From Antedon mediterranea (lineage: Eukaryota > Echinodermata > Crinoidea > Comatulida > Antedonidae), in contig NC_092671.1 in NCBI RefSeq assembly GCF_964355755.1, positions 38,581,304 through 38,645,303 on the forward strand: a stretch of DNA of 64,000 nucleotides, read 5' to 3'. The notes beneath the pieces are model-generated. The model was not told where the DNA came from, ran no database searches, and was given only the letters and a program-made list of their open reading frames with translations. This document shows, piece by piece, positions 1 through 64,000 of the stretch. Numbering within the stretch: position 1 is the first letter of the stretch; each line of letters starts with the position of its first letter. The position numbers were made by a program, and so were the translations under genes.

Positions 1-83
1 AGATGTGCTAACTTTACATTAGTCGTATGTGGCAGAAGGCACATTCACCTTATATCTATAAAATTGCTGATTCGATTTTTCAG

Positions 84-3000
84 GTTGGAGGAACTGCAGT
101 AATGGTGTGGTTTTATGGTGGAGCTTTTGTGTTAGGAGGTGGATCGGAACCAGAATACGACCCCAAAGCGTTAGTAGCCGTTGGTGACGTCATCGTAGTT
201 ACAGTGAACTACCGTTTGGGAATCTATGGTTTTCTAACAACTGGTATAATTATAAACAAAATTCTTTTTTTAAATAACAATTTAATTGTAAAATACATAA
301 TTATATAATTTCCAAGAGAGATGACAATTTGTATTCTCATTTATAAGATGACGATGTAGCACCTGGGAATTATGGGATGCTTGATCAAGTTATGGCGTTG
401 AAATGGATTCAAGATAACATTGCAGGTAATACGTTTATTCAATCGTTTACCATTTAAAGATGTATTATTCCCCCAAAACAAAAATGAAGATTAATAAAAT
501 CAGACTTTGAATATGTTATTTTGTGTTTTAATAGACTTAATCACTTCCATAGGAAAAAAACGAAAACAAATAATGTATTCACTTGTAAAAGGACAAAATA
601 AATGGTTAAATTCAATTAAAAATACATTGGCTGGCAGCCAATTTGACATGGGAAAGTCTCCCTTTAAATGTCCTCTGAATAGGGGTCGTCCCAAAGTAGG
701 GGCTCTCTGTATTTACAACACACTTATTTTACAGAATTCAATGGTGACCCAGACCGTATAACAATTTTTGGTCAAAGTGCGGGAGCAGCGAGTGTCCATT
801 TTCATATTTTGTCACCCTTGAGTAAAGGGTTGTTTAAACGAGGTCTTATGCAAGTATGTAGACAAATACGTATGTTATTTGGTTTTACTATCAACAGAAA
901 ACAATCGAGAAAACTCACATTAACTGTCATATAGCCATAGGCCTATAGACTTAATATACAAAATGACGTAGAATATAATTTAGGCCTATCGTGTATATTA
1001 TAATGCATATTATCATTACAAGGTAATGTAAAACTTCAACTATCCAAATAACACTGATAGTCCGAATTGATGACAGAATGGTAGGCTAGGCCTCTTCAAA
1101 GGCTGACGAAAGAATGATGTGATGTGGGCCTAGGGTTAGGCCTATATTCTAAGCGCGAGAGCTTATGCGGAATATTCAAGCCACTGAGGCTGATCCTAGC
1201 GTATAAGCCTAGGCCTATACCGTAGATGTAGGCTAGCTACTTTACTTAGCCTGAGTTTAGATTGATGAAAACATTAACTTAAACTGAAACTAAACAGTTT
1301 AAACTATCGTAACATAACAGAAAACTAATGTATTGATGCTTATACGTACAGTTTGAGTTTTGACATTTCCATTTTATTGCGTTGTAATCGCCGCCGCCAC
1401 CGTGGATGATTCGATGGTTGTATCAAACTCATCGAGTAATCAATTCACGCGCCGAATTATAACGATGTTTCTGATTGGTCAGTAGTTCAATTTAGTTGTC
1501 TGCCCTCATTACGAAACACAAACTTTAAGAATATAATTACGCATGCGCATATGCCTGCAGATATAAGTTGCCGGCTATATTAAATACAAATGCTTATTTT
1601 TTTATATTGCATTTACACAGAGTGGTACAGCAATAGCTGGTTGGTCTGTCGAGTTGGATAAAAGTAAGAGTGTTGCTAATGGAAGATATGTTGGTAGAGC
1701 CGTAAACTGTACAAATAAAACATCTGCTGACTTTGTAGAATGTCTTCAGTCAAGACCAACCAGAGAAATCACTGCTGCACAACGCCAGGTAAAGTCATGA
1801 AAACATGGTGTAAAATTATTTATTTATTTAAAATTAATATAAGTTTACATGAGTATATAATAGGCTAATAATAAATACAATTTTTAGTTGGTTTTAGGTA
1901 TCTCAAACACGTTTCCATTCGTACCAGTAGTGGATAACTTCTTTCTACCTGGTGCTCCAGCAACTCTAATTGCCAAGACGGAATACCAGTCGACTGACAT
2001 CCTCATAGGTTCAAACCATGACGACGGTTCACTATGGGCTCTCAAAGAAAACATTGATTACGTCACTAGGAATGACCCTCCTGAAATGCCCCTGGACGTT
2101 TTTCGATCTACCTTTCCAGATTATGTTTATAATTACAATGACCCGTATGTATTAAATGCAGTTGAATATCAGTATCTGGACTGGACAACCGCAGACGATC
2201 CTACAGTCAGTCAACTGGAAGGCTTTGTTCAGATGACGACTGATCAAGATTTCGCGTGTCCGGCGATAGAAGTCGCTAGAGCGCATGCGCAGCGGGGAGA
2301 TCGGGTATTTCTATACGAAATGACACATATACCGTCTATGTCAGTCTATACTATAAATAAAAGAAGAGGTCCGAAGTGGCTTGGTGCCACACATTGTGAG
2401 GAACTTCAATATGTGTTTGGTTGGAATTTTAATCCAGCACTTGAACGACGTTACCATCAGACAGATGAGGAAATAGAAATGTCAGTTCAGTTCATGCGTT
2501 ATTGGACAAACTTTGCTAAATATGGGTAAGATTCAAATATTTATATTTACTCGACCATCATTTTCAAAATTGTCATTTTTTTTGTTACAATATTTAATGA
2601 GGGTGATCCATCCAGCAATTACTGATCATTACAAATATATACACAAGATGCTCTATATAAACAATAATAAGTCTTATTTGAGTTTGAGCTATACAGTCTT
2701 GTTTTTTTTCAGAGACCCGAATGGTTTAGCGAATGCAACTTCAGCGTACCCCGAATGGCCTTTATTTACAATTCCTAACTTAAAATACAAGCAACTGGCT
2801 CTTGAAATGGACAATAATCGGGCCATGAGAGCAACTGATTGCAGCTTTTGGAGGAATAATTCCCCACGACTGGACACTTATTTCGGTAGATTATATACAC
2901 AGCAATTTGGTGGGGGGGGGGGGGGGGTGTAGGAGGTTGTTTAGGGGATGTGGAAGGTTGATGACGGGTTGCGGTAGGTTGGACGTGACGGGGTGGAAGG

Positions 3001-3405
3001 TTGGTGACGAGATGTAGGTTGGTGATGGGATGTAATAGGTTCGTGATGGGATGTAGTAAGTTGGTGACGGGATGCGGTAGGTTGGTGACGGGATGCGGAA
3101 GGGTTGTGACGGGATGCCATAGGTTTGTAACGGGATGTAGTACCGTAGGTTGGAGACGTAAATGTAGTATTTTGGTGACGGGATGTGGAAGGTTTATGAC
3201 GGAATGTTGAAAACTAGTGTCTTTCCCAAAACATATACCAACACAATTATAATACTTCTAACAGTTCTTTTTGTTTTCATTATTAGCGGAAATTGATAAA
3301 CTGCAAAAGGATTGGATTGAATCATACAACCAATGGAAATATGAAGACATAGCTGATTGGCAGACAGAGTTTGAAAGTAGCAAGCGAAATAATGGGCACT
3401 GTTAA
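84..3405 (+). CDS. Cholinesterase-like carboxylesterase, copy 1 (5'-partial)
   Basis: Seven exons of an alpha/beta-hydrolase fold type B carboxylesterase: 84-243, 348-425, 735-853, 1621-1788, 1888-2525, 2713-2885 and 3287-3405. All have GT-AG borders and compatible phases, and total 1455 nt (484 residues plus stop). By comparison with copy 2, one exon of about 118 codons with the signal peptide lies upstream of the window. Visible motifs are the oxyanion loop YGGAF, the nucleophile FGQSAGA in exon 735-853, and the catalytic His in [13 protein letters not shown]. Cysteines match the cholinesterase intraloop pair (exon 1621-1788) and the long-range pair (DFACP with TDCSFW). The acidic triad position reads NHDDGS, Asp instead of Glu. 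The last exon is a Trp/aromatic-rich amphipathic tail ending in Cys, like the tetramerisation (WAT) tail of AChE. A secreted or membrane-tethered enzyme is inferred; substrate unknown. Confidence 0.88.
453..540. mobile_element. MITE family C fragment (GTATTGTCCCCC ends)
   Basis: An end of a repeat whose terminus reads about TTTAAAGATGTATTGTCCCC, here slightly degraded, in the second visible esterase intron. Better copies lie at 17280-17505 and 28060-28291. The second terminus is not clear here. Confidence 0.4.
854..1620. other. Esterase copy 1 intron, no gene seen
   Basis: Intron between exons 735-853 and 1621-1788. It holds several short TAGGCCTA-like words. I see no coding or RNA feature in it. 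Confidence 0.6.
2912..2927 (+). repeat. Poly(G) tract, 16 nt
   Basis: An uninterrupted run of 16 G at the 5' edge of the minisatellite in the last intron of esterase copy 1. Similar runs lie at 18135-18152 (18 G), 35071-35084 (14 G) and 37175-37191 (17 G). Confidence 0.95.
2930..3206 (+). repeat. G-rich minisatellite, ~20-21 bp unit
   Basis: About a dozen imperfect copies of a unit close to GGTTGGTGACGGGATGYGGTA fill most of the last intron of esterase copy 1. Open frames across it come from the repeat and are not genes. Confidence 0.85.
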
Positions 3406-3704
3406 TATTAATCGAAGATTGATATTTTGGTACTATCATTCAGTTTAGTTTTATTTTTCAACACAAAACATTTACAGAGGAGAAGTTGTTGTGCTTTTCT
3501 GCGGCATTTCAGAAAGAAATAAGAAATCGTCATCACATTTAGGTGAAATGCTATCCTGAGATGAGATTGCGTTGTCTTGTAGTAATTAGGCAGTACAGTA
3601 TATTTCTGTTAATTTATACATATGTTACTTTCAGTAAACCAGAGATTCCGAATGAAAGATTATTACTTCCGTCTTTTTGACTTCTTCGTTTCTGTTCATG
3701 TAAT

Positions 3705-4556
3705 TTATTTTTGGATGATCTTGAACGCTAATCTTTTAAAGGCTTTGCGAAAAGTTGAATGTATTATTCCGTAAATAACTGGGTTCGTTGCTGCATTCAA
3801 ATAAAACAAAAGTATCGTTAAGTAATACATAGTTGTACAACGATGTTCTTTGTAAGTTTTAACATGTAAAGCATAGAATATTCCTACTGGTAAAATGCAA
3901 ATTGTAAAGGACACAAGAATTATAGCAGTCATCCGCGTAGCTTTACTGTTGTGACTTTTGACCGCTCGAACTGACGCAATTCGACGTTCTGATCTTCTAG
4001 CTTCAAGAAATATACGAACATGGCAGATGAGCAGTATTGTGTAAATGGTTAATATACCAATTGTAGTAGCCAACAACCTTTCACTTTCATATGCATACAA
4101 AGAAATGTACATAAGTGTACAAGAAATTACAATTGACACTGTCCAAAAACAAATTAATGAGATTCTAACAAAATTACTATCCATTTTTCTAGCGTAGTGA
4201 AATGGATAGAATATAGCAAAGTACCTTTCACTAGCCAATGCAATATGATGATACAGAGTAAATGAATTTTGTATAAAAACAGTACGGTATGTTAACATTC
4301 CAATTCTTGAATCTAAATCAAATATCTGACCAGTTGTCACCCAAACATACGACACCCATATTGCAGTAACAGCTGTCGAAATATCAACTAATGACAAACT
4401 CGTAAGGAAAAGGTAACATGGCTTCTGAAGTTCAGTTGTTGAATATACGGCATATACAACAGCTACATTTCCTATTAAAGTAAATACTGTAATAGTATTC
4501 TGTATCACGTAGAAAAATACGGAAAATTCACAAAGAACATGTGTTTCGTTACTCAT
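3705..4556 (-). CDS. Orphan rhodopsin-family (class A) GPCR, paralogue 1
   Basis: Intronless 283-residue seven-transmembrane receptor. Seen: an N-glycosylation site near the N terminus (NET), TM1 GN motif, TM2 LSLVD, ERY at the end of TM3 followed by FAIFYPF, a TM6 proline, TM7 NPVIY and a basic helix 8 (FRKAFKRL). The usual TM3 Cys (3.25) and extracellular loop 2 Cys are absent and loop 2 is very short. One Cys lies just before TM1 (LCEF) and one in loop 3 (EHRC). Melanocortin receptors share this pattern of missing 3.25 Cys and an N-terminus to loop 3 disulfide, but I cannot assign a ligand. The stop codon overlaps an AATAAA on the minus strand. Likely a plasma-membrane receptor; almost certainly a tandem duplicate of the gene at 5756-6607. 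Confidence 0.88.
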   Translation of the reverse strand: MSNETHVLCEFSVFFYVIQNTITVFTLIGNVAVVYAVYSTTELQKPCYLFLTSLSLVDISTAVTAIWVSYVWVTTGQIFDLDSRIGMLTYRTVFIQNSFTLYHHIALASERYFAIFYPFHYARKMDSNFVRISLICFWTVSIVISCTLMYISLYAYESERLLATTIGILTIYTILLICHVRIFLEARRSERRIASVRAVKSHNSKATRMTAIILVSFTICILPVGIFYALHVKTYKEHRCTTMYYLTILLFYLNAATNPVIYGIIHSTFRKAFKRLAFKIIQK

Positions 4557-4581
4557 TTTCTGTATTATAAGCAGTCAGTCC

Positions 4582-4665
4582 TACCAGAGAAGAACAAGTT
4601 TTCACCAGAGAAGAGCAAGTTTTCACCAGAGGAGAACAAGTTTTCACCAGAAAAAACAGTTTCAA
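4582..4665. repeat. 21-bp minisatellite upstream of GPCR 1
   Basis: Tandem copies of a unit like AGAAGAACAAGTTTTCACC begin about 25 bp upstream of the GPCR 1 ATG. The same unit is expanded at the matching position upstream of GPCR 2. Confidence 0.8.
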
Positions 4666-5159
4666 CATTCAGTTTCTATTGGTCACGTTGACCATCACTT
4701 TTGCAGTTTCGTCGGTAACTCTCGAAAAACGTTTTATGTATGTCTTCCACCTCTGATTCAAAATGAGCAGCCTTTGTTTATCAAATCAAATAGTACATGT
4801 TGTAGTGTCTGATTTGTCGGTCGGTAAACTCTGCAAACGATTAGCTGACAAACAAGCATTAAATCTATATAATGATAGTATGAAAACAGTGGGACTGTTT
4901 CTTTAATTTCATTTGATTAAAACGTCTCATAACTACTTAGAGGTAGTAACACCTGACACGATTGAACCGAATGTGACTCGGAAGAATGAATCCATCGATG
5001 AGCACATGGAGTGCTTTATTACTTTTGTTTGTTTTTAAATGATCGACAGTATGTTACTCTGAAGAAGATCTTTAATTAGTTCAGCTATGAGTTCAAGAGG
5101 AACACAAGTGATTTAATAATAATTTAAATTAGATTTTACAACAGGCAAAACTAGTGGGA

Positions 5160-5527
5160 AACTCGAAAGTATATAAACGTCTATGAAGGTAAACTCGATA
5201 TAAGTCAAGCCCTAAAATAAAAATAGATGGGGTATAATTCTATCTGAACAAATACGGTAGTCATTAGCTATCTGTTCAGATAGTATATTAGTATTGTTAT
5301 TGGGTAAAACTATTATTATTAGGGTCATTGTACAAATTGCTGTTAAATGTGATAACATACATAAACTGAAAAACAATGAATGTCAATTGTGTGTTTTGAT
5401 TCTCATTTCTACAATTCTAACAACAGTGACGTCAAAACCTGTTATCACAAACTCAGGAAGAATCACTGGGACTAGTATTTAAGTATAATATTCGAAAAGA
5501 ATACATATTAAGAAGAGTGTAATATAT
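5160..5527 (+). pseudogene. Relic of a cholinesterase-like promoter and first exon
   Basis: This stretch aligns with 7430-7880, the promoter and first exon of esterase copy 2. The signal-peptide codons are recognisable (ILISTILTTVTS), and so is the start of the mature protein (NSGRITGTSI). A one-base deletion shortly after the ATG at 5376 puts the signal peptide out of frame. An insertion after GTSI gives a stop, and homology fades near 5527. No further esterase exons follow before GPCR 2. It marks an older duplicated unit of divergent GPCR plus esterase first exon. Confidence 0.8.
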
Positions 5528-5755
5528 CAATCTTTAGTTTAATTTTTCTACACAAAAACATGTTCAGTGGAGGGGCCAAGATCTACTTGAGCGTCTGGGT
5601 ATTGCGTCTGTGTCCGTTATAGGCCTGTAATCAGTACGGTACTGTCTGTAATTCAGATCAACGGAAGTTTTTTCTCACTTATAGGGCCTGTATAAATCAT
5701 CATCAATAAGCCACATTTTTGCTGCCGTCTTTTTAACTTCTTCGTTTCTGTTACT

Positions 5756-6607
5756 TTATTTTTTGATTATCTTGTACGCCAATCGTTTAAAGGCTTTACG
5801 AAAAGTTGAATGTATTATTCCGTAAATAACTGGGTTTGTTGCTGAGTTCAAATAAAACAAAAGTGTCGTTAAGTAATACATAGTTGTACAACGATGTTCT
5901 TTGTAAGTTTTAAGATGTAAAGAATAGAATATTCCTACTGGTAAAATGCAAATTGAAAAGGACACAAGAATTATAGCAGTCATCCGCGTAGCTTTACTGT
6001 TGTGACCTTTGACCCCTGCAACTGACGCAATTCGACGTTCTGATCTTCTAGCTTCAAGACATATACGAACATGGCAGATGATCACTATTGTATATATGGT
6101 TATTATAACAATTGTAATAACCAACAAATAATCACTTGCATATGCATATAAAGAAATGTACATAAGTGTACAAGAAATTACAATTGACACCGTCCAAAAA
6201 CAAACGAATGACATTCTAACAAAGTTCCTATCAACTTTTCTTGCGTAGTGAAATGGATAGAATATAGCAAAGTACCTTTCACTAGCCAATGCAATGTGAT
6301 GAAACATAGTAAATGAATACGGAATCAAAACAGTATAGTATGTTAACGTTCCACTTCGTGAATTCAAATCAAATATCTGACCAGTTGTCACCCAAACATA
6401 CGACACCCATATTGCAGTAAAAGCTGTCGAAATATCAACTAATGATAAACTGGCAAGGAAAAGGTAACATGGCTTCTGAAGTTCAGTTGTTGAATATACG
6501 GCATATACAACAGCTACATTTCCTATTAAAGTAAATACTGTAATAGTATTCTGTATCACGTAGAAAAATACGGAAAATTCACAAAGAATATGTGTTTCGT
6601 TGCTCAT
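5756..6607 (-). CDS. Orphan rhodopsin-family (class A) GPCR, paralogue 2
   Basis: Intronless 283-residue receptor, very close to paralogue 1 over its whole length. GN in TM1, LSLVD in TM2, ERYFAIFYPF after TM3, NPVIY in TM7 and the FRKAFKRL helix 8 are all kept. Differences cluster around the outer end of TM3, the TM4-TM5 region and intracellular loop 3, as expected if ligand or coupling preference has diverged. The N-terminal CEF and loop 3 HRC cysteines are conserved and TM3/loop 2 cysteines are again absent. It diverges from esterase copy 2 across a ~1.1-kb intergenic region. A minus-strand AATAAA overlaps the stop codon. Confidence 0.88.
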   Translation of the reverse strand: MSNETHILCEFSVFFYVIQNTITVFTLIGNVAVVYAVYSTTELQKPCYLFLASLSLVDISTAFTAIWVSYVWVTTGQIFDLNSRSGTLTYYTVLIPYSFTMFHHIALASERYFAIFYPFHYARKVDRNFVRMSFVCFWTVSIVISCTLMYISLYAYASDYLLVITIVIITIYTIVIICHVRICLEARRSERRIASVAGVKGHNSKATRMTAIILVSFSICILPVGIFYSLHLKTYKEHRCTTMYYLTTLLFYLNSATNPVIYGIIHSTFRKAFKRLAYKIIKK

Positions 6608-6635
6608 TTCTCTGTATTTAAGCGGTCAGTCCTAC

Positions 6636-6835
6636 CAGAAAAGAACAAGTCCTCACCAGAGAAGAACAAGTTTTCACCAGAAAAGAAAAAGTTTTCACCG
6701 GAGAATATCAAGGTTTTACCAGTTCTGCACCAGAAAAGAACAAGTTTCACCAAAGAAGAACAAGTTTTTACCAGAGAATATCAAGTTTTCACCAGACAAC
6801 AAGAACAAGTTTCCACTAGAGAAGAACAAGTTTCA
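6636..6835. repeat. 21-bp minisatellite upstream of GPCR 2
   Basis: Eight or nine imperfect copies of AGAAGAACAAGTTTTCACC-like units, longer than the matching array at 4582-4665. It is read open in more than one frame because the unit is a multiple of three, but there is no sign of coding use. Confidence 0.8.
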
Positions 6836-7555
6836 CCAGTATTCGCCACAATTTCGTTTGGAAAAGTCAGTACCAACATCCACTTTCGATTGGTCAATTT
6901 TCTTTGGCCACTGCTTTTGCAGTTTTTAGGTAACTCTTGACAAACGTTTGTATTTCGTTCACACACCGTGTCACGCAGTTAGCAGCTTTATGTCAAATCA
7001 AGTATTGAAGACAAGTTGTAGTTTCTGATCTGATGTCGGTAACTCTGAAGCTGTGGCTTTATTAGGTGACAGACCAGCATTAAAACTAATAAGTATAGTG
7101 TGAAATATGATACAACAGTGGGATTTTTTCTTTAATATCTTTTCATTAATACATCTTACATAATTACTTAAAGATGATTAAAAGTGACGCGAATGAACCG
7201 AATGTGAGGGATGAGTATCGATCGATGATGAGCATCTATATCTTTATTACTTTTTTGCTGTCATATTATGATGATCGATCATATCAAATATGCTATCGAT
7301 CATTTAAATATTACTCTGACCAAGATTTTAAAAATTATTTCAGCCATGAATTTAGAGGAACGCAATAATGTTTGTTTATGTAAATTAAGAACTGACAATG
7401 AGATTTTACAAAATTCAGAAAGTTGAGTAAAGCCAAACTAGTAGGAAACTCTAAAGTAACACGATGAATTGTGAGTGGTATATCGACTATTATTAGATTA
7501 TGTGACGTAGTTATAACGGTACTAATTGTAGAAACGTGATACTTAAAGTCTACAA

Positions 7556-7618
7556 AATATAAATAGATGTATATAATGCTATCTGAACTAGATAGTCATT
7601 AACTATCTGTTCAGATAG
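7556..7618. promoter_or_regulatory. Candidate core promoter with palindromic GATA sites
   Basis: A TATA-like ATATAAATAG at about 7556 is followed at 7579-7618 by two arms, CTATCTGAACTAGATAG and CTATCTGTTCAGATAG. They are inverted repeats of each other and each is nearly self-complementary. They contain four WGATAR-type words (AGATAG or its complement). The arrangement is partly kept at 5242-5283 in the duplicated relic unit. A role in GPCR 2 or esterase copy 2 expression is inference. Confidence 0.45.
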
Positions 7619-7744
7619 TTTTAGTAAATGTCATTGGGTAGAACTGTAAAAACATTATCATCAGGATCATTGTACAAATTTCTGTTGTATGTGATCGATA
7701 ACATACATAAACTGAAAAACAAAATCAAATACAAAGTAATTACA

Positions 7745-12908
<5,164 letters not shown>

Positions 12909-13082
12909 TAACTTATCAGAGCAGCAATTGGAATGTTTTAGATCAAAAGTTGCAGTCTTATATCTTAATTTCATAACTTGAAGGAAACTATATAAACAAT
13001 CGGAAAAAAACGATAAATAAAATAAAAATATGGTTTATATTGTTCAATTTACACACTCAATATTGTTCAATATTGTCTATTC

Positions 13083-13235
13083 AGCTCTGTCTACACTATC
13101 AGTTTGACAAATAAAGTGTGATGTGCCAAAATATGGTAGTGTTATGCCCAAATATGGTAGTGATATGACATCATCATGTCCATTATATAGGCGAATCATA
13201 ATTGTGGTCACATAAAGTTTGATAGTGACACAGCT
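13083..13235. mobile_element. MITE family A, degraded copy
   Basis: Left end AGCTCTGTCTACACTATC and family core words are present, including a duplicated AAATATGGTAGTG segment. The right end (GATAGTGACACAGCT) is damaged. It lies just 3' of esterase copy 2. The rest of 12909-13395 holds the AATAAA at 13016 and nothing else I recognise. Confidence 0.8.
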
Positions 13236-13395
13236 TTGAAAACGTTTCTTCCCAGATACGTTCTAAACAGCGATTCGTAAAAAGTGCAGTTGAAGCCTTC
13301 GTCGTCACAAGAATTTAAATACACAACATCCAACAGTTAGGCTCAATCTTAACAGCACACAAAAATACAAAATTTAATTACAAAAAAAACCCGCA

Positions 13396-13869
13396 TCATT
13401 CAAAGTAAAGGCCATAAATCTCGACAGCAGCAAAGAGCGAGCCATTACAAAACTCAAGATTAATAAAGTTGTCAGTGTTTTCATCCCAAAGACATCGACT
13501 GCCAATCCTAACCCCTGCTTTCTGAACGGTGCTACCAATATTCACAACAACTACGAACTTGTAACGTGGCATTGTCATCAATTTCAGTCGTTCCATAATC
13601 TTCGCTGATAAGTCCTTACAAAGTTGTTTACATCTGTCAGGGTCGTAAACTTCATCTTTCAGGTAATCTTTGATAATACCTTCAACGTGATGCTGTACTT
13701 CAATCGGACGGAATTTTCTGAGAGGTTCCATGCGATAGGACCGAACATATTTATACAAATATTCTGTGCTGGCAAGGGACGTCTTTTTGGACAGTGCACT
13801 ACCACCGGGGGTTGCGACCTCCATCTCTTCTCCCAATGACGTCAGAAAGCTCTTTCTGAACGTATTCAT
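13396..13869 (-). CDS. Tctex1-type dynein light chain (DYNLT2/DYNLT5-like)
   Basis: Single-exon ORF of 157 residues. The C-terminal two thirds form a Tctex1 domain. Diagnostic stretches are KFRPIEV at the start of the domain, YLKDEVYDPDRC, PRYKFVVVVNIGS, RCLWDENTDNF and the closing NGSLFAAVEIYGLYFE. About 55 N-terminal residues are a basic, low-complexity leader. Family members are dynein light chains, often in ciliary and axonemal dyneins, and act as homodimers on intermediate chains. The length and long N-terminal extension resemble the TCTEX1D/DYNLT5 group more than DYNLT1. The absence of introns may mean a retrocopy, but the frame is intact. A minus-strand ATTAAA sits just past the stop, at about 13373. 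Confidence 0.85.
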   Translation of the reverse strand: MNTFRKSFLTSLGEEMEVATPGGSALSKKTSLASTEYLYKYVRSYRMEPLRKFRPIEVQHHVEGIIKDYLKDEVYDPDRCKQLCKDLSAKIMERLKLMTMPRYKFVVVVNIGSTVQKAGVRIGSRCLWDENTDNFINLEFCNGSLFAAVEIYGLYFE

Positions 13870-14481
13870 ATCGTCAAATCATAGATGATGTAACTTTTAT
13901 CTCGAACTTTTTATAAATTTCCTTTAAAATTTATAATTGAAGTCTGTTAAATGTTTCTCAACCCGATTTTCTACAAAAGTTTAAAATAAAATCCACTTTG
14001 TATGACATAAAGGAACAGTTTCAACTAAAATAAATGTCTAAATGCTCAAACATTATTATACGAACGTGTTTGATAATTACATTAAATACAATCAAAAAAT
14101 CGATTAAATGTCAAACTTCACGAGAATTATTGCCTAAAGAAAGCCGGCTACCGAAAAACCAAAATATTGATATGAAGCGAATTGACGGGTTGGTTGTAAT
14201 TTAACAACAGTAGCGAATAAACACAGTAAATGTAAATTTGAAAATGGATTATAACTTGATTGTTAAACCTAGGCAAACTAAGCATTGTCTTGGTTATAGC
14301 ATGTATGACTGAGTACAGAACATCAATGTTGTAGACACATTAAACATTGAAGATAGTTCACGAACAGTCAAAACACTAATAATAGTAACATTATCACCTC
14401 AAGTTTGTCTTCTTCGTGTTTGCGAAAAACAAAGTAAATAATCGTTTAGATTCGAAAGTGGAAAACAGTTTTATTACATAA
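13870..14481. other. Upstream of the Tctex1 gene, no further gene seen
   Basis: AT-rich flank that presumably contains the Tctex1 promoter. I recognise no core promoter element. Confidence 0.5.
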
Positions 14482-14616
14482 TGCCTTGGGTGTATCTGAC
14501 GTGACAAGAGTGTCAATATAGCGACAGTGCCTTGGGTGTATCTGACGTGACAGAGTGTCAATATAGTGACAGTGCCTTGGGTGTATCTGACGTGACAGAG
14601 TGTCAATATAGTGACA
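14482..14616 (+). repeat. Tandem repeat, three ~45-bp copies
   Basis: Three near-identical units beginning TGCCTTGGGTGTATCTGACG and ending near TCAATATAGTGACAG. They start at about 14482, 14528 and 14573. Confidence 0.9.
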
Positions 14617-14808
14617 GACGAATAACCCCGTGGTATTGGTCACCTCGATTCATTTGTGCACAAATACAGACCTATATATCGATCATTATCATTAAACCTA
14701 CAATAGTCAATCACAATGTTATTAGTCTGTCCATGGTTTAACACACGCGATGCGTTCAATTTGTAATCCACTTGTATATGAATATTATATCGACATAGTG
14801 ACCATTAT

Positions 14809-14945
14809 ATGTCGTCATGGCGAGTTACATTATCTTACCAATTTGACTTCACAAAAATTGCATGTCGACATGACGAGATAGTTTATCTTGCCAAGTTGAC
14901 TTCCTAATACATGTCGACATTTCGAGATAAATTATCCTGAAAAGT
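14809..14945 (+). repeat. Three diverged ~50-bp tandem units
   Basis: Units begin ATGTCGTCATGGCGAG, ATGTCGACATGACGAG and ATGTCGACATTTCGAG at 14809, 14862 and 14911, each followed by an AT-rich TTATCTT-like segment. The rest of 14617-15317 shows nothing recognisable. Confidence 0.55.
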
Positions 14946-15317
14946 CACGAAGTGGAAGTCACTTAGACGCTTTCGTACAAGCTATTGTGTTAAACAGACA
15001 CTAAGCAAAAGATAATGCTTTTAAAACAGTGATTTTTATTCGGCATTTATGATTTTAATAACACTATTATATATCCTATTCACCAACTTTAGGTGCATGA
15101 TAGCAGAAAGTTTAATTCAACAAAATGTCACTTTCCATTTTACAAACCAAACAACTAAATATAAATGTTTGCAAACATATCATAAATATGTTACAAATAT
15201 ATAAAACTAATAATATTATTAAATATATATAATATATATATTGCATAGTAATTAATTAATTACAATTAATCTGTAGGTGCTCAAGGCTTTACAAGCATTT
15301 TAACGAACAAAACGTAA

Positions 15318-15462
15318 AGCTTAGTTCCCACTAGCGACGTAACGCAACGTAAGTGATTTGACCAATCACAAGCGATGGATTATTCGAATAGTGGCTTGTC
15401 ATTGGTCAACTCGCTTGCGTTGAGCGTGCGTCCTCGCGTTGCGCCCCTAGTGGGAACCACGC
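15318..15462. mobile_element. Foldback MITE family B
   Basis: Near-palindromic element with ends AGCTTAGTTCCCACTAG and CTAGTGGGAACCACGC. Internal words AACGCAACG, TTGACCAATCACAAGCG and their complements pair across the element. Other copies: 16934-17073, 23198-23376 and 44095-44289. Confidence 0.85.
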
Positions 15463-15616
15463 GTAAATCACTGGCCAATCACTTTACTGATGTAAATAAG
15501 GCACAATATGAATTTCCTATTGATACATTCGTATGTACATGATAAATAGGAAATTGTAAATTAAACAAATTATGAAGTGCATTCACATATAAGAAGCACT
15601 CGGGTAAAATTCGGAA

Positions 15617-16300
15617 GCATGATAGTATTGGTATGATGCAAAAGCATGTTCACACTGGTAAAATCTGGAATGGAACTTCCATCTATAGTAAAGTGTGTTT
15701 ACATTGCTATTGTAAGGAAGCATGTTCACACTGGACCAGGTCCAATCTATAGTGAAGTGTGTTCACATTGCTATTGTGAGGAAGCATGTTCACACTGGTC
15801 AAATCTATAGTGAAGTGTGTTCACATTGATATTGTGAGGAAGCATGTTCACACTGGTCAAATCTATAGTGAAGTGTGTTCACATTGCTATTGTGAAGAAG
15901 CATGTTCACACTGGTAAAATCTATAGTGAAGTGTGTTAACATTGATATTGTGCGGAATCATGTTCACACTCGTCAAATCTATAGTGAAGTGTGTTCACAT
16001 TGATATTGTGAGGAATCATGTTCACACTCGTCAAATCTATAGTGAAGTGTGTTCACATTGATATTGTGAGGAATCATGTTCACACTCGTCAAATCTATAG
16101 TGAAGAGTGTTCACATTGATATTGTGAGGAATCATGTTCACACTGGTCAAATCTATAGTGAAGAGTGTTCACATTGATATTGTGAGGAATCATGTTCACA
16201 CTGGTCAAATCTATAGTGAAGTGTGTTCAAATTGATATTGTGAGGAAGCATGTTCACACTCGTCAAATCTATTCACATTGCTATGATTATGTTCACACAC
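15617..16300 (+). repeat. Satellite array, ~58-60 bp unit, about 11 copies
   Basis: Each unit contains GAAGCATGTTCACACTGGTC, then AAATCTATAGTGAAGTGTG and TTCACATTGATATTGTGAGG. Starts of the CATGTTCACACT word recur every 58-60 bp from about 15720 to 16250; the first unit is longer. Degraded units trail to about 16560. Sequence drift between copies is small, so expansion is fairly recent. Nothing else is seen up to 16933. Confidence 0.92.
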
Positions 16301-16933
16301 TAGTATATGGATTCAGAAACCTATGATGAGGTAGTATGTTAAAATTTAAATTACTATTGTGGCATGCTACAATCAGGAATGTGTTTTAATTGGTCAAACC
16401 TTAAAATGCGTTTACATCGCTATGATGTAGCTTGACATTTCTACAATGAAGAAATGTGTTCACCTTGCGATAACAAAACGCACCACATCATCAGAAAGTG
16501 TTCTTATTGGTAAAATCTAGCAATTCCCTTACATTGCACCATAATGAAAGCTTACGCTACATGCTGCTTGAACTATGACCTATTATTGCTCTACAAATTA
16601 TATATATATAAAAAGAATAAATTGCACATTGTTAATCAACTGGTATAATGATTTAGGTTTTAAATTCTTTCAATCTCATTGTAATAGACAAAGCAAAAAC
16701 AACATCTATATGATGATGGAAGGAGTGTGTTAGGGAATGAGTGATAAATAACAACAATAGCATGACTGGAGAAAAGACAACACACACATTGGAAGAAAAC
16801 CATCATTTAGCCATACATAAATAATACAATAAATTAATACATCCTCATTTTGTTATAAATGTCACCAAATACATAAGTACCAATAATAACTAGACTAGTT
16901 AGGTTATCTGAGTAAAAACAATGAGCTATATAA

Positions 16934-17073
16934 AGCGTGGTTCCCACTAGCGACGCAAGGACGTAACGCAACGCAAGTGAATTGACCAATCACAAGCGAT
17001 GGCTTATTCGCTTGTCATTGGTTAAAACGCTTGCGTTGCGTTAACGTCCTTGCGTTACGTTCTAGAGTCTGCT
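16934..17073. mobile_element. Foldback MITE family B
   Basis: Left end AGCGTGGTTCCCACTAGCGA is intact and the right end (TACGTTCTAGAGTCTGCTT) is decayed. The inner arms AAGGACGTAACGCAACGC and their complement are almost perfect. Confidence 0.82.
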
Positions 17074-17279
17074 TGATTGAATATAAATACATTACAAAAG
17101 AAACAATGTTGAAATACAATAATACAAATAACCAAAATAATTGGTACAGTAATGTGACTTATTAGTATAGTTGTGATAGTGTATTCAAAATTCTGTATTA
17201 ATTTGTTTGATTGGATATCAAAAAAATTAATTATTTCACCCTTTATTAAATAATACCATACAAAGTGGTACATTAATTG

Positions 17280-17505
17280 CCATAAAGATGTATTGTCTCC
17301 CTGAAAAAAATAATTCCTACAATATTTTTTTTTAATATGCCATTTTAATGCCAGCCAAGGGTTTTTGGTTGAATTTAATCATTTATTTTGTCATTTTATA
17401 ATTTGTTTTTCTATGGAAGAGATTTACTACAAAATAACCTATTCAAAGTCTGATTTAATTAATCTTCATTTTTCATGTTTTTGGGGGACAATACATCTTT
17501 AAAGT
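17280..17505. mobile_element. MITE family C
   Basis: Inverted ends ATAAAGATGTATTGTCTCCC and GGGGGACAATACATCTTTAA bound an AT-rich, non-coding interior. It resembles the copy at 28060-28291 in length and interior words (TATGCCATTTTAATG). Confidence 0.75.
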
Positions 17506-17625
17506 TAGTTGTTACTTTTGATCTGTAGCCATACTTTCCCCTTCTTCATTGTGTTATTTTGGATAAAAAAAAGCTGCTCAGGAATTCAAACAGTTGTAAA
17601 AGCATATAAGAATCTACTTCCCTTA

Positions 17626-20600
17626 TTACTGCATGTTACTGTTTGTATCTAAAACTGCGTTAATATATTGAAAGCTGACTCTCTCCATCCAAGTGACAGT
17701 GTTGGGTTTTATGTAACCACCTTCGTAGAAACCAAGATGGCCGCCATGTTTGGTTGTTACGTACATCGCCTTGTCTGCTGTTTTTATGTAGGAATCAGGC
17801 GTTGTGTTGTACTTTGGTGGAATAATGGCATCATCTTCAGAATTTAGCATCAACATTGGTATAGTCACCTTTAAAAACAAATTATTATAAAATAAGGCAT
17901 AAATAAATCTAATCTAATTATCAAATAATATTATATAAACAGATAAATTTTAAAACTTTTTTACAGCCATGATAAAAAAAGCGAGGGCGCTATGACAATC
18001 AAAATATATTTCAAACCCAATAAATAGATGGAATTACACACAACTGTATATTTCAATATATTAGGGCTACTATCTATTTGACTAGAGAACCTTTGAAAAA
18101 TACTACAGCAGACACCTAGGGACCCACTAAAAGAGGGGGGGGGGGGGGGGGGTGTGGTAACTGTTACTTAATATTGACCTTATTGACCTTCTCAAAACTT
18201 GAAAGTAAGTACATAAAATTACCTTGTGAATGTGATTACTAGAACTACACCAAGAATAGAAATCATCCAAATTATCAAATCCAAGCATTTTTCTAAAAAA
18301 AAGTAAAACAAATTCATTATAGTTTGCAGTGTCCCAAAAAACTATATGAAAATTAAAATATAGAATTCATTATGACATTGCACCTACTGTTTTTTATCCC
18401 GGAACAACTTCCCCCCGCCCCCACCCACACGAAAAATAAACCCCACATTTTTGCATAAGCTTGCATTACAAAATCCTTGTTTTTAACCATAGAGTGAATA
18501 GTATCCTTTTTTCACAGTGTTTTACACCAGTGGAGAGTACATTAGCTTACCTGTTTAAATGCTCATCTATATGTACTAAGCTGGTAGACTTAAAAATTTC
18601 TTCTACATCATACGAAACATCGGCACAACCATTTTTCTTCCTGAAAGCTGTAGCGCCCTCGCCAAATAACATATGGCTGTTGCGGCGGATGTATTTCTTT
18701 AGGTTTTCTGCCATCATGAAGCAGTATAAACGACGGAATCCGTCCCACTCGTGCAGAACATCCTTTGCCCTGAAATATTCAGTAAATAGTTTTTATTATA
18801 TAACATCTAAACAAATTCCTGTAATTTGATTGGACGATTGTGGGTCAGATGGTGTGCAATAGTACGCACAATTGAACAGGCATTCAATAGTATATTTTTT
18901 CGTGTACGAAAAAAAAATCTTTTCGCAACATTTTTTTTAATACTATTGCTTTAGAAATACAACAGCACCACCTATTTTGTACTTTCGCAGTGAAACTTGA
19001 ATGTTATGAAATATAACCTTTCATCATTCACCTCATGCCATTATTTGTACCATTACACTCATAAACATTCATTACTTGTATATTTTTTAGACAAATTGAG
19101 GTTACACAAATTATCTCTTGATGTTAGATTTTAAAGATCAAATTATGATTTCAATATTACAAAATTAATAAAAACTTACAATGTAATGTCATATCCTTGG
19201 CATATAGATAAGGCACACTCAAAGTGTTTCTGGCGCTGAGGTTTTTCACCTAGATACTTGACAACGATGTTAGCTCCCATGCTGAAGCCAACAGCTATCA
19301 GTTTAGATGACGCAAAGTTCTTCAAAACATAGTCAACCATTCCTGCATATTCCTCAGTACCACCTGGAAAAAAAACCAATATTAAGCAGTATTATAATGC
19401 ACTTATTAATAAGCTAACTGAAAATGTATCTTAAGCTCTGTCTACACTATCAAAAACTAGTTTGACAAAAAAAGTGTGATGTGCCAAAATATGGTAGTGA
19501 TATGACATCATCATGTCCATATATGGGCACATCACATTTTGTTGTCACATAGAGTTTGATAGTGTAGACAGAGCTTTACAAAGTGAGTGGGATTTGTATA
19601 TAGAACAAAGGGTCACAGCAACAAAATGGAAAAACAGATTGTATATGCAGACTTTCTCACAAATGCGGTGGATTATCTACCTCATATAGCATCAGAGACT
19701 CTTGGAAAAAATGAAATATTGGGAGCAACACATAGAGGGCTATCATTTTTACAAAATATATCCATACTTAGAGGGTGCTATTAAAATAATTCTAGCACCA
19801 GTGGCCATATCATAGAATAGGATAGGCCATATGATAGAATAAAAAATAAATAAAAAATTAAAAAAAAAAAAGTCTTTGTTTATGTAGAGCATCTTGTGTA
19901 TATGTTTGTCTTGTGAATGGGATTGCCACCTTTGAGAAGGATAGTGAATGAATTTCACTTGTGGTTATCCTTGGCAATTTGCCTAAAATGAGAATATCAC
20001 CAATCACACTTAAGTATCATATTAAGTATTTTACTTAACTCAATAAATATTTAAGTATTTCCTTTAAATTGTATTCACTTAGATAGGAGATTTTTTTAAT
20101 TTTAAGGGTTTTAAATGGTGAATTAGCCTAAGTGTGAATAGTGAATATGGCCACAGCATCTTTGGGAGGTCTGTAGCATTATCAACTTGCCATAAGTAAA
20201 GATCCTTGGAGTTGTAAGTTTGTGTGACTTTAGCACACCTAGATGGTTGAGCACTACCATTCGGTAGCCATTTTGTTGACCATACCATGCAAAAGTTTCT
20301 ATGTAGGAATTATCACTTGTGTTAGCAATACCAGGTGCTATGCAAATTGTATAATCATCTGAAAAGATAACAAAAAAATGATTGTATTATTATATTACAT
20401 AACCACATTTGTCAGTACTTTTCACTACCTGCTCAACACAAACTCATTTTAAGTAAATTTACAAAAACATTTAAAAAAGAATAAACCACCCTTGCTTACC
20501 GTTACTTGAATGAGTTTTTTCTGGCTCAAAAATATCAAAAGTAAATGTCGTCTTATCAGGTAAAACAACAATCTTTCTGGTTCTGCTTCTGGTTCTTTTT

Positions 20601-21178
20601 TTTATAGAATGCTTTTTAAAACGACCATGTTTGGCGTATATAAACGTCTGTAAATGCCCACTTTTCCCCCATAGTAAAGTTGGTTGATATCTGTGGAAAA
20701 GTTATGGAAATTAAACTAAGTTTAGAAATAGTTACTCTCAGAGGAACTGGTGATAAGCATTGAGCACACGAGCTACAATATGTTACAATAATTGCTTACA
20801 TTTATGATTTTCAGTGGTGTAACAGCTATGAGTGCTCACTGGCTAAACCCAGGGGTCCCTTAAGCTCGGGGCCCCAGAGCATGAGCAGTCCAATGTAACT
20901 ACTCAGCATTGGAAGGAAGGCCTCTAATCCTGTGCGTTATGCCACTGTGATTGTTACTTGGCCTACATTTTATCAATTATAAAAGTGTTAACTACTTACA
21001 TTTCATTTAATATCGGACATGCTTTCTTTACTTCACAGTTGAACTTTGTTTCTTTGAACTTTACTGTTGGAGGTACAGCCCTTGTGTTCAGATTTAAAAT
21101 CTTCATTAAAATGTACAGAATAATTGCCAGAGCAACAAGGTAGATTGAATCCATCCTGTCAATCTTTGAACCAATCAA
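17626..21178 (-). CDS. ABHD2: Acylglycerol lipase ABHD2
   Basis: Seven exons in transcript order: 21178-21000, 20690-20500, 20358-20191, 19363-19180, 18769-18551, 18292-18223 and 17868-17626 (1254 nt, 417 residues). A hydrophobic N-terminal anchor (IYLVALAIILYILMKIL) precedes the alpha/beta-hydrolase domain. Family stretches include WGKSGHLQT, PGIANTSD, GYRMVVLNHLG, FTYGGTEEYAGMV, nucleophile GFSMGAN (Ser ~206), KYLGE, CQGYD, NSEDD (Asp ~349) and KHGGHLGFYEGG (His ~381). Human ABHD2 has 425 residues and Ser207, so this is full length. The enzyme is a membrane-bound monoacylglycerol hydrolase known in vertebrate sperm physiology. Intron 3 appears to be GC-AG. Intron 1 holds a hAT MITE and intron 3 a MITE A. 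A later in-frame ATG at 21154 is a possible alternative start. Confidence 0.93.
18135..18152 (+). repeat. Poly(G) tract, 18 nt
   Basis: Uninterrupted G run in the last ABHD2 intron. It is poly(C) in the transcript. Confidence 0.95.
19434..19575. mobile_element. MITE family A with TTA target duplication
   Basis: Best-preserved copy: ends AGCTCTGTCTACACTATCAA and TTGATAGTGTAGACAGAGCT are exact complements. It is flanked by TTA at 19431-19433 and 19576-19578, in ABHD2 intron 3. Confidence 0.9.
20812..20947. mobile_element. hAT-type MITE
   Basis: Ends CAGTGGTGTAACAGC and GTTATGCCACTG are imperfect inverted repeats. It is related to the better copy at 51181-51373, and its target duplication is no longer exact. 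It lies in ABHD2 intron 1. Confidence 0.7.
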
Positions 21179-21354
21179 CTGCTACTAAAATGCCTATTCA
21201 ATCATTCTATATAAAAAAAGAGATTCCACTTTATTTTTTTGTTGTCCTTTTTTCATGTGTATATCATGACGTTGATTGGGGCAGGGAGAGGATAACATCT
21301 AATCATGGATTAATTCCTTAATCCATGATCTAATCTAGCCATGGTATGATAGAT

Positions 21355-21480
21355 AGGCTAGGCCATAGTCAATATGGATTACGGCCGCTTGTTCAATAAC
21401 GGTAATTTGTATGGAACGCCGTGTGCGCTTTGATTGTCGTTGTTTTGTAATCTTTGATTGTCATTGTTTCGACAGGTTTT
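21355..21480 (+). repeat. Left arm of a 1.8-kb inverted-repeat structure
   Basis: About 120 bp containing CCATAGTCAATAT, TTTGTATGGAACGCC, TGTGCGCTTT and AATCTTTGATTGTCATTG. All recur in inverse order and orientation at 23027-23150. Lies just upstream of ABHD2 exon 1. Confidence 0.75.
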
Positions 21481-22104
21481 CTTTTTCTCAGACGTAAATA
21501 ACAATCTACATTATTATGTAATATATTCTCTTTTTTTACAGATTGAATGTGATACGTTCTTTTAAACGAAATGGCGAATTGATGATTACTTACTTTAACT
21601 GTTCTAAATGATATACAATATATGTTTAATGAAGTCAATATTAAAATACACTGTGGTGTTTGTATTGTATATTAATATAATATATAATAAGCCAATTATT
21701 AAGAATAGTGTATATATTTTTTCAATAAAGTATCAAAATATATATATTTGTTATTGTATATTAATTAATTAGTAAAGTAACTACTGTAGTACGTGTTCGC
21801 AATCATAATTTAATTACAATAACATGATGACATCAATTTAATTATTTAATATAATATCCTAAATTGTTTTATACCTTCAGATATAAAAATATTGATCAAT
21901 TTAAAATGAGTTTTAAATAATAAAATAAGATGCAAGTGTTTGTACGGTACGGTAATTAATTACGCGAATTTCTGCTAATAACTCGACTGGCGGCCGGCCA
22001 GGAACAGTGCTGTAAAAGGTCACGTTTTCGTCTCACGTTGCTTTATTGAAAACACAAACAATGTATTACAATGGAATATAACACACCCTATTACTAATAA
22101 TAAA

Positions 22105-22870
22105 AACCAAGATTCGATAGTACAGTGTAAATGAAATATAAATATTCGGCAATACCGTACGTAAATTATTAATGCCATACTGTATAAAGATTCGATCGTA
22201 TGTAAAATGAGATATAAATATTCGGCAATACCGTACTTAAATTATTATTGCAATACTGTATGAAGATTCGATCGTATGTAAATGAGATAAAAATATTACG
22301 TACGTAAATAGTGCAATACTGTATAAAGATTCGATAGTATGTAAATGGGATATTAATATTCGGCAATACCATACGTAAATTGTTAATGCAATACTGTATA
22401 AAGATTTGATAGTATGTAAATGAGATATAAGGATTCGGCAATGCCGTACGTAAATTATTAATGCAATACTGTATAAAGATTCGATAGTAGTAAATGAGAT
22501 ATAAATATTCGGCAATACCGTACGTAAATTATTAATGCAATACTGTATGAAGATTCGATAGTATGTAAATGAGATATAAAGATTCGGCAAAACCGTACGT
22601 AAATTATTATTGCAATACTGTATGAAGATTCGATAGTATGTAAAAGAGATATAAGGATTCGGCAATACCGTACGTAAATTATTAATGCAATACTGTATAA
22701 AGATTCGATAGGAGAGTGCTCAAGAAACGTCGGGTCAGTTCAACATTATTTTTTCCCTTCACTGCCAATGTATTTTTTTTTTAAAAGAGATATAAAGGTT
22801 CAATAGTACTGTAGATTATGATGCAAACGTAAATTATTAATGATTCGATAGTATGTAAATATATTTAGTT
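22105..22870. repeat. Tandem repeat, ~75-bp unit, about nine copies
   Basis: Each unit carries GCAATACTGTATAAAGATTC, GATAGTATGTAAATGAGATA and TTCGGCAATACCGTACGTAA. GATTCGAT recurs about every 75 bp from 22190 to 22700, then units decay. One junction (about 22712-22785) is interrupted by unrelated sequence. Open minus-strand frames here are by-products of the repeat. Confidence 0.92.
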
Positions 22871-23026
22871 AGTTAATATTAAAATACAAATAAAATATAC
22901 ATTGATTTATCGGCAGGCAAACTTAATAATTATTATAGAATCATAAAGATTCGATAGTACATGATTTAGCTTTATTTATTGGTTTGACCATACATACAGC
23001 TGTAACTCAACTCGCCATAGGCCATG

Positions 23027-23150
23027 GTGTTGACAATGACAATCAAAGATTAAAGCGCACATGGCGTTCCATACAAATGACGATATTAAACAGGCGGCCG
23101 TTTTGGTTGGCGGCCGCTTCGACCAATATTGACTATGGCTAGGCTAGGCC
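23027..23150 (-). repeat. Right arm of a 1.8-kb inverted-repeat structure
   Basis: Inverse complement of the 21355-21480 arm: CAATGACAATCAAAGATTAA, GGCGTTCCATACAAATGACG and CAATATTGACTATGGCTAG. A duplicated GGCGGCCG word separates two sub-blocks. Confidence 0.75.
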
Positions 23151-23197
23151 GGCTAGGCTTTCTTAGCTATAGAGAGGGGGCCCATCTCAGCTCCTAA

Positions 23198-23376
23198 AGC
23201 TTGGTTCCCACTAGAACGTAACGCAAGGACGTAAACGCAATGCAAGCGTTTTAACCAATGACAAGCGAAGTTATAGACAGTTAGCAATCACAAGCGAATA
23301 AGCCATCGCTTGTGATTGGTCAATTCACTTGCGTTGCGTTACGTCCTTGTGTTGCGTCGCTAGTGGGAACCATGCT
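23198..23376. mobile_element. Foldback MITE family B
   Basis: Ends AGCTTGGTTCCCACTAG and CTAGTGGGAACCATGCT, with long complementary inner arms (ACCAATGACAAGCGAA and TTCACTTGCGTTGCG types). Flanks read TAA and TAT. Confidence 0.87.
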
Positions 23377-23763
23377 TATAACTAGGCTAGGCTAGGAATC
23401 ACCAACCGGCCTGATATATTGCTTTAGAGGCCTAGCCTAGGCCATCCAGTGAGTCTATACTAGCTAGGCCTATCTAGCTAGCTAGCTAGGTAGGTGGTAC
23501 TAACTACTTTTATTCTAATTCTACCTTTTACGCTTAACTAGGCCTAACCCCGGATGGATTCCACTTACCTCTCTTGTCTTAACTTATTATTGTCTTAAAA
23601 TAAACCAAAAAGTAGCTCACGGTGGTGTGATGAGATTTATTACACAACAACTTTACATCCCCTATCTCTTTTATTATCAGCTCTACATCCGGAATCGTCC
23701 ATTATTCCATAGGGGTTAAAAATAAGAGAAAAGAAGAAAAGAGACACGGAAAGTCGCGAACGA

Positions 23764-24345
23764 TATTATTATTATTTATTCAGGCAAAAGATACATTTTA
23801 CAAAATATAATACAAATCAACAAATTAAACAAACACAACGCAAAAGAAATATAAGTCACTAGCTGTCAGGAAAGCACAAAAGCAGCCTAAGCCACTGTCA
23901 CCAATTAGGTGTGTACCTCCTCCAACCAGTGACTAATACAAATAATAGTAATAATAGATAATGATAAAGTTAATATCTTAAAAAAAAAAAATAAATGAAA
24001 TTATATTAAGCCTATAGTTTATATATGTATATGCTAAATTAAATTATAAATAAACAACTATAAAATAAAATTATTTTTTAATTTACATTAAAATATGTTT
24101 TAAATGTTAATACTAAATTGAGTACAAAGTACTGTAATATTTCATCCCAATTGTTTATCCCAATTGTTTATTAACTTTATCAACGGGTAAGTAATGTTCC
24201 CTTAGGTTACTTTTAAATGTACTCCATTTTGATAAGATAAAAGCATTCTTAAATCCATGGGTAATGCATCCCAAAGTCTACAAAACCGTACAGGTAAGCA
24301 ATGCAGTGCACTATCAGTCCGATAAATGTTAATATTTCCTGATGA
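23764..24345 (-). mobile_element. LINE 3' relic (reverse transcriptase tail)
   Basis: On the minus strand a broken frame reads CRLWDALPMDLR, the LWNxLP-type motif common near the C terminus of non-LTR retrotransposon ORF2 proteins. An AT-rich 3' part follows, ending near a TTATT-rich junction. No complete domain remains. Confidence 0.6.
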
Positions 24346-24351
24346 CGATGG

Positions 24352-24760
24352 TTTTTTTTTTTATATGTGAACTTTATTCAATCAATCGTACATTTGTTAT
24401 AATGGTAACCACAATAAGGTATAATATTACAGTAGATTTTTACAAACAAAAAAAACAAGACCAATATAAATATAAATTATAAAATATATACAATGATTAT
24501 TTACAGTAATGATAAAAATAAAAATTAATTGTTTACATTGACTATTATTGGAAACAGAAGTTGAATAATATTCAATGGTTAATATTAATCAGTTCATTTA
24601 AGTATTCATTGTTCATATTTAATGCTTTACATACAAATAATATGCTAAAAAAATCTCTGAGGGAGTTTAAGTCCATCATTTTTAGCCGAAGAAGTCTCTG
24701 ATCATATGGCTGTTCAAGTCGATGTTGATGCAAAATCATTCGAGTCAATCATATCACGTC
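24352..24760 (-). mobile_element. Second LINE 3' relic
   Basis: Minus-strand frame RLEQPYDQRLLRLKMMDLN continues to a stop, again the pattern of a non-LTR retrotransposon C-terminal tail. The 3' side ends in a TTTATTCAATC-type segment and an A/T run next to the relic at 23764-24345. Confidence 0.55.
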
Positions 24761-24869
24761 CGATACATCGGACGGACTGACATTTAAATCTAATCATAGA
24801 ATATCTCTATGATTTCAATAGCAGTGACGTAAAATTTGATTATCATTTGAAAAGTTTGATTAGAAAAAA

Positions 24870-24908
24870 TATAATATCGATATAATTATTATATAATTAT
24901 ATCGATAT
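24870..24908. repeat. AT-rich perfect palindrome with two ATCGAT cores
   Basis: ATATCGATATAATTAT and ATAATTATATCGATAT face each other around a TATA centre. Likely to extrude as a cruciform. No gene is nearby. Confidence 0.85.
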
Positions 24909-26059
24909 ATGAAGTCTGAATAATGGGGGAAACATAGTCGGAAATTTTCTCTTTTTCTACGTTTATTCATTTCACATTCATTTATACTATTATACGAATC
25001 AAGTAATAGAGATAAAGTGTAATAGCCTCAATTTGAATTAGTCGCTATACAATTTTATGAATGTGTATAGCCAAAATTATGTTGTTTTTTTTTGTTTCCG
25101 ATCCTGCTAACTAATGAGGACAACCTAATACTGAAAATTGTTTTAACGATTTTAATGTCACGTCACAATGTGTATATTTATGTGAGAAATGAATTTACAA
25201 CACGTGCCATTTTGTAGACCCGGTTTCACACTGCATTTCAACGGCGCATGAGTGTGGTGGACGCGCGCATCATAACTTTGATGATTTATTACCAAATTTA
25301 ATAATTAGTAACATGCAAACAAACTCATCTTTGCTCGAAAGGTCCACATGTACAAATTAAGGTTTCCATTTATAATGATGGGCGGCAATGGCTATAATAT
25401 TCTAATGCGAACTAAATAAAGTTCATATACATAATTTTTTTAATACATTTTATAATTTCATATAATATCTCTATAAATCCGTCTAGACATAAATTTGCTA
25501 TTGGGTGAAACATGCTCACAAGCGATTTCGTTACCGTAGAAACGACCTTCGTGTGTCTGTGTGAACGACTACTGAGAAGGACATAGAAGTAACGTGATCT
25601 GTTTAACACGCTTCATAGCGTGTAAAAACGAGATATCGTCTGCCTGTGTGTTCATGCAGCCTGTCAACAAACCTCAGTTTGAACAGGATTTTGGAATTGT
25701 TGGACTTTGTTTGAAACATTTTGTTGAGTTTTTGCCGTGTCTTCCATTTGAAAATGCAATAACTTTGTTGAAAACAATGAAGTTACTTCTGTAATTATAA
25801 TAACACTTTTGCAAGAACCATCGGTGAATGTTTTCAAACTGGTGTAAAAAATTGCTCAAATTCGCTCAGTGTAAAAGCGGCCTAGCTTGATGACCGTGTA
25901 CACACAATAGACTGTTCCTGCTGCGTCGTGTGAATGCGGTAATCAGCTATCGCACAAGCCTGGCCAAATGAACAGTGTGTTGCAAGTTTTACGCTCGAGT
26001 TTGTGATCGTCACAGTATTGCATAAAAAAACAACCGGCTTTTAAAGTAAACAATTTACA
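24909..26059. other. Intergenic, possibly an old transposon
   Basis: Words CCCGGTTTCACACTG near 25218 and CAGTGTAAAAGCGGCC near 25868 are imperfect inverted repeats and could bound a ~660-bp element. I see no gene. The last ~150 bp would hold the promoter of the Harbinger-like gene. Confidence 0.35.
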
Positions 26060-27460
26060 ATGGCAAGTCAACTTGAAACTTTAAATATTTCTCTTGCAAT
26101 TATGGAATTTGTTACTCAATGGCAGATGCAACAAAGACAAATAGATGCTAGGCTGTTACTTCTCAGACGAAGAAGAAGAAGAGTTGCTTGCCAGTTGAAA
26201 ACTATGATTGAAAAAATGTACCCACCACCACCAACTGATGAGGAAGTCGAAGAGGCAGAAACATCATCACCACAGGAGTCGAGTAAGAGAAAGTATAAGA
26301 AAAGAGCAACAAAGAAAAAACAAGTTACTCCAGAAAGTATTGATGGCATAAATCCTAAGCCAAGAGCTTGGACTTTAACAAAAGAAAATCACTGGTTTGA
26401 GAATGATGTTCCGCAATTCACAGATTTGGAATTCCTCGAGCACTTTCATGTCAGTCGGAAAACTTTTAAACTCATTTGCGACCATCTTCAAAGCGATCTC
26501 ACCAAAGCTCACACGAACATGCGGCAAGCAATCAGCGTGGAGAAGCGTGTTGCTGTAAGTTTATACATGTTGGGGAAGTCAAAAGCGTGCACCTACAGGA
26601 ACATTGCTGATTTGTTCTCCATGGGGAAGAGCACTATTGGTGGTACATTGTATGACTTCACTAAAGCAGTCTGCAAACGTCTTCTGCCATTGATCAGATT
26701 TCCCTCAGAAGAATCAATGAGCGACATTGGAAAAGGATTCAACTCTGCCGTCGGGTTTCCAGATTGCATCGGTGCACTTAACTTTATCCACATACCTCTT
26801 TTTACGCCATTAGGTTCAAGTCTACCGACGGACTACTTGAACGAAAATGGCTGGTATTCCATGATCTTGATGTGTGTGACCGATCATCAAAATCGATTTA
26901 CTTACGTTAAAAGCGGTTTCCCGGGCAAGTTGGACAATTTGGGTATATTCAAAGAAAGCAGTTTAAATCAACTCGCTACCGATGGAAAGATTGTACCAGA
27001 AAGTCAGGATGTACATTTGGTGGCGGATGTCGATATGCCATTACAAAATTGGCTTTTAACACCATTTGTGGATGATGGTAGCTTAAACGAGGTTCAGAGA
27101 CTGTATAATAAAAGACTGCATTCTGTACTTGATTTCTCACAGACAGCAATGGAGAAACTTAAAGGACGTTGGGGGTTCCTTTTAAACAAATGCAACAAGA
27201 AACTTGACAGAGCGGCAAACATCTTCATAACCTGTTGTATTTTGCATAACATATGTGAGGAACATGGCGACGGATTTCTTGACAGTTGGATGAACGAAGT
27301 GAGACTAGCCGATGCAGCAGCACCTCAACAGCCAATTGGGGTTCCGTTTGCGGACGATTGTTCAACGGATGCGTTGGTGAAACGGAATGAAGTTGCCTAC
27401 AACTTGCAGACTCTAGGAATAGTAGACATGAACATAGAGATGGAAATGAACCAGCCATAA
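26060..27460 (+). CDS. Harbinger transposase-derived nuclease-like protein, catalytic triad altered
   Basis: Intact intronless ORF of 466 residues with its own ATG. Residues ~1-100 are low complexity and very basic (RRRRRR, KRKYKKRATKKK; possible nuclear signal). At ~160-200 a helix-turn-helix-like stretch (CTYRNIADLFSMGKSTI) typical of PIF/Harbinger transposases follows. The DDE_Tnp_4-type domain spans ~230-410: GFPDCIGALNFIHI, then VADVDMPLQNWLLTPF, then FSQTAMEKLKGRWGFL. In active relatives these segments carry D (GAIDGTHI), D (GDSxYPL) and E (VVERAxGxLKxRW). Here they are N, D and Q. Cleavage activity is therefore unlikely while the fold looks kept, as in domesticated relatives such as plant ALP1. 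No terminal repeats were found around it. It is convergent with the minus-strand DNA-binding genes at 30-36 kb. Confidence 0.85.
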   Translation: MASQLETLNISLAIMEFVTQWQMQQRQIDARLLLLRRRRRRVACQLKTMIEKMYPPPPTDEEVEEAETSSPQESSKRKYKKRATKKKQVTPESIDGINPKPRAWTLTKENHWFENDVPQFTDLEFLEHFHVSRKTFKLICDHLQSDLTKAHTNMRQAISVEKRVAVSLYMLGKSKACTYRNIADLFSMGKSTIGGTLYDFTKAVCKRLLPLIRFPSEESMSDIGKGFNSAVGFPDCIGALNFIHIPLFTPLGSSLPTDYLNENGWYSMILMCVTDHQNRFTYVKSGFPGKLDNLGIFKESSLNQLATDGKIVPESQDVHLVADVDMPLQNWLLTPFVDDGSLNEVQRLYNKRLHSVLDFSQTAMEKLKGRWGFLLNKCNKKLDRAANIFITCCILHNICEEHGDGFLDSWMNEVRLADAAAPQQPIGVPFADDCSTDALVKRNEVAYNLQTLGIVDMNIEMEMNQP

Positions 27461-27668
27461 ACTGTTAATCCCAGGAAAAAATTAATCTGTTCTAAAAAAA
27501 ATGATTTGTTTTCACTTTTAATAATCAGTTTTTATTTAACAATTTTTATAAATGATTGTTAAAAAAAATTATTTTCAGTTTTGATAATCAGTTTTTATAT
27601 AATTGTGCACTAAAAATGTTGTCAAAGTGATATGCTATATTATAGTTATTTGGAAACTGTAATCCTAA

Positions 27669-27825
27669 AGCCCTGTCTACACTATCAAACTTTATGTTAC
27701 AAAAAATGTGATGTGCCCATATATGGACATGATGTCATATCACTACCATATTTAAGCATATCACTACCATATTTGGGTACATCACACTTTTTTTGTCAAA
27801 CTAGTTTGATAGTGTAGACATAGCT
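27669..27825. mobile_element. MITE family A with TAA target duplication
   Basis: Ends AGCCCTGTCTACACTATCAA and TTTGATAGTGTAGACATAGCT, flanked by TAA on both sides. Inserted 0.2 kb downstream of the Harbinger-like gene. Confidence 0.88.
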
Positions 27826-28059
27826 TAAAGTAGCAAAGGTGCGACACTTCCTGTGTCAATATTCCTTCCATATTAATCAACATATGCTATCAGGCCAATT
27901 AATGGACCTATAAATTAGATTTTATTTATATTAAATAAAATTTAAAGGTCCATGGTTGAACAGACATATTTTGTAAAATATGTTTAAAACATTTAATTTC
28001 AGTGCCATCAGAATTGCATGTTTTTAATCATCATTAAGCAAGGTACCAAAATGAATGAT

Positions 28060-28291
28060 GGTTAAAGATATATTGTCCCTCTAAAAAAAATTTTTTCTTT
28101 ATTGTTCTTGAATATGCCATTTTAATGTAACATAATAGTTAATCACTTCGACCAAAAACTGGATCAAAAAAAAAAAATAATAATTTCCCTGAAAAAAATT
28201 TAATTTAAAGCAAAATATACTCCAAACTCCAAGTCCAATTTTATTAATCTTTGATTTTAATGTTTTTGGGGGACAATACATTTTTAACATT
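28060..28291. mobile_element. MITE family C
   Basis: Inverted ends TTAAAGATATATTGTCCC and GGGGGACAATACATTTTTAA around an AT-rich interior with TATGCCATTTTAATG and TTTATTAATCTTTGATTTT. Confidence 0.75.
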
Positions 28292-28595
28292 TCAGACATG
28301 AAACTTATTTTTTGTTTATTTGGCCTAAAATGCTGCAATTGTGATGCATTATGCAAACAAATGTAACGACCCATTACAAAAATAATATTTATCAAGCTTA
28401 TGTATTTACACGCTTATTGTACAAACAAGTACAGTATTTCTTGTTTATTCAATGTAAATAAAAAAAAGTTACGGAAATATTGTGTTTAATTTTATTTTGT
28501 ACAAACTATACAGTATCAACAATGATAAAATAATAAATAAAACCCTTTTACAATTAATATTTTGACTTGGATTAAGTTTGGAAACGTGACTTCTC

Positions 28596-28905
28596 TAAGA
28601 TAAGATAAGATAAGATAACTTTTATTGATCCTCAAAAAGGAAATTCATTGCTCGTCATAATAACAAAGACACAATACAAATATAGCATAAAACCATTCAT
28701 ATAAAAACATCTAAAAAATACAAAATAATATTATCTTCTTGACTTCCTGTTGTACTGGATGATACCGGAGGGAATAAAGGATTTGGCATATCGATTTGTT
28801 TTCACACTGAGGAGCCTCAATCTACCACTTGGATTAAGTTGGTCTATGATTACTTTGTGGAGAGGATGAGAGGCATCCGACTCAATGCGTTAAGCAGGGG
28901 ACATG
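28596..28905 (-). mobile_element. LINE 3' relic with (TTATC)n tail
   Basis: On the minus strand the frame ends with GRLRLLSVKTNRYAKSFIP, the extreme C terminus typical of L2/CR1-like ORF2 proteins, then a stop and a short AT-rich 3' UTR. It terminates in four tandem GATAA units (TTATC on the element strand). Confidence 0.7.
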
Positions 28906-29826
28906 GGTCTAGGTAGGTAGGATCTGTGGGTAAGGGTGTGGAAGTAGGTAGAAGATGGGGTGTTAGGTGGGTAGGTCATGAAAATGTATAATTTATACAA
29001 TTTAAACCAAAATCACTGAATAATTTTCAGTTACAGTGCTCACATGATGAAATTAATAATTCTATATTTACACATGCGAATGTTATTTTAATGGCTGGTT
29101 GCGCGCAGATCATTTAATTATATGTAAAATTAAATATTGATATTTAAAATTCTAAATAGATTCTCATGAATCTTTTGTTGAAATTTAATAATTGTTATTA
29201 TTCTCGACATACTACTATATCTATAAATATAGATAAATTTTGAAAACTTTGACAGAATATTCAAAATAAATAATTATTATTTTGACAATAAATAAAAAAT
29301 CATGTTTTTAAATGGATTTACAACAGAGAAAATCATAGTTGCATTGAATTGAATATCATGTAATAATATAAAAATAAATCAAAGATGCTTAAATTAATAA
29401 TACCGATCACGGCCGTTGGTTGGTAAGGTTTCAACCTGACCATTTTTTCACAGAGGCGTTTGACAACCCAGCGGCTTGAATAGAGATTGTTCCCTTTTCT
29501 TGCGAAAACCGGACCACTTTATTTCTCGTGGCTACATCACTGCTGATTGATGGTTGACATGCTTGCTTACCAATTACAGAGTTCATTGGTTCATATCCAG
29601 TCCCAAGATTTTTATGATGGTGGGAAAATTCAGCACCTATCTAAGCCTCATATGAGACTACATGTGTTAGAAAAAGATGGGTTTGCCAATCAATTCATTC
29701 ATTTATTTAACCTAATATTTATAGAATGTGATCCTAAACTGATAATCAAGGGGCCCTCATATAAAAAAAAAAAATAAAATATTAAAATACATTTGATTGT
29801 TTCCAAATGAAAGCTATAATTTGTTT
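28906..29826. other. AT-rich spacer, no gene seen
   Basis: Includes a GTAGGTAGG-like short repeat near 28910-28980. No coding, RNA or transposon structure that I can support. Confidence 0.5.
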
Positions 29827-31097
29827 TTAAAACGTTGGCTGTTGTTGGCACATTTGTCCTACAACCTGCGCCATCATCCCAAGCATGTTTTGAAAAAACT
29901 GGTGTTCGTTCTCGGCCCGCCGCCTGTCAATCTCCATCCGCTTACAGTCTATTTCCAACGCTTGCATTTGATTTTCTACTATTTTTTTTAACGAATCCTT
30001 TATTATTTCAATGTTATTATTGTCATTTTCTTTCCGTATTTCTGGACCTGGTGCAGTTGTTGGTTGTTGTTGATGATTTTGGCTTCTCGCATTTGAATTT
30101 GGTTGTTGAGAGGGTGGGGCAAACTCACTTTGCAATTGAGGTGTATCAGTTGATCTAAAAAAGAGAAACAAAAATCTTTTTTATATTTATTTTATTTTAT
30201 TTCAACTATTATAGGATGCCTTCAAAATATTTAGATATAAATATATACATAAAAACAATAGGAAACATACAAGAAATGGCAAAATTAAATAGCTTTAATA
30301 AAGAACTTTAGATCTAAAAATTGACAAACTGTCAAAAAAAATATTGATAGTAAAGCATGGATAATCTTTGAATAAAAGCATTTTAAGTTTAAAAAGATGA
30401 ATATCCAGTTCCAATTATTTTCAAAAATATTGATGCACTGATTAAAAAACAGTACTTGCCCTTCTAACTTTCTCTTTTTACTCTTTCTTGGTGTGATGCT
30501 CATTCTTGCCATAAATGACTGCGCCCATTTTTCTGTTAAATCAATATTTCCTCCATTTTCCCGCATGACAGAAGAATCGTGTTGTTCTACCATTCCACGG
30601 GCTGCTCCAAGAACAATTCTTCGGGTGATGGGTACTCCGTTTGTCTGAAGTCTTCGTATATAGTCTTGAATACGTTGATCAAGCTCGCTACCAAGGAGAG
30701 GGGGTCTTCCTCGGTTACCAATCGGTAAGTTTGTAATTGTATCTCCGTCTTTGCAAACAGCTAATTGCTTTTGGTACGCTTCTTTAAAAGCTCTCACTGT
30801 ACTTTCATTCATTTTCTTTCCAAGTTCAGAACTAAATTTCCTGCAGGCGCTTGTGATGCCGTGGTCTGTAGCGTGCTGCCCGATACGAGCTCTAATTTCT
30901 GGATTATAAATAACATACGGCCCACGCTTTTTCTTTCCCTTGCTCCGATGAATGATCTTATTGACGGCTGCATTTGCAGCTCGCATTTCTGCAGCCCGTT
31001 CCTCAGAATCCTCGTCCTCTGGGTCTGGCAGGTCAGAGTTCAGTACTTCGTCATCAGGACCTGCCTCTCCATTTTCGAGAAAATATGGAAGGGACAT
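29827..31097 (-). CDS. Pogo/CENP-B-like DNA-binding protein with C-terminal coil exon
   Basis: Main exon starts at the ATG at 31097: an acidic leader (DPEDEDSEERAAE), a basic segment (KGKKKRGPYVIY), then a pogo-type region with ITSACRKFSSELGKKMNEST, RGRPPLLGSELDQRIQDYIRRL, GVPITRRIVLGAARGMV and LTEKWAQSFMARM, as at the N terminus of pogo/jerky-like transposases. No DDE domain follows. A second exon, 30154-29827, encodes a Gln-rich linker and a coil (KRMEIDRRRAENEHQFFQ) ending in a stop. A donor at 30469 (AAA|GTTAGA) joins it in phase, giving 318 residues, but that donor is weak. A rival donor at 30456 is out of phase with this exon. The coil exon may instead belong to a neighbouring trihelix gene. 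Each exon is credible; their linkage is inference. Confidence 0.55.
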
Positions 31098-32447
31098 ATT
31101 TACCTACAAATAAATCCTTTCCTCAAACAGAATAAAACCTAAAAATAAATTATATAATAATATGTAAATAATAAATAGGGGAGAGATGTTTATATTCATT
31201 ATTATTTTTTAACAACTGGTGTCCAGGGAAAGATTTAAAGTTCATACATCCTATTTTTACTGTATTAAAAAAAAATATAGTACAGTATAATATGATCATA
31301 GTTTTTAAGGTAGTTTAACTAATAAGGTCACACGGAAATATTGACCTCTCACACCACAAATATTTGTATGCTCTGAATGAATAATGAAGTTTGTTCTTCA
31401 AGGAGACCTCTGTCTGTGTGCCAGTCTCTGGCAGCCGCCTTACTTAGCCTATGGAGGTATAAAAATAGATACCTCCATGCTTAGCCAGGTTTGAGTAGCT
31501 AGGCTATAATACGTAATACAATTGGCCTAACTAAGGCATTACGACAAGGTTAGACATGATCATACACAAATATATCTCTTGCTCACAGCAGAATCGATGA
31601 TTATTTATTTCAAGAAGAAATCACATCTCTTACTTTGGTTGAGTAAGCAGGGATTCTCAAAACAACAATTTAAAGTACTGTACGTGTTCTGATGTTGTGA
31701 GCTGCAGCTATTCTGGGTTATTTATTTTCTTATGAGCGCCCTCTCTGGAATGATCTCTGATTAATTATTGTTGGTGGTAATATAAGTTGCTCCTCACAGC
31801 ATACAAACATTTGTCGGCAATGGATGAATTGGATGCAATAGCACATTGTTTTATAGAGTTGTGAAAAGCACTTTTCCACACGATTATGGTGCAAATATTT
31901 ATCAGTAAAATACTTAAATATCTGGAATGTTGCATCGATTTGATGACCGCATTAAACATTAATGTTCAGTGACTGTTACAACACAATAAACACTTCAATA
32001 AAGAAAGACTGAGTTTGTTAATTCATTAATAAAACTTTATTTGATTGAGTTTGAAAATATGATTGATTAAAGCATGCTTCAATTTGAAAAATGAAGTAAT
32101 GTTTTAGTTAGCACGATGCTACACAAAAATTAAAAATGCATTGCTATGTACAAGTAACCAGGAAGGTTGTATACCTCCCCTCCCTGGTACAACCCTACAG
32201 TAGATTGTAGCTTAGTCGTCACTTGGGTAAAACCATTCGTATTATTACTTAAATTACATGTATTATTACAGTATTTTGAGCATATTATATAAATTTTATA
32301 CAGTATTAATTGCATCCGAGTAATGTTTTATTTACATGGCTATTATTATCGCAATGATATGCTACCTAAAGTGTTATATAAACTCAGTTCATGCAAAATT
32401 ATTGTTGTTCTATTGGGAGAAAAAATATACAGTGTCATGAAAAATGA
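31098..32447. other. Spacer between DNA-binding genes
   Basis: No gene recognised. A hairpin of ATGGAGGTAT and ATACCTCCAT lies at about 31450-31479. Confidence 0.5.
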
Positions 32448-35400
32448 TCAGAGTAGGCCTACAGAGTTCTGTTGGGTCATGTGACCAATAATCTGCGACA
32501 TCATTGTCAGCATTCCGTGGAAGAATTGTCGTTCAGAATCTATGCGTTGTTTTTCTAATGCAACACTTTGTCTTTCAAGATCAACCATAGTCTCAAATAG
32601 ATCGGTGAGTTTTTCTTTTTGCTTATTAGCTTCGTTACTTTCCGCCAATTTTCGTTTTCTTGGGTTACACGACTTCCTCTTATTGACTTCTTGAACATCT
32701 GGCAGTGGTTTCTGTTGTTGGACTTCTGCTGCGGGCAAGTATTCGTTAGTGGTGACGTCGTCAATATTAGTTTCAACACCATTACTGTTGCAAGTGTCTT
32801 CAGGTGTTGGACTTAGTTGGTTGTTGGTTGGACTACCATTCTCAAGTCCACTGAAAATAAAAATATAAATCTATTTTATTATTAGGTTTGGCATCCAGAA
32901 AGTACAACAAATGAACTTCTCAAACTTTTAAATCATAACCTAAGCTAAGGAGTTTAATACAAATAGGTGGAAATTCACTTTTGGTAAAGTCTACTGTATA
33001 GAGTATCACGGTGTGACATCACAACGATAGAGGGCGCTGCATGGTTGCTAGCCAACCAAAAAATGTGTTCAACGCTACTATGTTGATAAACTGTAAAGAT
33101 TTGTATTTCTATCAAATTATGTATCTGAATAAATAGATTTATTAAAAAACAAATATTTAGTGATCTTTTGAAATTTTAGTTTGTTTTTATTGAAAATTAC
33201 TAAGTTTTAAAATGACTATTCTAAACTATTGCTGACCTTGGAGTCAGGTTGAACACATTTTTGGTTGGCAGCGCCACCTACCGTCGTGACGTCAGCATCG
33301 CGATACTCTATACTGTATTTGTTAGGATACGGTTTTCAGGAAATGATTTGGCATGTCAGTCACTTTATATGGATTTAAGCGGGGGATAAACAGGCTTTAG
33401 TGGCCCCCACCCACAAAATTTAAGACAGGTTTTTAAAAAATAAAATAATGACTACTTTTATTTTAATGCAACCAGACGTATCATTTTTATCATTTATGAT
33501 TGTGACATTGTCACTTAATTGCGTCAAAAACATATTTTTTTGCCTTTAGTTAAAGGAGCTTTTTTTTTGTATAGATTTAAAGCAATCATAATAATAATAA
33601 TAAACAGTATTTATATAGCGCCTAATAGATCACTGACCCCTCTAGGTGCTTTACATAGGACCTTAACTAATGGTAATAAACTATCCCCCGCCGGACACCA
33701 TTCCAGTATTTCTTAGTCGAGGTTTCGGGGATATGAAATCATGAGAAATCAGGAGAAATAGTTGGAAAAGCGGACAACTTCTTATCAGGAATAAATCGGA
33801 AAGTCTGTAAGTATCCCACTTAAGTTCCTTGTCACCCAAAATAAAGATTTTAGGACATCAAATTTGCGATAAACAACATCATCAAAGGACCTTTTAAAGA
33901 TGATTTCAGCAGCATCCAGTAAACTCTCATCTTCCAAATCTTGATGAGAACAAAAACTTGACATCGAGTCCAAAACATTTGCATTTCGAGTTGACGGATG
34001 AGATTCCAATACCGCTTCAACCTCGGGGAAATAATCACGAGCATTTCTATCCGTCATCGGTGCATCATCGCTCTTTAACGCTTTCTTATGTTTAAAGTAA
34101 GCTGTCTTAACATTTGCCATTTTGCTTTTGTAATCCGCTCCTGTCCGGTTCTTATACCCCAATGCTTTCATTTTTTCTGCTATTCCTTCCCAGATACTAT
34201 GATGGCAAAATGTTGACTCAAATTTTTCTTGGAATTCATCCAATCCCCATATTCTTATCAGAGTTTGTACTTCATCTCTGTGGAATATCTTCCTTCTTTG
34301 TTTTTCATGCTCTTCCGTTGCTTTTGTATTTTCCAATTCTAGGCTTGATGTCATTTCTTCTTGCTCAGCCATGATGAAAGGTATTAAAATGACTCCTATT
34401 GTCTGTCTACATTAAGTTGTGTAGCAGAACTGATGTTATGTTAAGAAAATAGTGGAAATGATATAGGTTGAATATAAATATACACCAAACTAGAGAGAGG
34501 ACCAACCGACTTCGCACCACTAGCAGAGGTTATTTTCCTCGCCGTACTATTTCATTGAAAGTTTAAAAAACAAAAAGGGCAAGGCCTAGCCTTGGCTAGT
34601 TAAACAAGCTATTTAAGTTAAATACAATACAGTATTATCATTCCTATCTAGACGAGCTTACACACAATTCCTAGTCCTAGATTATTATTGTAAAACCCTT
34701 TAGTAAAAATGTCAAAAAAAAAGGTAACAAGGATACAAATAAAAATGTTTCAAGAACGTCAGATTCTTTCATCCCATTCATGCATGCAGCAACAGCTCCT
34801 CACCACTCAGAGCTAGCTGCTCAAGAAAACATTTATAGCGCCACCACCCGGCGAAAAAATATTCACACGTACACTTGTACTTTTCTCTCTACACATTATC
34901 TCGACTCTTGTTACACTTTCAAACTAGTTTGACAAAAAAGTGTGACGTGCCCAAATATGGCAGTTGATATGCTTAAATATGGTGGCGATATGACATCATC
35001 ATGTCCATATATGGGCACATCACCTTTTGTTGTAACATAAAGCTGATAGTGTAGTGTAGACAGCTGGTACGGGGGGGGGGGGGGAGAGTGTGGGCTAAGT
35101 TTGGGATGGGAGGAGGAGGAAGAGTTGGTGCTAGACTGAAGCCGGGACTGAAGTGAAGTAGTAACGTTTAATTAAAAATAGATAATCAATAGTTTATATA
35201 AAGTCCTTGTACCACCTGAAAGAAAAAAGTACGCATACTTACTGTTCAGTGTTTTCCGATGTTTTTTTCTTTTTAATAAGCGGAATGGGAAACTTTTGTT
35301 CTTCGTCTATGTATAAAGCAAATCCGTTGTAGAAACTATCATGGGACGCGTCATTGACGGAAAACGCACATGTGTCTGGTCGCGAAAAAATGTCGTGCAT

Positions 35401-35697
35401 CTTTGTCCAGTACGTCCAATTTGGCGTTGCACCAGTAGACAGGAACTCCTTTTTGTATTTAAAGTAATGTGCTTTGAGATTTAACACACGTCTTTTTAAC
35501 TCGATGTCTGGTCGGTTGTATCCTCGGCTTACCATTCTATAACCAATGTCACTCCATATTTTATTGTGACGAGTTGACCTAAGAAATTGGTTTTGAATTT
35601 CTGCAGCTCCCCAGATATTTATAAGAACTTTTGATTCTTCGATACCAAAGTTTTTAGCTCTTCTATAGAGCTGCTGATCGCTAAAAATCGAGCTCAT
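32448..35697 (-). CDS. Trihelix/Myb-SANT-like DNA-binding protein 1 (two exons)
   Basis: Exon 1 (35697-35243) begins MSSIFSDQQ and carries a Myb/SANT-like trihelix domain. Its aromatic positions are IEESKVLINIWG, HNKIWSDIGYRMVSRGY and LKAHYFKYKKEF. It ends on a strong donor (CA|GTAAGT, phase 2). Exon 2 (32850-32448) follows a TTTTCAG acceptor in matching phase. It encodes a Ser/Thr/Pro/Gln-rich linker, a basic patch (RKSCNPRKRKLAES) and a C-terminal coil (LERQSVALEKQRIDSERQFF) ending at a stop. Joined length is 858 nt, 285 residues. Its architecture matches the Myb-like partner protein of Harbinger transposons. Its 2.4-kb intron contains a second trihelix ORF on the same strand. Nuclear DNA-binding role inferred. 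Confidence 0.7.
33586..33690 (+). repeat. Dispersed ATATAGCGCC-type repeat fragment
   Basis: AATAATAATAAACAGTATTT then ATATAGCGCCTAATAGA and GGTGCTTTACATAGG. This resembles an interspersed repeat common in marine invertebrate genomes. Ends are not defined. Confidence 0.45.
33785..34372 (-). CDS. Trihelix/Myb-SANT-like DNA-binding protein 2
   Basis: ORF of 195 residues from an ATG at 34372. After an acidic/basic leader there is a trihelix domain: FHRDEVQTLIRIWG, IWEGIAEKMKALGYKNRTG and KMANVKTAYFKHKKAL. A second conserved segment follows (DAAEIIFKRSFDDVVYRKF). It parallels exon 1 of the flanking gene (LIxIWG, IWxxI, KxxYFKxKK) but is clearly diverged. It lies inside that gene's intron on the same strand, so it could be an alternative first exon or a separate gene. 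No phase-2 donor was found near its end that would join it to either coil exon, so I treat it as a single-exon gene ending at the stop. Confidence 0.65.
   Translation of the reverse strand: MAEQEEMTSSLELENTKATEEHEKQRRKIFHRDEVQTLIRIWGLDEFQEKFESTFCHHSIWEGIAEKMKALGYKNRTGADYKSKMANVKTAYFKHKKALKSDDAPMTDRNARDYFPEVEAVLESHPSTRNANVLDSMSSFCSHQDLEDESLLDAAEIIFKRSFDDVVYRKFDVLKSLFWVTRNLSGILTDFPIYS
34903..35064. mobile_element. MITE family A, degraded copy
   Basis: Family core words (GCCCAAATATGG, ATGTCCATATATGGGCACAT) and part of both ends (CAAACTAGTTTGACA; GATAGTGTAGTGTAGACAGCT) are present, but the outermost bases are changed. It lies in the trihelix 1 intron. Confidence 0.75.
35071..35084 (+). repeat. 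Poly(G) tract, 14 nt
   Basis: G run directly after the MITE at 34903-35064. Confidence 0.95.
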
Positions 35698-36480
35698 TTT
35701 ATTTTGTACCCTTGTTGTCTCGCTTTAATAGACAATTAATAGTGCGTTATTTTTTGGAGGTTTGAAGTATGAATATTATTGGATACATCCATAAAGATTG
35801 TTATCAGCCCATTGTGTATAATCGTTTATCTAACTCATTATAAATAATGATACCAAATGGTCGTATACTTTAAGGCTTATCTTTAATTACACTTCTGGTA
35901 ATGTGCATTACTGAGGTCACGAGGTTTAAATACGCGCACTGTGTCCACAGAGAAGTTGTTAAACTGCCATAAATCTGTAGCGGCAGCTACTAATGTTTTT
36001 CCACTTCAAGCCTACTTTGACCAAAGTTCACGGCTTAAGTCATGTGGTTAATTAGGCCTATATTAATTATCGAATGAACGGCCTCTTTCATCAACTGATT
36101 GCAGAATCTAGGGTCAGGTCAAGCGGATGTGCCGTCGTAGGGACTTTGAAGCCCGAATGAGAGCGAAGGCTATTCTGTTTGGCCGACATTATTTTCAGTG
36201 TTGATGATACAGACCACATTAAAATAACTATAAAAACATGTTTATTTGTAAACTTTTGAATGAAATGAGGTTTTATATCAACAAGGTTTATGGAGAGTTT
36301 ATATATACAGCATTTAAAACATTAATCGTTGTCCCTTTACTTACAAGTGTTAATATCAATGGCGCCGAATGTGGCTTCTGATTGGTCAGTTGTTTGTTGT
36401 ACGATTAAACGCGTTACGCGATGACGTCACAAGTGTCAACGTAAAAACAGAAAACGCATGAGAAAAGATAATATTTTCAT
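35698..36480. other. Spacer between trihelix 1 and the hnRNP 3' end
   Basis: Presumably holds the trihelix 1 promoter. No other feature recognised. Confidence 0.5.
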
Positions 36481-36482
36481 AG

Positions 36483-39107
36483 TTTATTAAAAAACATATT
36501 TTAAAAAATATAAACAGTTTCTGTAGTTATATTACAAGGTTAAGATTTACTATTTAGTACTGTTTGATGGAAGTTGTTAGATTTAATTATTGCACTATCG
36601 TCGTAATAAGGATTGTATCAGCTGCATCACCGTTTAACATTTACTGTTGAGTAACTTTACAGTAGTAATCCAAGAAGCACCATGTTTTGTTCTGAAATGT
36701 AATAAAAAATTAATTAGAATGCGTTTTTATAAATGCATAGATTTTGTTATAAAGACAACACAATCACATTACAACAATACACGCTTTGCAATGAACATTT
36801 TTTTAAAACCAAAATGGGTAATTTTGTGAACCTTTTTTGCATTGCACAATATACAGTAGCTTACAAATTCTATTCGAACCATTTTCTGTACCAAATGTTT
36901 TCAACTAATTTGCACCAGGAATCTTTGTAGACTTAGACATTTTAAATTTGACGGTACAGTATAAAGTAAATACTAAAATTATGAATTTAAAGAAACATGA
37001 AATTTGGAGCTTCGATGTAAGTCTTCCTATTTAGACATTTCAATTTGTAACTAGTGTACTCGCTCAGTATTTTTTTCAGCTGAAAAATTTGACAATTTTT
37101 ATTAACATAAATTTGAACTACTGTACTAATATATTCTGCACTAGTGAAAATTCACTATTTAGTCGTTTTTTTTTGGGGGGGGGGGGGGGGGTGTATTTAA
37201 AGGGTTAAGATTACCAACGGCTAAAATTGAACCTCATCAGTAAAATGCTAAATATGGATATAAAGCTTGAGTTGTATCACAAGTTAAATGCTAAAAACTG
37301 TGTGGCAGTTACCTTCCTCTTTCTAACACTACCTGTAGTACTGCTGATCAGCCTGTGGAGTAGCTAACCTTCTAGGCTAACATCTAGCTGATGATGCTAA
37401 CAATGTCTATTTCAACTGTCACTAAATTCATCATATTTTCTACACAATTTAGTATCTGTTGCGTACGGCATCCACTGAGCTAGTTGCTACAAAGAGGCTC
37501 TAGTCTGCATTTCTAAATCTTGTGTCTTCTTGCCAACTAGTAACCTGTCTATCAATGTCTTTCTTTGTACTATACTTTATCAAACTGGAACTCTTCTATA
37601 TTCAAATCTTGTGAACACGCAATTTTAATTTTAGAATTTCTTACTATAGAGTAAAACTAAAAAAATAACACTGAACACTAAATAAGCATATAAGCATTAA
37701 AACATATTCTAGTCTATAACAAGTCAATTTCAAGAAAAAAGTCCAAGTCCAATGCAACTAATAAACTTTACGCTGCATTCGCATACTGCTTAAAATCCAA
37801 TTTTATGTATAGAAATAAAATTACAATAGTGTATTATACTTTTGGCTCCTCATGAAAAAAGCTTAATGCTTCTAGTGAAGGCCCAATTATTACATGTAAC
37901 TGAACAAAATATGAAACACTTCTAATTAGCAATTAGACCAAATATAATATTGTTTAGTCTTCAATATACAAGTTAAAAAGAAAGGAAAACGTATTAGTAC
38001 AAAAGTACAGGTTTAATCAATTTAATAGATACCAAAATATAGCGGATAAATATACAATTAATTGGAAAGGTCACACCACACTAATCAAGAGGCAGATAAA
38101 ATTTATTTTAGGTAATCGTAATCATGATCATGTTATATAAAACCCCAGCCCAACCCTAAAAATAGACCTCCCACCTCTCCCCTAATAATAGACCTGCTAA
38201 TAATAAAACAAAACACCTGACTAGGTTTCCTATCTGTCCTATTTATTCTGAACTGGTTACAGAAAGCTTTTTACAACTAATCATAAACAATGATTAAAAT
38301 CATTAAATGTTCTAATTTCTAAGACAAACATTTATCAACATGTATGCACCAAACATTTAAAAAAAATGGCATGATTTGTTTATCCTCGTTATATGTACAA
38401 ATAGAAACATTTAAATTATGTTCTGAATCATGATATTTTATCACAAAACAAAATTCATTTTAGATACTAAACTAAAATTAAGAAAATAAAAATTCAATTC
38501 TCCCTCTACTAGATATTTCTAGTTCTTGTGTATGTCTCTCCCTCTACTAGATATTTCTAGTGGAACCATTGAAGAAATATTGTGTAACTCACTGACTAGT
38601 TCTACCTTATGTTTATTCTATTTTGACACGGTAGTAGTAGTCCATATATTTGCAACTAAGACTAGTAGTAGTAGCTAAATAAGTAGTGTTCTTGCTAAGC
38701 ATGTTGAAAATCCAAGGTTCTGTCTAAAAAGTTCTTTTGGCCAGCTGAACTACTAGTGTTTTTTAATCCATTCTATCATCCTGAAATATTTCCTGACTGC
38801 TTTTTAAAAATATCCTTGTCTTGTAGAAGAATCTGACTTGCTAAAAACCTGTGATAAGATGGTGAAACCAGAGCAAAACATAAAATACATTACAAGCTAT
38901 TAACAACTGCTTATTTCTCTGTTCAGACTGATGAAATTAAATCATAAATTATCATGTAAACTTTAGATTAACTAACAATATCAAAATAGAAACTAGTTTC
39001 CTTTGCTTTATGCTAAAACTACAAACTGCATAAATAGTAAATTCTCCTAAAATCTTGATTTGGGTACATTATTTATAAAACTAGAGAGAATTACTTACTT
39101 CGACATC
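36483..39107 (-). other. Probable 3' UTR of the hnRNP A/B gene
   Basis: Starts right after the hnRNP stop codon at 39108. A strong donor (GAA|GTAAGT) at about 39101 and a pyrimidine-tract acceptor (ATCACAG) near 38850 suggest a 3' UTR intron. An AATAAA on the minus strand (complement of TTTATT at 36483) is a possible end. Long AT-rich 3' UTRs with introns are usual for hnRNP A/B genes. Extent is inferred. Poly(G) of 17 nt at 37175-37191. Confidence 0.45.
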
Positions 39108-42100
39108 TCAATATCTTCGTCCTCCTCCACCCATGGCACCTCCTCCTCCACCACCACCTCCTCCTCCACTAACTTGTCCGGTACCTCCAGCTGCGGCGCC
39201 TCCAGCACCACCAAAACCACTTCCCATGTTTCCAGCCATATTTCCTGCCATGTTTCCGCCAGCCATGTTTCCGCCAGCCATGTTTCCTCCATATCCGCCG
39301 CCTCCTTGGCCACCACCATATCCTGCAGTCTGCCCACCATACCCTTGCTGTCCACCACCAGCTCCGTAATTTCCTCCAGCTCCACCACTACCATATCCTC
39401 CTCCACCTCCCGTAACAGCCATTGCCCCACCAGTATTGTTTCCATATCCACCTGCTAAAGAAAAAAAAAAAGAAATTTCCTTTTTAAGAATCATTGTAAT
39501 ATATTAATTACTTTGTAAATTGAAACAGTCCTACACAATTTCAGTTTTTGAATTTGTTATTTATACTGGTCAACCTCTTCAGTAAAAAACTATTCTCCCA
39601 GAGGGCCCAGTTATGATCAGTGGCTGTGTGTAGTACACCAGGATCACCCCAACTTGTCTCGATAGATGTACTTTTTAAAGTGCACATGAGCTAGAAGTGT
39701 ACACTGAACCTATCTTAAAAGACTCGTTCTACCACCAGAACCATGGAACGAGTGAGCCTCAAACCCTTGCCGATGTTATGGTTCCACCGTCTTAACCACT
39801 TACTCGCTGGTAAATAGTGACCCAGGGTTACTTACCGGTATTGTATGGTGTACCACCCCTATTCATATACTGTTGACCACCTTTCATTGGTCCGAATCCT
39901 GATTGAGATCCCTGGTAATTTTGACCAAAATTACTGAAGTTGCCTCCACCACCTCCGCCAAAGTTCCCACCAGACATACCTGCATTTCCTGAAGAGTAAA
40001 CAGTTTATAAATTATTTCACAAAAGAGTTGCATTATCACACACATGAGAGAACATTGTAATAGTATACTCATTACAAATAAAATAAGCTTGTTTGTAACA
40101 TACCTTGGTTGAAGTTGCCACCAAAATTACCACCTCCCTGGTTGAAATTACCGTATCCACCACCATAATTACCATAGTTGCCGAAGTTTCCGTTATTTCC
40201 AAAGTTGCCGCCACCGCCAAAATTCCCACCTCCGAAGTTTCCCCCGCCGCCTCCAAAGTTTCCACCGAAATTCCCACCTCCCATATTACCACGACCTCCC
40301 CAATCTAAAGAGAAATATTAGAGTTTTTGTGATGAAGAGGACATGAGAATGGCAAGCCCAAATATCTAAAAGGTAAAAAGCTCTAGCATGAACTACTATC
40401 AGTAATTAAAATCTAGGTCTTTTGTAACCATATGCAACATGGCTCTTATTGTAGTACAATGCTCTAAACTTTTTCCTAATAAGTTCTAAAAAAATTATAA
40501 AAAAAAACTAACTTCCACCACCTTGGTTAAACCCATTTCCGAAGTTTCCTTGATTGAACCCATTGTATCCATAGCCATCTACAAAAAATTTAAAAAATAT
40601 ATAATTAAAAAACTAAAGGACTTGTTCATGTAAAAAGCTATCTACTAGTTTATATTCAAATGCATGTGTTTACAGACTTACAAAAACAATAATGAAAATA
40701 AACAATGATAATATTTTATAAACTTTATATTGTAAACCGATTGTCAATCACCTTTCACCTTTCTGCTGGCGTCGCCCTCTGAATGCTCGGGGCTACTGAA
40801 AATAGCCAAAATGTAGCAAGTAAGTACTTGACAATTGGTTTACCAAAAAGTTAATAAATGTATTAATAAAATATTAATTTGAAACCAGATGAAATTTTTC
40901 AAAAACAAACAGTAATTATTTTAAACGGCAATTTTACACTGTAAAATTGAACATAAGTTAATATGCTGAAGAAACCATGGAGGTATATTTATACCTCGAT
41001 GCCGAAACTTTCCTGGAAACCCTAACAAAAAAAAGTGTTGCTTTTTGATGACTTAAACAACAAAGAAAGATAAAAGCATTGTCTTGCTATGTTAGTTCTA
41101 TAGCAATACAACAAAGAACCATATTAGATAAAGAGTATTGTATTTTTTCAGCAAGTGAAATTAGAGGGTGGTATTTAGAATGACAATAACTCACAATGAG
41201 TGACAAATGCTATTCCGAAAAGCTAATTAAGTTCTGTCTACACTATCAAACTTTATGTGACAAAATAATGTGTATAATACACAATGTCATATCACTACCA
41301 TATTTAGGAATATCACTACCATATTTAGGCATATCACTCGTATTTGGGGACATCAAATAAAGTTTGATAGTGTAGACAGAATTTATTAAAACAGCAATAT
41401 ATTACAACATCAATAGATCTTTGACCTATGCTTTTTTTTTTATCAAATAAAACAAGATGGGGTAAGAGCGAGTCTAAAAAGGTAACAAAATAAAAATATT
41501 TATTAAACAGACTATTTAGTAGATGAAATGCAAGATTCTTGAAAGATGAATAAAGTATTAAATTATTTTAAAACAACATTTCCTTTATGGTTACCTTCCT
41601 CAAGGAGATCAAGATAGGTGGGTGCAACTGCTCCTAAAAGAAAGGTAGTTTGCCTACTCAATACACACTCAGTTAAACACGCACACACCAGTTTTACAGC
41701 ACAGGTTATAACCACCCTTATCTGCCAAGTTCGCGGAGGATTGCCAATTGCCACTCTTGACATGGCAGTGAGAACCAAGAACAGTAGGAGAAAAACCGCC
41801 AAAATACTCAATAAGATTTGTCAAGACTAAGCTAAAGGTGAGAAGAGTGCACCAATTTAAAAAACCGAGAATAATTAAGTTTATTTATAAATAGTTAGCT
41901 TTAAATGTACCTCCTCCTCCTCCTCCTCCGCCGCCACCACCACCACCACCTCTTCCACCGCCACCACGACCTCCATAATCTCCTCCTCCTCCTCCACCAC
42001 CACCTCCTCTTTTATCCATTTCGTCTCTGGGGATGGCTTTCTTTGCCTCTAATCGTTTGTCGCAAACTGTGTGAAATTTCTTAACTGAAAAAAATAAATA

Positions 42101-43578
42101 GGATTTTTAAATATAATCTTATAATAAATTCTGCTATATTTTATCAATTACAAGTCTTAAACTAGTACTCTTCTGAAATGTATCACAACAACTTACTACA
42201 GATTTTGTCAACAACCTGGTCTTGCTCAAATGTCAAGAAAGCGAACCCACGTTTCTTTCCAGATTTCTGCTCAAGTGGAATGTCCACTGACTCGACGGTC
42301 CCGTAATTTGTCTCGAAATATTCCTTTAATTTGTCTTCTGTAATTTCTTGATGCATACCGCCAAGGAAGATCTTCTTGCATGGCCTTTTTTTCCTTGGGT
42401 CTACGCTACATTCCTGTAAACAAAGTTATAATTGTTAAAGTTAACAAAGACTATTAAATTTGGAGGACCAAACTTAAAGCCTTGGCTTAATGCGTCCTCC
42501 TCACACAATTGTTTTTATTAATTTATGTTACTGTTCTATTGTATTGTATTGTATTGTGTGAAACAATAAACTTGAAATGTGATATTTTCCAGTTCTATGC
42601 ATTAACTATTCTACATCATAAATATATATTCTTATAAATTATAGATTCGCAAACACATTTGAGTATCAAAATTTAGTACATCAGGACAATGAGAATAGGT
42701 TTATGGATTGATTATAAACGAATGGTGTGCGAGATTTATATTAAAAAAAATTACCTCTCTTGACACGGCTCTTTTGACTTCAACATCCCTGTTATCTATT
42801 GAGTGACCTGTTGTTTGAAAATCCTCAATGCACTTGTCCACCATGCTACCTTTTTTGAAGGTAGCAAAACCAAATCCGCGAGATCGTTTGGTATCCGTGT
42901 GCCGGATTACGACACAATCTGTTAACTCGCCGTAGGAGCTAAAATACTCCCGTAAGGTCTCATCGCTAGTGTCATAATCAAGCCCTCCGATAAATATCTT
43001 TCGGAGTTGTTCATTTTCTTCTATTTCCTGGTTTAAAAAAAAAGTAATTTAAGCATTGACGCAATATACACAGAGGATCCAGTTAGTTACATACTTATTT
43101 AGCTTTATTAATATTAACTTAATAATACTAGGCCTACCAGTAATAATATATATTATATTATTACAAATATTTAAATTTTATATGTAAAAAAAGTTTTAGG
43201 CTAATTTAATTAAATTTAAGAAGCAGATTGGGCGCAGATTGAGTGGGCCTGAAAATGAACAAACTCTTTCACATAAATTTAGTAGTAGAACTACTACATG
43301 AATACTATTACTACACCTAGGCCTATCCTCACCGCCCATTACTTTACTACAAACCGGACTGTACTTTATTCAGGCCGCGTTTACTACAGACACAAAAGAC
43401 ACAGTACACACATGTGTGTTAAAACGGAATTTACCGGTCCCAAACAATTGTAATAATTCATTGTTTTTAATAATCAACCATATGATAAAAACAATACTAC
43501 CAAAAACTTTAATACATATAGAATCAAATTTAACATTTCAGTTACAATTTTTATAAGAATACTTACGTCTTTTGGCAT
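39108..43578 (-). CDS. Heterogeneous nuclear ribonucleoprotein A/B (hnRNP A1/A2B1/A3-like)
   Basis: Eight exons in transcript order: 43578-43567, 43027-42755, 42413-42197, 42084-41911, 40578-40513, 40304-40104, 39988-39836 and 39454-39108. They total 1443 nt, 480 residues. Two RRMs: RRM1 from ~14 (KIFIGGL, RGFGFATF) and RRM2 from ~109 (KIFLGGM, RGFAFLTF), closed by the family motif VDKICIKKFHTV. Residues ~200-480 are a Gly-rich low-complexity domain with Asn/Phe/Tyr repeats (GGNFGG, GNMAGG). In the seventh exon FGPMKGGQQYMNRGGTPY matches the M9/PY-NLS bound by transportin. All Gly-rich exons start and end in phase 1, so skipping keeps the frame. The last acceptor is a tandem AGCAG. The protein binds pre-mRNA and mRNA in nucleus and cytoplasm. 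Orthology among A1/A2B1/A3 is not resolved. Confidence 0.94.
41230..41382. mobile_element. MITE family A with TTA target duplication
   Basis: Ends AGTTCTGTCTACACTATCAA and TTTGATAGTGTAGACAGAAT, flanked by TTA on both sides, in an hnRNP intron. The interior has a triplicated CATATTTAGG-like word. Confidence 0.82.
41595..41633 (-). other. Candidate 39-nt cassette exon of the hnRNP gene
   Basis: On the minus strand a pyrimidine-rich acceptor (CCTTTCTTTTAG) and a donor (GGAAG|GTAACC) enclose exactly 39 nt. Starting and ending in phase 1 like its neighbours, it would insert AVAPTYLDLLEE between glycines of the low-complexity domain. Not Gly-rich, so it may be chance; transcript data would decide. 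Confidence 0.35.
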
Positions 43579-44094
43579 GATTATGGATGTATGTATTTTC
43601 TAATATACAGCAACTTGAACGACAAAGACTGGAGAAAGAGAGAAAGACTGACGCCGATTATGCAAAACGCACGCTTTTTAAATATACAAAAGACACATGT
43701 GACCCGATTTTTTCCGAATGAATTACCGAATGGTCGAACTAAAACAAATGAGCATCGAATTCTAATTGCAAATATTCAAGACGCGCTATTTTTATTACGT
43801 CATTTCTTTTCGGTGCTGTGACGTCACTTTTGGCTAAATTCAGACCATGGAGCATGTTCACACATATAACCAAAGATAGTATAACCATGGAGAAATCAGT
43901 TACTCCATGGTATAACAGAGGATAAAATAATACGACTTCTTGATTTATTCATGATTAGGCCTACATTTATATAGGCCTAATAAGAATCGGCTCGCATGTC
44001 ACTTTTGAGTGTGAAACCAGAATATGAAAATAAATATCTCTATTGAGAATGAAAATAATCAAAAATGTATAATGGGGTCACGGGGAAACCATAA

Positions 44095-44289
44095 AGCTTG
44101 GTTCCCACTAGAACGTAACGCAAGGACGTAAAAACGCATCGCAAGCGTTTTAACCAATGACAAGCGAAGTTATACTATAGACAGTTAGCAATTACAAGCG
44201 AATAAGCCATCGCTTGTGATTGGTCAATTCACTTGCGTTGCGTTACGTCCTAGGCTTGTGTTGTGTCGCTAGAGAGTAGGAACCACGCT
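44095..44289. mobile_element. Foldback MITE family B (filled site)
   Basis: Ends AGCTTGGTTCCCACTAG and GAGAGTAGGAACCACGCT. The duplicated copy of this region at about 53280 lacks it, giving a natural empty site (ACCATAAAGATATTATGG). Confidence 0.88.
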
Positions 44290-44582
44290 TTATTTAATGG
44301 AGTAACTGACTGCATATCATGACAGGGCGCCTTTTCACGGCGTTCAATTAACCAGGGTACCGAATGATGATGTCAACATTATAATAATGATAGGTAAATA
44401 GAACACATGATTATTCAACGTTGATTGGTTGATCGCAAGTCGTGCCATAAATTTATATCAAAGGACAAAGGTGGTTGATATGATATTGTATAATATATTA
44501 GGCAACACAATAAATAACAGTAGCATAACTAGTGGCATAAAAGCGACACTTGGTTGCAGCAACGGAGGAGGGGAATTGAAAG

Positions 44583-47500
44583 ATGTTGGGGTTCGAGCAG
44601 GCATGGACGACGATGACGGACAGGTACACGACCTGGCAGATTGCAGGACCAGGATCTCTTATCCTCCATGAGGTATCAGCAGCAGTTATTGCATAGGCCT
44701 ATATTAATTTTATACATATTAATATTCACGAATATACTGTATACCTCCCGTGCTGTGGTGGTGATACGGTACGTGCTCATCGTTTGGAGGTGTCAAGCGG
44801 TATTTTTTTAGGTGATCCCAGAATTTAATTCATTAATTATTTAATGATTTTCTTAGCAACGTCGTGTCATTTTAATAACTACATTTGTTATTCTATTTAA
44901 TAGATGCTGTATCTGTTAATATGCCTTCCTGGATTCGTATTCCAATTTATACCATATATGCAGAAGTACAAGATACAAAAGGTAGTATTTATTTATGTTA
45001 GGAATATACTGTGTTATCATGGCGGCGCACGTGCCCATCAGGGTCCCAAACCACAAGCTATCTGATTGGTTCAATGTTTAACATGTTTATTACGATGTCG
45101 GTGACTGCGCTGCAAGGTGGTAATTATAATGTCTCTGGTTTTTACAAAAGGCGTGATCCTCGTACAAAACCTAGCTCTGTCTACACTTTTGACAATAAAA
45201 GTGTAATGTGCCCAATTATGGTAGTGATATGCCCAAATATGGTACTGATTGGTTCAATGCTTAACAGTTTATTATGATGTCGGTGACTGCACTGCAAGGT
45301 GGTAATTATAATGTGTCTGTTTTTTTTACAAAAGGCGCGATCCTCGTACAAAACCTAGCTCTGTCTACATTATCCAAACTTAATTGTTTGAAAACAAAAG
45401 TGTGATGTGCCCATGGTTGTGATATACCAAAATATGTTAGTGATATGACATTATCATGTCCATGGGCACATCACATTTTTTTTGTCACAGAAAGTTTGAT
45501 AGTGTAGAAATGGTTGCTCATCAAATCGGATAAAGTCAAAAGTATCATTTCTATCTATTGTCATTTTCATGTTTTGTTTGCATACTTTCTGTTTCTTTTT
45601 CCCCAGATACCAGAAGGGTTTGATTCACAATGGAGGTGTTTCAAACTTCTAATGTTCAACCATTTTTTCATTCAAGCACCCCTCATTTTTGCTACTCACA
45701 TATACACCAGAGCGTTTGACATCGGATACGATTACCAGTCAATGCCAACATGGTATAGTTATATAATTTTTCTATTTTTTATTTTTATTTTTTCCAATCA
45801 GCATAATAGTTAAATACTATATTATGCTGCATGTGCATGTAAAATAAACAATTAAATAAAAAGTTATGATCCTTCAAAACTCCTTTAAAAGATGCATGGT
45901 CCCTCAAAAATGAAAAATGAAGATTAAAAATTTCAGACTTTAAAATAGGCCATTTTGCAGTTATTCACATCTGTTTAAAAAAAAGTAATCTTCGCTTATT
46001 AATAGGCAAAAGGAACGGGTAATTTTAACCAAAAACTATTGTTTGACAAACAATTTTAATATTTTTTGCTTTAAATTTCGAAAAAAAATTATTAAAAAGA
46101 TTAAATAAAAAGTTTACAGTCTGATAAGGTAAGTGCTATCGTTTTTAAATCAATATTTATTTATTTTGGCTCTAGAATTCTTATAATATGGTTAATGAGG
46201 GGGGACCAAATATTTTCAGCTTCACCGTATAATTAATTCTTTTTTTAGGTACTCTCTGCTTCTCCAGTTGTATGCTTGTCTTATCCTGGAAGATACATGG
46301 CACTATTTCTTACATCGTGCGCTCCATCACAAATCTGTTTACAAATACGTACACAAAGTTCATCACAATTACAAGGTAAGTTTTATAATTCAAAGAAAAT
46401 TTTAATAATTGTTTCATCAGCAAAAGTATATGGCCATCACATTGGGCTAACGTAGTTCGAAAGAACATAGCGATACAATTGATACGTGACTGAGAACTTT
46501 GTCTGTAACACAATGGGGATATACCATTACACCAATTAATGTATTCTGTAATTTTTTATAAGCTGAAAGCAAGCAGCAGTTATAGTACTAGAGACTGACT
46601 TTTTGCTAAAATGCATACTCGACTATAATCTGTAGGTCCCAGCTGCTGGACCCAAAAAACGTCTGGGAAAAAAGTCTATGAGGGCTCACGGTTGAACGAT
46701 TTTGGGTTGCATGCCTACAGTTAAGGTTGAGGTCACAGACAAACAGGCTACAGCACATTAAAGTTCAAAATTGACCATAATTTTTAAATGCCATTTTTGA
46801 ATTAGTAGATTAATATTTGTTGGCAAATAATACATTGTTGAAAAGGTAGGCCTACACATGTCTTCTTTCAAATGCTGTGTATACAATTAATAATAACTTT
46901 ATTTGAACAGACGCTTTTAGAACAGCGGCACACGTTTTATGACGGTGCGTTCATAAGTTTAAAGAAAAAGAAAAGGAAATGAATTATACAATAGTTAATT
47001 AACAAATTAAAGTATGAAAATAAACTTTAAGATCAACGAATACAGTAAACACAAATAGTAATTTAAAAAAAAGATTTACAGAGATGTACACCAGTCTTTC
47101 TCTGCAACATTAAATACAATACAGTGAAAATTAATAAACAAAATTATAAAGCAACAATGCAAATTAGCTCTTTTTTAACTCGGATCTTTTTTTCCAGGCA
47201 ACTTTAAGAAAATTCTTACAGTATTTGTCAAATGCTGTCAAGACAGCTTTACTAGGATCCAAGTTAATATCTCCCCCTAAAACTATAGTAGTTTTTTCAT
47301 TAACATCAGCATTTATAAAATGTTCCCATGTTCCAGACTCATCCAAATTTTCAAGGTCATTATTTAGCTTCACTAATTGGATCTCCCTTATAGCATTAAA
47401 AGCTTGGCAATTAAATAAAAAATGTTGTACATTTTCTATTTCACCACTCAGACATATAGTGCAGTGGCCAGATATTTCTTTAGACCATTTACAGGTTCGT

Positions 47501-50500
47501 CCATCTAGAGGTAAAGTGTTGGATCTTAATTTAAATTTTAAGCTTGCACCTGTGAAATTGGTTTTATCAAGAAGATAACTCTCAAGGCTAGGACTTTCTT
47601 TTAGTTTGGAGTAATCTTCAAGGGATGACTTTTGGTTTATATTATTTAACCAATCCAAAGTGTATGCATCTGCAACATGGTCATCTATGGTTTTAACAGA
47701 GAATGAATTAAAAGTATAATTTTCAGTATCAAAAACTTGTTCAAACATATTTAAGTCTTGGCATTTATCTAAAGTTTCTTTACATAAAGCTAAAAAGTTG
47801 TATTTTAATGAATCAAAATCACTGTTGAGTTGAAACATGCAATGGAGTGAAATATTAGGCCATCTATTTACATTCATATTTATAACACGTTTGAGGTATT
47901 TGACTTTAGTAATTTCATGTGTTTTTGATAATGGACTCCATCCTAAATCACCAGGAATTATTTGGCAGGAATTGGCCATTTGTAGCTGTAATTTTTCTAA
48001 ATTGTAAATATCGCTTTTTGAATTACAGTGCCATACACCACATGCATAGTTAATCGAGGGAAGTGCAATTGTTTTCCATAGGATATTCCCGAAATAGACC
48101 CTATTGAAATCATCAAGATTTCCTATTATACCTTTAATATATGCGATTAAACGATTTCCTTTTTGTATAACATGTTGGTAGTGACCATGCTCTTTTTGAT
48201 TTGCACAAATTATTACACCTAGATATTTATAATTGTTTACCTCAGTTATAAATTCATCTCCAATTTTCTATTTTTTATCACGATTGACACGTTTCCCAGT
48301 AACCATTACATTAGATTTGTCATAATTGAAGCTTAACTTCCACTCCTTTGCATATTTCCCTGCAATATCCAGCATTTTTAACATTTCAAATTCATTATTA
48401 GCTAGCAAAACAACATCATCGGCCCAAAAGAGGCCACCCATCCATGAACCATTCATTCTAACTCCTAAATCATTACTACGGAGCATTTTAACAAATTCAT
48501 TTATGAAGATACAAAATAATATTGGGGATAAAACGCATCTCTGTTTTACACCCTTATTTACATTAAATTGATCTGTAAGATCATTCCCCATTCTAACCTT
48601 TGCTTTGACATTACTATACAAACACTTAATGATTCGCCAAACCTTTCCCCTTATTCAGACATCCCACGCTGATTTTAATAGGCCTTCCCGCCACACACTG
48701 TCAAAAGCTTTTCGGAAGTCCAGGAAGGCTAGATATGTATTTTTCCCTTCTTTTGTTCGACATGTTAGAATACTTTTAAGGGTAAAAATATGATCTTCAC
48801 ATCTATGTTGTGATCTAAAGCCTCCCTGGACTTCCGAGAGCAGATCTTCTTTTTCAATGAAACTAGAGATATGCATAGAAATAACTCTGTTAAATATTTT
48901 TGATATACATGAAGTTAGTGAAATACCTCTATAGTTGTTTAAATCTGCTTTGTCCCCTTTTTTAAAGATTGGAACAATTATACTCAAGTTCCATTCACTT
49001 GGGATCTTTTCAATTTGAATCAATTTGTTAAATAACTGCATTAGAGACATTACAATTGCATTACCACCATTTTTAAGAAGTTCGTTCGTAATATTGTCAA
49101 CTCCTGGTGCTTTATTATTTTTTGCAGCCAACAATGCTTCCCGTATTATCTGTAGATCCATTATTATATCTGTTAACAGGTTTTGATTATCATTGTTATT
49201 GTCATGAGTATTGTAAGATCTATTGTACAATTCATTAACTTCTCTGTTTATTAGATAGGAAAAGCAATCTTTATCTGTGTTAGGCTCACCAAGATTTTCC
49301 CAGTATTTTTTAGCATTGTCCAAAATTTCTTTTTTGTCTGTAATAATTTCCCCTGAATCTAAAGATTTAATACAAGTGATACCTGATTTGTGTTTTCCAT
49401 CAGCACTTTTTAAGATATTCCAGAAGTCCCTGCAGGAAGGCCCCCCTTTATTTGCAATTTCAACAGATTTATTAACTCTACTCTCTATAATTTTCCTAGC
49501 AATCAAATTTTTTACGTAGATTCTTTTTTCCTGGTACGTTTGCCATAATGTTTCATTGTGGTTTTTATTCGAACCAGTTTTAGTACTGTATCTATGTTCT
49601 CTTGCAGCTTTTCTTCTCTCCAAAATTGCGGATTTTATTTCATTATCAAACCAATGTTTTTGTTTTTTGTTTATTTGTTTAGTTCCTATGCCTTTCTTTG
49701 CTGCGTCTATTACAATTTTCTTCCAAGAATCCCACAGAATATCTACGTCATTAAATTTTTCTATGTCCCAATTTGCAAAAGCTTCTTGGAGATTTTGCTG
49801 ATAATTTGAGTAGTCCTGTAAGCTTTTTATGTTCCATATATGGTTTTTTGTTTCATTTTTTCTAATTTTAGATTGGCTCATATTGGGTTCTAGTTCTAAT
49901 AATAATTTATTATGGTCACTTCCTGTGCCAAGTTTTCTATCTTCATCTATAATAAATTTAGCAACATAACTAATAATATTTCTTGAACACAACATGTAAT
50001 CGATCGTACTTTTCTGATAACCCCTACACCAAGTTATTGTACCCTCACAAAATATAGTACAATTCAAGATTGTCATATTTGAATCATCTCTGAAATTTAG
50101 TAAACCTTTTCCATTGTTATTAACATCAGGGTCACCATTAGGTATATTATGACCAATGTGACCATTGAAATCGCCCATTATTATAATGGATGAGTCACTG
50201 TCTTTGTTTTCTAGTTGAATAACTTCTGATAAAAGCTGGTTATATAATTCATTAGACTTATCAGTATCAGCCCCATCTACTGGGAAATAAACAACAGATA
50301 TAAATAAAGTACCACAATCATTGAATTTAACTTTAACCCATAGCCTTTCAAAATCGTCATCTTTACACTTAAATACATCATCGTCTAAAATAATAATATT
50401 ATTTGAAATGAATTAACTTGTGCAAAAATGGGCATGTGATTCATAATTAAAGAACTATCTGTGATTTGTATGTATCTTTGCGATTAGAGGACATCTTTTT

Positions 50501-51931
50501 AATAATTAATCATAAATTAATCAAAAGAACAATGATTAATTTTAAAATGTCGAGCGGCGTTTTTGTAAGAAATATTTCTTGTTTATTTTGTAGGCTCCGT
50601 TTGGAATGGTTGCTGAATGTGTCCATCCCGTTGAGACTGTAGGTAGGTTATTGAAATCAAAGCAGCGCGAGGGAAAGAGAGACGTGATGTCCATTTCAGT
50701 CATATCTTCTTTATTCTTAACATGTATATTATGGGGATTTTCAAATCATTGTTTTCATATGTATGACTCATGTGAATAAACACCCGGATAGCTCAGTTGG
50801 TAGAGCGTCGTGGGTTCAAACCCCATGCCGGTCGGTGGAAAAGAGTTAAAGCTATGCGAGCTTCTGTGTTTTGGATTCACAGATTCAAACGTCCCCCTTT
50901 CCACCACACATCATGAGGCAAGTGATTGGTCAAACTTGGTTGTTTTGTATGTATATTTTTATTATTATTATAAGCACCTGAAGATTGAGTTCATACTCAT
51001 GAAACAGCCTGTAGTGCAATAAAATGTTCAGTTGGTAATTTACTAGCGTCTTTATCATTTATTTATATTTGGCTCTACATTTTGTATTGAGCACTTTCGC
51101 TTTCATGATCTGCGTTAAATTTACCACGATTTATATTTTTATTATTATGTAGCGTTTTTAGAAATTTTAACTTGTACTGTCAGTGGCGTAACGGCTATGA
51201 GCACTCACTGGCTGAACCGTCCCGGAGCTTATGGGGGCCCCTGAGCAATGCCCATAGGAAAAAACAGGCATTAAAATATGTTGGAAAAGGCTAAAACACC
51301 CGAAGCCTCCAGCGTTGGACGGACGACCATTTTAGGCTTCCTAAACCATGGGCCTCAGGCCTGTGCGCCACTGTGTACTGTGTGTAATTCCGTAAATTTT
51401 AAGCTGGGACTTCAATGTCTCTTTAGAAGCCCAGATGTTTTTTGCCTAGATAAAAAAGAAAGAGGTGTGTTCCCGGTGTGCCTTGTGAATGAATTGATTT
51501 AAAACATTTGAATTTTTGTTTGCCTTTAAAGTTCTTGGAGTTGGCTTTTTCATCGGACCGCTACTGTTCTGTACTCATCTCATCTTACTCTGGACGTGGG
51601 TCGGAGTTCGTCTATTGGAAGTCATCGACGTTCACAGTGGCTATAATTTGAAATGGAATCCTCTTCATTTGCTGCCATTTTATGGAGGTAATTTAAAATA
51701 TAGAAAAATTGTTCAGTACACGATTCATTTTATTTCGGCCAACTAATTGTTATCTACTATATTTAACCATGATTTGTTTGTTGTCCAATAGGAGCCGAGT
51801 ATCATGATTTCCATCACATGAATTTCCATGGTAACTACGCACCGACGTTTACCTGGTGGGACAGGATTTGTGGTACGCATGTGCCGTACCAGGAGCACAA
51901 GAAGAACAAATTAGCCAATAAACAGAATTAG
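44583..51931 (+). CDS. FAXDC2: Fatty acid hydroxylase domain-containing protein 2
   Basis: Seven exons: 44583-44672, 44904-44981, 45607-45752, 46249-46375, 50594-50642, 51532-51687 and 51792-51931 (786 nt, 261 residues). Hydrophobic membrane segments alternate with the di-iron His clusters of the sterol desaturase/fatty acid hydroxylase superfamily: HYFLH and HRALHH (~123-132), HKVHH (~139-143) and [12 protein letters not shown] (~219-230). Other family stretches are [39 protein letters not shown] and [11 protein letters not shown]. The protein should be an ER membrane oxidoreductase; vertebrate FAXDC2 acts in sterol metabolism. The N terminus is shorter than human (333 residues): an in-frame stop precedes the ATG, so an upstream exon may be missed. 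AATAAA at 51983. Intron 4 holds a 3.5-kb antisense LINE, intron 5 a SINE and a hAT MITE. Confidence 0.92.
45062..45431 (+). repeat. Internal tandem duplication in FAXDC2 intron 2
   Basis: Two ~185-bp units, each starting TGATTGGTTCAATG, running through CGTACAAAACCTAGCTCTGT and into the left part of a MITE A. The paralogous region at 54022-54205 has a single unit. Confidence 0.8.
45358..45509. mobile_element. MITE family A copy
   Basis: Left end AGCTCTGTCTACATTATCC, core ATGACATTATCATGTCCATG and right end TTTGATAGTGTAGAAATGG. Overlaps the second unit of the intronic duplication; a truncated left half is at 45173-45246. Confidence 0.75.
45885..46215. mobile_element. MITE family C-like, degraded
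   Basis: AAAAGATGCATGGTCCCTCA at the left and GAGGGGGGACCAAATATTTT at the right, with AATGAAGATTAAAAATTTCA inside as in other family C copies. FAXDC2 intron 3. Confidence 0.5.
46889..50413 (-). mobile_element. Non-LTR retrotransposon (LINE), 5'-truncated, ORF2 with two stops
   Basis: Minus-strand frame from about 50413 to 47164. It covers the C-terminal part of an AP-type endonuclease ([27 protein letters not shown]), then reverse transcriptase ([66 protein letters not shown]), then a C-terminal domain with a CxxC...HxxxxC knuckle (CTICLSG, HFLFNC). All segments are in one frame, broken only by TGA at 48655 and TAG at 48268. The 3' end (46889) is an ACTTTATTTGAACAGACGC-type segment shared with the copy at 58075-59845. 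It is antisense in FAXDC2 intron 4. Truncation inside the endonuclease is typical of incomplete target-primed insertion. Confidence 0.9.
50778..51030 (+). mobile_element. tRNA-derived SINE with deleted anticodon arm
   Basis: The head has an A box (GGATAGCTCAGTTGGTAGAG) and a B box (GGGTTCAAACCCC) only a few bases apart, so the anticodon arm is missing and it is not a working tRNA. A ~190-bp unrelated body follows, ending near GTGCAATAAAATGTTCAG. FAXDC2 intron 5. Confidence 0.75.
51181..51373. mobile_element. hAT-type MITE with exact 8-bp target duplication
   Basis: Ends CAGTGGCGTAACGGC and GTGCGCCACTG are inverted. TGTACTGT flanks it at 51173-51180 and 51374-51381. Non-coding. An 8-bp duplication plus CAGTGGCG ends is diagnostic of the hAT superfamily. 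A sister copy is at 20812-20947. Confidence 0.88.
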
Positions 51932-51988
51932 TGCATTATATAATTTAGTGCAATTTAAACTACAGGTTATGTTATGCAAGCCAATAAA

Positions 51989-52627
51989 CCACTGCTAAGT
52001 TTTATGTATAACAATTTGGGATCACTTTAATAATCAATTTCAAAATCAGTGCAATGTTATTAGTAATCAATTTAAAATCCAATCAGTGCAAAGTACTTAG
52101 TAATCGATTTAAGGGCCAATCAGTGCAAACGTAACGTTTACTAGAGACAATTAAATTAAGTCGATCAAGAGATAATCTCTGCTGGATGATACATTATTTA
52201 TATTACAACTCCCTAGTATATATTATGTTTTAAAAAGTTGTGTTGTATTTTATAATGAAACAAGATTGAATATGTTGATTAAATGTGAGAAATACAGTAG
52301 CGATTTTGACGATCCTTTTTCTATAAACAATACTCGTGGAACAATCACATAACATATAAACATTATTATACATCATTTTGGATACAAAGTGTATTTATTC
52401 CTCAATATCCAATAGGCTCTGGAACAATATACACCTAATTGGCGACAGTGGCTTAGACTGCTTTTGTGCTTTCCTGCTTTCCTGGCAGCTAGTGACTATG
52501 ATTTTATATTTTCTTCTTGCGTTGTGTTTGTTTAATTTGTTGATTATTATATTTTGTAAAATGTATCTTTTGCCTGAATAAATAATAATAATAATACATT
52601 TTAGGATGATAGCTTCTAATATTCTAA
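51989..52627. other. FAXDC2 3' flank, no gene seen
   Basis: Contains a short tandem pair (AATCAATTTAAAATCCAATC-like, about 52015-52130). Nothing else recognised. Confidence 0.5.
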
Positions 52628-52784
52628 AGCTCTGTCTACACTATCAAATAAAAAAAGTGTGATGTGCCCAAATATGGTAGTGATGTGCCCACATATGGTA
52701 GTGATATGATATGACACCATCATGTTCATATATGAGCACATCACATTTTGTTGTCACATAAAGTTTGATAGTGTAGACAGAGCT
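52628..52784. mobile_element. MITE family A copy
   Basis: Ends AGCTCTGTCTACACTATCAA and TTTGATAGTGTAGACAGAGCT. Flanks are TAA and TTA, so the duplication is no longer exact. Confidence 0.85.
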
Positions 52785-53144
52785 TTATAGCATTCCATAA
52801 GCCCTATATAATGGGCATATAGTTTAACAATTTATTACACATAAATATATAATATTAATACTACTTCTTACTACTAACATCATAATTTGCACCAGCCATC
52901 CAAACAAATAATATTTTGTTACCAACAAATAAATTCCATCATCTTCAAAAATTAATTGAAGCGGTATTTAAAAAATATAGTTTTCCCCATAATAATAGTT
53001 ACCCAAGCTAGGTAACATAAATATTCAATTTTTCAATAATTTTAATAAATACGATTTAATTTATACAGTATATGATATTAAACATAATACATTTGTGTTT
53101 TTTAAAAAAGGCCTTTCAATCAATAATAAAGCTATTATTCTCCT

Positions 53145-54205
53145 GGTTCTTTTTTTTCGCCAAAAAACTATATATAGGAATGGGAGGCCATATCTTTACT
53201 TTTGAGTGAAACCAGAATTTAAATATAAATAATATATCTGTATGGAGAATGAATCAATCAAAAATTAATGGGGAAACCATAAAGATATTATGGGGAAACT
53301 GACTGCATCGGCGCTTTTTCACGGCGTTCGATTAACCAGGGTACCGAATGATGATGTCAATATTATACTGAAAGGTAAATAGTACACACGATTATTCAAC
53401 GTTGATTGGTTGACCGCAAGTCGTGCCATAAAATATCAAAGGACAAAGGTTGATATTGTATAATATATTAGGCAACAAAATAAATAACAGTACTGGTGGT
53501 TTATGATAAAAGCGACAGTGGATCAGCAGCAAACGGAGGAGGGAAATTGTTAAAGATGTTGGGGTTCGAGCAGGCATGGACGACGATGACGGATAGATAC
53601 ACGACCTGGCAGATTGCAGGACCAGGATCTCTTATCCTCCATGAGGTATCAGAAGCAGTATTGCATATACATGTATTAATTTTATACATATTATCAATAT
53701 TCACGAATATACTGTATACCTCCCTGTGGTGGTGATACGGTGCTCATCGTTTTGGTAGAGGTGTCAATTAAAGTGGTATTTTTTAGGTGATCCCAGAATT
53801 TAATTCATTACTTAGCAACGTCGTGTCATTTTAATAACTACATTTGTTATTCTATTTAATAGATGCTGTATCTGTTAATATGCCTTCCTGGATTCGTATT
53901 CCAATTCATACCATATATGCAGAAGTACAAGATACAAAAGGTAGTATTTATTTATGTTAGGAATATACTGTGTTATCATGGCGGCGCACGTGCCCATCAG
54001 GGTCCCAAACCACAAGTTATCTGATTGGTTCAATGTTTAACATGTTTATTATGATGTTGGTGACTGCGCTGCAAGGTGGTAATTATAATGTGTCTGGTTT
54101 TTACAAAAGGCGCGATCCTCGTACAAAACCTAGCTCTGTCTACACTTTTGACAATAAAAGTGTGATGTGCCCAATTATGGTAGTGATATGCCCCAATATG
54201 GTACT
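53145..54205 (+). pseudogene. Truncated second copy of the FAXDC2 5' region (exons 1 and 2)
   Basis: Aligns with 43985-45250 at high identity, including introns. Exon 1 (ATG 53556, donor after 53645) and exon 2 (53863-53940) encode the same residues as the full gene. In this copy the frame is open upstream to an ATG at 53496. No counterparts of exons 3-7 follow; similarity stops at 54205, where an ACGT-rich array begins. It lacks the family B MITE and the intronic tandem duplication found in the full copy. Either a dead duplicate or, less likely, a second promoter and start for an unseen gene. Spliced product unlikely to be an enzyme because all His boxes are missing. Confidence 0.8.
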
Positions 54206-55140
54206 GCCCAGCAAACAATTTTACGTTTTGGTAACGTTATAATTACGTTATTTTTTGGTTATAAAAACGTTTTCTAATAACGTTGTACGAACGCAAAAAT
54301 GTCGACCTTTTTATACGACTTTTTAACGTCCAAAATAACGTTCAAAATAACGTGTTTATAACGTTTTTTGAACGTCCTCAATAATGTTCATAAATAACGT
54401 GTTAAATACGTATTTATAACTTCTACAATAACGTTGCACGAACGAGAAAATGTCGACCTTTTTATACGACTTTTTAACGTCCAAAATAACGTTCAAAATA
54501 ACGTGTTTATAACGTTTTTTGAACGTCCTCAATAATGTTCAGAAATAACGTGTTAAATACGTATTTATAACTTCTACAATAACGTTGCACGAACGAGAAA
54601 ATGTCGACCTTTTTATACGACTTTATAACGTCCAAAATAACATTCAAAATAACGTGTTTATAACGTCTTTTGAACGTCATCAATAATGTTCATAAATAAC
54701 GTATTCAAAACGTATATACAACTTCTGCAATAACGTTGATAAAAAACGTGTCCTAAACGTTTTTTTAACGTTTTATGTAATGTTTGTAAATGACGTGTTT
54801 GCAACATGTTTTTAACGTCCAAAATAACATTCATACATAACGTATGCAACGCGTTTTTATAACGTCCTAAAAATGTTCACAATTAACGTGTTAGGAACGT
54901 GCCTTCTACGTTTGTAAATGACGTATTTGCTACGTGTTTTTAACGTTCTCAATGTTTTTAAATAACGTATGTAAGGCGTAATTATGACTTTCGCACATAC
55001 GAACTAGTAACGTTCATTATAACGTACCAGATACATTTTCAAATCGTAGTTTGATAATGTTACATCGTAAACTTTTTACCACTGACGACGTATTTATAAC
55101 GTCCATATTTGACGTCCTGAAAATGTAATACTGTACTTAG
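54206..55140. repeat. ACGT-rich repeat, 151-bp units then decayed
   Basis: Begins CCCAGCAAACAATTTTACG. Three units with a 151-bp period (GTCGACC at 54301, 54452 and 54603), each packed with AACGT/ACGTT words (ATAACGTTC, TTTTAACGTCC, ATAACGTGT). Units then shorten and decay to about 55140. Dozens of ACGT in under 1 kb of otherwise CpG-poor sequence. Probably a transposon-derived satellite. Confidence 0.85.
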
Positions 55141-55481
55141 TTATATACAACGATTTGGCTAACGTTACCACATATTATATATAGTGTTCTGCAGATATAC
55201 GCGTTACATAGCTCGTTATTTGTTAAAACATGTAGTTAGTACTGTATAAGACATATAAAAACAAGCAATTTAAAATGAAATATTGTTTTTGATTTATTCT
55301 ATTATCTGATTAAAAAAGACATAATGTATTGCAAATAGCTTAAGAGGTAGGAACTTGATTATTATTAGAGAGCTTTCGCTATTTTTGATCAGGAACGAGA
55401 ACCAGCAGTAATTACCCGTTCTCGATGATACGGAGATCGATAATGAGAAACATTGTTCTTAAACGAGAATGAGCAAATTTG

Positions 55482-57036
55482 CCTATAAGTCGTCCTCCTC
55501 TCTGCTGTCTGGCACATTCCGTTCCTGAAAAGATAACAAATTGTAAAACTAGGTAAATAAAATTATCTCTTAGCAGCAAGTCTTTAAAAAAAATGTTAAG
55601 TGTTACTTGTTTACAAAATTTTATTATTGTCATTCTAATCGAATTTTCCCCACGTTTAAATTATAAATGATTTTGGCTATTGACTATTTGGTGTTTTTTA
55701 TGTGGTTGCACATTCCCTATTAAATTTACATTACAGTATGTAGTTGTTATGTTTATTTCGTATTGGATAGTGTTGTTGGGTCTAAATACCAAGCCCTATC
55801 AGTATAGTACCAGACGTTAGTTGTAATTGGATAGTGTTGTTGGGTCTAAATACCAAGCCCTATCAGTATTGTACCAGACGTTAGTTGTAATTTACTTTAT
55901 TCCAACATTTGTATCCCGTAACTTTACATTAATTATTCGTTTGAGGGCGATTGTACGAATGTGTTTTATTGCTTTATATACCACTTGGTGAAACTGAACA
56001 ATAATGACTAGTATCTTTTAGTTTGTAAACTATTTAGTCTTTAAACTGATGCGGACTATAGTAAACTTCATCATTACAATATGAGTGATACGTAAAAGCA
56101 TGGAGGAATAAGTTATTTCGCCATGGTAAAAAATAAATAAATGATAAATCAAATTAAATTTATTCTTACCTTGTATCTTGAGCCACCTGGTCAGTTGGGA
56201 GCGTGCTTCAGTGTTTCAGCAATCTCTATCTCACATTGCTTCAATTTTTTGTGGGTGAGCTCGCATACACGATTCTAAAGATGAACAATTTGAATGAGAG
56301 TTATTAGTCACAATGTACACATTTAAAACTTTAAAATTCTGTATTAGCAGTAAACATTAATGCCATTATGACATAAATTGTTGTTAGTAAATAAACGACT
56401 TATAATTTAGAAAGTTCAGTACTTTTACATTATGCGCGCGCCGAACACATAAGTACTAATGTGCATGAGCACATTTGGTTTTAAGCGTCTAGTATTATTT
56501 GTCTTATTTGACCTCCTTTCACACTTCTTTGTTTTTTTTTAAAGTACAAGTATCCCTATATATTTTTTTCAAATTAGTTTGATTACCTTATTGTTTATTA
56601 CTATGATACCTGTTATCATTGTTTCACATAACTTGTGTGTGAAAAAAATTGAATAAAAGAAAAGAAAAATTGAACTTCAAATACAAATTGTTAACGGCTA
56701 CTTAAAAAAGGGGTATATTACCAATCATAGAGTCCTACAGAGAAGCGACCGATGTTTCTGTTATTTCTTCTATCTTGTCATTTGCTACGATAATAAAAAG
56801 AAATATTTCAATAGGCATAGTCTGTGAGAATATACCTGTTAGCCCCCTGGTCTATAACTTGCCAAAAAACAAAGTATAAATATTAGCAACTACTACTGTA
56901 TACTTGACAACATTATTTCGCAAGTACTGTAATAATGAAGGTAACTCAATGTTTAAATTAGAGCAACTATGACTTACTATGTATTGATACCGACTCTTGA
57001 GCCATGCTGTCATCACTTTCACTATCTCTATAATTA
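55482..57036 (-). other. Possible small-exon gene, unresolved
   Basis: Minus-strand segments with good splice borders: about 57030-56985 (DSESDDSMAQESVSIH, donor CATA|GTAAGT), 56797-56753 (NDKIEEITETSVAS), 56274-56170 (NRVCELTHKKLKQCEIEI, then a stop and donor GTAAGA) and about 55525-55482 (ERNVPDSREEDDL then stop). The first two join in phase; I could not join the third in frame. GTGAG-type donors at about 57683 and 60593 next to similar sequence could belong to alternative 5' exons. Could be a lineage-specific gene or a lncRNA. No family recognised. Confidence 0.25.
55762..55889 (+). repeat. 64-bp tandem duplication
   Basis: Two nearly identical units beginning ATTGGATAGTGTTGTTGGGT and ending CAGACGTTAGTTGTA. 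One base differs visibly. Confidence 0.92.
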
Positions 57037-57040
57037 AATT

Positions 57041-58074
57041 AAAAATAACACATTATTAATTTAACATAAGTCTTTGTTTAAATTGATTTTCTTTTAAACG
57101 CTTAACTTAATTACTTTTTGGTTCCATTTTTTCCAAAAGTATTCCCAAGATGAGAAAGAGAAAACATGACAGTATGGGTTTTGCTAAACCCCGCAAACCT
57201 CCCAAAAAACATAGCAAACCCCACTGAACTAATATAAAAGTGATTGAATCATGTACTGTACGACCCACTGGGTATATCCATGTAAAAAAAAAATTAAATT
57301 TCTACTGTTAACTACTTATTTTGGGGGTAAAAAGAGAAAACAAAATATTAAATTGTTGTAAAAATACTTTTAACTGAAATGTTTAAATGAATATTTAAAT
57401 TAAATATATTGAAATCTTTTTTAAATGGAGAAATACATTTGATTGTTTAATTAAGGAAATGCATGGAAGAGTTGGCAAGTAAGCGACTTTTTTATTTTTA
57501 AATATTCATCTACAAAAGGGAGCCGGACTCATTTTAAACTGAATAAATCATATAACATAAAAATGACATAATGTTTTAGCACAAAAAAAACAGTAAATTG
57601 TCAGCATGTTAAGTTAGTACTGTAGCATATTTAAAACAACAAACAAGTGCAATTTTGTGAATGATAAATAAAAATAACTCACCGAAAATGTGTCTATAAA
57701 ATAGAAGTTGATGATGATTTGGTTTTGATTGAGTTATTTTAGGCTATGCAGTCTTCTAAAATCTGTACAAAAAATGTTGATAGTCATAGTCACCTTTTCA
57801 AATTAGTAAAGGTCTTGAGTTATTTCATATTTCAAGAATGTTTTTAATGATGAATTTATCGGGTGCCGAATTAATCTAGCCAAAGCCTGATATATAAAGA
57901 GTTACGACATTGGATTATACTGTAGTCACGTGATATGTAGATCAATTTTATGTCAAACTTGTCTCCGTTAATACCATTAATAAAATTAATTACTAAAATA
58001 AAAACGGAATATAAGCGTTATTTCATAGACAAAAAAATCTAAAAATAATGCATGAACTACAGGAAAATGCTCTA
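57041..58074. other. AT-rich spacer, no gene seen
   Basis: Contains a possible splice donor at about 57683 (minus strand). Nothing else I can support. Confidence 0.45.
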
Positions 58075-58368
58075 GATAAGATAAGATAAATTTATTGAAC
58101 GAACGCTTTTGTATCAGCGGCACACGTTTATAAGACGGTGCGTTCATTTACAAGGCAATGTAAAAACAAAAAGAAAAGTATCAAAAAATAACATTTAAGT
58201 CTTAACTAAGAAGCGAATTATACAAGTAAAATGAAATTAGTAAAAACAAGGTAATCTTACATATCGAACAATACTTAACCTATATGATGGAGTTAATGTT
58301 ATTATCTATTTATTATCAGTATTATTAATATTTTCAAGTTTTAAGCGAATATATTATCATTATTATTA

Positions 58369-58434
<66 letters not shown>

Positions 58435-58633
58435 GCTAATTGATTTATTATACTGTTATTATTAAAATAAATGCCACTTTTATATGATTATTTGTTCTTA
58501 TTATATTTAATATTAATAGTTATTTGTAATTTAATTAAATGTGATACAATTTTTATTATACTATTTAGTCTTATTTTTAGTACTGTATTATTTATTTATT
58601 TTATTTAGATTTAGGTTACATTATATAATTTTG

Positions 58634-58669
<36 letters not shown>

Positions 58670-59845
58670 TATAAAAATATAATATATTATTGAATTAGAT
58701 AAATGGTAAAATAATGTTAGTAGATAATATGGTGGGCGGTAAATATTTATATATTATATATTAAGTGTAGTCTTTCTATGTCTCCATGCAGCAGTTAAGT
58801 ATTGTTTACAGTGATAGTCTACAATTTCACCGATTCTCTCAAATGGAAATTCTAAATAAAGGTCATCAAGTAAAATATGATGTTGGTATTCGATTGTACC
58901 ACTTCTAAAATTCTCCCAGAATGTATCATAACCACAATACAATAAATCCATTTTTAGTAAGTTAAAATGTGTTTCTCTTACATTTTTAAGGTTTGAACAT
59001 TCAAGTAGAAAATGGTCTGTAGTTTCAATTAACTGATTGTTGCATAGCTTGCAAAAACCAGTCTCATTTTCTGACCATGTATTTTTTCTACCTTCTAAAT
59101 CAAGAGAGTTAGACCTCGCTTTAAACTTTAAACTAATGGAATCAAAATTCACCATATCAAACATGTATGTCTCTGCTTTAGGTTCATGTTTATATTTCAA
59201 ATATTCGGAGAGGGTTGACTTTGTTTTTGCACCTTCTAACCATTCCTTGATATTTTCTAGAGAGTTGGCATGTGTAAAACTCTTGAACCATTGACTTTCC
59301 GGATTTAAATTAAACTTATTTCCTAAATCAAATTTACATAATAAATCTTTGATATGGTTAATCCACTTCCATTTCACCTTATCTTCTACATCCATTATAG
59401 ATCTACATAGTAGTTTTTGCCACCTTTGGTCATCCATATTTTTAATTCTGTTAAAATAGGACATCCTAGATTTATTTTGGATGGTGTAGAGTGTCTCCCA
59501 TCCTAGGTCACCAATCAATGCCGCTTTCGCGACGTTTCTTGGTGCCTTCAAAATAATTCTAGCCATTTGGTATTGTAAATTTTCTAACTTATTTAGTGAA
59601 CCTTTAGAGTTACATAACCATATTGCAGAGGCGTAATTAATTGTTGGTAATCCTATCGTTCTCCATAAAAGATCACCATAGTATACCCTATTGAAATCAT
59701 TCTGATTGTTTATAATAGAGGTAATATAGGCTATTATCCTATTTCCCTTTTTGATTACTTCATTGATATTGTCAGAATCTGTATATGAACGTGATATTAT
59801 TACACCAAGATATTTATACCTTTCTATTTCTGTGATATATATGGC
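58075..59845 (-). mobile_element. LINE copy, 5'-truncated, C-terminal ORF2 part
   Basis: Same family as 46889-50413. An open minus-strand frame (about 59840 to 58754) starts in the connection region ([20 protein letters not shown]), runs through LPTINYASAIWLCNSKGS and GDLGWETL, and ends after the knuckle (FCKLCNNQ, DHFLLEC) with TAAWRHRK and a stop. It is interrupted by no stop. The 3' UTR shares GCGGCACACGTTTATAAGAC with the other copy, holds long A and TA runs, and ends in (TTATC)3. The missing endonuclease and RT parts make it non-autonomous. Confidence 0.88.
58372..58431 (+). repeat. Poly(A)-(TA)n microsatellite
   Basis: About 30 A followed by about 14 TA units, inside the 3' UTR of the LINE copy. 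A second A run lies at about 58634-58664. Confidence 0.95.
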
Positions 59846-60411
59846 TCTTGATACAAAATAGACGGGCGCGCCCTCAGCGTGCGAATTCTTTGACACAAAA
59901 ATGGCTTCTTATTTTCAATGTCGTAACTCTTTATATATATATGGCTCTGGTCAAAGCTAGTCATTAAGGTCGTGCTAACAGTGAACAATTTACATGGTTT
60001 AGAAACTACTGTACTATTCATTTAGCAAAAAAACATATGCATGTTATATTTAATGGATCTCACTCCATCATCATGACCATTTATAACTATTAGTTAATTT
60101 ACAACTTTATAACATTAGTAAGTAATGATAATAATAATAAACGAAACCTAGTCTATAGGCCCATCCTTTGTAAATACTAAATAGTTTAATAAGTACGGTA
60201 ATTAAACGTCAAATGTGATCACTGTAAAACTGTAACAGTTTATAACCAGGTCTAGGCTAGGCCTAGTAGTAAGCCTAATTAGATTTGGTTTTCTAAAAAG
60301 GTAGTATAAATGTAACATCGCAAAATTGTATTATTTATTGATAATGTATTCCAAACAATAAATAAATAAACCATGTTATGTTAAATAAATATTCACGGAT
60401 TTTTTAATATC
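59846..60411. other. Spacer upstream of the LINE copy, no gene seen
   Basis: AT-rich sequence with TATATATATGGCTC near 59933 echoing the LINE 5' junction. No coding feature. Confidence 0.5.
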
Positions 60412-60476
60412 TAGTAACATAGAGATATTATAATATCTATTATCTATTATACACTATAATATCTCTATGCTAGTAA
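60412..60476. repeat. AT-rich hairpin, 15-bp perfect stem
   Basis: CATAGAGATATTATA pairs with TATAATATCTCTATG across a ~20-nt spacer, with partly matched outer bases (TAGTAA and CTAGTAAT). Confidence 0.85.
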
Positions 60477-63019
60477 TTACATGATAAGCAACCTACATTG
60501 CATTGTTTTCTGTAGGAAAAGATACAAAGCATCGTCGATTAACCAAAAATTAAAAAGCCTCAATATATAACGATTAATGAAACAATAACTCACCGCAAAT
60601 ATATTGGCTTGATAGAAGTTGTTGTTGATAATAATTAGGATAGTTTACTTGATTTTTTGAACGAGCTTCTCTTTTTCCGCAGCAGAATGCAAGTGACACG
60701 TATGTATTTAGAATTTAAATCCCGCGCCGTGTCGAATTTATTATTCTGAGCTCCGTCTGTGATTGGTTGATACCCTGATAAATTATTTAAGAAGGCGCAG
60801 TGCCGATGACTCAAGCAAGCTTTTTCAATGGCGACGTTTCACCTCCACGAATACAATTATTTATTTTGAACAAATAATGTTTGTAGCTCTAAAACAAATT
60901 GACTAGACTTCTATAGTTTGAACCTATACTTTATAGATCCATGGTTTGATCAACCCAGTATTATTGTAGACTATTTAGCCCTATTTTAGCATTCCCTATT
61001 TAGCATTATTGCGCTTCATTTATGATTATCATAACCCTTTATTAGTAGATTTTATATTATGTGAAACTTTAGTCTATACTCTATATGTAGCTCTTCACAA
61101 AATAATAACAATAATAACTTAAACCCAGGTTCTCAATTTTAGCTACAAAATCGATGAAACACAGAATTCCAATAAAATAGAAAATGCTTTTTTTAATTAT
61201 AACACAACTGCTTACTTTTAAAACTCAATACTAACTACACAGAGATCTGACTCATATATCCAATTTCACAGTATTCCATGATAACACAGGCTATAAAACT
61301 TTCTTATTCCCCACCACAAAACCCACAAAATTGACCAGTTGTTATGGAAACCTAGATAAAGGAGGTACAATCTTAATTAATTCAGAGTGTGGAATGTGTA
61401 AAATCAAACTATCATTGAGGATATACAAGCTACTAAGTAAATATGAACTTAAATACAATAAGATAACAAACAATACTGCTTTTAGAATATCGCTACATAT
61501 AGATATTTATCACCATTCCTAGAGCCTAATAATTGAATTTCTTTTTATTCGTAAATTTAAATTTACTTATTTATTGGATAGAACATCCCATAAAGAGCTT
61601 TTATCTTTAGATTTACTTGTACAAGTTAATAACGTTGACCTTATACTTTATTCTGTAATTGTTGGCTTTCTGGAAATTAACGACCTTACATTCTTGTAAT
61701 GTATGATCAAGTTACCGACATTAGCAATAAGCTGATCAACAGGTTAACTATGCATTATTCAACAGTAGGCCACTGGCCCAAGTACCATAATATAAGATAA
61801 TAGGCCTACATAAAATTAAATGTAAGTAGCAGTAAAAGCATAATAGTTAGTTTTCTTTTTATATGCGAAAAGGGCAAATTATACCAGGTTATTGATACTT
61901 TTTTATTTTTGTTATTCATTAGTAAAAATATAAACTTTTCTCATTTTTCAAAAAGCAGTGACTAATTTCTTTGTAGTTTGGACATACTCAAACAAAGTGA
62001 TATTCATTTCAACCTCGTTACATTTGCAAACTTTTTATCTAAAGAACGGAAATAAATTTGATATGTGACATATGTGTCATACAAGTCAAATTATAAGGTG
62101 AAATACAAAATATGAATGAATAAATGTATAGCTGTATATTAAATAAAAACACAGTTAAGCAGAGAATTATGATAGTTGGTAATAAAAATGTAATCAGAAG
62201 GAACAAAAACAAACATATATATCGGTCAATACTGTTTTGTCTTTAAAGTTTTTAAATTGTATTCTAAGATCTGTTTGCCAATGCGTTAATGTTGACCTAT
62301 AAATTAACTTCCATTAAGTTACCATGGTAATTAACGACGTACCCTCTTGTAATAGGATAGTACAAGTTGCAGAGTAGAACTCGGGTTAAATATTATAATG
62401 TACACCGCATCGGCCGTGTACTTTTTAAATGTTAACATTCAAATTTGTAATCGTTTGTGTTTAATGAGTGTATGACAATGACTATGTTTTGTTTTATAAT
62501 TTTATTTATTTTGAATACACAATTTAATGAAAAAGTGAGATCAACATTTCTGAATTATCTTACGGAATTATCAATGGAACTATTTTCAAGATGAAAAATA
62601 CACTGTTCTAAGAACCAACGTTTGTTAAAGGAAATGAGCTACACTGATGACTAATTATGTAATTGTATTCATCCTAATTTAGATAAAATTAATAATATTT
62701 ATACCTACTATACTACTAATTAATTCAACAGAATAATTCTGCAAACATTTAAACATATTATTATTAAGTAATATTTCATGTTGATGACATTGTAAGCCCT
62801 ATTCAGCATTATTGCGCTTAAGTTTAAATACTATGACTAGACTATCCTACCATCTTTGTTACTTTAGTATATTTTATATGTGAAACTTTAGTTTCTGAAG
62901 ATACAATAGTTTTTAAAATAACCGGCTCAGCTACAGTGATTAGGTTCACTTAGGTTGACCCTGGTCTCCCAAATTTGTATATGTATATACTGAAATAGAC
63001 CGAATAAATCGTCGTCGAC
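60477..63019. other. Gene-poor AT-rich region
   Basis: Apart from a possible minus-strand 5' exon and donor near 60593 and a GC-richer patch at about 60660-60850, I see no gene, RNA or well-defined repeat. Confidence 0.5.
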
Positions 63020-63385
63020 ACCACGAAGTGACACTAACCGCGTAATTGATAAAAACAGCGTTTCGAGAAAAACGCGATTGAAGAAACGAGCTTCACAAAA
63101 CACACGATTTCGTCCTCAAAAAAATGTCACTAAGATTTTTAATTTACATACATACAAAGTTAGACAATCCAGCTACCCGTTACTTTAATTTAATTTTAAT
63201 CATATTAATTAATTACCAAGTAAATTAAAGTTAAACTTTAGTGTCACTTCGTGAAACCGAAAAATTCATTTCCCTACGTAGTTTACGCTTACGAAGTGAC
63301 ACTAACGCAGTTAGTGTCACTTCGTGAAACCGCAAATTCGATTTCACCGCGTATTTCTAGTGCGTTGGAAGTGACACTACTGTGT
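63020..63385. repeat. Inverted repeats of a GTGTCACTTCGTG motif
   Basis: CACGAAGTGACACTAACCGCG at the left faces TTAGTGTCACTTCGTGAAACC at about 63239. Two more inverted occurrences follow at about 63292-63332 and a decayed one (GAAGTGACACTA) near 63368. Looks like a MITE followed by a nested or partial second copy. Confidence 0.65.
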
Positions 63386-63492
63386 AATTCATAGCTTTCC
63401 AATGCAATGATCCTACATCATAACAATTAAGTATGGTCCTTGATAAGTGAACACTATTATATATACATTACAAACATGCATGTCTCCTTTAA

Positions 63493-63930
63493 GCCCTGCC
63501 TGCACTATCCGACTTGCTTCATCTTCCATTTCCATCAAATTTTTGCTCAAGAACCATCTCTTCCTTATTTATTACATGGCCATCTCCTCGGAGATGGCCA
63601 TTTAATGTATTGTTTTCATTGATTTCCCTTTTGATTCTATTCATTTTTCCATTATTTTAGTTTGTTAGTTTTCATAAATTCTATTTATTTTTATTAAATT
63701 TTTGTATGTTATTGTCTTATCAAATTGCATTTTTGTGAGGTTCTCTCTATCTAATGATCACCTTCGACTGGAAGGACCACCCTAGTAAAATATTGTTGAA
63801 ATAAATAAAATCAAACTTAATGTGACCAACATTAATTTGATGTGCTTATATGGACACAATGGCATAATATCACTCCATATTTGGGCACATCAAACTTTTT
63901 TTGTCAAACTAGTTTGATAGTGCAGAAAGG
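63493..63930. mobile_element. MITE family A split by another element
   Basis: The left end (AAGCCCTGCCTGCACTATCC) is at 63493. The rest of the family consensus (TGGACACAATGGCATAATAT, CAAACTAGTTTGATAGTGCAG) resumes only at about 63835. The ~310 bp between are unrelated and end in GAAATAAATAAAAT, so a retroelement 3' end probably inserted into the MITE. Confidence 0.6.
63576..63601. repeat. 26-bp palindrome ATGGCCATCTCC-TC-GGAGATGGCCAT
   Basis: Perfect 12-bp arms with a 2-nt centre, inside the element inserted into the MITE at 63493-63930. Confidence 0.95.
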
Positions 63931-64000
63931 GTTAGGTTATTTATAAATGAAACAACCACATCAAATAAATCTAAAAACATAGTTTGACCTACTTTAACAC

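Follow-up and report, generated by a model that had tools for sequence, protein, structure and literature searches.

Among the genes of the crinoid Antedon mediterranea lies a short island of transposase-derived open frames, and the question that it raises is whether these are a live PIF/Harbinger transposon, the leftovers of one, or a set of genes that the host has kept. The window analyzed here is the whole 64,000-nucleotide stretch around the island (C2:38581304–38645303), and the genome searched is the 354-Mb assembly to which it belongs (18 contigs, with matches on C1 to C11). We consider it fairly probable that the island is a PIF set that the host has retained and co-domesticated, with a catalytically dead nuclease and a partner family that has expanded and undergone a domain swap. 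It apparently represents the remains of a cut-and-paste transposon in which one copy of the DNA-binding partner carries a domain of a different transposon family. All of the open reading frames named in the initial annotation are present at the positions it gave, in the order nuclease on the plus strand, then coil2, the pogo-type exon, coil1, trihelixB and trihelixA on the minus strand. Elsewhere in the window, carboxylesterase-family exons are interleaved with opposite-strand frames of rhodopsin-type 7TM receptors (1888–12195), a frame of the Tctex-1 dynein light chain family occupies 13396–13878, and remnants of non-LTR retrotransposons with endonuclease/reverse transcriptase matches lie on the minus strand at 47164–50412 and 58754–59908.

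The PIF/Harbinger-type nuclease gene (26060..27460, plus strand) is a single exon of 466 aa that matches PF13359 (DDE_Tnp_4) with 65.7 bits; it is CATALYTICALLY altered and alone in the genome. At the three catalytic motifs, where nearly all aligned relatives from the same genome have D, D and E, it carries the triad N241-D323-Q361, which bears out the earlier description of its site as altered, and alignment with these relatives shows that the PGxxHDA motif has lost its H-D as well. Residues 75–88 form a basic stretch. A DNA search of the genome found the gene in one copy, while a protein search returned 91 matching stretches, the best relative (L003 on C10) being 31% identical. Out of 55 near-invariant columns, defined over 15 relatives with an intact triad, the nuclease retains 34 and is changed at 21. 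Its losses are concentrated round the active-site motifs (240–242, 322–326 and 354–365), and scaffold positions such as F-P, D-Y-N, L-K-G-R-W and L-H-N are retained. PDB sequence searches returned nothing meaningful, and AlphaFold2 models built on single sequences were poor (mean pLDDT 39 for the nuclease and 48 for the pogo exon) and were left unused. Altered triads also occur in the PIF copies L055, L014 and L024. The first of these (G000:C6:23258000–23267900) combines the triad D-T-Q with open exons and is possibly another domesticated copy; no trihelix frame was recognized by eye within its 10 kb.

No convincing pair of TIRs with a TWA duplication encloses the window genes, in agreement with the initial annotation, which had reported no terminal repeats. 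Positive controls from the same genome were recovered by the same scan: it returned the ends of L056 and L057 (4.25 and 4.28 kb; TTA; AGCCCCTTTCTCACAGA), which are 98.9% identical over 4.3 kb and are apparently young PIF copies, and those of L060 (4.4 kb; TAA; GACCCCATTTACACTTCA). A 6-kb TIR/TAA pair at 17045–23231 was discarded, being actually two copies of one MITE (16933–17065 and 23197–23377) whose opposite orientation mimics the ends of a 6-kb element. Internal self-matches aside, the flanks (24300–29800) match the genome only through a high-copy SINE at 28596–28891, the counts being lower bounds; this SINE-like repeat is ~95% identical to many genomic copies. Related palindromic MITEs with ends like GTCTACACTATCAAACT lie at 27672–27828, ~34900–35065 and 19433–19576; one is situated just downstream of the nuclease and another separates trihelixA and trihelixB. 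Many near-identical copies with TIRs, which had been named beforehand as one observation contrary to domestication, were sought in this genome and not seen. With respect to the features of a live PIF/Harbinger element, the locus has homology to DDE_Tnp_4 and lacks an intact D-D-E triad, TIRs with a TWA duplication and multiple similar copies. Within this genome, domestication is well supported over a live state: the locus is single copy, has a dead active site, unique flanks and no TIR/TSD, and has kept its frames intact despite heavy divergence.

A locus that is no longer mobile could also be an old, immobilized element in decay, its open frames being functionless leftovers. The MITEs and the SINE inserted between the genes, as well as the absence of a clear second exon from trihelixB, are what such decay might leave behind, but open frames with usable splice sites persist in the nuclease, trihelixA, the pogo exon and both coil exons, despite the change of the nuclease at 21 of 55 sites. 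In a neutral-drift simulation of the nuclease frame alone, the probability of no stop did not exceed 0.006 at 0.1 substitutions per site and was at most 0.0007 at 0.15 or more, an indirect measure that presumes that most changes at invariant sites postdate the loss of catalysis. Because these simulated probabilities are low, an open nuclease frame is improbable under neutral drift, and we regard decay as highly improbable.

The remaining genes of the island, all on the minus strand, were resolved into predicted spliced forms. Exon 1 of trihelixA (35243..35697), which matches PF13837 with 48.6 bits, ends in a phase-2 donor (ACA/GTAAGT), and its C-terminal exon, coil1 (32448..32850), has a phase-2 acceptor (TTTTCAG/T) and the terminus ERQFFHGMLTMMSQIIGHMTQQ; the two are predicted to join in frame across a phase-2 GT-AG intron into a protein of 285 aa. 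Similarly, the pogo/Tc5-type DNA-binding exon (30460..31097; donor AGG/GCAAGT, phase 2), which matches PF03221, and the C-terminal exon coil2 (29827..30154; acceptor TTTTTTAG/A, phase 2; terminus EHQFFQNMLGMMAQVVGQMCQQ) are predicted to join in frame across a phase-2 GC-AG intron into a protein of 321 aa. An AATAAA lies 116 nt past the stop of coil1 and 120 nt past that of coil2. The exon boundaries first placed at 35243, 32850 and 30154 coincide with in-frame splice points, and the pogo exon is present as proposed; its end lies more likely at 30460, where the GC-AG donor fits the consensus, than at 30470. Two properties of these models weigh against the explanation that we favor: the intron between the pogo exon and coil2 requires a GC donor, and intron phase is 2 in the window genes versus 1 in the live elements that were read. 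TrihelixB is an open frame of 195 aa (33785..34372; PF13837, 44.6 bits) inside the trihelixA intron, and its second exon is uncertain: it has no good phase-2 donor to any coil exon, and a convincing second exon was not found. Splicing of trihelixB to coil1 would be in frame, yet the donor is weak, and this model was rejected.

The arrangement of these genes bears on whether nuclease and partner arrived together. In the live elements L051, L052, L054, L056 and L060, the nuclease is followed by a two-exon partner gene on the opposite strand, with its coil exon nearer the nuclease and its trihelix exon farther away. Pairing of nuclease matches with non-repetitive PF13837 matches at most 12 kb apart yielded 18 convergent pairs, two of them the window's, and one divergent pair. 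The window keeps the convergent polarity of nearly all the other pairs, which favors an origin of its nuclease and partner in one insertion. The retained order lends support, short of proof, to the proposal of a co-domesticated nuclease and trihelix pair; the trihelix genes are, however, not closest to any one live partner. TrihelixA and trihelixB are 36% identical over 86 aa, and the nearest relative of trihelixA, at 41% identity, is L053 on C9, a weak point for the favored explanation. A domain tree joins trihelixA to L053 (support 0.88) and then to trihelixB (0.95), apart from most live partners, and neither a nuclease nor a coil exon was found in the 10 kb examined near L053, which likewise tells against that explanation. 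Because of this tree position and the lack of a nuclease or coil near L053, the trihelix genes may belong to an older host family. Such a family, comprising trihelixA, trihelixB, the C9 copy and perhaps the C8 copy, could lie beside a separately domesticated dead nuclease, the neighbors then being independent and not the product of one insertion, and an intron phase unlike that of the live elements would fit this origin. We find independent origin rather unlikely in view of the convergent adjacency that matches 16 of the 17 nuclease/trihelix pairs outside the window, and in view of chance: given ~409 PF13837 candidates in 354 Mb, any one nuclease would have such a candidate in the 12 kb downstream in ~1% of cases, and less often on the right strand. 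PF13837 also occurs in other settings in this genome, including seven tandem trihelix-like domains on one strand within 5 kb (G000:C2:8535946–8540909), an unusual multi-trihelix gene or cluster, and dozens of frames of ~88 aa that match PF13837 positions 13–88 and mark a high-copy repeat carrying a trihelix fragment.

Homology of the two coil exons, a further claim of the initial annotation, was confirmed: coil1 and coil2 align with a score of 104 compared with 34±6 for 1000 shuffles (Z 11.7), and for their terminal part Z is 13.5; no shuffle attained the observed score. Each is the other's only match in the genome, and neither matches a Pfam family above cut-off. Both terminate in a Met/Gln-rich helix motif, as do the live partner proteins. 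Coil2 resembles the live coil of L060 (Z 5.6), the only clear similarity to live coils; coil1 has no significant similarity to them, which counts against the favored explanation. The pogo-like frame matches PF03221 (HTH_Tnp_Tc5) with 26.5 bits, above the cut-off of 22.2, and the exon has no second copy in the genome, where PF03221 matches 27 other places. According to Pfam, no DDE domain follows the HTH in this frame, and L061, a DDE-bearing pogo-type protein of the same genome, has no match in the window. A search beside coil2 for the remains of a trihelix exon found none. Because the gene models are in frame and coil1 and coil2 are homologous, a pogo/Tc5-type DNA-binding exon and a C-terminal exon of Harbinger type are apparently parts of one gene. 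The simplest account would be that the partner gene was duplicated locally and its DNA-binding exon replaced, or that a pogo-derived gene captured a coil exon. We found no description of such a domain swap in the open-access literature, which is no proof that none exists.

In the explanation that we favor, the host would have kept both genes of an old PIF/Harbinger insertion. The nuclease, probably unable to cut, would have preserved its fold and perhaps also the surface that binds the partner. The partner gene, consisting of a trihelix exon and a C-terminal coil exon, would have been duplicated in place, and in one copy a coil exon of this kind would now be preceded by a DNA-binding exon of pogo/Tc5 type. 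By analogy with known pairs, the shared coil module may bind the dead nuclease, with the differing N-terminal domains bringing this scaffold to different DNA sites, and the outcome would be a DNA-targeted regulator set working like ALP1-ALP2, HDP1-HDP2 or HARBI1-NAIF1. We infer that the spliced forms are transcribed, that the proteins interact and serve a nuclear regulatory function, and that the genes are retained in other species. The shared C-terminal exon is the one feature that suggests a multi-protein set. More tentatively, and as a possibility rather than an expectation, a co-domesticated PIF complex may have shifted its DNA specificity through exon replacement, a DNA-binding exon of the pogo family having been combined with the copied nuclease-binding exon of a Harbinger partner, such that one dead nuclease scaffold would serve several DNA-binding adaptors that stem from two transposon superfamilies. 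A transposase that is dead but still folded would naturally act as a dominant negative, and the proteins might instead owe their retention chiefly to binding and silencing of related PIF elements, not to regulation of host genes. Targets to repress exist, because apparently young PIF copies such as L056 and L057 are present; against this role, the nuclease is only ~30% identical to any live family, so that shared end-specificity is improbable, and we judge it very unlikely that repression is what preserved the set.

Known systems place these proposals in context. The ALP1-ALP2 pair of Arabidopsis is similar to the island in that a catalytically altered PIF nuclease, with two catalytic residues lost from ALP1 (PMC4671723), is kept as a host gene with a Myb-like partner (PMC4671723, PMC7282668). 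In ALP2, HDP2, NAIF1 and the Ping Myb protein, the region that binds the nuclease lies toward the C terminus, and the C-terminal part of ALP2 binds the ALP1 nuclease (PMC7282668); binding by the window coils is suggested by this analogy. The triads differ (DGA in ALP1, NDQ in the window), and the ALP partner is neither locally multiplied nor accompanied by a pogo-type partner. A chromatin role was tested for ALP1-ALP2; a regulatory role of the window set is predicted from sequence. HARBI1-NAIF1 of vertebrates, as cited in PMC9710019 and PMC7282668, is also a working pair of PIF nuclease and Myb-like partner. The window differs in its altered triad, its PF13837 partner frames and its genes lying side by side in transposon order, and the likeness drawn here concerns the kind of pair. 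Also comparable are DPLG7-DPM7 (Drosophila), APLG-APM (Anopheles) and LPLG2-LPM2 (Lepidoptera), each an adjoining, single-copy nuclease and partner from one insertion, without TIRs (PMC9710019). These rest on cross-species synteny and dN/dS (PMC9710019), while the window represents one genome, and unlike them it has a multiplied partner, one copy of which bears an unrelated DNA-binding domain. Pogo/Tigger-derived host genes (PMC7386202) similarly keep an HTH_Tnp_Tc5-type DNA-binding domain in a single-copy gene, but the window gene has no DDE; in its place is a coil exon that shares homology with the one in the neighboring trihelix gene.

Co-domestication of two Harbinger proteins is already known from plants, vertebrates and insects. 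Because PIF genes co-domesticated from one insertion have been described in insects (PMC9710019), the kind of event is known; what is new here is the expansion together with the apparent swap of domains. If our reading is correct, a kept pair grew into an adaptor family by duplicating locally and by taking up the DNA-binding exon of an unrelated transposon. In that case, how transposase-derived complexes gain new targets would become directly testable, with the live PIF families of the same genome as comparators.
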